Assembly (NCBI RefSeq): GCF_964204645.1
Contig: NC_134032.1
Coordinates: 5,823,175 to 5,887,174, forward strand
DNA length: 64,000 nt
Direction: 5' to 3'
Source of the DNA: Tubulanus polymorphus
Lineage: Eukaryota; Nemertea; Palaeonemertea; Tubulaniformes; Tubulanidae
Of this stretch, positions 1-64,000 are shown in pieces. The notes beneath the pieces are model-generated. The model was given only the letters and a program-made list of their open reading frames with translations. It had not been told where the DNA came from and did not search any database. Numbering within the stretch: the first letter of the stretch is position 1; every line of letters begins with the position of its first letter. The translations under genes were made by a program, and so were the position numbers.

Positions 1-3000
1 CAACACCAAGATATCTCTCTTCGACCGATGTTGCACCATAGAAGATCTGATTCTTTCAACTCAAGGAAAATGATTCAACACGATCGACATAACACTGGAA
101 TAGGTTTGCAGTAACTAACGGTTCATTTCATTTAGTCCTATGTACTTTTTAGCCAATTTTGATTTGATTGTAATTGAAACTCTGGAACTTTTTACAGAAG
201 ACAAGTTGAAAAAAAAGTTATGCTTGATTCTCATGTTCAAATTTAATTCAAATTCAAATTTATTTTGTTACATCATATTTACAAAGCATATCATTGGTTC
301 ATACAGTAATAAAAATTAGGACAGAACAAATATTATTACAGAATTTCCAAAAAGGCAATGAATTTCTATAACTACATGAAAATTAGTTTTCTTATAACTC
401 AGATCAAGAGTGACTCTCCGGTTTATTAGGAAACACACGCAACTAGTGGAATAGGTTTGATTGACACACATATTGTTGCAGGTATCAATTGTTTATCACT
501 ATAGAATTTGTAATCCATAAAAGCCAAAATCAACATCAGCCGGAAACCCAGACCAGATCAATTCATAATTTATTGATTGAATCTACACTACAATATATGT
601 ATTTATTCAAATATTTCAATAAAAACATTAACTTCTTAAATCTATTCAAAATCATAATACGTTCTTATCTGTAAATTCACTCAATCTATCGACTCAGCAG
701 GTGCTTAAGATGAGTTCTTATTAGGACAGATCCATTTTTAAGCATGGTGATAATACAGTATCATGATGTTTGAATGCCAAAATAAATGCCTGGTCAAATA
801 GATTAATATTTGTTGATTGTACGTCCGCGTATGTTCGGTTTCAAAGCTGAATCATATTTGACGTTTACACAGTGGTAGCATATTAGGTTCGAATCTGTCA
901 ATGCATTTTATAAGATGTATCGATATTTCAATTTACTACAATTCCCATCTTTCTGAATGGCTTTGCAGAAAACCCGTCATCGCTGCTTGGCAGCTATATT
1001 TTGATTTAAGATACTCAGCTGTTGCTACTAGTGCTTAGTAGCTTCATCAGGTAAACCAGTAATGTCAACGGAAAAAGCGAACAGTATTAATAGAAAGAGT
1101 GACACAAACTAGAAAATACGTACTGAGTGAGTTGTACAACTCATACTTCAGTTTATTCTTCTGGTAACGACAATACTTGACGTGCAATTCATATCTACCC
1201 AAATTCAATAACAATTCATCACATAATGGGTCTTTTTGTGAAAAAACAGGCAGGCTAAAGTAAAGCTACATACATAAGTTTATATTACATCACATTTCCT
1301 AGAGGAGAAAAGTAATGTCATTTCAGCAAGCATGATATACATGATTTAGCAATGTGGTCTTAGCACCTCTTATAAGTTTTGCATGTGTTTTTCATTAAAA
1401 TCGGAATTGATAATAAAGTTGCCCGTAGTAAAATTGTTTTGCTGCCGAATTTCTATTTGCGTTTTCTTTCTCTTTTCCAAGATATCTTGCGCCACCTGAG
1501 AGGTTTATGAGGATATAATCGAAGTTAAGTTATACAAGTACTACACAAGCTTGTATCGTACAAACTTGTATTCATCATTAATGATAAAGATATTTTTCAG
1601 ATAATCAGAATTCACCGCGAAAAACTTAAATTATACGTTTTTAGCTGACCCAGAATTAGTGAACAACCTGTAACAGATTAATCCATTTCGGCCCTTATAT
1701 TTTCACCAAGCAAACAGCCTTCCCGAAATACGTCATGGAAATAGCTTAAACATACGTGTTACGACATCCGTTTTAACGAATATTCAAGGAAATGTATTAG
1801 TAAGTCGTAAAACGTAAATCGTAACTCGTAAAACGTAAGTCGTAATTCGTAAAACGTAACTCGTGGAAGTCGTATGGCCCTTGAAGTATTCCATACTAAA
1901 AGATTGTTTACCAACTTTCTTTTTCGAAAATTGTCTTTTGAAAAACAAATCATTGTTTGTTGCGCGTAGTTGATGAGCAGGCACATACTCTTCTAAAACC
2001 TCATTGAGATAAGATGGTCAAGACCTTTATGGCGTAGTGAATAACAGCTTGAAGTCCGAACGGTATGATGAGACAGGACGCCAATGTAACTATTTTAAAA
2101 CCGGGGTGATATGTTTTCTACGACTAGTTTTGGTTACAAGCATAGCAGCATTATTTTGAAACAATTGAAGTTCATTTTGTAAAGAAACGGGTGATACAGA
2201 CGGAAGTGAATTTGCATAATCCAGACGTGATATAACTAATGAATTATTTGCAAATTTTACATTGATTGAGTACCTAGGAAATGACGAATTTTGCTTAAAA
2301 AATATAAATGATAATTAGCTTTCCGGCAGAAAATGAATATGATCGGTAAATGGATGTCTAGATGCCTACATAAATCATCCTCGCTTGCCAGGGGTCCGGT
2401 ATCGCTCCCCGAGCTCTTTTCCACCAGCCCCCTGGTCTCACGACGCGCGATTTCATTACTAGCATGACGTCATATATTGACTTGCGAAATACTTCCTTGT
2501 TTGGTAAAACGTTCGCTGATTGGTCCATTTAATGGGAACTCCAACAGAAGTCGGCTGGTAACGATAGACTGGTCGCCTGTCCAATTCTGCGTCACCTGCA
2601 TTCGCAGACAGAATAGTCTTACTGAAGGTAGAGACCGGCAACCAGTCGACTGGTAACGACTCCAATTACGACTAGGGTCAAGGGGTTCGGGGAACAGCTT
2701 TAGCGTAGTGAGTTCGAATCCCTTGACGGGTGAAGATCACATAAATCGACCTATCAAATTACTTGCCGTTAGTCTGGACGGAAACACTTGATCGCCTTCA
2801 TGAATCCGCTCTATGACATTATCGAATTATGCCTTATCTTCTTGACTTATTCTGATAAAACCAGGTACACTTCAAGATCATCAGCAGTTAGGTTCACTCA
2901 TGACTCCGGTCAGTGATGATGAATTTGAAATTGTCTCGCAGGTGTCTGGACCGGTATGCATGGAAAACTGGGGCTAGGGGGGAATAGATGCGATAAACGG

Positions 3001-3017
3001 GGATCCTACTATATCAT
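1..3017. other. Non-genic upstream DNA
   Basis: A+T-rich sequence without a recognisable gene. Contains a short TTCAAA-type simple repeat at about 238-265, a short tandem repeat at 1799-1866, and around 2690-2740 a tRNA B-box-like word (GAGTTCGAATCCC) that may be a SINE head without a convincing A box. Short open frames here show no family motif. Confidence 0.5.
1799..1866. repeat. Short tandem repeat of TCGTAAAACGTAA-type units
   Basis: About three diverged units alternating CGTAAAACGTAA with TCGTAACTCGTAA-like words. It reads as a minus-strand peptide repeat (TFYELR) only because the unit length is divisible by three. Confidence 0.7.
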
Positions 3018-3309
3018 CAGGGTGGCCACATACCTGGAAATCTAAGGAATCGGAGAAAAGTCGGGAAATATTCTTTTCATTGAAAGATTTTGGAATTTTG
3101 TTTTAAAAGTTAGAAATCGGGGGATAAGTCCGGGAAAATGTTGAGATTGCTAGATCGCACATCAAATCAAACAGTTTCCATCTACGTATGTCTTGGCGTG
3201 ATTTGACCTGCGTTAATCGATTGAATTCTTGCAGATCAAGTCGGGGAAAACAACATGCATGTCGGGGATTAGTCGGGAAAAAGCATGTCAAATAAATATG
3301 GCCACCCTG
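3018..3309. mobile_element. hAT-like miniature inverted-repeat element
   Basis: Starts CAGGGTGGCCACATA and ends TATGGCCACCCTG, inverted ends of about 11 bases with the CA...TG termini usual for hAT elements. No transposase inside. Flanks show only partial agreement (ATCAT / ATCAG), so the target duplication is eroded. The body repeats GTCGGGAAA-like words. Confidence 0.6.
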
Positions 3310-4228
3310 AATCAGACTCCGTTTTTCCGGGAGTCGATTGCCTCCGATCACCGCATGCCAATTTTCTCATTCTAATAACGGCCCATCTCTGCTCCAACTG
3401 ACCCCCAGAAATAAGGTACATCAGGGAAAATGAATTGATCCCGCGAGACCCGAGGCAAGCAGATTCTACTTATACGTGTGTATTATTATATTAGTTGACT
3501 CATCCAGGTGTCTCAACTCCTGATAAGGATTTCTTTATTCATCAATGTTTTTTAGCATCGACCGGCGGCCTGGCTAGGCGACACTGATGGTATGTAGATT
3601 TACATTTAAATTCGATAGAAAATTGACCTACATCTTGAATTCTAAATCTGTCAAGCGCTGTCTCCGAGGAAGGGTTAACCCATGTTTGAGCCGTCCGGTG
3701 CGTCCCATAAAGATCGTCCCGTATCGACTCCTATCTGAGAACTTTGCAAAGAATGAAGAACTTAACTCGTTAGTACTCAGTAATTTTACTATGTTATCAC
3801 GCACTTGTATGGAGTGATCTACAGGTATATAGCATGAACTTTACTCCAGTTATATTTTCGGCAATCCCATCTAACACATCCTGATGGTTGAATTCTCGGT
3901 AACTGGGAGTTGGCGAACGTAATCGATAATTCCTTATCTAATTCCACCATGATTTATTGATTGGATGAAACACTACGATAAACAAGATTTCAACACTTAA
4001 CTTGAGCTCTACCTAAAGTACGCCTGAACGTTCCGACATATTGAATGATATTCTCGCGTGTCGTCCCAGGTCTTCCACTGATGACGACCGATTTTTTTCA
4101 TTAGTAACTTAGCAGTTGCCGAATTCGCCGTATATGGCGCCACAATGCAGTACTCTGTGAATTGATCACGTTTCGGCGGTTTTTTCTGATCCGGCGCGTT
4201 CAGTCGAAACAATCCACCTCGCAACGCG
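3310..4228. other. Upstream region of the SDR16C-like gene
   Basis: No coding feature recognised. The last 150 bases before ATG 4229 are richer in CG dinucleotides (tttcggcgg, ccggcgcg) than the surroundings and probably hold the 5' UTR and core promoter; no TATA box is obvious at a usual distance. Confidence 0.35.
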
Positions 4229-4524
4229 ATGAAACAACTCTACGAACTAATTCGCGCTTTGCTCGACGCTACGATTGCTCAGTTTTGGAGCGTTGTGCAT
4301 TTTTTCGTCAGCCCAGCACCGAAATGTGTCCGCGGCAAAGTGGTATTGATAACGGGCGCTGCGTCGCCGAACGGTATCGGACACTGGCTGGCGGTGAAAT
4401 TCGCAGAACTCGGCTCCGTGCTGGTTCTGTGGGATATCGATAAACTGGGCCTGCAAGCGACAGCAGAGGAGATACAAACTCGAAATCCAGACACGAAGGT
4501 TTTTACGTTCGTTTGCGATGTCGG
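4229..4524 (+). CDS. SDR16C-like gene, exon 1 (anchor and cofactor-binding half)
   Basis: Open from ATG 4229 to the donor gtaagt at 4525. Encodes residues 1-98 plus two bases of codon 99. Contains the membrane-anchor stretch, the glycine-rich NAD(P) loop, the acidic residue Asp69 and the CDV motif. The reading frame continues only five more bases past the donor before the sequence loses similarity, supporting the border. Confidence 0.88.
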
Positions 4525-7500
4525 GTAAGTTTCGATAGTGTCATTTCCGATGATATTTAGAGAAAATTCCAAATCATTAAAATTACATATAGCCTACTTT
4601 GGACGACATATAAATGTATATACTAGATATTCAAGGAAATTTCAGTAAGAACAATCATAACGCTATTTCCGGGTACCTAGTATCATGAAGTTCAATGAAA
4701 ACTTCATCTGAGCATTCTATAGGCTATGCAATTTACTGGCACGTACTCCCAAGCAGTCATGAATTAGAGTTGCATGTGTCAAACTTCGTCATTTGGATGC
4801 ATCTTTTGTATTACTAATTCGTTTTATCAAGTATTCCACGTCATCACCTGAAATCGTCTGTTGAGACTCAATTTGTGTTTCCGATTCAAATTAGTTCGAA
4901 TTGCTATATGACCAATGAGTCCCAATTTCCATTTCAATTTACTAGCTTTAAGTCATCATTTGGCTAATGAAGTCACAATGAAGTCGTCGTTATTGAGTCC
5001 AAAATTATATCTCGAATTTAATTTTCTACGTAAGTGTAAGTACGAACGTAAGCCTATAATATAGATTATATAGATTATAATACGTCCATGATCGACATCT
5101 AGGCATTTACAACGACTTAACCAACTTTGACTGACGGGAATGCATATTTTTATATAGTTGTTTTTGTGTAGGCACGACCCCCTACTGTACCGCGCAGTGT
5201 CTGGGCTAACAATAGCGTAACAACTGTCACCAAAAACCAGAAATCAAGTCAACAAAGTTATTGAAACGCGTATTAGCAGTGTGTTGTATCATGTCTGATT
5301 TCTTTGTACAACCCTAGACTATATTCTATGATATAACCGAATATAAAATGCCGCACAAAGAATAAAAAGTGTACGAAATTTTTCCCTGAGCTAATACTTA
5401 TCTAAGTTAGTGTTTTGACTATCGTATAATTAATACTCACCTTCAGGAATACTAGGGTTATAAAAGTGATGACTTACACTTTTTATTTCAGATATAGGCC
5501 TATTTCTAACACTTTTAAAAATTTAATAATGATATCATTTGTACTATCATCAATCAAATTTAGGTTACAAAAAAAATCAATGATAGATATATATATATAC
5601 TGTATAACGTCGAGGTAAGAAAGTAGAAATCTGATCATTTTGAATTCAAATGAAGAAATATCGAATTTCAATTATTTCTTATCTAAAGTATTTAACAGAT
5701 AAAATGTGTTTATTCAGGACTCATAGTAGCCTACTATATTGGGATAGAGGGGAAAATTGCTTTTATTGTAGCTGAATCTTTAAACTGTATTTTGAAACTC
5801 GATTACCGGTACTCCCTTCTCCCTTTAGTGCACGCCGGCTGTGAGTGCACACCGGCTGTACAAACATTTACCTACTCGAATAGTAGGTCTTGCGTAAATT
5901 AAAAAAGAGGACTTAAAAAAGAAAATATCTTAGATGAAATATGAGGCCTGTGTAGTATCTTGAATAGGTTACACTAGTAAAATCTAAGCCTCGATCATAC
6001 CATGGATTATATGAGGAAACCGTTTTGTGAGTCGGGCAAACTGAAATTTTTATCAGCCCTATAATACGCTTGGTATACGTGCGGAAAATAGATCATATAA
6101 TTCAAACCCTTATGTCAAAATTTAAAAGTAAATAACAAACCTGACGGTGATCCCTAGAGAAGCAAAGTTCGAAACTTCGCCTCCTCCGTTGTTAATTTTT
6201 GCGTGACAAATTTTGCTTTTAATCTTTCAAATTTGAACATAGTTGGTTTTGATAATCGAATATTAATCTAATATTCGGCCTTTCACTCGAGGCGTATAGA
6301 TTTATATTTTATAGTCGAGTCAATTCATTTTTGAATCATTTTCGTCCACAGCAAAATAAATCTATACAGTGACGAAGTTATTTCTGTGCAATGAAGCAGT
6401 TTCTATAGACCTATATGTTATTTCCATATAGCTCTAAACTCTGAACGACCCTTCACAGCCCTTCTCAAGTACCGGATTAAATCCTAAGTAGTTATAAACA
6501 CTGTTCGAGTTTTCTTTTTCTTTATATTGCTAATGAAGTTTGACACGATTCAAATACTGGGTATTAAGGTTATGAAAAGAAGTCAGCGGTGTAGATCAGA
6601 CTGCAAAGGTCAAATATTTCTAATTGAATCTATATCTCTATGTCTACATATGTACATGTATTTACATATGTATACTGTAGTATTTTTATATTAGAAATAG
6701 CTAGTTATAGTATCAACCCTGACCTGGAATTTTTCCTATTATCTTGTGACGATGATTAAGTAAATAATTAGCCAGTAATTAATAAATCGCCTAGTTAATT
6801 ACCAAAAAGGCTGGGGTACCCTGTCCCTCTCAGTTGGACAGCATTGTCTATTCTTCAGGATAGGTGGTAATCGTCGTCGATTAGCGAATTTTTGGAATAT
6901 TTCCTGCGAAAGAAAGGTTGTTGTTTCCACGAGACTGAGCACAATATTATCGAAATTATCATCGTCCAAGTAGGGTGCTTGCAGAGAAGGGTTATCAGTA
7001 ACCTGCGATGTGACTCTTGTCTTGAAAATCAGGGAAAACATCAGGGGATTTCTTGACTGGTGGCGAGTGGCAGAAGAAATCTCTTGATAATAAACAGCCC
7101 ACACTGTGGATATCTCATATCAATCAGATCAGGGAATTTTCTATCAAGGGCCACTGAATTTGGGATACCCTTATCTGTTAGTACCAACAGGACCAATTTA
7201 AAAAGTTGCGAGCGTACACACCAAAGCTCCATATGGTTTAATTTGACTTTGGATCCAGTTCCACAGCTATGGGTCTAATCTGACTCCAAGACCAGTTCCA
7301 CAGCTGTGTGTGGGTTAAACTTGACCTACTTCCACAATTTTGTAAGTGCAATTGACTGAGGACCAAGCTCTAAGATATATGTGGATTCTAAGATCTGAAT
7401 TGGGTTCTACGTTCTGAAATGAAGATCTTACAGTAAAGTCTCAATGTCGAAATGTATATCTTATGGTTATCAGTAAAATAACATATCCAAGCAGTAGGAG

Positions 7501-10500
7501 ATGGTTTGAATATAGACACTATTAGAATATATAGAATAGAATATATTTTATTGCTCACAAAAGTACATTTGCTTAGAGCAAAAAGACAATACAACATGAA
7601 TGTCAATACAATACAATATCAGGACAATATCAGAAACAAAATTATGTTGTATTTTGGATAGGTAATAACCAAAGCTAATATCTATCCAAGATTACACAAC
7701 ACAATTAATGTGTGACAAAAATAATACAGCAATGTTATTCAAAATATTTGAGACCTCTTCGTATAAATAAGGCAAGCTTTCGGAGTTTTAAATCTGATGA
7801 TCTAAATAAATCTACAAATTTATGTAATTGTGGGTTATCTACGTACAAGCTAAAAAAGGTATCGACGGAAATGGGCAAAAAATGGACAAACAGATATAAA
7901 TGAAATTCGTCACAGACAATCCGTCGATCATCGAAAATATACTAGTAGTACTCTCCTCGTCTGGGTTCGGATTTTAAGAGGCGTTCGACAAAGGATCGCT
8001 TCCGATAAAGAGCACATACATCCTTAATAGTCTCTCTACAAAATACGGACGGTATCAACGGGTCGACCAGCACGAAAGATCAACTTTCTGCTGATCGTGG
8101 AATTGGACGAAAACACAGTTTACGTCTATTCGTTTCATCTATATTTCAACTCGTTCTGTTGTGTTTTCTCATGAATTTCCAATCAGTTTTAATAGCATGA
8201 TCCATCCGCCGTTTGAAAGCTATCAACACAAAACTAAACACACCTGTTTTTCTGAAGTTTCTTTTCTAATTATAACCAACAACACCAGTTATTTGCAGCC
8301 TTATTATTCGCAACAGCTACAAAAAACCCTCACCTTTGAAAAGTAGACAGACACCTGTTCATGAACAGGTTCTGATGGTGTTTTTACCAGTCGGTTGGTT
8401 CTAAGGGTTATTACAGCCGAGGTCTTTGCGTCTGTGTAATCTAATCGGTATACTACTAGTGGGTAAAAATTATGGTCCAATTAACTCAGACATAAAACTG
8501 GCCTTTTCAAGAAGAATATTCTTTATATATCAAATGATGCAGGGATTTTATCTTTAAACCCTTTGATAACTCACTTAATTCTTTCTTTTTTTCGAAATGA
8601 TATGGATATTGGTCTTTAACATCTGTTTCCATATGCAAATAAACGACAGGTCGCAGTTCCACCTTTCGTAAAAAGGAAGAAATGTTTTATCTTTATGTAG
8701 GAGGAAAGTTCATTCGAATTTAAGTGAAATGTGAGAAATCCAACCGCGGCGTGAGTAGGTTTTGGTGCCGTTAACCAAAACATCGGGTGTTTACACCTGT
8801 GTAAATGGAAAAAAAATAACATGCACTGCGTATATTGAGAATGAGTGAGTAGGCATAAAGGGGGATCTAGATAAAATAATGTGGCTTCGTTGCTACTGCT
8901 TTTTACCACAGGTCTAGGTGGTAAGACTCGAGCTAGAATGTCTGTTAAACAGACATCTTCCCTATTATACGCGTCTATCTGGGATTTGCAGGATTCAAAA
9001 TATAAACAGACTCGAAGAACAAATGTCTCGCATGTTGAAAACTTTACGTTACTAAGTGCTAGGGGAACGAAGGTCAGATGACTCTTCCTCTTAGAAGACT
9101 GTTTCCTCAGTTGGAACACCGACTCGGATGTTCGGCTCTGTCATTATAGTCTGCATTAATAATTTCTGTTTGTAGAGGTAGGGGTTCGTGTAAAATCTCC
9201 TGTCCAGATATAATTCCATGTACAGTTGAAACGACAGTGGAACCCGCTCAATCCCATTATTACACATTCAATTGATGTTCACGCTCCATTGTTCCATCTA
9301 CCAGTTTCTATCGGGGAGCTTATGATTTGCAGTACGGAATTTGTATTTCATATTCTAATGTCACTGGCGGCCTTTTGGTTACCTAGCAACCACGTGGAAT
9401 AATGTAGTAGAAAATTAACCATGACCTCCACCTCAAATCCTGTCAGTAATAGCATATATGGAAAGATGATATCTCCAAACATAGGTTTGCACCCTAAAAT
9501 CATGTTTCTATCATCTCCCATTCCTTATATACCTGGATATCTGAAACATGATAGAATTTCCATTCAGTTGCCATGGATACGTAAAATTAGTTGGTTGCCA
9601 TGGAAATACAAGCTGGCTCCCCTTCTAAAACTGATTGTCAGGTTTGTATGAACATCTGGGCCAATTTTCGTGATTTTGTCCACCCGTAATAATAAACACG
9701 CTAAAGCCATCCTACTATTTTGATTGAGAAAATGAAAATCGTCTCCAATAGCAGCCAAATTGCATTTTTTACAAATTCTATGATTTCCTCGATCTGGCGA
9801 TATCTAACAGTTTCAATAGGCAAATTATGGTTCGAGCATCTGAATCGACACAAGGCAAAGCGTAGACTAGGGGTAGCTGGTCAAATACTCTTCAGATTTA
9901 AAACAATTTCTAAATCGCCTGTAGGTTATGGTGATTGGTGATTCGTTAACCTTGGTACGCCAGTACTGACCTGTGTCTGTTCAATATACTACGTTTGCAC
10001 TGGGTACAGTTTGGGATTCCCAGACGTGGCCGAGAGCATTTTTAACAGGAATATAACTGACATTAAGTAACCATTGCGTTTGATAAATATGTCTGTACAT
10101 AAAAGAAGAGATAATAATAATAAGAGCTAGTATAGCGCAGAATCCGTGTTTCCACGCTCAGTGCGCTGTCTCCACATAATGCCTTCTACACAATAAAGTT
10201 TTCAAAGCTTTTCGAAAGCAGGTAACATCTTCAATTTTCCTGATTCCGACTGGTAGACTGTTCCACAATAATGGACCTTTATGAGAAAAGGACCGATCGC
10301 CATATTTATTGTTGGTACGCGGTAAACTAGGCACCGGTTGACACATGAACGTGTTCTACCTTCCACCAATTTCAACATGTCCGACAGATAATCTGGCATC
10401 TTCTCGTACAACGCACGATGTACAAGAGAAATATGTTCAGTGTGTGAAATTAGTCTTGTCTGCAATTTAACGGCTTCAGTTTAACATATATTTCTAAAAG

Positions 10501-13500
10501 GTAGCGCCCAAGCTCACCGTATATAAACACTCTAGTCGTGCATCTTTTCAATCTAAGTAAATATTCCAAAAATTGTAGCTGAACACGTTCGAGTACCTGT
10601 GTGTTCTCATATCCCCACATTTCACAGCCTGTGACCTCTTCGGTGTGGCTGCAGACCGGTTAATAAAGCGACCATTAATTGCTATTCGCAGATCTTTCTT
10701 CACTTCCGTTTTCGGACTTTTATGTCGTTTAATCTCTCAGCATGGGTCTGGCTCGAATGCCAAACATTGTTTTATTTCTCTATCTTTCGTAGCTTCTCTT
10801 TTTTTCCGCAAAATGTCATTCCTAATACATTTCGTTTTTCGCGCTACTTAGGTGACGAGTTTTTTGCTTCTCTCTGGTCGGCATTTGCTTCGATGCAGAG
10901 TCTAGGAAAGTTAGAACAGGAATATTATTTTGGAGGCTCTTTTCTAGACTGCTTATGACGATGTCCTCTAGTGGGTCGGTTTATTGCTTTTTTTGTAGAG
11001 CTAATTTACGCTGCAAATCTAAACAGAGGTTTTCCAGACTTGTTATATCTACCTTAGATGACTTAAGCTGGCTGGTTAAACAAGCATTATACATATTCCA
11101 CACGGTGCGGCCGTCTCTCTCATTCGAATTCACTTCGGGCTTACATTTGCGTTGATCGAGGCAATTTTAAGTTATCACGTGAATCGCGGATTACGTCGCT
11201 TCGACCTACGCGCTCTCGCGTTCACACCCCCGTTGACAATCGCATCGCAACTGCTGTCTAGTAGTAGCACACCCAACGCGTATGATTGGCTTGAAAGAAT
11301 ATTATAACGTCTTAGATTCCATGTTATGATAAATTTTCAATATCAGTTTGGGAATGGGGCCAATGCATCAAATACCCTGATAATCTGATGCCCTAATGAT
11401 ATCATGGTTTGAGTTGTTTCTCTCAGGACGGGAAAATGAACCTTTTTTTACCCACCGCCGAGAAAAAAGGTTTCCCCGCGCACAGGAATAAAAAGAAGTC
11501 ATACAGTTAACGATTCTAAGTATACAATTCCTCTAAGTTGATCGGTTGTTTTAAAACTGAATTTTTTTCTGCATGCATGTTTGTGAAGACCGCTTTCAGT
11601 ATTTTCCACTTACCCTCCGCAAATCTTTGAGAGTTCTATAGGCTTAAAATTCTGCATCTGTCTTTTTAAATATTCCCATCAGCAAAAACAACTACGTACG
11701 TAGTTAGTCTTAAACGTCGACATGTAGAGAGTCTATCCATTGAAATATTTGTCTATCCGTTGAAGCAGACCTATTTGAAAAACCTTTCTCAATTCTTTAC
11801 TTGCAATTCCAGATGTTAAATCTGGGAAGTGTTTATCTTTTATGTGAATTTCGTTAACTGTAAAGATTGGAAAATCCCGAACTGACATATTCTTTTAAAT
11901 TGAAATGCAGTGAGTGGAACCACGACACCAGTTCTCTCACCAGATGGCGTGATGAACTTTCAGCCTCACTCAATCAAAATTAGTTGATTAGTTCATTCCA
12001 CCTCGAACTGAATTTTTAGGCTCCCGAATCCATACATTATCACTGTACCCACCAAATATACATTAGAGTAATTTGCTATTCAGTGATTGGTATAGTTTTC
12101 ATTCATAATTGATTCCGTTTAAGAGAGTTCATTCGATTTTAACAGAAATGTAGAACAAAGTGAACGCAGAAGAATAGGAAAGAATAGATTTATTTACGCT
12201 CTACCCGTTTCCTGAAAAAAACGAAAATAAAAGCATTTTAAAACATAGGAAAATTCGGTTACTATTTATAGTGAAAGAGAGGACGTTCCGTGTTTTTGGA
12301 AAATTCTGCGATTCCGCAATATGACAACACCGACGTTTTTACTCGATGTCTTATAAATAGAGGTGTCCAGCCCATATCACCTTCGATACTTAATAACGAC
12401 GTGTGTCCTCCTGTTCCCAGGAATGAACGCATGGCTTTACATCCATACAGCACTTCCATAATCTATGCTTGGGATCGTAGTTGCATTGTATATTTTACTA
12501 TAGGTTTTATGTGAATGACCGCTTGAAATAAAGTGTTTACAAATACGGCTACCTAGTGCCTTGCTAGATGCTTTGGCAAGGATCAGCCATGTGACTATAA
12601 TCAAAATATTCATACCTCTTTACGCCTAAATATCTGTATACATTCACAATTTCAATAGTTTTGTCCCGAAGTTTGAATTGGGAGTTGGTAACTGGCGCAG
12701 ATTTCTTTCTAAAGTGCATTATTTTGGACCTCTGAAGATTTACAGTCAACTTCCTTTTTTCTACTCCATTGCATTTAGTTCATGTATCTGTAACAAATGT
12801 TCATCTTCTGCTATTAGGACAATACCAACAGCATTGAGGAGGATTGACAACCTAACGCCATTGACCTCCACACCAAGCCCGAGAGTTTTAATTTTTTAGG
12901 CTAACTCATCCAGGTACAACAAAAAATGACAGGTGGCCATTTATTCTGACCGGTACATCGTTAGCCATATACGTACATTTGATAATTCTGAGGAAATTTC
13001 CATTTATACCGATTTAAGTTTATACCGGAGGTGCCAGCGATCCACACAATCGAACGCCTGTTTTTAACAATGGATGTTAGGCTATTGATATGATTAAGGC
13101 ATGATCGCCCTTTTCGAAAACCATATTGTTCGTCACTGAAATCACCGTTCAAATTTGCATAAAACGTTAGAAAATTATTTGAAATTGAACTGAAAAGCTT
13201 TCCCACGTTTGAGTTAAGACTGATACCTCTATATCCAAGAGGTGTAACTTCATCTTTATCTTTTTTTATGAATAGGATGCAAAATACTCTGGTTCTATGT
13301 TGATGGAACTTTACCGGCACTAAGTATTTTTTTGAACAGAATGCACAAAATCTTGCAAAGATTAGGCCTTTTTAACACCTCATTGGGAATGTTGAAAGTT
13401 CATTCATATTCATGGCAGATAACCTTCACGTCGTAGGGATGCCCTTTTAATATAGATGGAAACATGTTTAATAACTTAGCAATTTGTTAGAATATGAGTT

Positions 13501-16500
13501 ACTACCTCGGTACTTGAAAGGGATGTTTTATCATTATTATCTTTGTAATCATTACCATTACTATCAACTTTATTTGGTGCCTTATTCAATTGAATACTGC
13601 TCTAAGGCACTTACATAAAACAGTTATATATAATAAAAATGTGGCTAATCACAAGTGCGAATAAAAGATAGTCAGAGCTCATATCAGAGTTTCTTAATGT
13701 GACTATACTTGGAATTATTTTCTAATAACTACTCGCGACACCTGGTGGATCATCGCTTGCCATAAGTAGAATCCTCAATTTATAAAGCAGTTGATGTCCT
13801 AATGCACACAAGTGACACCTTGTGCATCCTTATTTGCCAAAAGCGGAATCCTCAATAGCTGCAGTAGTTGAGACACTAGCGACACCTGGTGAATCCTCAA
13901 TTTGCAACAGGCGGAGTCCTCAATGGGATACCGGCAATCACCAGATGGCGCAACAAAACACTGGCTCATTCGTAGCAAAAATTAACTCTTTTTCGAAGAA
14001 ATTTCAACTCGATTTTTAGGTTGCCAAATCCGAAAACGATCAAATAAGTCATCGACTAGATATAACAATCGCTTTCTCACTCAATGTATAGTGGATTTAC
14101 TGAAAATTGATTTAATAGTGAAAACATTTTACTCAAATTTAATTGAAATATAGAAGGAAATTGAAGCGCGGTAAACCCAGTGCCACTATAGCGATTCTTG
14201 CTGATTATCGCTGATCCCTCGCCCGCCACAGTAGCGTTACTGGCATCACATTGCCGCAGTATTTGTGTCCTTATGCACTCTACTCGAGTAGTGTCAATTT
14301 GAATGTTCAATAATGAATTTTTGTTTTTTTTTGTTTTATTTCGTAAAGAGAACGCGAATCTGTGTATGAAACAGCCAATCTGGTTCACTCACGGGTCGGT
14401 GATGTCGACATACTGGTCAATAACGCCGGAATCGTCAACGGTAGAAATTTTCTCGATATTCCTGACGAGAATTTAATGAAGATCTTTCAAGTGAACTTGT
14501 TTGCGCACTTCTGGGTATGTACTTTAGTGCAGGACCCAGCCTTCAGTCAAAACAGGGGCGGATCCATTCTTATTTCATAGGGATGACATTGATTGTCCAT
14601 TTCATTCATTGGTTTGATTTGATTTCTCCTCACGTTGTGTCCCTTACGTTCCTACAATCCAACCAGTTAAACCTGCCGGGAATGATACCAGGGGATTGAT
14701 TTTGAACGCTCAAATCGGAGTACAGATAGTTGGGTGATCGGTCGAATTACATTATCTGATCGATGTACATACATATAATTGGAAGTTCCGGTTCCATTTC
14801 GTGTAATCAATCTTCCATTCAGCCAAGACCGACCGTCTGTATACAGACCAGACCAGTCTAAGCCAACCAATTTGGTCTATAGTCAATCTAAAAAGTTCAG
14901 ACCTGTCAAAGCCCATTCCGGTTTTACAGCCAATCTAACAAACCAAGGCCGTTAATTATTAAACCAAGGCCAGTCTTCAGATCAATTTGAGACAATTTTT
15001 CTCCCATTTTGCTTTCGGATTGGTTCATCGATTTTCAAGATAATTTTAATCTTTGCGCTAGTTCTGTTTCTAGTGCCCACACTAGACAGTCAAATTGCTC
15101 TGATAAATCGCAATCCGTCGCTCGTCGGTCAAGGCTGGATGGAAGATTGATAACAAGAAGTAGAACCAGGACGTCCAATTACATGTATGTGCATCGATCG
15201 GATTATGTAATTGTTTGTTCGGATAACCAAAATGAACCGTAAATGAACTGAAACAGGTTTTACATGTAAGTCATGCATCTGGGTCCTGACAGAGCAGCCC
15301 TCTTGTCGACGAAAATGGAGGACCCTATTTCAAAATTCAGTGTATACATGGATCCGCCTATGTTCATAATGAGCTAAAATAATCGTCGAAAAACCACTTA
15401 TGTTGTCGTGGTATTTTTCAGAACGAAGATTATCAATTTGATTTTCTTTCAGACGGTGAAAGCATTTTTGCCGTCGATGATGCGACGGGACAGCGGTCAC
15501 GTGGTTAATATAGCGTCGTGCGCAGGTCTAATCGGAATGAACCGATTAGCTGATTATTGCTCGACGAAATTTGCAGCAGTCGGATTCACTGAGAGTCTGA
15601 GACAGGAAATACAACGAGATGATAAAAACATTCAAACAACTCTAGTGTGTCCTTATCTTATAGATACAGGCATGTTTACTGGCTGCGAGGCGTGAGTAAT
15701 GACCAGAAAAAAGTTCAACCTATAATTCCACAGTTATAGGTTTAGATCCAATTCTACAATCAGAATATGCACCCAGTTCCAAACTGTATGGGTTTACACC
15801 TAGTCACTGTTTATGTGACCCAGTTCCACTAGTATTGTGGGTTTATACCAATTCCCACAGTTGTCATAGTTTAGAACAAGTTCCACAGTTGTTCGGTTTA
15901 GGCCAAGTTCTGCAACGTGGGTTAAAACTCAGGGTCCAGTTCCACAGTTCTAAGTTAAGATTTGACTCTGGGTTAAAACATTGAAAATGAACTAACTTTA
16001 ACTCTGAGTTAACTCTAACTCGCAACTGTGGAACTGGGTCCAGTTCTACAATGTAGGTTTAAATCCACTGTTGGTTTAGACCCTTCCACTGTTGGGAGGG
16101 TTTAAAACCAATTCCACAGTTCCCGGTTAAAAGTTGACTTACGAATTCGCGAATTTGAACCGAAAAAAGTATTTCGGGTAAATTTCCGTTTGAATGTTTA
16201 AGATCAATTTTTGTTGTTGTTGTTTTCAGTAAATTCCCGGCTTTGTTCCCGAAATTGAACCCGAAGTTGACGGCTGACCGCATCATGCAGGCGATTCTGA
16301 CCAACCAGCACATAGTCTGTATTCCACGCCTCATTTACATAATGAGTGCCTTAAAAACGTGAGTATAGGAAAAAGTAGCCGATTACATAGAACTGAGGTG
16401 AAATGCAAATTCGGTACTGGCATCAAACACCAGATCGCACAATAGTATACGCTTAATCATTTGAATGAAATGTTGATAAACTGGACAGGCCCCCGAATCC

Positions 16501-16704
16501 AGATATTATCTAACTACCACAGTTGTAATTATTTGATTTTGAAGTTTGTATAAAATTTCTATAAAAGTTTCTATAAATTTCTTTCGATCTCATTATATTT
16601 CTGTTTTCAGTATTTTGCCGGTTGATGTGGTGTCCATACTCAGTAATTTCGCGGGAACTTCGACCTTCATGGATAACTTCATCGGGCGCCAAAAAGCGGG
16701 ATGA
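4229..16704 (+). CDS. SDR16C-family short-chain dehydrogenase/reductase, five exons
   Basis: Join 4229-4524, 14349-14514, 15453-15691, 16230-16358 and 16611-16704 gives 924 nt, 307 aa plus stop; all joins keep frame and have GT-AG borders. A hydrophobic N-terminus (about residues 13-29) looks like the membrane anchor usual in this family. Seen: cofactor loop TGAASPNGIG (42-51), Asp69 after beta-2 (NAD(H)-type preference by family rule), CDV (96-98), NNAG (123-126), Asn148, catalytic Ser176, and YCSTK giving Tyr189 and Lys193. The C-terminus MDNFIGRQKAG resembles SDR16C members, whose usual length is about 300 aa. Known members (RDH10, RDHE2, HSD17B11/13) oxidise retinol or steroid alcohols on ER or lipid-droplet membranes; the substrate here is not decidable. 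Odd: the glycine loop has two more residues than the usual TGxxxGxG. ATG 4229 is chosen because the anchor directly follows it. Confidence 0.9.
4525..10106. other. First part of SDR16C-like intron 1
   Basis: A+T-rich intron without a recognised gene. Around 7240-7330 there are diverged repeats of GTTCCACAG..GTGGGTT, the same family as 15705-16125. A perfect 18-bp palindrome ACCTGTTCATGAACAGGT lies at about 8351-8368. The minus-strand open frame 8616-9119 has no recognisable domain. Confidence 0.45.
10107..10640 (-). mobile_element. LINE 3' fragment (ORF2 C-terminus), 5'-truncated
   Basis: Minus-strand reading gives the C-terminal region that follows the reverse transcriptase of CR1/Jockey-type LINEs: CEMWGYEN and IYGELG blocks (10500-10640), then RTRSCVNRCL and YGDRSFSHKGPLLWNSLP (10158-10400) ending at a stop. 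At least two frameshifts. A short TAA-type tail (taataataataa) at 10112-10125 marks the 3' end, as in CR1/L2 elements. Confidence 0.65.
10641..12239. other. Intron sequence between LINE remnants
   Basis: No recognised gene. The 10641-11160 part has several open frames on both strands without family motifs and may belong to the adjacent LINE. At 11930-12160 a segment beginning CACCAGATGGCG resembles a second segment at 13955-14160, so the two diverged direct repeats flank the next LINE fragment. Confidence 0.4.
12240..13370 (-). mobile_element. LINE reverse-transcriptase remnant
   Basis: Minus strand encodes decayed RT pieces in order: YRGISLNSNVGKLFS and DEQYGFRKGRSC (13000-13300), a QAFDCVDRWHL-like block around 13030-13080 in another frame, then KIMHFRKKS with VYRYLGV (12564-12749), and DMGWTPLFIR near the end (12262-12459). 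These are motifs of the RT palm, thumb and C-terminal region of Jockey-superfamily LINEs. Frameshifts and stops separate every piece, so it is dead. Confidence 0.7.
13371..14348. other. 3' part of SDR16C-like intron 1
   Basis: Contains two to three diverged ~75-base repeats (GACACCTGGTG..GAATCCTCAA) at 13735-13925, and the copy of the CACCAGATGGCG segment noted above. Ends with the T-rich tract and acceptor of exon 2. Confidence 0.4.
14349..14514 (+). CDS. SDR16C-like gene, exon 2 (NNAG motif)
   Basis: Acceptor AG at 14347-14348, donor gtatgt at 14515. One base completes Gly99, then 55 codons to Trp154. Carries NNAG (residues 123-126) and the active-site Asn148 in QVNLF. It follows a 9.8-kb intron. 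The polypyrimidine stretch before the acceptor is a T-rich run around 14320-14340. Confidence 0.88.
14515..15452. other. SDR16C-like intron 2
   Basis: No gene. Diverged repeats of GACCAG/GTCTAAGCC words at 14820-14980. The sequence TTAACCTGCCGGGAATG..GTATGTGCATCGATCGGATTA recurs weakly with TACATACATATAATT at 14760 and ACATGTATGTGCATCGATCGG at 15180. Confidence 0.4.
15453..15691 (+). CDS. SDR16C-like gene, exon 3 (catalytic Ser, Tyr, Lys)
   Basis: Acceptor ttctttcag ends at 15452; donor gtgagt starts at 15692. Encodes residues 155-233 plus two bases. Contains Ser176 in NIASCAG and YCSTKFA with Tyr189 and Lys193, then the substrate-loop start CPYLIDTGM. An unspliced reading would stop at the TGA overlapping the donor. 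Confidence 0.9.
15705..16125. repeat. Diverged minisatellite in SDR16C-like intron 3
   Basis: Repeating words TTCCACAGTT, GGGTTTA and CCAGTTC occur every 35-60 bases across most of the intron. Units are strongly diverged. A shorter copy of the same family is at 7240-7330 in intron 1. Confidence 0.6.
16230..16358 (+). CDS. SDR16C-like gene, exon 4
   Basis: Acceptor gttttcag ends at 16229; donor gtgagt starts at 16359. Encodes a 43-codon C-terminal segment (KFPALFPKLNPKL, then a TADRIMQAILTNQ helix and an IPRLIYIMSAL stretch). This matches the SDR16C region where a helix named for isozyme cofactor closure is followed by a hydrophobic segment. Confidence 0.85.
16611..16704 (+). CDS. SDR16C-like gene, exon 5 and stop
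   Basis: Acceptor ctgttttcag ends at 16610. Thirty-one residues then TGA at 16702-16704. Ends FMDNFIGRQKAG, matching the conserved MD-F-GR C-terminus of SDR16C proteins. A 3' UTR of about 230 bases follows. Confidence 0.87.
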
Positions 16705-16916
16705 CGACACTAGAGCAGAGCAGAGCGCCTCCTGTAGGCTTACAGTGTGCCTTCACTTGATGTTATTCACTAGTGTAAAATTAAATTAAACGGGTCCATG
16801 TAAAATTCAATTAGAAATCGACCTCAGAAAAGCGCCGTTATCAATCCTACCCTCCCCTCCCTTGGCGTTATTACTTGTCTAAGCTTTCAAATAAGAACAC
16901 ATAATTTTATATTGTA

Positions 16917-16922
16917 AATAAA
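16917..16922 (+). terminator. Polyadenylation signal of the SDR16C-like gene
   Basis: Canonical AATAAA 213 bases after the stop codon, in an A+T-rich context followed by T-rich sequence (gttttttctttcc at about 16947). No other AATAAA lies between stop and this site. Confidence 0.7.
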
Positions 16923-19871
16923 GTTTATACTAATTTATAGAAAATTAGGTTTTTTCTTTCCTTCGAAGTCAGATCAATATTCGTCAATCTTGGTCGCGCC
17001 GAAAGGGTAAATCGGTTTCTTGTGGTTTAGTAAGCCTCGTATCACGGAGATATTTACGTATTAAGTTTCTGCACCCGATTGGCTTCCCTGGAGGTTACAT
17101 AATTTTTTGGTCTTGAAATGTGGATGATTTCCCTCGTATTTGTTTAATTTGATTTGATGATTGATGTACACCTTACGAACCCACCAGTCAACACACACCG
17201 GGTGTTTGATCTTAAAATCGGGCATCGAAGTTCAAGTATAAATCGGTCGAATTTATAGAATTATTTGTAAAGTTTATGTATGATTGGAAAGTTTAGGCAC
17301 ATGATTTGGTATATAATAATAAGTCTTTATTTCGTACGAAAGTGCAGACTACAAGAGGAAAAGAGAGAAAATAAAAAATCCACATTCACATGGAAAAACG
17401 GACTGAACAGACTGAATAAGTTAAGGACATAGATTCAAAGCACGTGTAGGCTACATGACTTAGCAGATACTGTAGTAGTTGATTACGTAGGTCTTTTATC
17501 TAATTCTTGCTGGGTTAAGAATGTGCCGGGCTGCTTCGATATATTCAACTGTGGGTAATGAGAGCTAGATTACTAGAGCAATGGTTTGGAATAGAAATCT
17601 GTTAAGTTTGTACTAGTAGAAATATCATTTGAACTGTTACTGGCAGGCGAATTACTACCTTAAAAAGCAAGGTTGCCACAAAAACTTAATACCGGGTTAT
17701 CTAAATTGATACATGATTGAAGAATTATCCAAAATCTGCGGTGCAACTTAACTTCAATGGTTTCATCACTACATAGTAGAGGAAGGATGGCTTCGAAGAT
17801 GTAAATTGAAAATTTCTTCTATACATTTTCTTACCGCACAAAATAGTTTACGAGAAGTAACATCAGAAAAGTAAATAAGTATCGACCGTTAGGGATAAGC
17901 AGTAAGTACGAAAAATAAAGTATCTGTTATGGGGATCGGCATTGAAGATGCATCTACCACTGCAGTTAAATTTTACATATAAATCATTCACTATATGATC
18001 AAAATTAATGACACAATTACCATGACTATTAACCGTTGCAGGATGGTCGGTCGAGTTAGCAGAAGTTTTCGTCCATATCATAGAATCGTGCAACAAAGTT
18101 GAAATTTTGGTTAATGAGTGTCGTGACCGGTTCCCTAGGTCCGAATTCGGGATAGGAATTGTTTATAAAACGTACTTTCCTTGGTAAAAGAAACAAATGA
18201 ATATGACGCTTATAGGCATATGTCCCATTGGATTAACTGGATTTTAACTGGATACTCGAATCGCATCATAGTCAAATAATTAATTTTACTTGAAATAACT
18301 CGTGCGTGGGTGCGAGCAAAAAGATCTACTAATGTTCTGACATTTGTTCAGACTTCTTCCGTAGGCCATTAAATTCTCGCCTATACGTATCTCGAGGAAA
18401 AAGATAAAGCAATAAACCTTGTGCAAGTTGGATTAGCGTAAGTCAGATAATTTCTTATTTCGGGTGAATATCGAATTTTGATTGGCCCGATCTCCCTTTC
18501 AAGTAAATTTATATTTTCGGAAATTCGTAGTACTTTTCTTGGTCCCAAAATAAAAAATCAGTTAAGGCCACACAAAGAAATACCCTAGTTTCTCATCAGA
18601 TCTTTTTCTGAATAGTGACGAGGGTGGGCGAATTTTATTTTTTTGCCTTCTCTAAATAAAAAGTTGAAATAAAAAGCTCAACCTAAGACTTATAGAACAG
18701 ACGCGGGAGGGAAGTTTTTTTTACCAATGCCAAACAAATGCCAGTAATGCAAGTAGAACACGCAAACAACTTTATTTGGAAGTAAGTAGCTCCCCAAAAC
18801 CTATAGAATCAAACTATATCGACTCATTTAATTGAACTTGAGACAATAATTTTCGCTCTCTCGAAATGAAGTAAAAGGAAACGAACGTGGCGCTGTTTTT
18901 GTCACCGTAAATGTGGATTACCAGTCCGTCGAGGATGAGCATATGAACGCCGGCAGAAAAAAACCCTCTGTCGTACATTATACAGCTATGCGGGCGAGCG
19001 GGTTTTATTTATGATTAAAAAAGAAAAAGACAATTGATGCTTTGCCGATGCGGGCGAGCGAATTTGTTATTTTTATATTCTAATCATTGGACTTTTTCAT
19101 GACGCAGGCGGCATTTGACTTTCTTGAGAAACTAGGGTATTTGTTTGTGTGGCCTAAAATCACTTGCCGAAATAAAAGTCAGAGGGCTATTTTCTTCCCA
19201 TTGCAGTTTGATTTCTTCCCCGTTCCGACGCCTGTTAGTGGCTTGAAATCGAGTATACGTGTCAACGGTCGTTATCTCAGTTGTGTTAGTGTATAAAACT
19301 AGAAAAATGAACGTGAAATATATCAGTAATACTAAACCATTTCTTGTTGATTTGATTTTTCCGTTTAAAGAAATAAATTCACAAGTCGTAGAACAGTTGT
19401 ATTCGGGGAAGGCTGGAAAGTCGGGGGATTTTTCTTGGTCCCGCAACATCCGACTTACCCATGGTCTATTTTATGTCTACAGAAAATACTTAAGTCTCAG
19501 AATTTACTTTGACTGAGCAAAATGATCTTATTAATCATAGGTCTTCGATTCTTCGTGTAACAGAGCAATGATGCTTGAATTACAAAAAAAAATATTCGTT
19601 AAGGTTTCTACGCCCTTGACTCAAGGATTAAATTGACTTTTTTCATATCTTGGTTTATCGCGTCAAAGGTAGCTGTAAAGTGGAACATATGTTCAATATA
19701 AGCGGCTGAAATCAAGTCTTATAGGTTTAGATTATCAAGGTAGTAGTTATGACATTTTTCGAGATGTAACAAAATTCCTATACACAGTCAACCTCGCTCA
19801 ATTCGTCGTCGGTTTATTCGTATAACTACAATAATTCGTAAAAAATGCAAAGTTCCCGATTTTGTCCTTCG
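16923..19871. other. Intergenic DNA after the SDR16C-like gene
   Basis: Nothing firmly recognised. At 17311-17345 a TAATAATAA stretch followed by CTTTATTTCGTACGAAAG resembles the 3' end of a minus-strand LINE. The word ATGCGGGCGAGCG is duplicated at about 18988 and 19048. Overlapping open frames at 19087-19516 have no family motif. Confidence 0.4.
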
Positions 19872-20033
19872 TTATTGTACGGAAGCGTCCTGGGGACATA
19901 ATTAATTTTGGCTCAAGTCCATTATAGCATTAAATAGTTCCAGCAGGGACTTATCACATTGGACTGGTATTTGGAATTAATCCGCCAATATTGGACTGAT
20001 TGAATCTTACGACATTACGCCATAGGGACGTGC

Positions 20034-20255
20034 GAACATACCGACATACAGACAAACCGACGAACCGACATACCGACAAACCGACAAGCCGACGAACCGA
20101 CAAACCGACGAACCGACAAACCGACGAACCGACAAACCAACATACCGACAAACCGACATACCGACAAACCGACGAACCGACAAACCGACATACCGACAAA
20201 CCGACATACCGACGAACCGACAAACCGACATACCGGCAAACCGACGAACCGACAA
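20034..20255. repeat. 8-bp tandem array, left arm of foldback element 1
   Basis: About 27 units of CCGACAAA, CCGACGAA and CCGACATA. Open reading frames across it in several frames (TDKPTNRH, CRFVGLSV) are by-products of the 8-bp period. Confidence 0.92.
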
Positions 20256-20710
20256 ATCCTTGCGTGGATTACCCTTATATAAAGTGGCTGGGATCGAGGG
20301 GCTGCGTGTATGCGTGGATTACCCTTATGTTAAGTGGCTGGGATCGAGGGGCTGGGTATGTACCTGGATTACCCTTGTATAAATTGGCTGGGATCGAGGG
20401 GCTGTGTGGTGCATGAATTACCCTTATATAAAGTGGCTGGGATCGAGGGGCTGGGTATATGCGTGGATTACCCGCCGATTACCCTCATATAAAGTGGCTA
20501 GGATCGAGGGGCTGGGTATATGCGTGGATTACCCGCCGATTACCCTCATATAAAGTGGCTAGGATCGAGGGGCTGCGTGGTTGCGTGGATTACCCTTATA
20601 TAAAGTGGCTGGGATCGAGAGGCTGCGTGGTTGCGTGGATTACCCTTATATAATGTGGCTAGGATCGAGGGACAGGGTTTTTCCGTGGATTACCCGTGGC
20701 TGGATCGAGG
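20256..20710. repeat. 50-bp tandem array, core of foldback element 1
   Basis: About nine units containing GGATTACCCTTATATAAAG and GGCTGGGATCGAGGGGCTG. The same 50-bp unit, on the other strand, forms the core of the element at 22186-23740. Confidence 0.92.
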
Positions 20711-20718
20711 GAATACGA

Positions 20719-20793
20719 GTATGTCGGTTTGTCGGTTCGTCGGTTCGTCGGTTTGTCGGTTTGTCGGTATGTCGGTTTGTCGGTTTGTCTTGA
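20719..20793. repeat. 8-bp tandem array, right arm of foldback element 1
   Basis: About nine units of GTCGGTTT and GTCGGTTC, the reverse complement of the 20034-20255 array, so the two arrays can pair across the core. Confidence 0.9.
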
Positions 20794-20933
20794 AAAGTAC
20801 GTAGCCGAATTACTCCTTTTCTAAAAATGTATCTTTGAGCGGGGAACTATTCCACGCTATACTGGACTTGAACCTTAATTTTCTTATTTTTTGCTGATTG
20901 AAAAGTCATTAAATTAGATGAAAATTTTTTTAT

Positions 20934-21070
20934 TAAAATGTATGTTTTTCGACCGGCGGTGATTTAATTCTGACTTCTTTCACCGAATTAAATCATTTTT
21001 ATTAAACGTTATGTTTTTTTCGACCGGCGGCGATTTTAATTCGACCTTTTTCGTGGAATCAAATCATTTT
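20934..21070. repeat. Two-copy direct repeat in left arm
   Basis: TTTTTCGACCGGCGG followed by GATTTAATTC..C and AAATCATTTTTAT occurs twice, about 70 bases apart. The right arm of the large inverted repeat has no second copy. Confidence 0.6.
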
Positions 21071-22259
21071 TATGTCGGTACTCGAAAAACGCCTAATGAA
21101 ATACACCGAATCGGAAAACGCATAACGCCTAATTCCTAGAAAATGACCTAATTTCGTAATTGCACCATCTACTGAGACTCACAATCCAACTCATCAACGG
21201 AACAGTTTGAAAATACATGTGTTTTACGCTTCACGAAACGAGACTACTACTCTAATAAACTTCATTATAGGATGATGATAGAATGTCCGCCGTGCAAGCA
21301 ATCAATAAGCCTTTTTACAGTTTCCAGGCGCTATTTTTTTGGGTACCCACCGGGTCCGCATTGTTGAATTTTTTGTCCCTATTTTTTCCCCGTTTAATAT
21401 TTCTATTTCGTTCATATCTCTGGATTGGATAAAGATAGAAACAAAGTGAAAATATCGATGAACTCGGCTGATAATAAACTTTTTTATGATATCACTCATT
21501 TGTTAAGTTAATGCAACAATGCGCACTGGTGAAGTTATAAACATTGATATCGTCTTCCCGATAATTCAACTTGAGTTATTGCTCATCTCATTCAAAAGTT
21601 CGTAATTCTTACAAAATTTAATCTACATTTTTGAAGTTTTCAGGATCAATAGCCATCTATATGTGGTCCTATACACCTTTTACCGTTTTCAATTATCCGT
21701 ATTAGTTTTTAAGTAGTTGCGAGTCAAACTTCCAAAACACGTTTTCTAGAGTATCATGTTTGCATATTTATATCAAGAAATTTGACAATTCAACCGGTCC
21801 TACTTTGTTAAAATCAAAATTTTCAGTAACTATGGAAACAAGGGCACCTAGTTATTTGAAAAAATGGTAAATAGAGATATATTTCTAGTAACACAGGGAC
21901 AGAATACGGGTTTGGAGGGTCGGTAGTCCGGACCCCCGCTCCTTCCCATTAAGGTTACCATCTTTGTCAAGACAGTGATCGCATAAAGCCTACAATTCTA
22001 ACACTCATCCTCTTGCAAATTAAATTGTTTTGGATGTATTTGTTTCAACACCGAGGAGCACCCTACTCGCAGCCTTACGGAAAATGTCCTTATTTTTGTA
22101 CCCCTCTCCCAATCATCTAAGATAGTAAAAAAAGTCGAAATAAGTCTTCTAGTGTCAGGCATTTAAGTTTCATTGATCTCCCGTCGGTTCAACTCCAGAA
22201 TAGGTCAATATAGTTCCATCGTGGAGGATTTTCTTTAATGAAGTGAGTGGTTCGGTTTC

Positions 22260-22528
22260 TAATTGCCGACCTATTTTACTCGTCGACAATTCCGACGATT
22301 TAGAATTGCCGACCTATTTTACTCGTCGACAATTCCGACGATTTAGAATTGCCGACCTATTTTACTCGTCGACAATTCCGACGATTTAGAATTGCCGACC
22401 TATTTTACTCGTCGACAATTCCGACGATTTAGAATTGCCGACCTATTTTACTCGTCGACAATTCCGACGATTTTAAATTGCCGACCTATTTTACTCGTAG
22501 ACAATTCCGACGATTTAGAATTGTTGAA
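22260..22528. repeat. 43-bp tandem array, left arm of foldback element 2
   Basis: Six nearly identical units (TTGCCGACCTATTTTACTCG then TCGACAATTCCGACGATTTA). Each unit contains the palindrome GTCGAC. Variation is limited to single bases, so the array is young or homogenised. Confidence 0.93.
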
Positions 22529-22599
22529 GGGAAGATAAATTTTCAAGCAACGACACGGCCACTTGATGCCGATTGCAGTTTGTATCTATAAAGGGTAAT

Positions 22600-23338
22600 C
22601 TACACACGGTCCTTCATCCCAGCCATTTTATATCAGGGTAATCCACACAAACACCCAGCCCCTCGATCCCAGCCACCTTATTCAAGGGTAATCCACGCAA
22701 ACACACAGCCCCTCGATCCCAGCTACCTTATTCAAGGGTAATCCACGCAAACACACAACCCCTCGATCCCAGCCACTTTATATCAGGGTAATCCGCGCAC
22801 ACACACAGCCCCTCGATCCCAGCCACTTTATATCAGGGTAATCCACGCACACACACAGCCCCTCGATCCCAGCCACTTTATATCAGGGGTAATCCACGCA
22901 AAAACACAGCCCCTCAATCCCAGCCACCTTATTCAAGGGTAATCCACGCAAACACGCAGCCCCTCGATCCCAGCCACTTTATTCAAGGGTAATCCACGCA
23001 AACACACAGCCCTCGATCCCAGCCACATTATATCAGGGTAATCCACGCACACACGCAGCCCCTCGATCCCAGCCACATTATATCAGGGTAATCCACGCAC
23101 ACACGCAGCCCCTCGATCCCAGCCACATTATATCAGGGTAATCCACGCACACACGCAGCCCCTCGATCCCAGCCACATTATATCAGGGTAATCCGCGCAC
23201 ACACACAGCCCCTCGATCCCAGCCACTTTATATCAGGGTAATCCACGCACACACACAGCCCCTCGATCCCAGCCACTTTATATCAGGGTAATCCGCGCAA
23301 ACACGCAGCCCCTCGATCCCAGCCACTTTATATCAGGG
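22600..23338. repeat. 50-bp tandem array, core of foldback element 2
   Basis: About fifteen units with CCCCTCGATCCCAGCCAC and AGGGTAATCCACGC. Reverse complement of the core units at 20256-20710. Two sub-types differ by TTATATCAGGG versus TTATTCAAGGG. Confidence 0.93.
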
Positions 23339-23366
23339 GATATTATTATATAAAAGATATTGCAAT

Positions 23367-23660
23367 TCTAAATCGTCGGAATTGTCGACGAGTAAAATAG
23401 GTCGGCAATTCTAAATCGTCGGAATTGTCGACGAGTAAAATAGGTCGGCAATTTAAAATCGTCGGAATTGTCGACGAGTAAAATAGGTCGGCAATTCTAA
23501 ATCGTCGGAATTGTCTACGAGTAATATAGGTTGGCAATTCTAAATCGTCGGAATTGTCGACGAGTAAAATAGGTGGGCAATTCTAAATCGTCGGAATTAT
23601 CGACGAGTATAATAGGTGGGCAATTCTAAATCGTCGGAATTGTCGACGAGTAAAACAGGT
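23367..23660. repeat. 43-bp tandem array, right arm of foldback element 2
   Basis: About seven units of TAAATCGTCGGAATTGTCGA..GTAAAATAGGTCGGCAATTC, the reverse complement of 22260-22528. Confidence 0.92.
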
Positions 23661-25059
23661 CGGCTACCTGGCTCGCGGAAGAATACGTGCTATGTACTCA
23701 GCCTGGGCAGATCTACTTTTACCTGTTCTGGAGTTGAGCCCTCCCGTCTATATTATATCGTTTCACAGTATATTGCATCAATGAAATATGGCCGTTGGCT
23801 GGTGATTCTGGAGCCAGTTGCTCAAAAGTTAACCATCAGAAATACCATGGTGTAATGGCGAGCACTCGGTCCTCTGTTAAATACCGGTACCCGATTTACA
23901 TTTTTGAATTTTCAGCAGCAGCTCCACGCAAATGGAGGCAGCCATGGCTGTGTCAAACTTGACGCTTGCAAACCGTTGGATCGGGTTTGCTTTTTTTGAG
24001 AATGTTCGATGTTCGATCTTTATTACTGATCGTGACACGATTGTTTCAAATTGAATTTGAATATATTAGGCTTAGTCGATTGTGTTGGAAAGATTGGAAC
24101 TTTGGAATATATTAGTATATATTGAGGAACATAACATTCGTTTACTTTCTGTCAAAATTGATCTCGTGCGTTTGATAGTTGTTTTGAGATTTGGCACATT
24201 CTCAAGGCCTGTATTCAAGTTCTGTATTAGCCCACTTCACGTAAGTAGCCATGTAAAATTGCGACGGCAATACGACGCAGCATTGAGACTGTGGTTCTCA
24301 TACATGTGCCACATAATGTCTGACTTTCACATTTGCAATCGTATACCCGTACGTGCAGTTTTGGAATCGAATGAAACACGTTGGACAAAATGATAATTTC
24401 TGTTGTGAACCTAGATAGCTGGTTAAAGCAACACCTGGGTTATTTCGTTTATTTTGACAAATCCTAGAGAATATATATCTTTAATTACCATTTTTCAAAA
24501 ACCTAGGAGCCCTTATTTCCCTGGTTACTTAAAAAATTGATTTTCAACAAAGTAGGGACCGGTGAAATTGTGAAATTTCCTGATATATAGATGCACGCAG
24601 GGGACCCGGGAAACCGTGTTTTGGAAGTTTGACTCGCAACTACTAAAAAACTAATACGGATAATTGAAAACGGTAAAAGGTATATAGGACCACATATAGA
24701 TGGCTATTGATCCTGAAAATTTCAAAAATGTAGATTAAAATTTGTAAGAATTACGAACTTTTGAATGAGATGAGCAATAATTCAAGTTGAATTATCGGGA
24801 AGACGATATCAATGTTTATTACTTCACCAGTGCGCATTGTTGCATTAACTTAACAAATGAGTGATATCATAAAAAAGTTTATTATCAGCCGAGTTCATCG
24901 ATATTTTTACTTTGTTTCTATCTTAATCAAATCCAGAGATATGAACGAAATGAAAAAATTAAACCGGAGAAAAATAGGGACAAAAATTTCAACAATGCGG
25001 ACCCGGCGGGTACCCAAAAAATGGCGCCTGGAAACTGTAAAAAGGCTTATTACATAACG

Positions 25060-25520
25060 CCATAGAAGTGTAAACTGAAACAGTTTACACTACTATGATA
25101 ACGCGAAAACAAACGCCGCGGTTATAAACCGGCTTTCTTGAATTTTGAAACCGGAATGCATAAATATGGCACAACCTACGCTCGTAGGTACAACGCACAC
25201 AAAGACTGATAAAATAGCCTTTCTCAAAATTATCCTCCAAAATTGTTCACAACCACGCTAATGTGAACCTACCGAACCAATGAGAGACTAAATAATGTCC
25301 AGCCCCTGAACTTCCTTGAACAAAAAATAATAAACTATATGTTCCATATAAAAAAATGATGTCTTTTATTATCATAATACTCCGTCTTAATATGAAATAA
25401 TAACACGGATAAGCCTGTGTAACCAAAGACAGTAGAAACGAAGATGGAACAGGCGGCGCTCCACGCACTCCGACGTGAACTATGTAGCGTTGCGTACATA
25501 GTTCACGTAGGGATTTAGGT
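25060..25520. other. Two short hairpins within the right arm
   Basis: AGTGTAAACTG-AAA-CAGTTTACACT at about 25067-25092, and a 14-bp perfect stem ACGTGAACTATGTA with loop GCGTTGCG at 25470-25505. Neither has a counterpart in the left arm, so this segment probably came in by insertion. Confidence 0.6.
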
Positions 25521-25719
25521 CAATTTCTTGGATGTTACTTGAATTAGGCGTTATGCGTTTTCCGATTCGGTGTTTTTCATTAGGCGTTTTTCGAATACCG
25601 TTTTTATGTAACATAACATTCAATAAGAAATCGAATTTTTATTCAATTTTATGATTTTTCAATCAGCAAAAAATAGAAAAAATTAATTATGTCCCTAGGA
25701 CACTTTCGTACAATTATTG

Positions 25720-26752
25720 CCTTTAATCTCCATCAGAAAATTCGTAATTCGTAAATCGAAGCCGTATCCACGCCCCCTTTTCTCAAGAACAATTGAACAT
25801 GCGATGCGTGATTCGTATTCCATTGTTCCACCTGCTGGCAATGATTGGCAAGCTTATCAATTACTAGAGTTATTGCTAGAGAGCGTGCCGTGGCCATGCG
25901 AAGTATTTTCCCACTAAGGGAAGTCTATTACGAATGACCGTGGCACGCGGCGTCTGTTCCAATTGCCAGTGGAAACAATTTTTAGCAGGATTGTATTCGT
26001 AGTGTATACGAATTAATGGATAAATCGTTAATTCTACGAATTACACATAATTCATAGAAGATACGTTTTTACGTATAATCCGTAAAATATCTAATACATG
26101 TACGTAGGAAATACCACGGTCTCTAGAGATAGGAATTAAATGAGGTTGACTGGTATATTCTAAATATGATATCGAAAGGTAAGGGAACACCTGAGGTGGA
26201 GTCTTCGCCAGAATGGACGCTAGCTGAAATTTGGTGGTATCCATGTTTAATACTTATTTCAGCAACCCATTTCCTACATTTTTTTCAGGTTTTCTATATT
26301 TTCAGGTTTCTTCTTTTTTTCAAGACTTTTCGATTTTTACTGACTATTATCTATAAAAAATCATTTATGACATTAATACACCTCCACCCTTCGCCCCGCA
26401 AAGCTTCTTGTACATTTTGGTATGATATAGATATGGAGTTGTTGTTTTGATACTGGTCCTCTTTATTCAACCTACACCCTATTGCAGCTAAACTTCGCAT
26501 CAGATAAAAGACAATTTTTCAGTGCGACAATCTTGTGATTCTTTCGCGCTTATTCGATTTGTAATGTTTTGCGAAATTCTCATTTTGAATTCATGTCAGC
26601 CGTTATGTTTTTGAAGTTACCGTCGGGCAGTTATTATTTTGAAGTCTCTCGCGCAGTTGTATTTAGTAGGTCTAGATTCAGATTACACGTAAGTCGATGA
26701 ATTTAAAGTGCCATGATCCTGCATCTAAAAAAACTAAACTATACACCATGAA
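25720..26752. other. Unrecognised intergenic DNA
   Basis: A+T-rich, no gene or repeat family recognised. Short open frames (25717-25917, 26166-26450) show no motif; the latter is low-complexity Phe-rich sequence. Confidence 0.4.
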
Positions 26753-27304
26753 GACTAATGTCTATTTATTAATTGATGAGACCTGTTTTTCTTGGATATT
26801 TTGCCTACTTTTTGGGGTACATACCTCATTTATGTCTTAACAGAATGCCAAAAATCGCGGACAACAACTGAATATCCGATATATTTCCAGTTCTGTACCA
26901 ATTAGATGGATTGGCAAAAAGACTCCTTAAGTCCAGTTGAATGAGAGAGAAAATCCTCCATTTTGTCAAATTTGTTGGATTTGAACATTGTTACCATGCC
27001 TACGCCACCCTGATTTAGTTGTTGAGACCCCACAAGAAAAATAACTTCATTTCGTAGGCATGGTAACAATGTTCAAATCCAACAAATTTGACAAAATGGA
27101 GGATTTTCTCTCTCATTCAACTGGACTTAAGGAGTCTTTTTGCCAATCCATCTAATTGGTACAGAACTGGAAATATATCGGATATTCAGTTGTTGTCCGC
27201 GATTTTTGGCATTCTGTTAAGACATAAATGAGGTATGTACCCCAAAAAGTAAGCAAAATATCCCAGAAAAACAGGTCTCATCAATTAATAAATAGACATT
27301 AGTC
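26753..27304. repeat. Nearly perfect 252-bp inverted repeat
   Basis: Left arm 26753-27004 and right arm 27053-27304 are reverse complements of equal length, with two substitutions noticed (TTCTTGGATATTTTGCCTAC versus its partner). Spacer is 48 bp. No coding motif and no clear target duplication. A transcript would fold into a long hairpin; as DNA it could extrude a cruciform. Fits a long-TIR miniature transposon. Confidence 0.92.
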
Positions 27305-28123
27305 GACCCTCCTCACTTGCCAGGATTTGATTGCCGCACCGGCTCGAGTCACGCCAATACAAACCCTGCCTTTGGCCGCAAACCCTTACATCGGAGTCAA
27401 TCTATTGAAACGTAAATCATGTAAATAAAATCATAAATCATCGTGGAGATTTTGATAGTTGACTTTTATCAATGGGTTTGACGAAAGTATACCATAATCA
27501 TAGGCCTATTTCTGAATCATAGTAGGCCCATTGAAGACATTGATGTATGGATAATTTAAATCGGTGCACACATTATTAACGAAATTACGGATCAAAACGT
27601 CCGCGGAGAGCATGATTGACAATAGAAATTTAACTGTGAAATCAAAGTTTCTCGCTTGAAATTGATCAGGTGACGTAAGGATGCGGCCTTTAATCAAGCA
27701 ATAGTAGATTGTGTAGAGAATAAATGAAATGCGGGGCCCGTTTCAAATGCCGTGCCGTGCCATGCCTCAGAAGCATCGGCGTCGCTTTGGTGGTACGTGT
27801 ATAACTGGTACGTGGTAACTGTACGACCTGTGGTTTCATCTACCATGCGAGTTTATTTCATTTATCACTGACAAGAGACGAACAGCCAATCTGTCCGATT
27901 CAATTAGCTTAAATAAGCACGAAAATAATAATTTTGAGAAAATAAATTTGATGTCGCTTTAGTAAATCGAATCACACGAATGGAACTATCTTCAATAAAA
28001 TAATATTGATTTGAATTGGATTGATCAATAACCTAAATTGAATTAGGACGAACTTACAACATACGCCAGAAATTTCCAGCGACATTCTACATATAAACAG
28101 CAACGAGGAGGAGTGGGGTCTGT
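27305..28123. other. Unrecognised intergenic DNA
   Basis: No gene recognised. Around 27745-27830 short GC-rich duplicated words (TGCCGTGCC, TGGTACGTG) occur. The rest is A+T-rich. Confidence 0.35.
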
Positions 28124-28589
28124 CTGCAGAGTGCGCAGGGGGCCGCTGCGGCCCCTGCGCTCAATGGGTGCGCAGGGGGCCGGGTATTGTAAAGTGAGAA
28201 CTGGTATGTGATGCTAGACGAAACGATGATTTTTTAGCAATAATGCAGAAATTTATTTTAACTCGCTTTTTTAAATAGAAAAACAATTAAGCTGATTTAA
28301 TTTTGATTTTTGAGCTAGAACTTTTATATATGCTTAATCATGTAATTCAAAATCGTAGATATAGGATTGATATTGTTACTATGAAAATTAAGGTCAATCG
28401 CGCCGGGGGCCGTCCTCTACGTACATAACTCGGTTTTTTAAACTCCTGAATTTCCCATTCACCATGTCGTCGTTTTTCAACAGCAAAAAATAGTCGTCCA
28501 AAATAAGATGAAAGCTGAGAAAATGCGAGTTTCACTGTTCATTTATTTATTTGACATACATATTCGATTGACACTTAAACATCATAAGT

Positions 28590-28975
28590 ATCAGAGGCGG
28601 CTCGATAATTGGTAATAGCATAATAACGATAATACATACACATCACTGACTTAAATATTCATACATGTAAATTGAAGCTCACGTATCTTGTTGTACTGGA
28701 TTTTATAGATCGCTTGATTTTATAGATCACAGACTTAATAAAATATTTATACACATGGATATTATAGATCGCTTGATTTCTAATCTCGATATCTTTAATT
28801 TGTATCATAATACTTTCGATAATTGGCGATAACATGATAATGATAATACATACATTTCTCTGACTTAATAAAATATTTATACATATGGATATTATAGATC
28901 GCTTGATTTCCGATTTCAATATTCTTAATCTGTACCGTAATATTTTCGAAATAGATTATATACGTCAACTAACGA
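28590..28975. repeat. Diverged tandem repeat of about 130 bp, three copies
   Basis: TATTATAGATCGCTTGATTTC recurs at a 130-bp spacing (about 28758 and 28888), preceded in each copy by GATAATACATACA and CTGACTTAATAAAATA. The first copy is partial. Confidence 0.75.
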
Positions 28976-29127
28976 CTTTGCTTCAGTCCGTCGGCATATT
29001 GCGTCACTGTTTTCATAAGGTAGTCCATTGTAAATGCTAACGATGTAGACGAGAGCTTCCTTGTGTAAAACGTCATTCGAATAATAACTGGATAAGCTGA
29101 AATGAATCATCAGGAAATTAAATTTAA

Positions 29128-32100
29128 CCCTAACCCTGCGCACCTATCTAGCAGAAGACAAGTATAACTATTTACGCTATTAAAACGCGGCCCCATGCGC
29201 GCATATCTAGCAGAAGACAAGTAAAACTATTTACACTACTAAAACGCGCCCCCCTGCGCGCATATCTAGCAGAAGACAAGTAAAACTATTTACACTATTA
29301 AAACGCGGCCCCCTGCGCGCATATCTAGCAGAAGACAAGTAAAACTATTAAACCGCGGCCCCCTGCGCGCATATCTAGCAGAAGACAAGTAAAACTATTA
29401 AAACTTTTAAAACGCGGCCCCCTGCGCACCTATCCAGCAGAAGACAAGTAAAACTATTTACACTATTAAAACGCGGCCCCCTGCGCACCTATCCAGTAGA
29501 AGAAGTAAAACTTAGTAAAACTATTAGTTCAGAATCAAATAGAAATATAGCGGCCCCCTGCGCACCTATCTAGCAGAAGACAAGTAAAACTATTTACACT
29601 ATTAAAACGCGGCCCCCTGCGCGCATATCTAGCAGAAGACAAGTAAAACTATTTACACTATTAAAACGCGGCCCCCTGCGCACCTATCTAGCAGAAGACA
29701 AGTAAAACTATTTACACTACTAAAACGCGGCCCCCTGCGCGCATATCTAGCAGAAGACAAGTAAAACTATTAAAACTATTAAACCGCGGCCCCCTGCGCA
29801 CCTATCCAGCAGAAGACAAGTAAAACTATTAAAACTATTAAACCGCGGCCCCCTGCGCACCTATCCAGCAGAAGACAAGTAAAACTATTTACGCTATTAA
29901 AACGCGGCCCCCTGCGCACCTATCTAGCAGAAGACAAGTAAAACTATTAAAACTTTTAAAACGCGGCCCCCTGCGCACCTATCCAGCAGAAGACAAGTAA
30001 AACTATTTACACTATTAAAACGCGGCCCCCTGCGCACCTATCCAGTAGAAGAAGTAAAACTTAGTAAAACTATTAGTTCAGAATCAAATAGAAATATAGC
30101 GGCCCCCTGCGCACCTATCTAGCAGAAGACAAGTAAAACTATTTACACTATTAAAACGCGGCCCCCTGCGCACCTATCTAGCAGAAGACAAGTAAAACTA
30201 TTTACACTATTAAAACGCGGCCCCCTGCGCACCTATCCAGTAGAAGACAAGTAAAACTATTTACACTATTAAAACGCGGCCCCCTGCGCACCTATCTAGC
30301 AGAAGACAAGTAAAACTATTTACACTATTAAAACGCGGCCCCCTGCGCACCTATCCAGTAGAAGAAGTAAAACTTAGTAAAACTATTAGTTCAGAATCAA
30401 ATAGAAATATAGCGGCCCCCTGCGCACCTATCTAGCAGAAGACAAGTAAAACTATTTACACTATTAAAACGCGGCCCCCTGCGCGCATATCTAGCAGAAG
30501 ACAAGTAAAACTATTAAAACTTTTAAAACGCGGCCCCCTGCGCACCTATCCAGCAGAAGACAAGTAAAACTATTAAAACTTTTAAAACGCGGCCCCCTGC
30601 GCACCTATCCAGCAGAAGACAAGTAAAACTATTAAAACTTTTAAAACGCGGCCCCCGCGCACCAATCCAGCAGAAGACAAGTAAAACTATTAAAACTATT
30701 AAACCGCGGCCCCCTGCGCACCTATCCAGCAGAAGACAAGTAAAACTATTAAAACTTTTAAAACGCGGCCCCCTGCGCACCAATCCAGCAGAAGACAAGT
30801 AAAACTATTAAAACTTTTAAAACGCGGCCCCCTGCGCACCTATCCAGCAGAAGACAAGTAAAACTATTTACACTATTAAAACGCGGCCCCCTGCGCACCT
30901 ATCTAGCAGAAGACAAGTAAAACTATTTACACTATTAAAACGCGGCCCCCTGCGCACCTATCCAGTAGAAGAAGTAAAACTTAGTAAAACTATTAGTTCA
31001 GAATCAAATAGAAATATAGCGGCCCCCTGCGCACCTATCTAGCAGAAGACAAGTAAAACTATTTACACTATTAAAACGCGGCCCCCTGCGCGCATATCTA
31101 GCAGAAGACAAGTAAAACTATTAAAACTTTTAAAACGCGGCCCCCTGCGCACCTATCCAGCAGAAGACAAGTAAAACTATTAAAACTTTTAAAACGCGGC
31201 CCCCTGCGCACCTATCCAGCAGAAGACAAGTAAAACTATTAAAACTTTTAAAACGCGGCCCCCTGCGCACCTATCCAGCAGAAGACAAGTAAAACTATTA
31301 AAACTTTTAAAACGCGGCCCCCTGCGCACCTATCCAGCAGAAGACAAGTAAAACTATTAAAACTTTTAAAACGCGGCCCCCGCGCACCAATCCAGCAGAA
31401 GACAAGTAAAACTATTAAAACTATTAAACCGCGGCCCCCTGCGCACCTATCCGGCAGAAGACAAGTAAAACTATTAAAACTTTTAAAACGCGGCCCCCTG
31501 CGCACCAATCCAGCAGAAGACAAGTAAAACTATTAAAACTTTTAAAACGCGGCCCCCTGCGCACCTATCCAGCAGAAGACAAGTAAAACTATTAAAACTA
31601 TTAAACCGCGGCCCCCTGCGCACCTATCCAGCAGAAGACAAGTAAAACTATTAAAACTTTTAAAACGCGGCCCCCTGCGCACCAATCCAGCAGAAGACAA
31701 GTAAAACTATTAAAACTTTTAAAACGCGGCCCCCTGCGCACCTATCCAGCAGAAGACAAGTAAAACTATTAAAACTTTTAAAACGCGGCCCCCTGCGCAC
31801 CCACCCAGCAGAAGACAAGTAAAACTATTAAAACTATTAAACCGCGGCCCCCTGCGCACCTATCCAGCAGAAGACAAGTAAAACTATTAAAACTTTTAAA
31901 ACGCGGCCCCCTGCGCACCAATCCAGCAGAAGACAAGTAAAACTATTAAAACTTTTAAAACGCGGCCCCCTGCGCACCTATCCAGCAGAAGACAAGTAAA
32001 ACTATTAAAACTATTAAACCGCGGCCCCCTGCGCACCTATCCAGCAGAAGACAAGTAAAACTATTAAAACTTTTAAAACGCGGCCCCCTGCGCACCAATC

Positions 32101-32912
32101 CAGCAGAAGACAAGTAAAACTATTAAAACTTTTAAAACGCGGCCCCCTGCGCACCTATCCAGCAGAAGACAAGTAAAACTATTAAAACTTTTAAAACGCG
32201 GCCCCCTGCGCACCCACCCAGCAGAAGACAAGTAAAACTATTAAAACTATTAAACCGCGGCCCCCTGCGCACCTATCCAGCAGAAGACAAGTAAAACTAT
32301 TAAAACTTTTAAAACACGGCCCCCTGCGCACCCATCCAGCAGAAGACAAGTAAAACTATTTACACTATTAAACCGCGGCCCCCTGCGCACCTATCCAGCA
32401 GAAGACAAGTAAAACTATTAAAACTTTTAAAACGCGGCCCCCTGCGCACTTATCCAGCAGAAGACAAGTAAAACTATTTACACTATTAAACCGCGGCCCC
32501 TTGCGCACATATCCAGCAGTAGACAAGTAAAACTTAGTAAAACTATTAAACCGCGGCCCCTTGCGCACATATCCAGCAGTAGACAAGTAAAACTTAGTAA
32601 AACTATTAAACCGCGGCCCCCTGCGCACCTATCCAGCAGAAGACAAGTAAAACTATTTACACTATTAAAACGCGGCCCCCTGCGCACCTATCCAGCAGAA
32701 GACAAGTAAAACTTAGTAAAACTATTAAACCGCGGCCCCTTGCGCACATATCCAGCAGTAGACAAGTAAAACTTAGTAAAACTATTAAACCGCGGCCCCC
32801 TGCGCACCTATCCAGCAGAAGACAAGTAAAACTTAGTAAAACTATTAAACCGCGGCCCCCTGCGCACCTATCCAGCAGAAGACAAGTAAAACTTAGTAAA
32901 ACTATTAAACCA
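29128..32912. repeat. 59-bp minisatellite array, about 63 units
   Basis: Unit: GCGGCCCCCTGCGCACCTAT, then CCAGCAGAAGACAAGTAAAA, then CTATTAAAACTTTTAAAAC. Variants replace the last part with CTATTTACACTATTAAAAC. A distinctive longer unit with AGTAGAAGAAGTAAAACTTA and TCAGAATCAAATAGAAATAT recurs at about 29490, 30040, 30357 and 30962, so multi-unit blocks have been duplicated. Minus-strand open frames of 86-91 aa within it are repeat artefacts. Confidence 0.95.
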
Positions 32913-33328
32913 TGTCATTTTCTATCATCGTACTGAAACTTCGCAATTCTTTATCTAAGAAACTAACGTCACATGGAATTAGGGGTACAAACTAGGGTTA
33001 ATACACTGTTACACAGTATAAAACAAAGAGATTAATTAAGCTGTGATTAAGATGTGATGCACACTAATATACAGCATGAAGACAGTTACAAACTTAACAA
33101 ATCTTAATGATGAGAGCAAACTAGGGCGTAATTATACAATAGTTAAGAATCAAATAGAAATATAGCGGGGCAATTAATCAACAACTTAACAATGAAACAG
33201 TAGATCAAAAAGTAAATTATGTACCGTATCAAGTAGGTTTAACAGAAATGCAAAGTAATCTATTAGAAACAAGCTTTTTGAAAAACCCTTGGAGTCAATA
33301 ACGCAGTTTTATATTTTATGCTCCATGT

Positions 33329-33330
<2 letters not shown>
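32913..33330. other. Unique DNA between arrays
   Basis: Mostly non-repetitive. GAATCAAATAGAAATATAGC at about 33148-33167 repeats a word from the long-unit type of the neighbouring array, showing that the array once extended or was copied here. Confidence 0.5.

Positions 33331-33417
<87 letters not shown>
33331..33417. repeat. (CAG)29 trinucleotide repeat
   Basis: Twenty-nine uninterrupted CAG units, followed by ATAGATAAAAATTC. A second copy with four CAG units and the same ATAGATAAAAATTC tail is at 33455-33482. No supported coding frame crosses it. Confidence 0.97.
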
Positions 33418-33418
<1 letters not shown>

Positions 33419-33751
33419 TAGATAAAAATTCACGCGGCCCCCTGCGCGCCTCTCCAGCAGCAGCAGCAGATAGATAAAAATTCGTAGATTCGGCGGAGTA
33501 TTTTGATAAATAATATATACTCTGTATACTGTTCTTAGTGTACCATTTTATGCGCATCTCGATGGTAAAATCATAAACTGGTTGATGGTGGTTATGCATT
33601 TGATTAATTGGTAGAAGTAGGAGTAGTTTCATATCGCATACTACTATGTATATGTATTGCCGTTTCGTAAATAATATCGTGTGGTTTTCACTTTATTAAA
33701 GCGGCCCCCTGCGCGCGGCCTCCTGCGCACGGCCCCGTGCGCACTCTGCAG

Positions 33752-36069
33752 TTTGATATGACTCACGAGGAGAGAAAATATCGATGAAAAATCAAGACAA
33801 AAATGCTTAAAAAGCGACTTTACAGCAGTTTTATGAACGTGAGTTGATTTAGGGATCATTTGAATTGAAGCAATCTTGTGTCGTGAATTTTCATTTTAAT
33901 ACCTGGTGATTGTTTTGATTGCCATTGAAGTGTAGCGAACATTCACTTACTAATAAATTACACACAACACAAGCAAGGCATTGCCATAGGGATAAGGTTC
34001 TTGGATGTACTCAGCTTTGTTGTGGTAATTATCTGTGTTCATAGCATCAGAGTGGTTGAAAGAGTACTGCACTTTGATATCAAGGGGCTGACACGTAGCA
34101 GTTTTCTGGTATTTAGGCCATAAAATAAATTAGGCCTACTTGAATCTCTTTAGCAGCCGCCTGGAGTTTTTGGTTTACCTTTGTCAGCGATATGATGTTG
34201 GCATTGTGCCAATTCATGTCAAATCGCGGTAAGTTTTTTATGTGAGCATTTGTTTCATTGGTTCTCGGCTTAAAAACGACGTATAATCGATGCGATTGAA
34301 GACATGGTCAACTGAGTTAAAATTCTACGAAAACTGTTTTTGGCGGGAAATTTCTTAGCTCTCGCGTATAAAATTGCAATGACCTCGATTGGGGGGCGTT
34401 GTCTCTACGAGCAAATGGGATTGGCTGTTTTTGGGATATACGGGGAATTCCGGCGCTACTAAAATAATTATGGGAAAGCTATAGAATGGCGTACGTTTCA
34501 TTTAGGTGCCGTATACGTGCAAATTTTAAATGCTCATTGCTGGTGAGGATGTAATTATTTCACACATCCGCCATAGGTATTGTTTCATTTTAATACCCGG
34601 TGATTGATTTGATTGACATCGAAGTGTAAGTGAACATTCACTTACACAAGGCCTCCACGTGCGCACGGAAATCATTAGATTAGACTGTTGCACACAAACA
34701 TACGCGCGTACAGTATAGACCCTACACTAAAACTATAGTGATACTGTAACGCTGCTTGCTGGCGCGTTTGACATTTCATCAGCAGAAGATGAGCGCTGTG
34801 TTTTCTGTTTGAAAGAATTTGTAATAAATTGTAATTTCCTGTGACCTGTAAATACTAAGCAGCAAACTATAGGTATAGTAGGTCGAGGTCTGAATATTGT
34901 AGTGGTAAATTCCAGGATTTAAAACGATCTAATACGCCGATTCCTGAATGCACCGATATTTTAGCTTCCGCGGCCATACATTCAGCCACCCTCTGATATG
35001 TGACATCATAGGCCTATGAATTTTATTTGAATATTTTTTCATATTATGAAAAATATTTCTTTGAAAATATAAAATAGTTTCCATGCCGCGCCTACCTGTA
35101 CCCTACAAAATTTTGGATGTGGACCGTAAACAAATGTATATCTTTGGTCTTATTTGACTACAAAATAATCCTTTAAGAAAGATAAAATACAATATTTAAA
35201 CTTGTAGAACTTTGAAGTCACGAATTAAAAAGATTTTTCAAGCAATGCCCTTACCCCAAACAACCTCTAGCCTTCAAGGTAAACCACACTTTGCCCATGG
35301 GCAATTTATTTACCTATTGAAGCTACAATTTAACATAGCAAGACCTCAGAGGTCTTGCTAGTCTTCATATAGGCTAGCTATCATTAGAGATTGCGGAATA
35401 CTTTATATAGAATATAAAATATAAACCTCCCTCCTCGATGGTTTTTTTACAACTTCTGATGAGAATAAAGTAATTTATTTTACATGGCCTTACTGTTGGA
35501 AAGATCAGGGTTTAGATAAAGGTTCCTTGTGTTTCTTATATATGGGCTTACACTCGGACTGGCGGTAGTTGCGTTGTCAGAAGCCTGAGTGTCTTCAACT
35601 TCTTAGTCATGAACATGACGCTGGTAGTCCCTATCATTTCGTAAATGGAGTTCCTTGTTGGATGATGACTGGGCGATTCAACTGGAGTGATGAGGAGTTT
35701 TGTCACGAGTAAGAGAGATGTTATGGACGCTATTTCTCACAGCGTGATCTGAATTATGCGCAGCAGAAGTTGCACACGACATGTCCTCTTTATTCGATTA
35801 CTTCACCACAAATGCCGTTTGAACACTAGTTTCAAAATCATTAAAATAGCTGGGTTTTCATCTTTCGCGTCCTGACATACAAATAACCTGTGTGGTATGG
35901 ATTGTGTTCCAGTTCCTCGTTGATTTAATGAAAAAACCTTGTTTTGATAGGGCCCTATTGATTTTATTTTTGCAATTGGCAAATACCATTTGACAAAAAA
36001 TGCTGTAATGGTAAAATAAAGGCTTCTTAAAATTTCGTCATTGAAAAGAACCCATTTTCCTAATTTCAG
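33752..36069. other. Upstream region of the RITA1-like gene
   Basis: No coding feature recognised. A direct repeat (GGTGATTG.TTTGATTG.CAT.GAAGTGTA..GAACATTCACTTAC) occurs at 33890-33950 and 34587-34647. A noncoding first exon of the RITA1-like gene should lie here or further upstream; the acceptor ttcag at 36065-36069 is the only part visible. Confidence 0.4.
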
Positions 36070-36099
36070 CAGCTTTTCAAAAAATGATGAGAACAAGTG

Positions 36100-36403
36100 A
36101 TGAGAAATAACAATATCAACGCCATGCCGACGAAATCAGTGTCAGATGATCTGAGCGTATCAGGCAGTCGGCCCGCGAGTGCTCGGGGCGTATCGGGTGC
36201 CCAGGCTGGTAATCAACCAGCTACACCTCTGGCCACGCGTTCTAAACGTAACTCGTATAAGAAAGTCGGCGAAACGTCGTACGTCGATGAATTGTTATTT
36301 GGTCGACCCATCGCAGAAACAAGCTTCGAGGCCCCATGGGGTGAACAGAAAGATCTGCGGAGTGCCCGTCCCCTTTTGTGGTCTCCGCCCTCCACCGGGA
36401 CAG
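36100..36403 (+). CDS. RITA1: RITA1-like gene, first coding exon
   Basis: Encodes a Ser/Ala/Pro-rich leader, a basic patch RSKRNSYKK (residues 48-55 region, possible nuclear localisation signal), module 1 (SYVDELLFG, FEAPWGE) and the LWSP motif. Ends one base into codon 102 at ACAG before gtttgt. Confidence 0.76.
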
Positions 36404-39400
36404 GTTTGTATTTATCAGCTCACTACAGACTACTTGATCTGAGGCACACATCTGTGTACTGTCTTGGGGATCATTGCGTCATGGAAAGAGGCGGAATTGA
36501 CCGTGTCCAATGTTTTAGGTTATGGAATTGAACAAAAATGATCTAAGACTGATCTTAAATTGTTAGGTTGGCTACAGAATCAAAATGAGCTCAGACTGGT
36601 CTTGAGCTCTTAGTTCGACTATAGAACCAGGAGCTTAGATTGGTCCTTAGTTGTGTGATTGGTCTTGATTCAAGTTGTCAACTCATTACCTGCCCTTATG
36701 ACGTGATTCCAAAAGTCACCCTTAATCTTAAAACTAACTGTGAGTTGTTAGATTGGCTAAACAACTAAGTCGGTCTTAGACAGTTAACGTCCCACGATCC
36801 CAGCCAACTCTATAGAGGGGAATGTTTGTAAAAGTTTACACCCTATGATCCCAGCCAACTCAACAGAGGGGAATATTTGAAACAATTTACGCCCTTCGAT
36901 CCCAGCCAACTCTACGGAGGGGAATATTTGAAACATGATTGTAGACATTTTCGACGATTAGAATCAGTCCAATATTGGTGGATTAATTTCAAATACCAGT
37001 CCTATGTGATTAGTCTCTACTGGAACTATTTAACCCTTTCAATGCCACATAGTGTCTCCGCTGCTGTACCGGAGGGAATTTAGGGGTTTATAGGGGTATA
37101 TTTGAAACTTCATAGAATAATTACCATGGTATCTGACACAGAAAATTTATATAGCATGTTGTTGATAACTTTTGGGCCAACAATGTAGACATAAATAATT
37201 TGGATCATCCTCCCTCTGCAGAGACTCGAACCTGATGGCATCGCTACACTCAGCCACGGCACGAACCCCTGCATCAGTAGACCGGGTGCGCAGGTACATG
37301 CGCAGCTTTCCGAACGAAAACTGGCGGCACCAATCAGATTGCTCGTTGTATAATCGTTGAGGCAAATTTCAAGGAAGAACTATAAATGGGAAAACCCGGG
37401 CTAAAATAAAACGGGATTTCTGATTGGCTAAAAATCACATCATCTGAACTGCGCATGTATCTGCGCACACGGTCGATTATGGCAGGGTTTCGTGCCGTGG
37501 CAATCTCGATGCCATCAGGTTCGAATCCCTGCCGGGGAGGATGAATTTGGATATAAGTGAACTTGAGGTCAAGGTCACATACTCCAAGATGGCCGCCATT
37601 AAAAAAAATTCACGAATAAGTTTCAGATAAACTGCTCTGTCTACCAGCAAAATGCACTGATCTATTCAATTCCAACTGAAATCAAATGCCATACCGTATT
37701 TTCCGGTGTATAAGTTGAGTTATTGAGACCAAAAATCATGTCCAAAAAAACGTAGGTCGACTTATACACCGGCTACACTTTCGATATCGTTTTAAACTGA
37801 CGAACGATGTTTAGAGTTCAAGGTCGCCATGATGAAATGGAATATTAATTCATGTTAGGCTACACTCATATACCAATTAGAATTTAGGATGTTGATAAAA
37901 ATAGTTTCTTATAGTTTGGAAATGTTTCAAAATTAACTAATGTTAAAAATCAAAAGAGAAAGAAAACTGCGTATATTCATTGTACAGTGTTTATATAAGC
38001 CGCGATGCTGTGGCAGCGTGCCAATAATCAATACACAGTCAGTCTAATACTAGACTACAGGCGCGCAGCATTCAACGTATACACTATACATTCAACACGT
38101 GGATACAAACAATGAGCACTAATCCGGTAATTTAATATTAGAAACAACAGATCCCAATGATTTAACACTTTGACTGCGGCACCCGAGTTAACTCGGGTTC
38201 TAAGGCCCGATTTTTTACTGCGGCGCCCGAGTTAACTCGTTTTTATGCACCCGTTCAGTGGCGACTCCTGTTTTTGGGAAACGGTACCACGGAACTATTA
38301 TTTGTTCACGAATGCAACTAACAGGCTTCCATACTGCATTCTAATGTTGATTTCGAATCGATTTTGTTATTGTACGGGTAGGTAGAGGCGCTGAATGTAC
38401 AGTGCTTATCTATGGGTGAGTTTCAAAACAAAGATGGCTGCGCCCAGGAGACAAGGTGGTAGACAGCTAACGGACTTAGAAATAAGCGAAATATTTGCCG
38501 ACAGTGATTCGGAAAATGAACTTTTCGATGAACAAAATGCTGCAGCAGATGATGAGGAGGCCAGGTTAAGCTCTGAGGCTTCGGAAATTGAATCAAACGG
38601 TGAATCAAATGATGCGCATGATTTGGACTCTGAAAATAATTCTGAAATTTCGGCCAGCGGCAGTGATGAATCGAACGATGATGATATAGCCCCAGTGGCC
38701 GCCCCAGCCCCCCCACCAGTTCAACGTGGTAGAGGCTTAGTAAGGAGGGGTGCTAGAGGTAGAGGGGCAAATCGTGGACGTGGTCGGGGCCGTGTTCCAG
38801 CTAATAGGCCTGATCCGGATGCAGGATGGAGTGACACTAATGTGCAGCCAGTTGTTGGTGCCTTTACAGGTACACCTGGATTGAATGTAAACATGGACAG
38901 TGATGAGCCTATTGATTATTTTAGGCTTTATGTAACTGATGAACTTATAGACATTCTAGTTACTCAGACTAATTTGTATGCTTCTCAATTTATTAGAGAT
39001 GCACAGCTGAAGCCTAAATCGAGGGTCCACGCATGGAAAGATGTTGACGCACAAGAAATGTGGCGTTTCCTTATGCTACTCTTCATGATGGGTATTATAA
39101 AAAAACCCACTATAAACATGTATTGGTCTAAAAAGAAAACAGTCAGAACTCCATTTTTCAATGAAACCATGCCTCGTGATCGATTTCTGCTGATATTGAA
39201 ATTTTTTCATTGTAACGACAACGATGCTCGTCCTGGTGACAACCAGGATCGGTTATACAAAGTCCGCCCTGTCTATGATCACCTCACACGCAAATTTACC
39301 GAAGTTTACACGCCCACGGAACATTTATCATTAGACGAAGGGGTGTTGAAGTGGCGCGGGAGACTAGTGTTTCGTTGTTATAACCCCCAAAAGCCCGAAA

Positions 39401-42400
39401 AATATGGAATGAAGTCGTACATGGTATCGGAATCCGAATCTGGGTATTTGTACAGTTTTAGTCTCTATTGTGGCATGAACCGGAATGTTCCTACCATATG
39501 TGATGATACCCTACAGCCTTTATATGGTAAGAACTATAAAGTTTACATGGATAACTTCTACAATAGCAGGAAGGTATCCCAGCACTTGCTCAATAATAGG
39601 ACTCACACATGCGGAACTGTTCGTATAAACCGCGGTCTTCCAAAGGCGCTTGTTCAACAAAGCAAAGAACTTCGACGTGGCGATGTCGCTTTCCGTCAAA
39701 AGGATGGAATAATGTTTCTGCTATGGCTAGATAAGAGACTGGTAAAAATGGTATCCACTTTACATGATTCTTCTATGGCAGAAACAGGTAAACAGGATAA
39801 AGATGGAAATCTGATTAGAAAACCGCAATGCATAATTGATTATAACCATTTTATGTCTGGTGTGGACCACTGTGATCAGATGTCGCGTTATTATCCGTGT
39901 GTTTTGAAAACTGTGAAATGGACAAAAAAATAGTACTATATCTCATTCATCTATCAGCAGTGAACAGTTATTTCCTGTATCAAAAGAATCCCAATAAGGA
40001 CAAACTTCATCTTCTGGAATTTTTGGAGCGTATAATTGAATCTATGGCTGAACTTGCGGGTGAAGTTCCCGTGGGACATCAGGCCAATAGGGGACCACAG
40101 GGAGATCCAGTTACAAGGCTTACAGGAGGGGCAGCTAATCATGCATTTGTTTTGATCCCCCCTACTGCCAAGAAACAAAACCCAACCAGAGTATGCAGGG
40201 TTTGCTCAAAAAAGGGCATGAGAAGCGAGTCTAGATATATGTGCCGCAACTGTGAAACCCCCCTTCATCCTGAATGTTACTCTGCATATCACTCCAAAAA
40301 GATTTACTGGGTGTAAAATATCATAAAACCAAAGAATAAAAGACAAGAGTAAGGTAAGACATTATTTTTTCTTCATTTATTGCTCTTTTATTGAAGGACT
40401 ACAAAATTTAACATTTTTTGGAAAAAACGTTAGCACAGGGGTACATACGCGTTTCTAAAATTTCAGCAGTCAAAGTGTTAATAATGCAAACAGTGGTAAA
40501 AACTCTCAACTACTATGAGAATGACATCGGAACTGTTTTCAATGTGACATATGTAAACACATGAAGAAGCGACTCGACTTATACACCGACTATAGCCCTA
40601 GCACAACTTTTTAAACTGAAAATTTGACCTCGACTTATACACCGGGTCGACTTGTACACCGGAAAATACGGTATATCCTTACTTTATGTAGTAAAAATTT
40701 AAATAGAAAGCAATAGAACAACTAAAAGATTTATTTTTCCACTCATTTACCAACTTCTCCACCGATATGTCGGAAGGCCTGATGTAAGGGGTTTCATTGG
40801 GGTATAATTTCAGGCCTCAGAAAATTGTTACCTATGTATTTGACACTGATACATTGTATATACCATGGTGTTGATAACCATTGGGCTTACAAATAAGACA
40901 AATTATTTGGATGTATGTGACCTTGAGAATGGACAGTTTCTGGTTCTTCGTCATTGTAATAGGTGTCCGTTGCCATAACAACCGTATCAACAGGGTCTAA
41001 AAAAATTGTCACTGATTTCATTTTCATCATCAAAATCATTGCCGGCACCATAAACCTATTTTCTGACTAAGTCTCATCATCTGAACTGCTTCTGTCATAT
41101 TCGTTGTCACTCTCAATTTGTTCACTACCAAATTCCAAGTGACCAGCATCACTGTCAGCATCATATACGAGCTGCTGAACCGTTTCATCCAGCCAAATTG
41201 TTTTTTAGCCCACTTGGGACTTTAGTCCCAGCGGGCTATTGCGTTCACTTTTTGTCCGTCGTCCGTTCGTCCGTCCGTCCGTAGACGGAATCCAGTTATT
41301 TTGGGAAGTTTTGAAGACGCTTCAAGGTAATGTCTTGATATTTGGGTTACACATGTATCTACCCTAGACACATCTTCAGCCCAAAAACTGGCCCTGTCAG
41401 ATTCAAGATGGCCGACTGGCAGCCATTGTTGTTCGCCAAAATCAGCACTTTTTACACATTTTTGAACTTTTTGAGGGAAATTTTGAAGACGCTTTGATCA
41501 ATTACCTTGATCTTTCAGATATATGTGAATTCCTCCAGGGCCCATCAGCATAAGAAAAATTGGGTCGATCGGACTCAAGATGGCCGTCCTATGACCTTTT
41601 TAGTGCCCAAAAATTTTAATTTTGGCCCAAATTCTGAGTCCTGTAGCTTCCTACTGGTTTATCATTTCTCATTGCAATTTGTGATGGGTATTCTTTGGAA
41701 AGGGATGTTTTATACCTGAGACAGGTATTTTTCATCAGCCAATTATGACGCAATTGGCGGCCATCTTGGTGTCAGCAGTACTCGTTCGTAAGTGGGAAAA
41801 AGTTTTTCCACGTTATATTGATACCTAAGCGTATTTTGTTACCACAATCATTTAGAAAGTTGTAGCTCATAACGTGTTCTATGATTGTGGTGAGTTTCAA
41901 GGTCATTGGTTTTTGTATATGGCCACCAGGGGGCGTTGAATAATGCAATATCTTAGTATTTCTATATTATATTGGTATCAATGCATATTTTGTAACCACA
42001 ATCAATTGCAAAGTTGTAGCTCATGACATCATCTATGATTGTGGCAAGTTTTAAGGCCATTAGTTATTCTATATGGTCACCAGGGGGCGATAAATGGTAG
42101 AATAACTTAGTATTTCCTTATTATATTGGTACCTAGGCATATTTTGTTACCATGATCAATTACAAAGTTATAGTTCGTGACATGTTCTATGATTGTGGTG
42201 AGTTTCAAGGTCATTGGGTTTTAAATATGGTCACCAGGGGGCGTTGAATAGTAGAATAACTTAGTATTTCCATATTAAAGTGGTAACAAGGCATATTTTG
42301 TTATCACAATCAGTTACAAAATCGTAGCTGCTGACATGTTCTATGATTGTGGTGAGTTTCAAGGTCATTGGATTCTGTATATGGTCACCAGGGGGCGTTG

Positions 42401-43152
42401 AATATTGAAATTGTTAGATTGTTGAGCATTTGGAACCACTTCCCAAGTGGGCATGGTGTCCCTGGACCCCTAGTTTTCATGGATGTTGCCATCTTGGATT
42501 TTATGCAGATGGCAGCACCGGCTGATACTGATAGATATGCCCTTCTAGAAGAAGGATTAAGTGATACCGTATCACATACGGCACGGGTATGCTAGCTTGC
42601 CAATTTGTACTGTATGCCATACGGTTGTGGTATTGTAAGGGTCAATGAATATAGTTGTACGAACCTTTAGATACTAGAAAGGTAAACCACTTTGCCAGTG
42701 CCAAATTATTATATCTAAAACTGACCTTTCATCTGAATTTGATTTCAGGAGTGAATCCCAGAGTCCGACCAAAATCTTCACCTAGAAATCAGAAGAAATT
42801 CCGGATGACCGCTCACAAAGACTCTTACGTCGATGAGACTTTATTCGGGCCGGCACCGGTTTATTGTGGTTGGGAGGCCCCTTGGGGCGAGCGCAGTCCA
42901 AAAACGCGCCCATTCCTATTCTCACCGACAGACTATCGCGTTAAGAAGGGCTGGGGCAGCTCGGCGGCTGGAGAGGTTGGACCAACAGCTACTAAACAGA
43001 TTCCTCCCCAGGGAATGCAGCGATCCAAACTCGATACCGCGTTGCAAATACCGGAACATTCGGGTGCGGACTACTGGCAGAGGCCAGCAGCGCCCTCTAG
43101 TGCTAGGAGTACAGCGCGGGAAACTAAACCAGCGTTGAAACCCTGGAGATGA
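36100..43152 (+). CDS. RITA1: RITA1-like RBPJ-interacting and tubulin-associated protein, two exons
   Basis: Join 36100-36403 and 42749-43152 gives 708 nt, 235 aa plus stop, in frame across gtttgt / gatttcag borders. Residues 60-68 read SYVDELLFG (first copy) and exon 2 has SYVDETLFG; both are followed by an EAPWGE block. Human RITA1 has the same duplicated S-Y-x-D-E-x-L-F-G signature and ends in K-P-x-W-(K/R); here the end is ALKPWR. LWSP at residues 93-96 (36376-36387) matches the hydrophobic-Trp-x-Pro motif with which RITA1 docks on the RBPJ beta-trefoil domain. The known protein shuttles RBPJ from the nucleus to tubulin and dampens Notch output. A stop in frame upstream (36085) sets ATG 36100 as earliest start; ATG 36124 is possible. 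The acceptor-like ttcag at 36065-36069 implies a noncoding upstream exon. Length is 235 versus 269 aa in human. Confidence 0.78.
36404..36782. other. Start of RITA1-like intron with diverged repeats
   Basis: Repeating words CTTAG, GACTGGTCTT, TTGTTAGGTTGGCTA occur from 36531 to 36780, too diverged for a firm period. Confidence 0.4.
36783..37040. mobile_element. Degenerate third relative of the foldback family
   Basis: Three ~51-bp units (GATCCCAGCCAACTC..AGGGGAAT) at 36797-36920 resemble the 50-bp core of the two foldback elements. Then 36945-37036 (CAGTCCAATATTGGTGGATT, CCAGTCC, GGAACTATTTAA) is the reverse complement of the left arm of element 1 (19932-20008). The terminal GG..TCCA end is missing, so one end is lost. 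Confidence 0.65.
37190..37555. repeat. Head-to-head pair of tRNA-derived SINE-like repeats
   Basis: Minus-strand copy 37217-37272 reads GTGGCTGAGTG (A-box-like) and GGTTCGAGTC (B-box). Plus-strand copy 37481-37534 has GGTTCGAATCCCTGCC with the A box shortened. The arms pair as an inverted repeat, including TGCGCAGGTACATGCGCAG against its partner at about 37449-37467. A tRNA gene is unlikely because no cloverleaf anticodon arm is formed. Confidence 0.6.
38395..40316 (+). pseudogene. piggyBac transposase (DDE_Tnp_1_7), one frameshift
   Basis: Frame 38395-39933 continues in another frame from about 39920 to the stop at 40314-40316. The break is a run of seven A at 39924-39930 where eight would restore frame, so it is a single-base loss or an assembly error. 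Numbered from 38395, the catalytic Asp candidates are Asp314 (SLDE), Asp386 (YMDN) and Asp491 (GVDHCDQ), all present. An acidic N-terminus and an Arg/Gly-rich patch (111-133) precede the core. The C-terminal zinc finger (CRVCSKKG..CRNC..HPEC) is intact. ATG 38434 (AAGATGG context) is the more likely start. Everything else looks recent. Confidence 0.92.
40335..40340 (+). terminator. Polyadenylation signal of the piggyBac transposase
   Basis: AATAAA 19 bases after the transposase stop codon, inside the element. Confidence 0.6.
40675..41206. other. RITA1-like intron, dispersed repeat copy
   Basis: Segment 40750-40925 (GGGGTTTCATTGGGGTAT, TTTGACACTGATACA, GTTGTTGATAACC, AAATTATTTGGAT) resembles 37030-37210, so the two copies of a dispersed repeat flank the nested piggyBac structure in the same orientation. 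Confidence 0.5.
41207..42460 (+). mobile_element. Repeat element with terminal hairpin and ~153-bp units, copy 1
   Basis: Begins with the near-palindrome AGCCCACTTGGGACT-TT-AGTCCCAGCGGGCT (41207-41237), then a GTCCGTCCGTCC-type run and a unique head. Four units of about 153 bp follow from 41820. Each unit has CATATTTTGTTACCACAATC, GATTGTGGTGAGTTTCAAGG and CACCAGGGGGCG. An end-like CTTCCCAAGTGGGC is at about 42440. No ORF of its own. Class unknown; non-autonomous. Confidence 0.7.
42749..43152 (+). CDS. RITA1: RITA1-like gene, last coding exon
   Basis: Acceptor gatttcag ends at 42748. The exon opens with a basic stretch (PRNQKKFR), then module 2 (SYVDETLFG, WEAPWGE, FLFSPTD), a Gly/Gln/Ser-rich linker and the conserved tail ALKPWR before TGA. 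The FLFSP of this copy aligns with LLWSP of exon 1 but has lost the Trp. Confidence 0.78.
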
Positions 43153-43543
43153 ATATTTGGCCACCAAATCATACCATTCTGACTAAATTGGCATATGTTA
43201 TTGATAGAAATCTGTTTGTAAAATTGTTTATTTACAGAATATGACAGGATATTCAAAGGGGGTTGGGGAGGGCAAATTTGCAATCAACACTGTGTCTGTA
43301 ATACATGGAATACTATCTGGATTGGCACCTGATATTAGAATGCTTTATTGCTTCATTCAAGCTCGCAAAATCATTGGGGTTACAAAATAGATTGTTACAG
43401 TCAAATCTGGTAAAGTCATCATTCAATATGACGTAACATAACCAGGGGCTGATCCAGCCTACCGCTACTACCACTTGAGCGGTACTCAGTGGATTGTAGA
43501 TAGAATGCCCTTCTTTTTTTCAAGTGCTGTGCTGGTAGATGTA
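43153..43543. other. 3' flank of the RITA1-like gene
   Basis: No coding feature. No canonical AATAAA is seen in the first 300 bases after the stop codon, so the polyA site is undefined. Confidence 0.4.
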
Positions 43544-43717
43544 CAGTCAACGCTCAATATACCACCCTCATTTACCACCACCCCTACCTACCGCCAGGTA
43601 TTCTCGATGTACATCTAAAAACGAATACAAAGTAAAACACCCCCGATATACCGCCATAGTCTCTATACTGCCAAAATTGTTCTGCACCGATCTGGCCGGT
43701 ATATTGGTGGTTGACTG
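43544..43717. mobile_element. pogo-like miniature element, 174 bp
   Basis: Inverted ends CAGTCAACGCTCAATATACC and (inverse of right) CAGTCAACCACCAATATACC, flanked by TA on both sides (43542-43543 and 43718-43719). Length, TA target and CAGT termini fit a non-autonomous pogo/Tigger-type element. Confidence 0.8.
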
Positions 43718-43719
43718 TA

Positions 43720-44538
43720 ATTCGAAATGGCCAATTTCAATTATTGAAAATTGGTTAACTTCCTATTTTTAAGAATGATTTCTTTTAACATGTCAAAATG
43801 TCATATTTTGTGGATGCGGTGGATTTGATACCCCAAATTGACTCTCAGATTGCCCTGAGAATTCAAAATTTTCTGTGATATAGGTGCCTTTTCACAGTTA
43901 AGCAGTACTCAAAAACCTAGGCTAGATCCGCCCCTAATAACTTAATTCCTAATGATGCGTTTTTGGGTCCTGATTTGTGTATATGTTTCTACAGGTTGTC
44001 AAAATAATGATTAACCAAACCTTGATGACAAAGCGTGTTTGACTGTACAGTACAGTAAACCTTGGTTAATCTGACCACATTTAAACTGTATAGGTACTTA
44101 TTCAGTATGCATAAATTGGCCCCGGTTTAAAGTAATCGTATTCCCATTTCTTCATTGAATTTGTTATCCACTATTTATATTTTCACTTATTCGTTAGACA
44201 TATATACATGGTCCTATTGTCTCATTTCTATTTGTGAAACCTCATGTGTAGGCCTAATCAGTATCAACTGTCAGTGTCATTCATTTATAGTGAAAAGAAT
44301 GTAGCAGAAGATTCCTTATGATGACTCAATGCCTTTAAAACTCCTACTGAACTGAAAATGCTGAAAATGCTTTAAATGGTGTTCGAAACTTATTTCTTGA
44401 GGAAGATAGCACAGGGAAAGCCCTTCAGAAAGGCATCAAGAACATGGTCCTTAGCAGGAACATGGTATTGACAGATTTTTGCCCTCAAAAGTAAAATCAG
44501 TTGATCCTTCTGGACCAATGGTCCTTCATTTAATTTTT
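43720..44538. other. Intergenic DNA
   Basis: No gene recognised. A single pogo-like end (TACAGTAAACCTTGGTTAAT) is at about 44050, without a clear partner. Confidence 0.4.
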
Positions 44539-45745
44539 AGCCCACTTGGGACTTTGGTCCTTATTGCGTTCACTTTTTGTCCGTTCGTCCATCCATAGAC
44601 GGAATCCAGTTATTTTAGGAAGTTTTGAAGACACTGCAAGGTAATGTCTTGATATTTGGTTTATACATGTATCTACTCTAGACACATCTTCAGCCCAAAA
44701 ATTGGCCTGGTCAAGATAGCCGACTGGCAGCCATTTTTGTTCACCAAAATCAGCACTTTTTACACATTTTTGAAATTCTCAAAGGAAATTTTGAAGAGGC
44801 TTTAATCAATTTCCTTGATTGTTTACATATTATATTTGTATCCCCCAAGGGTTTATCAGCATGAGAATCCTAATGGTTTCGCATTTTGCATCACAATTTG
44901 TGGTGGGTATTCTATGAAAAGGAATCTTTAATGCATTTGACAGGTATTTTAGATATTGAATAATATACAATTTGTCTACTTATCATCGTACCATGCATAT
45001 TTTGTATCTACAATCGATTGCAAACTTGTAGCTCATGGCATTTTCAATGATTTTGGTGAGTTTCAATTTTATTGGTTTTTGTATATGGCCACCAGGGAGC
45101 ATTGAATTGTACAATAAATTAGTTTTCACATATTGTATTGGTATCTATGCATATCTTGTAACCACAATCAATTGCAAAGTTGTAGCTTGACATATCTTAT
45201 GATTGGTGAGTTTGAAGGTCATTGGATTTTGTACATGGTCACCAGGGGGCGTTGAAAAATAGGATCACTTAGTATTTCCATATTATATTGGTACCTATGC
45301 ATATTTTGTGACTTCATTCAATTGCAAACTTGTGGCTCATGGCATATTCTATGATTGTGGTGAGTTTCAAGGTCATTGGTTTCAGTATATGTCACCAGGG
45401 GGCATTGAATATTAGAATAACTTATTATTTCCATATTATATTGGTATCTAGGCATATTTTGTTACCACAATACATTGCAAAATTCTAACTCATGACATGT
45501 TATATGATTGTGGTGAGTTTCAAGGTCATTGGTGTTTGTATACGATCACCAGGAGGCGTTAAATAGTACAATTACTTAGCATTTCCATATGATATTGGTA
45601 CCTAGGCATATTTTGTTACTACAATCAGTTGCAAAGTTGTAGCTCATAACATGTTTGCAGTAAGTTTTAAGGTATTTGCTTTTGCACATAGTCGCCAGGG
45701 GGCGTTGAATAGTAGGACAATATAGTATTTTCATGCAATATTGGG
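44539..45745 (+). mobile_element. Repeat element with ~153-bp units, copy 2
   Basis: Same head as 41207 (AGCCCACTTGGGACTTTGGTCC, with half of the hairpin deleted) followed by five ~153-bp units at 44990-45740. Units carry CACCAGGGAGCA, CACCAGGGGGCG, CACCAGGGGGCA, CACCAGGAGGCG and CGCCAGGGGGCG. Same orientation as copy 1. Confidence 0.7.
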
Positions 45746-45949
45746 ATCTGTCGAAAGAACCTCTAATCCCCCTTTTGTTTTTCGTTCCGATTCTGATTTT
45801 AGTCTTGGATGCAACCTGAATGATTTATTTCAGAACTTCACCCATTCCTGAGCGTGGCACTCCATATACTGTGTGTACCAAAGAGTGTGTCCGATAGCGA
45901 TATGTTACCACTGACATTCAGGTTCTCGCCTGTGAATCGACTTAACAAT

Positions 45950-45981
<32 letters not shown>

Positions 45982-46704
45982 CTTTATTTTTCAAAGAAAT
46001 TGAAACAATTTATAACATGATATCCATACATAAATATAAATAAGTATAAAATGTGCCAATATCAAATGAAGGAACCCAGTGAAGCAAATGCTTGTAGATC
46101 TGGGCACCCACTCTACACACACTCATTCTTCACAAGCATGCAGACATTCACAGATTCACACACAACATACCAGTACAGTTAACATGGCTCAGATAAATGA
46201 TTATTTGAAATTCAGTATTTTAAGAGTTTATTGCTATTAAATGATTGTTTGAGGGAATTTAGTGATTTTTTTGATTTAAGGTTGTTATTGGAGTTTTGCC
46301 ACATTATTGGAATTAAATTGAGGAAACTTTAATTATAAATGCTTTTCTTATGGTGAGCGTTTCGGGGATGATTGTGCTGACGAGTATTGTACTGATGATA
46401 TACCGAATTCTTTTGAAATAAGTCTATGATCGGTGCTGGTAGTTCATTGTTGATAAGCTGATATGCGTGTCTAAGTATTTCTAACTGGATCATATCTTGG
46501 AATTTTAGAATTTTTAATTTGCGAAAGATTGGATCTGTGGGGCTATTGTATGCTGATTTAGAAATAATTCGAACGGCTTTTTTCTGTAATTTTTCTAATC
46601 TGGACAGGTTTCTTTTTAAGATAAGAGGGCCCCATGAGATGAGTGAGTACGTAAAATGGCAATGGATATAACTGAAATAAAGTTGTCAAACAATATGTAG
46701 GTAC

Positions 46705-48126
46705 TTAATGTTTAACAGAGTTAATTAAATAAATTTGACTAGCTATTTTGGTGCAGATTTTACTAATGTGTAAATTGAAATCAAGAATCTCGTCTAAATG
46801 TAATTCAAGGAAGCATGTTGATGATACTAAATTAAGTTCCTTGTTGTCTACTTTTATCGTATAATCTTGATTCTTAATATTTTTAGTTCTATTTGGTTTA
46901 AAAAGAATTACTTTTGTTTTAGAAATGTTAACAGTTAAATTATTAGCAGTAAACCAATCTTGTAGTATATTCAAGTCATTTTCAATGGTTTGTATCAGAT
47001 AATCAATTGAGCTTCCACTAATATATACGGTCGTGTCGTCGGCGAATAAGATAGGTTTACATTTTTTCAGACACATGTGCATATCGTTAATGTATACTAA
47101 AAACACTAATGGTCCTAATACGGAACCTTGAGGTATACCGTAGTTAATGTGTGATATTTCAGATTGAATACTGGAGAAGTTAACATACATTGAGCGCTTT
47201 TCTAGGTAACTTTTAAACCATGACAAAACATTTCCTCTTATACCATATACATATAATTTATGAATTAGATATTCAATATTTAGGCAATCGAATGCTTTAC
47301 TCAAATCAATAAATGCGGCTAGTGTAAAACAGTTAGATTCAAATGATTTTATTATATTTCCTATTAGTTCCATGCTAGCATGGCTGGTAGCATGGCCAGT
47401 TCTAAAACCATATTGACTTTTATATAAGATAGAGTACTTAACCAAATAGCCATATAATCGCTTGTGTATTATCTTTTCAAGAATTTTAGAGATGGTTGGC
47501 AATAGTGATATCGGTCGATAGTTTTCAAAGCTCCTTTTATCGTCTCTTTTATAGATAGGTGTAACACTGGCTATTTTAAATGCGTCCGGGAAGATTCCAG
47601 TTTCTATTGATTTATTAAAAATTGTAACAAGAGGTTTTGCAATTATGTTACCGATGTGCTTTAAAAGAATACTACTAATATTATCGTGACCCGCGGACGG
47701 TTTGGGATCAAAATTAGAAATTATTTTTTCAACTTCACTTTCATCCGTCGGAAATAAAAACAAGTTACTGCTATACATATCAGGCATATAATCTTTGAAA
47801 TCTGTTCTTGGTTTTGGAAGTTTTTTTGATAACTCATGACCTACAGAACTGAAGAATTTACAAAAACCATTACTAATGTCTTGCTTGTTATTACTTAATT
47901 TACCATTTATATTAAAGATATCAGGAATGCAATCTTTATTATTTGTTTTTCCGAGATCTTTCATAGTGGACCAAAGTTTTCTACCGTTATTTCTAAAATT
48001 AGTTAATTTTTCACTGTAGAATCTTTCCTTTGCTGCTCTTTTAGCAGAATTATAGGCGTTACGATATTTTTTATATTCAACGTAGTTCGGGTGGTTTTTA
48101 TCAAGTCCGATAATACTTTTATACAA
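46705..48126 (-). pseudogene. LINE ORF2 reverse-transcriptase domain
   Basis: 473 open codons following an in-frame TAG. RT motifs in order: YRPISLLPTISKILEK (203-218), QYGFRTGHAT (238-247), FIDLSKAFD (272-280), GIPQGSVLGP (330-339) and the catalytic LFADDT (360-365, Asp363-Asp364). All look intact. The frame is lost at LINSVKH; the conserved C-terminal tail (SLISWGPLILKRN, YHQYNTRQHNH) continues at 46330-46660 in a shifted frame. Confidence 0.9.
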
Positions 48127-49210
48127 CTAATTACATCTGCCGGAGCAGTTGATGAGGCCTCGTGTCATCCAAGGCTCTATTATACTTTTATTGCGTGTAG
48201 GTAGTGGGATGATCGGTGCATAATAATCTATGATATCAGATAATTTCTTATGGAAATAATTGTAACTACTATTGACATCCAGCTGGTCTAAGACTGACCA
48301 ATCAGTTGCAAATGGGGCACGTTTTATATAATACACATTTTTATTGTCCAATTTTCTGCTTTTTACCTTATGTTTATCTTTAAAATTAGTTGATGCACCC
48401 GTATTGATGCTAACTAAACACGGAAGGTGATCTGACAAATCAGCCAGTAGGATGGCAGAACTCACACCTCCTTTCATATTACTATCAACGTATACGTTGT
48501 CAACGAGCGTAGCCGTGTCGCGGGTAATGCGACGAACGATCGTTGGATAAAGTCCATTTGTTAAGTAAAGATCAAAGAATTTTGCAGTATTTACATGGGT
48601 GTCCATTTTTAACAAATCAAGATTTTGGTCAGTGCCAATGATTAATCGCTTATTTTCGCTCTTTACTTTTTCAATGCAGGTTTTATAGTCACACAAAAAT
48701 TGGGGTTCACTTGTACCAGGGATTCGATATACCTCTCCGATTATTAACTTATTATTTAGCTCAACAAAGCATGACTCAAACTGTCCAGATTTAAAAATTT
48801 GCAGGTCTTTTCTTTCTGTAAATTCTAAATCCTGATGTATGAATATGGCAACACCACACCTTGTTTGGTCTGGCGATGTTCCTCTATTAAATTATACCCT
48901 GGTATTTGAATTTTACATTTGTTATTTTCATTCATCAGTGTTTCACATATTAAAATTAGATGTAGTATACATCCTTGATCTTTTAAAATACTGACAATGT
49001 TTCTCAATTCACTTAATGTAAACTATGGATATTTAATTGAAGTATATTAAGGGCTGTATTATCAGAAATTAACTCCTTTACATCATATATATGTTTATAC
49101 GGACATAAATTATTTAGTGGATTTTCGCTTATATCATCATTGAGATAGAAATCGCTATCATTTAGCACCGTTTTCATATGGTTGGCAACATCAGAGTTTC
49201 CTAAGCACAT
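48127..49210 (-). pseudogene. LINE ORF2 N-terminal endonuclease domain, frameshifted
   Basis: Three pieces in different frames. 49013-49210 ends LNILQLNIHSLH, the start of the EN domain; 48825-49007 has ICETLMNENN and PGYNLIEEHR; from about 48850 to 48127 another frame runs through IIGTDQNLDL, TLVDNVYV and LSDHLPCLV. These are the E, D-x-N and S-D-H blocks of APE-type LINE endonucleases. A small deletion at 49010 and a frameshift near 48850 break it. Confidence 0.8.
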
Positions 49211-49300
49211 AACATGTTGATTAAAAATGAAATAGTAAGTAACATCCGATGAAGGATCTTTAAACCTTGACTAATTATTCCTCCTAAAGCAGCGTATTTT

Positions 49301-50398
49301 TTACTCATTAACATTTGGCTTTTTAGAAAGTTTTCCCGCACTCGGTGGAGTTTGCGTTGATGATCTCTCTTTTCTTTTCTTATTTGTGGGCGTTGTGAAG
49401 ACTTCATCTCTGTTCGAAAGTACATATTGGAAGTGATCGGAAAGCGTGGATTTTCCGTGTTCATTTAAATGAATTCCGCCTTGGTTACTAATGGCATAGT
49501 AACGTTCACGCAATTTACCGCTAGGTTTTAAGACGAGATCGTTATCAATGAATGTTATATTTTGCTTTGAGCAAAATTTATTCATATACGAATTTATCGA
49601 GGTAGCCATAGAGTTGAAATCGTTTGCGCTGTTGCTTGCTCCCCTTCTGGGTATAATGCTGGAAAAACAGATTTTGGCACTTGGAAAATTTTCGGTAACC
49701 TTGGCCAAAGTAAGAGTTATATTCATTTTCACTGCGTCAGGGTCAGATTTATTTCGGTTTATGTCATTTGTGCCGAGATGCAACACGACCTTTGTCACGC
49801 TGCCAGGGTCGGGAATTTCCAAATTTGCTTTCTCAATGAGATTTTCAATGTGTTCGGCACTAGCACCTGACTGGTAGATCGCTACGCCGTCTGGGTACAC
49901 GAATTCACTCATATTTGAATCGCCGAGAATGACAACTTTTTCAGTTGCCTGTTTAATCGATAGGTCCGCTACCGATTCCGCTACTTGTACGCTCTCAATT
50001 TCACGTTGTGTGGTTGTCTCACTAGGTTGGTCACTGGTATCGTCCGAAGAACGCGCTTTCAGCAGTGGACAGTCATAACTGATATGGTTCGGTGATTTAC
50101 ATTTATGACATAGTTTAGACTGAGTACGATCAGGGCACCTGTAGAATTTGTGATCAGTACTCAGACATAGTTGACATATAGAATCACAGAAAATTCTTAC
50201 TGGAAAGTTTCCAATTTTTGTATAGTTCGGCAAAACTTCTTTAATATTATATAGCTGCAGGTATCTAGTTCCTGTAAAAATGTTTGTTCCTTTAATAAGA
50301 CCCCTTTTTAGGGAATTATTCACGAAATCACCATATTTCGAGATGAATGCGATTATAATTTTATCATCCATTTCAATGGGCGCATCTACAACTTTCAC
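49301..50398 (-). pseudogene. LINE ORF1: CCHC knuckles plus SGNH esterase
   Basis: 365 codons, opening with a GTG after an in-frame stop, so the true N-terminus is lost. Two CX2CX4HX4C knuckles at residues 75-88 and 97-110 bind nucleic acid in related proteins. An SGNH-hydrolase domain follows (about 153-325): GDSN (159-162), GTND (209-212) and GGIHLN with His310. The Asp expected three residues before that His is Gly307, so esterase activity is doubtful. The Lys/Ser-rich tail is typical of ORF1 RNA-binding proteins. It overlaps the start region of ORF2. Confidence 0.85.
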
Positions 50399-50400
50399 AT

Positions 50401-51383
50401 TGATAATAGTAAGTAATTAAAGAATGGAACATGTTATTGATAAAAGAAAATCACCATCATTTAGGCTATGCATATGTTGGGCTATATTGATCGAAGTGCT
50501 TTTCTCTGCTTTGATACGTAACCAATTATAAGTTTCAATAACCACTATAAATTAAGATACGTTGTATATTAAAACATGTTCAAGGTATGTATGGTATGAT
50601 CAATTGTCTAAATCTGTTTTGGGATAAATAAAATATGTGACTAAACTTTAATGAAATTATCTTTACATTTCTGGTTTTTAAAGTAAAATTTTAATTTAGA
50701 AATTTAATACTACAGTTATAATTGATTATCTATTCGTACAATTATCCCCCTCTCCTCTGTTGCAGAATGGAAATTTTATTAAAACTATTGGAATAATATT
50801 ATGATATAGCAGTGGTTTAAATAGAGGGGGAAAATAGTGCTGCCCAGTAAGCTTACGGTTTGGATGCATGGCCTTGGCCCGCTATTTTGGGGCTTGAATC
50901 CACTTTAAAGTAATGTTTGATATCAGCTGAAACCCGGACTGGATTCTATATTTCACCCGACACGAAAAAAACAAAGGGCGGTTAGAGGTATGTTCTTTAG
51001 ACAGACCCATGATATATGCATATTTTGTGACCACAATCAATAGCAAAGTTGAAGCTCTGATGATTTTGATATTTTTAATACTTAGTGCACGACGCGAGTC
51101 GATTGCTTTGTCAGCAATAACGCGTTTACCTGTATCCATTACGTTTTTTTATATATATAAACGTTTTTTTATATATTCTTTTCATTATTACATGATTTAT
51201 AAATAATTACATAATACAAGTCTTCTTGTAATTGCATGTAGTAATAGTGTATATCGCAAAATGGTGGCTGCGGGGTAAGATGATCACCACTTACTGAGGT
51301 AAGTTGATCAAAGACAAACTTAACCCTATAGGTTAAGTGATTTTGCATGAATATTTTCTTGTCACCGATGTCAATCTGTCAAA
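50401..51383. other. Intergenic DNA
   Basis: No gene recognised. A fragment ATATTTTGTGACCACAATCAATAGCAAAGTTG at about 51020-51050 is a stray piece of the ~153-bp repeat of the 41207 and 44539 elements. Confidence 0.45.
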
Positions 51384-51520
51384 ATGCCGAGAAAATATCA
51401 CGAAGAACGAAGCGATCTCAGCTACGCCTGTAACGATGTTTTAGTTCGGGTGGCTAAAGCATGTGAAGCTGGAGGAAAATACAAAACTGTTGCAGCTGGA
51501 TTTATAATGAATAACAAGAC
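51384..51520 (+). pseudogene. Possible pogo-type HTH transposase N-terminus
   Basis: About 44 codons from an ATG (MPRKYHEERSDLSYACNDVL) with a Lys/Arg start and a following helix-rich stretch resembling the psq-type DNA-binding head of pogo/Tigger transposases. No DDE domain follows. The resemblance is short, so this is tentative. Confidence 0.35.
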
Positions 51521-51757
51521 GAGTAGTACTATATAGGTTAGCTATTTATTTGAATCACGAGCTTTCGCTACCGCATGCAATGCATAGAAGCTTAATCAGG
51601 TGAATGGGGTCCTGCCAAAGTATGAAACGACGAAATGAGATACGAAATTACGAAATGTTAATTTTTGCGATTAGTGTTAATTTGTTTGCGTTAAGCTCGT
51701 TATATCGCCACGAGACTGTCCAAATTTTGGCTGTAAATGTTATAGTTTTCCCCAGCT

Positions 51758-52222
51758 CAGGCGCGGATCCAGTTTATCGCACATGCAGCACGTGCGGTAG
51801 TCGCAGTTTTAGAATGCCCTTGAAAAATTGTTGTTTCGGGAAAAAAAAAGTAAATAAAAGGGCACACAATTTGTGCGCCATAAGAAATAATTGCCTTTCT
51901 GTACTAGGACTAAAGCAAAATGTGAATGAAAATAAATTGCCCAAAATCAAAAAAGGCAATCTAAGGCATTTTCCTTTACTCAAAAGGACACTATTCTAAA
52001 AGAGACATTATTGTTGCTCTATAAATCTAATCGAAAAAGGGCCAATTTCGCCAAAAATCTAAAAAAGGCACAAGTAAATTGAATGTGAAGGCAAATTAAG
52101 TGGCATGATACCAATAAATGGCACTCAAACTCGCTCGCTGGGCATTAATACTGGCCCTTTTCAAAGTTGTTGCCCTTTTTTCACTGTGCTGTAGTCACCG
52201 AATGGCCCTGGATCCGCGCCTG
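51758..52222. mobile_element. hAT-like miniature element, 465 bp
   Basis: Perfect 15-bp inverted ends CAGGCGCGGATCCAG / CTGGATCCGCGCCTG, flanked by a 5-bp direct repeat CAGCT (51753-51757, 52223-52227). CAGG..GCGGATCC ends are common in animal hAT miniature elements. The open frame inside (51604-51999) shows no domain. Confidence 0.82.
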
Positions 52223-52694
52223 CAGCTTGTGGTAACAGTTGGAGGTCCACTACGATACAAATCACTCGTCTAATAAACAACTCAACCTGATAACTTTCTT
52301 ACACTTGCCTTCGCTTTATTGTCCTAAACAGGAGAGAACAATGGTTCATTCAGAACCCATCACTAGAAGAGATTCCCTGGAGTTCGACCACAGCTCCAGA
52401 TGGCAAAGTTCTTTTTAATGCAATAGTTCTGGACGCCGGTTTGTCTCACAAAAGCTCTATTGATTTTTCACCAAAACTGTTCGTCTCTCCCCTTGAGTCT
52501 ATTTACAATATGTACAGCATGTGGGGTTCGCACCGAGGTCACGATTAGTACCCACTAGAAGTCGCACTATGTGAGTACACCCTCCAGTGTGTGGTCTCCC
52601 CCGAATAATCCGATACGCATGATGATCATCCGACAGTCCCGAGTTATCAACGTTTACCAGGGCACCGATCTCCATCAGACTGCTTCTGAAAATA
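52223..52694 (-). other. Possible LTR remnant, minus strand
   Basis: Read on the minus strand, 52235-52560 contains AATAAAG (about 52316-52322) followed by a U5-like stretch that ends near CTCCAACTGTTACCACA. It lies downstream of the minus-strand Gypsy pol fragment (54721-55684), where a 3' LTR is expected. No partner LTR is in the window, so this is inference. Confidence 0.3.
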
Positions 52695-53394
52695 CAGTAA
52701 ACTCCGCCTAAGTCGGATCAATTTGCACCCGATAATTTCGTCCGACGTAGCTGGAATCCGACTTGGAAGACCAATTTTTTCAATATTTTGGAACTGATTT
52801 ATGAAGGACTATGGTTGCTTATAAAGGTTTTATTCACTGTAAAAACTGTTATACATGTATAAAGAAAAAAACGTGAACAAATAATCAAATTTTTTCTATT
52901 TGAATTATTAGTAACCTCGGCTTTTGATTATCTGCAGCTTGTATCATCTGTCTGATGTACGATCGATTGGCCCTATCTAAATCTGTAGCCGGGGAATCCC
53001 CGCGTCAGCATTCGCATGACGGGTGCGACCTCGCATGCCAGCAGTCGTTCTGCTGTCAGTGTCATTTATCCGGAATTCGAACCCACCCTCAGAATTGTTT
53101 GGAACCGTCACTGCCGGCCCTTACGAGCATTATTGGTCCGGTCATCAATTGTCAGAATTCATTGGGGATTAAATAACACTGGTTAGACCAATGGTCGTTC
53201 AGAAAATACGACTTGGGCGCATTAAGTAACGCACGAAAACGATTGAGACACGCGATTATCCAACTTGACCGGCTACGGCTGAGGTGAATACGAAAGCATT
53301 TCTTTATGATAGGAAACTGAAAATTTTTCTTGATATTGCACCGAGTTGAGCGGTTATACGACTCGGTCGGATCCGACTTAGGCAGAGTTTACTG
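52695..53394. mobile_element. pogo/Tigger-like non-autonomous element, 700 bp
   Basis: Inverted ends CAGTAAACTCCGCCTAAGTC left and CAGTAAACTCTGCCTAAGTC right (read inward), about 24 of 25 matching. TA precedes the left end; the right flank is GT, so the second TA is mutated. No DDE transposase frame inside. Confidence 0.78.
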
Positions 53395-53529
53395 GTACAA
53401 GAAAAAGGCCAGCACAACATCGAAAAACACGAAACTCGAACATAGTATGCTTGAAGTACGTAGCAAACAGTTACCAAATTGGAACATGGGGAATCACTTA
53501 AGATGTCCAACCAGCGAGCGAGTAAACTA

Positions 53530-53808
53530 TTAAGTGACCGAGTAAACTACTAAGTTATGCGCGCATTTTAACATACTACGCACTTGGCGCACCATATCTG
53601 CCTCCACTATACGAAGGCCAGATTTGGTGTAGTGGATTCCGTCAAATTGGGTGTGCTGGAGGTCAGGATGTTCGATGTGAATGAAGCCAGCTCTCTCAGC
53701 TAATATATTCACTCGGTGGATTCGGCGGATAGTGTCCGAGTTGTTTCTGCAGACTGGGGGATTGGAACTCCCAGGTGGAACAGCTTTTTCCCGGGGCACC
53801 CCTTGCAC
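53530..53808 (-). pseudogene. SGNH-hydrolase C-terminal fragment of a retroelement
   Basis: Minus-strand frame of 92 codons with RRIHRVN, GFIHIEHPDL and FDGIHYTKSG. The last matches block V (D-x-x-H) of SGNH hydrolases, with both Asp and His present. The upstream nucleophile block is not found in frame. It lies between pogo and Gypsy remnants and is probably a gag-associated domain of one of them. Confidence 0.5.
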
Positions 53809-54720
53809 AGTATGCGATATACCTCTATAATCGCGGGCATTGATATCAGTGGTGCCCTGGGATTCTTGGGTGGGGTTTTACATTCCTGACAATCTTTGAA
53901 GCTTCTGACATAGATCCGGATAAGCGCGCTTTCTTGCCAGGTCTCCAGAATCGTTCGCGGGCCTTCAGCTCAGTTGTTATGTACACCGTGATGTTTTCCG
54001 GCAAACCCGTCATGCAGCTCGGTGATTACTCTGTTTGTCAAACTAAAGTCTATCCCAGTGGTTATTACCGCGGCATTTCAATCTCAAAGAGCCAGTATCA
54101 ACAACAATTCAATTGATACAGACAGCTGTAAGTGGTCAAACTCACTCTGAGCATCGCTGCTTTGCTGGACCCCAGCTGCTTGTTACTATGGTTACAGGCG
54201 AATAAAGAGCAAAACTTTTCCAGAATTAACCCAAGAAAATGAAGTAATAAGCAATGAAAATTCAGTTTTGAAGTCTTGTTGCATTCAAGAGTGAATATTT
54301 TCGCTGGATGCTGAAGTCAGTGTTCATTTACATTATGAAGTGTCAAAACCAATTTCCAAGTTGAAAGATTATATTCAGACGGTGTTTCAAGCAGAACAAC
54401 AGCACTGGACTCATGAGATAATTCCAGATAACTAAAAATAATATATCCATGGACTCTGAAGAGTTTATAGGTGTACAGAATCAATCAGATTGAATTTGCC
54501 TCATGACACGATTATTCCCAAAATGAAACTAAAAATTCAAGAAAGGATTTAGTAAAAATGATGATGTTTGCTATATCCTTTAATGAATGGCCAGTTGATG
54601 GTATATTATTCACTCTTGAATGCAGTAGTCGCTTGACCTCAATTACTCGTAAGGAGTGATTGAAACGACAGGGATCCAGATATATTAGTGTAACAACTCT
54701 TTGGTACACCGCGGTCATAA
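53809..54720. other. Unresolved DNA between retroelement fragments
   Basis: No domain recognised on either strand. It probably belongs to the minus-strand Gypsy element, but stops and lack of motifs prevent a call. Confidence 0.3.
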
Positions 54721-55684
54721 CTACTGGGATAGACTGTACCACTCGATGCCGTAGGCATTTAGTCCCCAAAATGGGCTTGAGAAGCAGTATACCATCTCAA
54801 ACACTGCAACTAGACTTCTACCAAGGCGGGTATACTGTTTAGACTGCTGCGGGGATGGTTTCGGCTGATCAGCCAGCTGGGCATCGAGGATATCCTTTTT
54901 AGTGACTCCAAGGGTGGTAAGGATATGACCAATTGTTGCCTTTTTGTCCATCGGTAGGCCTATGGTGTCCGTAGGACCACACGATGGGCAATCGCCATGC
55001 TTTCTCCTCGGCCGTCTAGACAAAGCGTCAGCATTTCCATGCAGTCGCCCCGGTCCATGTTGAATTTCGAAGTCGTACTCGGATAGCCGTTCATTCCAGC
55101 GGGCAATCTGGCCTTCTGGTTCCTTAAAGTTTCTGAGCCACTTTAAAGTGGCGTGGTCTGTCCGGAGGATGAACTTCTTACCCACCAGAGCCAACATTTC
55201 TTTTCTAGTGGTGCAGTAATTTTCCTCACCGCTCCGCAACGTGCGACCCGCTACGCGATCACTCGTTCAATGGCTGACTTGTCACGCTGCGATAGGACTG
55301 CTCCAATGGTGAAGTCACTGGCGTCACAGTCAACAATAAATGAGGGTCTCTCCGGGCTGAAGTTCGGAAATCCAAGCACTGGGGGATTCATGAGTATCGC
55401 TTTCAGAGTTGTGAACGCCTTCTGTTTCTTGAACCACCCTTTTTCATTAGATGGTACAGCGGGGTCACAATGGTCGAGTAGTCTGCGATAAACTTCGAAT
55501 ATTACGAGACCAGTCCATTAAATGAGCGAAGCTCAATCATATTGGTCGGTGTTGGCCAGTAAGGGATACGTTTACACTTCTGATGATCTGTCTGTATCCC
55601 CTCACCGCTGATGAAATGCCCTAGGAATGTGACTGTCGATATTTCCTCGATATATACAACTACGTCTCTATAGTACGAGAACAC
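54721..55684 (-). pseudogene. Ty3/Gypsy pol fragment (RT thumb and RNase H)
   Basis: Minus strand. 55502-55684 has VTFLGHFISGEGI and WPTPTNMIELRSF, the RT end of Ty3/Gypsy pol. A shifted frame over 55240-55500 carries the FIVDCDASDFTIGAVLSQ-like RNase H start. 54721-55239 continues with TRKEMLALV, FILRTDHATLKWL, ARWNERLSEYDFEI and the GNADALSRRP end of RNase H. The RT palm and the integrase are missing. At least two frameshifts. A 3' LTR fragment of the adjacent BEL/Pao element abuts its 5' side. Confidence 0.85.
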
Positions 55685-58560
55685 CGTTTATTCTGCCTAA
55701 TCCCACCAACCCCGGTGAGCGTTGGAGCATGGAAAATATATAAGTTAATCTACCGTTTCAATGACTAAATCATATCTCCAACACTCTCCGGGGGTGAACG
55801 AGTTACATAATATTAATTAGGAGAAATTTCAAAAAATTCGGTTCTTGGCTTCTGTTTTGGCTCGTCTTGGTAACCGATCATCTTCTGCATGAGTTCTAGT
55901 TCGGCCATCTTCTTCTGCATGAGTTCTAGTTCGGCCATTTTCTTCTGCATGAGTTCTAGTTCGGCCATCTTCTGCTGCATGAGTTCGTCTATCGTCTTCG
56001 ACGTCTATGTTGGTGTATTTGACATCTGGACTGGCTCGTAGTTCAAGCGGATACAGCTTGGACACTGCTCGGTTCGTGAAACCATTTGCTGTCTTTAATG
56101 CAACAGATCTACATATTCTATCTGGTCCATAGAACAGTTCTGTCACTAGTCCCAACTTCCATTTAAGCCTTGGCGTTTCTTCATGTATGATCACCACTTC
56201 GCCAACCTTTATTTGTTCTTCTTTTCCAGATCGTTGATTATACTCTCTTAGGGCTGTAAGATACTCTTTAGACCATCGACTACGAAATCGCGTTAATATA
56301 TCTTCTAGGTCTCACGTCTGCTTCATTCTTCTGAATCTGGAAGTCTGGATCTTCCAGCTCTTCCGGGGTGATAAAATCATGTGGAAGTGTAGTCAGCCGA
56401 TGACCACACATCAGCTGCGACGGTGTAACAGGGGCTTCATCGTTTATGTCGGTAGAACTGTACGTCAGTGGTCTGTCGTTGACGATAGCCTCTGCTTCCG
56501 ATACCACTGTCCGAAAGTCATCAAACGAGATATGAGCTCTTCCTATAACCTTCTTCAATACCATCTTCACAATGCCAACTAAACGCTCCCAAAAGCCTCC
56601 ATGCCATGGAGCCCTTTTCGTTATGAAGGACCACGCTACTCCTTTCTTCGACACATATTCTGATGCTTTCTTGAAGGTTGCAGCATTATCAGTCAAAACC
56701 TTCTTTGGTAGAGATCTACGGCTTACAAATCTTCTAAAAGCTCTCGTGAACGATTCTGTAGACTGATCTTCTGTGACTTCCAAATGTAAACCTCTACTCA
56801 CTGAGCATGTGAATAGACAGACATAGCACTTCTGAGATTCTGACATCATCTTCACGTTGAAGGGACCAGCAAAGTCAATACCAGTATGGAAAAACGCGGG
56901 AACATCTGCTACTCGCGCACCTGGCAACGGTGGCTCGACAGGAAGCTTGAATGGACGACCTGATAGTTTACGACAGGCGACACATTGACGGACCATACTC
57001 TTCACTAACTGACGTACACACGAAATCCAAAACGACTGTCGGATGAAAGTTACGGTTGAATTAATCCCAAGATGGAAAACTCCCTCATGTGCATCTCGAA
57101 CGACAAGTTGAGCCAATCTGTGAGTTTTCGGCAACAATACTGGGAACTTTGTAGAGAACGGCAGATCCGAGTTACCAATTCGACCATGACATCTAATCAC
57201 GTCATCATCATCGATGTAGAGATTAAGTTGATGAACGATATCAACCTTAATCTGACTACGTCCACGCATCATTTCTCGAGCAGCAGCGAATTCGTCTCTC
57301 TGTGACGCTTTAATCCATTCAATTCTAGCTCTTTCGATTTCAGACGATCTCAAATTTTCTTCTCTGTTTTTCTGATCACCACGTACAACATCAACGAATC
57401 TCATTACCCATGCTGATATTCTAAATAATCTGTTTAAATCAGAATAATCTCGAGCATCAATAATCTGATCAATCCCAATCTTCTCAGGTTCAATGTTCTT
57501 TCCTACTTCTTCAAGTATTGGTAATTGAACATTCAGCAACGTTGACTCAGCAGACCATTTAGGGTGATCACCAGTGCGTAACCATTCTGGGCCTTCCCAC
57601 CATAGTCTATTGCATCTTAGCTCAGATGCTGTACAACCGCGTGTTAATACATCAGCTGGATTCTCTGAACTTGGGCAGTATCCCCAAACAGCATCTGGAA
57701 CTTGACTCTTAATTTCTGTAATTCTGTTCAATTCGAACGACTTCAATGGATTATCAGATTGTAATCTATACAGTACTGACTGGTAATCAGACCACGCAAA
57801 CAGCTTCTTAGGTGTACCAATCGCATCCAAGATAAACTTAGCCAACCGTGACGCAATTACACCAGCGACAAGTTCCAGTTGTGGAATTGATAGTTGTTTA
57901 ACGGGTGCAACTCTTGACTTCGACATCAGTAATCTTGAATCTGTATCACGAACTAGATAAGCGACAGCTCCATAAGCCTTTTCACTTGCATCTGCAAATA
58001 CATGTAACTCGCAGCCATCTATCGAGTCTAAACCATAGTCAAACGTCATACGTCCATAGTCAAAATCCAGAGCTTGAGATGTTTCTTTTGAAATTTTAAC
58101 CCAACGATCTTTAATATCTTTTGGTACTGGATCATCCCATACAAGACTTCTTCTCCATATATCCTGCAGCAGTGCTTTAGCGTTAATCAACAGTGGAGAA
58201 ATAAATCCTATTGGATCGTAGACCTTTGATGAATCACTGAGAATCATTCGTTTAGTCAATGAATCTTGATGAATCGACGAAAATGTAACGGGTAATAGTC
58301 TCAAATTATCATTTTCAGAATCCCATCTGAGTCCAAGTACCTTCACTTTAACCGATTTCTCAGCAACACCATCTCGTTCCGCTCGTTCCATTACTTCTGG
58401 ACAATAACTACTCCATGATCGTAAATTAAAACCACCTTTCTTCAATAACTGACGAGAATATTCGTAAAAATCTGTCATAGATGACTGCTCATTCATCGAG
58501 ATTATGACGTTATCCACGTATAACACATTATTATTCGAAAATGGAATTATTAAATTCATG
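55680..58560 (-). mobile_element. BEL/Pao LTR retrotransposon, 5'-truncated
   Basis: Minus strand. Pol from the RT YVD motif through RNase H and integrase, then a C-terminal DUF5641-type segment. A probable 3' LTR start TGTTGGAGATATG follows at 55783 after a purine stretch (GGAGAG), and is cut off near 55680 by the Gypsy fragment. gag, protease, most of RT and the 5' LTR are absent. Confidence 0.82.
55829..56290 (-). pseudogene. BEL/Pao pol C-terminus with internal repeat
   Basis: Continuation after a frameshift: RFRSRWSKEYLTALRE, VGEVVIIHEE and the SVALKTANG..R.VSKLYPLE block typical of the DUF5641 tail. Then three ~27-bp repeats (HAEEDGRTRT) at about 55895-55985, and a basic end. The repeat is in frame, so length variation here would not break the protein. 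Confidence 0.8.
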
Positions 58561-58676
58561 GAATCAATTGTAAAGCTGAAAAAAGAAAACGGTAATGCTT
58601 CGGTCAAAGGAATGATAGATAATTTGTTACCTAGCAGTGCGGGTTTGCATAGAACGTGTGATTCAGCTGTTAGCAC
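56280..58676 (-). pseudogene. BEL/Pao pol: RT end, RNase H, integrase
   Basis: 798 open codons. Similarity starts at about residue 50 (YVDN, where YVDD is usual); the first ~48 residues are read-through of unrelated DNA. KVYDPIGFISPLL (151-163) and LVWDDPVP mark the Pao-specific A17 region; the RNase H-like FADAS is at 228-232; the integrase zinc finger is H..H..CVAC about 530-568; the integrase core has Asp601 (GIDFAG), Asp663 (LTDNAATF) and Glu697 (WHGGFWERL), a complete D,D-E set. The frame ends by a frameshift near 56295 and continues at 55829-56290. Confidence 0.9.
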
Positions 58677-58780
58677 TGACCGAGGCTACAATATTGTAAC
58701 CTAGGTCGGTTCACTGCACAACTTTTTTTGTAAACACTGACCGAGGCTACAATATTGTAGCCTAGGTCGGTTCACTGCAT
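58673..58780. repeat. Two tandem near-palindromes, 62 bp apart
   Basis: ACTGACCGAGGCTACAATAT followed by TGTAGCCTAGGTCGGTTCAC occurs twice. In the second copy GGCTACAATATTGTAGCC is a perfect 18-bp palindrome; the first has one change (GTAACC). Located just beyond the truncated 5' side of the BEL/Pao copy. Confidence 0.85.
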
Positions 58781-61219
58781 GACCTTTGCTTGCGATTACT
58801 GGCCCAACCCCAGTCGGTTGTTTTTACAGTCTTTGAAGTACTGGCCAATTGGATGTTACCATAAATAAACAGTATTTTGAAGATGTGGTGACAGAGAGAA
58901 TCTGTTTTTATTTCGTCTTGAGAAGGTCCTACTGTTCGCTATTCTGTGTCAAAATATGAATTGAAATATAACGGATGAATTTAGTTTCCTTTCCCGATAC
59001 TGTATTTATGCTTTTAATCATGAAGGATAATTATGTTATAGCAATTATAGTGATAACCTACGACAGTTTCAAATTCACGTATTAGAAAACGACAATTTTC
59101 TTTAAATTCCAAATTTCATTTGGAAAGCGGCGTTTATGCGCACAATTCCTAAAATGTCAGAATTCCGAAAACTAGGGATTCACACGGTTAGAATGTTAAC
59201 TAAATAAGTTTCGTCCGAGCAAATGATTACTATGAGAAACTAACGGCGAAACTTCACGGGTTGGTGCGATCTGTGCGCTGCATGAACGGGTTTTTGGTAT
59301 CAAATGTAAAATATCGGCCGTGTTCGGATTTGTACCGATACATTGAGTTTAGTTCAATTTTTTTATCATTATAGTTTAGGAGCTCTGTGTGACGTCACTG
59401 AGCGCGCTGATCAAAAATAGTGTGCACACTGTGAGCATCACATGTTGCTTGGTTTTAAAGGACAGTGTGCTAATTGACTATACACGAAAATGGGCTTGAC
59501 CAAAATTCTCTTCCTGACAGAGGAATGTATAATCGCACTGATATAGCTGTCTTGCTAGGTTGAAGGGTGTTTGAACTTCGCCGAATTCAGTTAAAATTCA
59601 ATGAAATACCATAATTAATAAAATCTTATTGAAGGAAATTTACCGCTATATCTAAGTTATTTTTCAGTGCGTTTTAAAATTACATTGAATTCATCGTTCG
59701 AGGTCAATGATGGCGCAAAACAATTTAAATTGAGTCCAGTTAGGAGAATATTCCTTTACTTTAGGGTGATTTAGTATTTTATGAATCAAGAAATTATTTA
59801 CAATGGACTAATTTTCCGCTAGCAGCAAAACAACACACTGTTATCTGAACTGTCAATCATTACGTCGTGTCTAGTTTAACAAGTAGATATAGACTAAAAA
59901 AGGATGCGTGGTTCCCACGCGAGAATCAAACAAGACGGTTGTTAGTGGACGTACTCAAGTTGGATGGTCAGGAGGAGTCAACAACGGTTTAAATAATTTA
60001 TAAAAACAGATGTAAGCAGTTGTAAACTTGTGAACAGAGGAAATATGAACATATATACACAATTGTGTCTACTTTTCTCCTGTCTGGTTTTATGTTAAAT
60101 ATATATTTTGTTTGAATAAATATTCAAATATCGATCCGGAAGAGCAATGCGGCCAACAACATTTTATTTTGAAAAAATGACCTGTTGACTCGGTAAGACG
60201 GCTGTTCGATTTACCGGGTGCTCACTACTATGTTTTAAATGGCTATGAAAACGGAGTCGAACCAAGAACAGCAATTAAGCTTGATGTCTCGTTTCCCTCA
60301 CAGATGACATATATCAGAATCAGTTTTCTCAAAATCTGTTTCTTATCGAAGTCCTTGATTCGTGCTTGAATATATACATAAGATTTTACAAATGAACACA
60401 AAGATATAACAAGAATTGAGGTCTTGGTTATTTGGTGACAAGTCGAATCGTTTGGAACTAAGAAAAATCCTCAGACTTAGAAACGTCTGACTTAAGTTGA
60501 ATTTCCGAAAGGTACGACTACAAATTGCTTCTGTTATCGGAAATTAAATCAACATCTACATCTAATGTATCTATTGATACGAAACGGTTTTAGGACCGTA
60601 GATTGATTGAAAGTTACGGAGAGGGAGGGGTAGCTCTATCGCATTAAAATATTATTGCTCAGTTATACAGATGGCATTCATCCATTTAGCTCAAACAACA
60701 AACACACTTCTGCGCAGAAAAATACCAAGGCTATATATGATTAATCATGTATTTCATTGATACAGACAATAAAATCGCTGTCCGCATTTTGTCCCCTTGC
60801 TTATAAGTCACGTTTGTTATCTAATACAAATTAATAAAGGTCAGCCGAATTTAAGGGCTTTCACCGTTGAGTAGTAGCCTATCTGTCATGAGGCCTGATC
60901 ATGCACATGTGTTATATTAGAAATACAATATAGCTCTTCAATTTTTTAGGCGAAACGTTGCTTTAAATATATTCGCCGCGTCTTGATTTTCTTGAGGGAT
61001 TTCTCTTGATTGTTAAAACAATATCAAATCATCCTGTCTCAAAAAGTATGAAACCTAGAAATATGTAGCCAATTTGGAATTGGATGAAATGTTCAAATTC
61101 AAAATAAGCCATTCGACCCTGTTATCAAACATATCAGTGTTCTTTAAAACATTTGTTAAATATCGGAGGATTTTTAAGCCGAGCTTCAAACATTTCGACT
61201 CCTGAACTAAAATGATTAT
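58781..61219. other. Unrecognised intergenic DNA
   Basis: A+T-rich sequence without a gene, known repeat or long open frame that I can support. Confidence 0.4.
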
Positions 61220-61226
61220 GTGGCAT

Positions 61227-61264
61227 CAAAAATTCATAAAGACTATAGTCTTTATGAATTTTTG
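61227..61264. repeat. 38-bp perfect palindrome flanked by 7-bp direct repeats
   Basis: CAAAAATTCATAAAGACTA followed directly by TAGTCTTTATGAATTTTTG, 19+19 bases without spacer or mismatch. GTGGCAT is present directly on both sides (61220-61226 and 61265-61271). Confidence 0.95.
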
Positions 61265-61271
61265 GTGGCAT

Positions 61272-61959
61272 GTAATTATCCAAGACTATGAATATGTTTA
61301 GGTGACCGTTTAAGGTGTTCCTTTTATCCGGGAAGGATTTGTTTCAATCTCACTTTTAAGATATCAACAGATCACTATGAAAAGTAACGCTATCGAGTGA
61401 TCGCTGGTAGATTTAGCAGTTAAAATCGCCACACGTGTTAAATGTTTGCATTGAACAGTAGATAGATTTCTGGAGATTTAAAGTTTGGATGCTCTGATGA
61501 ACTCTATCAGCTGTTGGTTGGTTAAAGCATAGCAGTGCTAAATTTCTATGGTTAAAGTACATTGCAGGTGACCCAAATGATTCGCCTGCTGCCTGGATAC
61601 TATAAACCTGGTACCTATGAGCATGGACTCTTTTAGATGGGTCTGGACGTTATAATACAGTGTTCATGACTATAGAACCGGGTGACCCGAATTCCCCACC
61701 TGCCTGAAAATCTCATAGCGGAGGTAACGCGTATATCTTTGCTGCACACCGATCTCCTTGAAAGGTCAAAATGCTATTTTTGTGAAGAAGTACACGGGCC
61801 TCTCCATCTGATTTAACACAGGGTACATAAATATTTAACTAATACTTTCAAACAAGATTTCTTCAGAATAAAAACTACGTCCAAATATCTGGCTAAAATA
61901 CTCCCTGGCTCTGGGTACTTTTTCTGATTCTCACATTCGGCACAATATGGATCATTTAG
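61272..61959. other. Unrecognised DNA upstream of the Penelope-like element
   Basis: No gene recognised; the last part may be a decayed 5' region of the Penelope-like element. TGACCC.AATTC.CC.CCTGCCTG-like words are duplicated at about 61569 and 61681. Confidence 0.35.
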
Positions 61960-62018
61960 ACTAACTCAAAAATCTCAAACCTAAAGGCCAAAAATTTATA
62001 TGTTTCGACGCTATATCC

Positions 62019-62510
62019 TTGTTCACAAATATACCATTGGAACCAACTCTCAATTTATTAAGAAGAAAACTCCCGGACTCCAATCTTGATCTCCCGGTTC
62101 CTGTAGATTGCTTACTTGAACTTTTGAGCTCTGTACAACCAATCTATTATTCCAATTCCAAGACAAAATCTATGAACAAATTTTCGGTTTCGCTATGGGC
62201 AACCCATTATCCCCCATTTTGGCTAATCTTTTCCTTGAACATTTTGAATGCGAAATTCTTCCGAAATTACGCTGGCTCTAAACATAACTTTTGGATTGGA
62301 TGTGTTGATGACATTCTGTGCTTAGTTTCTGATGATTTTTATCTTAACTCTTTTATTGACTTCATCAACTTTCAATATCCATCTTTGAAATTCACATTTG
62401 AATGGGAACAAAATGACCAAATCCCGTTTTTGGATGTTCTAATTCACAATAAATATTCTTATTTGTTTCTTTCAAGGCCTCTTTCTCCGTGCACTGCGGA
62501 TTTGCAATGA
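62019..62510 (+). pseudogene. Penelope-like reverse transcriptase fragment
   Basis: Motifs: FTNIPLEPTL at the start, then a shifted segment, WIGCVDDILCLV (catalytic Asp pair; usual form YVDD), and FEWEQNDQIPFLDVLI, which is diagnostic of Penelope RTs. The stop after about 163 codons and the internal frame changes make it non-functional. Confidence 0.82.
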
Positions 62511-62603
62511 AACCTAAGGCTAAACGTACTTTCTTTAATTCTAAACCTCCTGAAAATAAAAAAACACATTTCAGAATTCATTGTAGTTCCGTATGTACCT
62601 GTT

Positions 62604-62924
62604 TTGGAAAAGTTTCGTCACTCTCTCCCTTTATTGGATAGACAAATCATTTTCACGTATGAAAACAAAATTAGCAAGACTTTCGTAAACAACAATCAAT
62701 CTAAACCTTTGGACTGCGGAGTTTACAAAATTCCTCGTTTTGGCTGTGATAAAATGTACTTTGGAGAAACTGGTCGTGATTTAAAAACTCAAATTTCGGA
62801 ACACAAAAAGGATATAACAAAGCAAAAACCGGCTAGTGGTGTAGCCAATCATGTTTGGAACACTGGTCATCTGTTTAATTTTGATAAAGCCGAAATTATT
62901 TTTTACTTCCAGCAAATACACTAA
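62604..62924 (+). pseudogene. GIY-YIG endonuclease of the Penelope-like element
   Basis: GVYKIPRFGCDKMYFGETGR matches the GIY...YIG core (here GVY and YFG), followed by SEHKKDI and a NHVWNTGH-like block (HxxxxxH) as in Penelope nucleases. The frame is lost after AEIIFYF; the tail HIVESALI continues in another frame at 62930-63050. Confidence 0.82.
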
Positions 62925-63235
62925 ACGCCACATAGTTGAGTCTGCCCTAATTACTCGTCACTCAGATATTAGTACCAATTTAAATAATGGCTTTTCTCCT
63001 CACAATTCCCTTCTTTCTAAGTATATTACTTCATGCCTTGCCAAACACTAATCAGTTACTCACTCACCAATTTACTCAATTAACCTGTTCTCCTCTTTAT
63101 ATATACCCTTGTTTTTAGTCAATATCTCACACCTGACGATGATCTCTAGTGTGAGATCGAAACGCCACATTTTAGATTATTTCAATAAATAATTCTCGAT
63201 TTTAGATTTCTTTTAATTTTTAAATAGTGGGTTTT

Positions 63236-64000
63236 ATCTTACATCTGATAATATCATCATTTTTTATGCATGTTGCTTGCTAAAAGTCACGAATTATGTC
63301 ATCTTATATGTAGGTACGCAGCTTAGTAAAAGTCACAGATTATTCAAGATGGATATTGGGAAAAACAACACGGAAAATTTGAAATTTTTGAAACGATTTA
63401 AGCTTTTCAAAATCAGAATATTGAAGTATTTTATTAAATGTTGCTGTTAGCAAGGGGGACATTTACCTAGAGGAGATTTTTACCGGGGGGGGGGGGGGGA
63501 TATTTACTGGGGTATTTTTCCGAAAATAAACCATTTTAATGACAAAAATAATCAAAAATCATGTTGACCTATACTTGAAAAAGCTGCATTTAATCTTCCA
63601 ATTGAATTTTCATTAAATTATTGCCATGAAATATATCGCTCATATATCAATCCTCAAAGTGCATATTCAGAATATTTTAACTGCCCTGAAAACTATATAG
63701 CGTTCGCATACAGTTTTGCACTACTGTTTATACGCTGTTTATATTGTCACGTATCACTGCAAATCTGAAGCATATGTCGCTATTTATAACAGGGAATCTG
63801 GCAAGCGAATCCAAACTGAAAAGAAGACGCTTTTGGAGAGTTGCATGATCGCGGGGGCCAGACTTGAAATAAATGCCATTGAGTAATTCAGTAAAATGTT
63901 CCAGAATCTAGCTTTTGGAGAAAGGGCCACAGGTGCATAAGGCACAAAAGGGGTGTGGTCTTTGAAGAATGAGATGCGTTTAGGTGCTTTCTGAGCACTT
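63236..64000. other. Unrecognised DNA with a G15 run
   Basis: No gene. A run of 15 G is at about 63485-63499. The rest is A+T-rich. Confidence 0.5.

Follow-up and report, generated by a model that had tools for sequence, protein, structure and literature searches.

The two foldback structures found in the analysed window, a 64,000-nucleotide stretch of the Tubulanus polymorphus genome, are very probably non-autonomous members of a foldback lineage of the Merlin superfamily (IS1016/IS1595-like), which would be mobilised in trans and carry their arms as replaceable modules. The observation itself, comprising both structures and their family across the genome, is confirmed. Each was found where the original prediction had placed it, with inverted ends, exact 8-bp target duplications and a 50-bp repeat core bracketed by a second array in inverted orientation, the arms consisting of 8-bp units in element 1 and of 43-bp units in element 2, which lies inverted with respect to element 1. 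The relevant features of the window are:

19902..19909, no strand: left target duplication of element 1, TTAATTTT, present as a single copy at the empty site
19910..20874, plus strand: element 1 (965 bp), with G-type ends, 8-bp arms and 50-bp core
19910..20035, plus strand: element 1, left (GGC) end and subterminal stretch
20036..20256, plus strand: element 1, left 8-bp arm array of the ACAAACCG family
20261..20695, plus strand: element 1, array of the 50-bp core, with its homologue in the transposase intron of L011
20722..20789, plus strand: element 1, right 8-bp arm array, inverted, TGTCGGTT
20790..20874, plus strand: element 1, right (GGT) end and subterminal stretch
20875..20882, no strand: right target duplication of element 1 (TTAATTTT)
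22178..22185, no strand: target duplication of element 2, CTCCCGTC
22186..23740, minus strand: element 2 (1555 bp), with C-type ends, 43-bp arms and 50-bp core
22186..22260, minus strand: element 2, GGT end, common to the 42-, 43- and 45-bp arm classes
22261..22523, minus strand: element 2, 43-bp arm array
22602..23338, minus strand: element 2, 50-bp core array
23362..23664, minus strand: element 2, other 43-bp arm array, inverted relative to that at 22261..22523
23741..23748, no strand: second target duplication of element 2, CTCCCGTC
25610..25714, minus strand: empty paralogous site of the element 1 insertion, 82% identical over 105 bp, with one TTAATTTT
36794..37033, minus strand: decayed third relative, with a piece of G-type left end (36962-37033), a 42-bp-arm-like piece (36939-36965) and a 51-bp core-like array (36794-36935)

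Both the outer 114 bp at the left of element 1 and the GGT-end stretch of element 2 (22186-22262) have at least 40 scored matches in the genome. The end motif GGYTCAASTCCA itself occurs 365 times, as against 80 for a reversed-pattern control, and pairs of it less than 15 kb apart face inward in 78 cases (overlapping alternatives counted) and outward in 10. When a pair is required to combine a GGC end with a GGT end sharing the same S base, 62 inward pairs qualify. These represent about 60 elements, because one left end serves two pairs (leaving 61 distinct left ends) and the right end of L010 has no shared sequence beyond 12 bp; L010 obeys the end rule, but its right end resembles a chance match. 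Several mixed pairs, among them L013 and L055 with GGC at both ends, break the rule and were excluded. This incomplete census covers the 142 of 365 exact ends that fall in inward pairs and a minority of the single ends, and where the two ends of a pair are separated by over 10 kb it rests on pieces of the sequence between them. Target duplications of 8 bp with up to two mismatches flank 50 of the 62 pairs (27 exact, 15 with one mismatch and eight with two), two further pairs show an exact 9-bp duplication, and ten show none; among 3782 swapped-flank controls 43 reached the same two-mismatch level and one was exact. A search with joined flanks gave 42 junction-spanning matches, and inspection of seven element/site pairs identified five empty sites, carrying a single duplication copy and ungapped at the junction, and two sites with large gaps. 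The empty sites, of which those for element 1 of the window and for L037 include a 1–2 base indel within 10 columns, cover elements with 8-, 42- and 43-bp arms. Transposition of the whole structure, as originally argued from the two exact duplications, is borne out by the excess of duplications over the control and by these five sites, and the assembly search proposed at the time, passed by 62 pairs, excludes both a family of only two copies and one in which most copies lack duplications (50 of 62 have them). Long arrays are difficult to assemble, but with some 60 loci differing in flanks and duplications, and with empty sites besides, an assembly artefact is most improbable.

The probable source of mobility is indicated by two long copies, L009 and L011, which share the G-type ends and 8-bp arms of short elements and lie between target duplications, exact in L011 (GTTATTTC) and with two mismatches in L009. 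A copy with a transposase between the same ends is what the original prediction had proposed to look for, and the enzyme encoded here is of the Merlin type. Each contains an uninterrupted 235-residue frame; that of L009 matches PF12762 (DDE_Tnp_IS1595) with E 2.7e-28 and the IS1595 NCBIfam model with 114.9 bits (cut-off 75), and a repeat domain search recovered PF12762 in both copies, without stops. Against a Mytilus protein that is itself uninterrupted, L009 aligns in two exons, to residues 44–83 and 85–299; the 50-bp array separates them, and their boundaries carry GT/AG, so placed that exon 1 would end before GTAATA and exon 2 would start after TTTCTACAG. The alignment also reveals the common blocks EIDESLF, SDxW and NxIEGxWG, which hold the DDE catalytic residues, retained here. 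The 50-bp core thus appears to be a minisatellite within a putative intron of the transposase gene, which suggests that the short elements arose from the long form by internal deletion. The long form has inverted ends that contain satellite arms, a transposase gene in two exons with the minisatellite in its putative intron and, on the other strand, a helicase-like DUF3987 gene; the deletions would have removed both exons and the DUF3987 gene, leaving tips, arms and intron array. The transposase would recognise the GGYTCAASTCCA ends of such short copies, moving them in trans and making mostly 8-bp target duplications. Contrary to the idea of one conserved core, some subfamilies have lost this intron-derived array or carry another in its place. 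All long copies found have G-type ends and 8-bp arms, and between C-type ends no intact transposase came to light, so that for the 43- and 45-bp-arm classes this enzyme is a candidate mover.

The family resembles Drosophila FB in having inverted ends built of tandem repeats, and its long inverted arm arrays make it a foldback family in the descriptive sense. The transposase and duplications of FB differ from those of the Merlin foldbacks described here; judged by its transposase sequence, the family is Merlin rather than FB. Mutator, hAT and P-type elements also generate 8-bp or similar duplications (9 bp for Mutator, PMC6446971), and in principle another superfamily might move the family, a Merlin transposase having happened to insert into the long copies. 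This is very unlikely, as L009 and L011 unite transposase, intron core, arms and ends in one plan with matching duplications, and the same plan recurs, decayed and with no right end found, in L104. Moreover, GG-starting tips, 8–9 bp duplications and a DDE_Tnp_IS1595 transposase characterise Merlin in the available text of PMC8101967, and all three are present in this family. That source also describes Merlin families with internal tandem repeats, in one of which the repeat region is additionally duplicated in opposite orientation. In the literature searched, partly as excerpts, tandem-repeat Merlins are thus known (PMC8101967), and none was found with a foldback structure, an intronic core or a DUF3987 partner.

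Rehavkus/Mutator and P-type foldback elements were initial guesses, dropped once the long copies revealed a Merlin transposase. Rehavkus elements, also DNA transposons, likewise carry minisatellites within or close to their inverted ends, but PMC6446971 and PMC10218199 give them a MULE-related transposase with a PHD finger and 9-bp duplications; here, exact 9-bp duplications occur in two of 62 pairs against 27 for exact 8 bp, and the long-copy frames, which match Merlin, yielded no MULE family at E ≤0.1. Tm1 of root-knot nematodes is similar in its asymmetric tips and in foldback ends built from short tandem repeats whose copy number varies, and differs in its Phantom-type Mutator transposase and 9-bp duplications (PMC3169594, in part). 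Tetris of Drosophila virilis is a similarly modular foldback with tandem-repeat ends and a link to satellite DNA, differing in that the available text reports no known transposase and a single arm repeat of ~220 bp (PMC4079207).

Replacement of arms is evident at several levels. G-ended elements with near-identical ends and the same core carry either 8-bp or 42-bp arms, and 42-bp arms occur under both G-type and C-type ends. In one instance a C-ended 42-bp-arm element appears to have inserted within a G-ended element, the fusion then spreading under G ends; the nested tip shows one identical joint in 15 copies, the sequence-level rejection of chance being limited because ten of these were chosen for two end motifs 121–229 bp apart. 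Another copy, L033, has different left and right arms, one of each type, and lacks a target duplication (five mismatches) as a mark of transposition. Nested insertion and recombination are the likely routes of such swaps. The original proposal that arms are replaced while ends and core stay therefore holds for the 8-/42-bp swaps under G ends and fails for the cores, which change too, 26- and 71-bp cores accompanying other arms. Alternatively, separate Merlin subfamilies may have diverged in place from common ancestral satellites, with no exchange save the one nested insertion, a scenario we consider rather unlikely. It would account for the partial alignability of the 42-, 43- and 45-bp units, and the C-ended classes, having 34 bp (left) and ~75 bp (right) in common, could be sister lineages; it is difficult to reconcile with the different arms found between near-identical G ends and the same core, with 42-bp arms under both end types, or with the mixed arms of L033.

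The arm satellites are also less unrelated than first described, since the 42-, 43- and 45-bp units, besides aligning in part, all contain TCGACAAT, and the 8-bp unit contains a 7-bp form of it with one mismatch. No shared site as good was seen in 120 shuffled sets at any word length from 7 to 10, and the site persists where the surrounding unit sequence differs; it is absent from the TCCAGTCG arrays (8-bp units) of L100 and L103. Such TCGACAAT-like sites in the main arms are what repeated binding sites would give. An analogy is offered by Galileo (P superfamily), in which the ends are long and foldback-like, contain tandem repeats and are lengthened by these, by inserted transposons or by other sequence, and in which footprinting has located extra transposase binding sites in the repeats (PMC3688188, PMC4168063, in the parts available). 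Galileo differs, as far as those texts go, in having a P-type transposase with a THAP domain, 7- or 8-bp duplications and no DUF3987; neither a P-type transposase nor a THAP domain was among the matches of the scanned L009 frames and one L011 frame. By this analogy, the arms of the Merlin foldbacks may be arrays of extra binding sites for the transposase or a partner. The sequence directly shows the ends with their duplications and empty sites, the genes with their exon boundaries (by homology), and both the nested joint and the mixed-arm copy; the working mechanism of the arms is inferred. A possible, if doubtful, alternative is that the arms have no function, foldback and arrays being by-products of slippage or unequal exchange and the shared site a token of common ancestry. 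Array copy number indeed varies freely among near-identical copies, and the units are not mutually independent. Against this stand retention of the site where the rest of the unit differs, the two-sided arms that the class script detected in 55 of 62 elements, and the transposase binding of foldback-end repeats in Galileo (PMC3688188, in part). The arm-to-core joint, single-base variants aside, is identical in 20 of 24 short core-bearing elements with 8-bp arms, the script having matched further in for the other four.

For this foldback lineage a transposase is now identified, its core can be traced to an array in the putative transposase intron, and arm replacement is recorded together with its joint. 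With the protein known and several natural arm variants available, the role of foldback arms, a long-standing question, can be put to the test, and the lineage illustrates one route by which transposons disperse and recombine satellite DNA. The long copies also encode, opposite to the transposase gene, a DUF3987 (phage-helicase-like) protein matching PF13148 (E 8e-19, 68.5 bits, cut-off 27) and a PHROG DNA helicase (E 2.7e-10). Its frame is broken in L011, which is therefore not an intact copy. We tentatively raise the possibility of an undescribed two-gene Merlin lineage, in which transposase and DUF3987 partner would both act on arrays of repeated TCGACAAT-like sites (iterons) and any satellite with the site could therefore serve as an arm; each element would be a mosaic of exchangeable cassettes for tip, arm and intron-derived core, swapped by nested insertion and recombination, and the partner would be retained with the transposase in other hosts. 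If kept, a phage-helicase-type gene beside a Merlin transposase would alter the one-gene view of Merlin. No relative was confirmed in scans of viral_contigs with P0001 or of genome_contigs with P0018, PDB sequence searches gave nothing useful, and a structure prediction for the DUF3987 relative P0001 had a mean pLDDT of 33. Only two of six DUF3987 relatives possibly share a contig with a Merlin match (contigs of 2,444,832 and 37,759 bases). Within the present genome, a short DUF3987-bearing element lies at L099:193-1357, and the end match at L074, at one point regarded as a chance hit, is its right end.

The two neighbouring elements of the window, which lies on contig C8 of the 268-Mb assembly (G000), belong to a Merlin foldback transposon family whose arms are exchangeable, and the central claim of the original prediction, that satellite arms are replaced within one transposing family, holds in a corrected form. 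Element 1 (965 bp, flanked by TTAATTTT duplications) and element 2 (1555 bp, flanked by CTCCCGTC duplications) are spaced 1311 bp apart, with element 2 inverted relative to element 1; when flipped, it presents a GGC end on the left, a GGT end on the right and a 50-bp unit in the same sense as that of its neighbour. The duplications and arrays first described for both were all re-found. The window also contains the following features.

29134-32909, 59-bp minisatellite, ~63 copies
36794-37033, decayed third relative: piece of a G-type left end (36962-37033, 72 bp at 92%), 42-bp-arm-like piece and 51-bp core-like array
38395-39933, DDE_Tnp_1_7 transposase frame
41801-42404 and 44988-45652, two arrays of a 154-bp unit
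42655-43152, RITA-like frame
56280-58685, Pao-type retroelement frame

Genome-wide, 365 sites match the end motif exactly (98, 94, 92 and 81 for its variants) versus 80 for a reversed control, and motif pairs less than 15 kb apart face inward in 78 cases versus outward in 10. Loci were taken from inward pairs up to ~7 kb and some single ends, and pairs were retained if they combined a GGC end with a GGT end and both had the same S base (G-type or C-type), those breaking this rule being excluded. The search for end pairs with duplications that had been proposed thereby returned 62 pairs with 61 distinct left ends, 50 of which carry an 8-bp duplication at two mismatches or fewer (27 exact, 15 with one mismatch, eight with two); two further pairs have an exact 9-bp duplication and 10 of the 62 have none. 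Swapping flanks between elements gave two mismatches or fewer in just 43 of 3782 combinations. Longer probes for the G-type left end and the C-type GGT end each had at least 40 scored genome matches (from 123 and 86 first-look candidates, respectively).

Joined flanks searched against the loci taken gave 42 matches across the junction, and inspection covered seven element/site pairs among these. Five are empty sites with a single duplication copy and a gap-free junction, belonging to window element 1, L026, L037, L038 and L070 and covering the 8-, 42- and 43-bp arm classes, while L022 and L050 showed large gaps at the site. The empty copy for element 1 (window 25610-25714) is 82% identical over 105 bp; at its site and that of L037 there is an indel of 1-2 bases within 10 columns, and at that of L026 a one-base difference. 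The family is real, and its 43-bp-arm class, with 12 copies 93.9-99.9% identical to element 2, is young-looking by copy identity. The left flanks of L045 and L050 (8-bp arms) carry identical letters, TATGCGGTCC, and both match L070, L069 and L085, which makes the host sequence a repeat in its own right. Elsewhere, five same-strand GGCTCAAGTCCA motifs spaced 3.8-4.9 kb apart (G000:C6:21614199-21632551) suggest a tandem array of a larger end-containing unit. Locus L084 (features at 501-706, 1124-1610 and 5430-5635) has two short elements with similar ends ~4.9 kb apart, and the stretch between them contains arrays of a 17-bp unit (CCGACATACCGGCACTC) and of a 48-bp unit like the 50-bp core.

The anticipated full-length copies with a transposase and the same ends exist as L009 (5070 bp, duplication with two mismatches) and L011 (5548 bp, exact duplication GTTATTTC), both with G-type ends and 8-bp arms. 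Each contains an uninterrupted 235-residue frame, that of L009 matching DDE_Tnp_IS1595 (PF12762, E 2.7e-28) and, above cut-off, the IS1595 family, and a genome domain scan, with 43 Merlin matches of several kinds, found the domain without stops in both. In L009 an upstream frame reads ...RTGSIFE, with GTAATA next, and TTTCTACAG precedes GSKLSL in the 235-residue frame; exons 1 and 2 align to residues 44-83 and 85-299, respectively, of the uninterrupted Mytilus protein P0007. Between the two exons sits the 50-bp array, in a putative intron of ~0.7 kb. This accounts for the core: short elements retain tip, arm, intron array, arm and tip. Of 24 short elements with 8-bp arms and a core, 20 share one arm-to-core joint, single-base variants aside (in the remaining four the script matched further in), and by this shared joint most look like offspring of a single deletion derivative. 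L104, a third copy built in the same way and now decayed, carries both genes; no right end was found in the stretch examined. A TAT microsatellite has expanded within the core array of L054 and L056. Other Merlin copies (L100:148-2450 and L103:1378-2345; exon 2 51% and 47% identical to L009) are accompanied by 8-bp TCCAGTCG arrays, and in L100 a 15-bp AATAATGAAAATGAA array abuts directly on the beginning of the exon 2 match, so this position may carry arrays in other lineages too.

Classes among the 62 pairs, as ends/left arm/core/right arm (A, arm unit in bp; C, core unit in bp) and number of pairs
G/A8/C50/A8: 26
C/A43/C50/A43: 13
C/A45/C26/A45: 7
G/A42/C50/A42: 4
C/A45/none/A45: 2
C/A42/none/A42: 2
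C/A42/C71/A42: 1
G/A8/C50/A42: 1
G/A42/C50/none: 1
C/A45/C26/none: 1 (L010, right end doubtful)
C/A42/none/none: 1
G ends, no core, detected arm units few or absent: 3

As these classes show, G ends bear 8- or 42-bp arms round one core, the 42-bp arm occurs under both G and C ends, and cores change as well. Arm exchange was thus foreseen correctly, whereas the supposed constancy of the core is not supported, since C26, C71 and coreless forms occur. Nor, contrary to the earlier statement, are the arm satellites wholly unrelated. In a best-common-word search against shuffles, run on five units (8, 42, 43, 45 and L099's own 42-bp unit), TCGACAAT was exact in four, and the best 7-mer across all five, TTGTCGA, had one mismatch, in the 8-bp unit; 0 of 120 shuffled sets equalled the real score at word lengths 7-10. 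Over 67 positions of doubled units, the 42-bp unit agrees with the 43-bp one at 79%, so arm units are not independent of each other. The shared site is absent from the TCCAGTCG arrays in L100 and L103, which counts against a universal one. Galileo has extra transposase binding sites within tandem repeats of its foldback-like ends (PMC3688188), and by analogy the arms here may serve as binding sites.

One arm swap can be followed in the G-ended 42-bp-arm elements, which resemble L011 at 91-92% identity across the outermost 100-111 bp on the left and at 92-95% across 74 bp on the right (just 28 bp in L032, whose right arm is absent). On the left, ...ACGTGCG is followed by a C-type tip (GGCTCAACTCCAGAACAGGTAAAAGTAGA) and then by the 42-bp arm, a joint common, point changes aside, to the five full copies and 10 left pieces inspected (the pieces having been picked because they carry a pair of end motifs separated by 121-229 bp), with L093 the exception among the 15 in having an extra insert ahead of it. 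Duplications outside the G ends are exact over 8 bp in L012, L032 and L071, with one mismatch in L046 and two in L065, so the fused element transposed in one piece. In the simplest reading, a C-ended 42-bp-arm element would have inserted into a G-ended one, part then being lost. The L093 insert (~100 bp within the composite left end, ends TTCACC...GGTGAA, flanks GCCATAGG/GCCATAGG) is apparently another small insertion. L033, which combines an 8-bp left arm, the core and a 42-bp right arm with the form of right end seen in the 42-bp class, has no duplication (five mismatches) and looks like a recombinant.

Merlins containing tandem repeats have been reported (PMC8101967). In titles and abstract openings on Merlin with minisatellite or foldback, on Merlin transposase with helicase and IS1595, and on DUF3987 with eukaryotic transposons, no such element is described; named families may exist in Repbase.

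A second gene lies on the opposite strand of L009, an uninterrupted 339-residue frame matching DUF3987 (PF13148, E 8e-19) and a PHROG 'DNA helicase' (E 2.7e-10); the L011 frame is broken. A diverged DUF3987 part (36-44% identical) at L099:193-1357 adjoins a 42-bp arm-like array and is bounded by ends GGCTCAACTCG.. and GGTTCAACTCCA with a 7/8 duplication. L100 has a transposase sharing 51% identity with the one in L009, and after it comes the start of a DUF3987 protein (27-31% identical). The DUF3987 protein may be a partner with a role in the family. Six relatives of the protein were found elsewhere by search. Two of them lie on contigs whose lengths equal those of Merlin matches, 2,444,832 bases (P0001, P0018) and 37,759 bases (P0029, P0005), so that in each case both genes probably share a contig.
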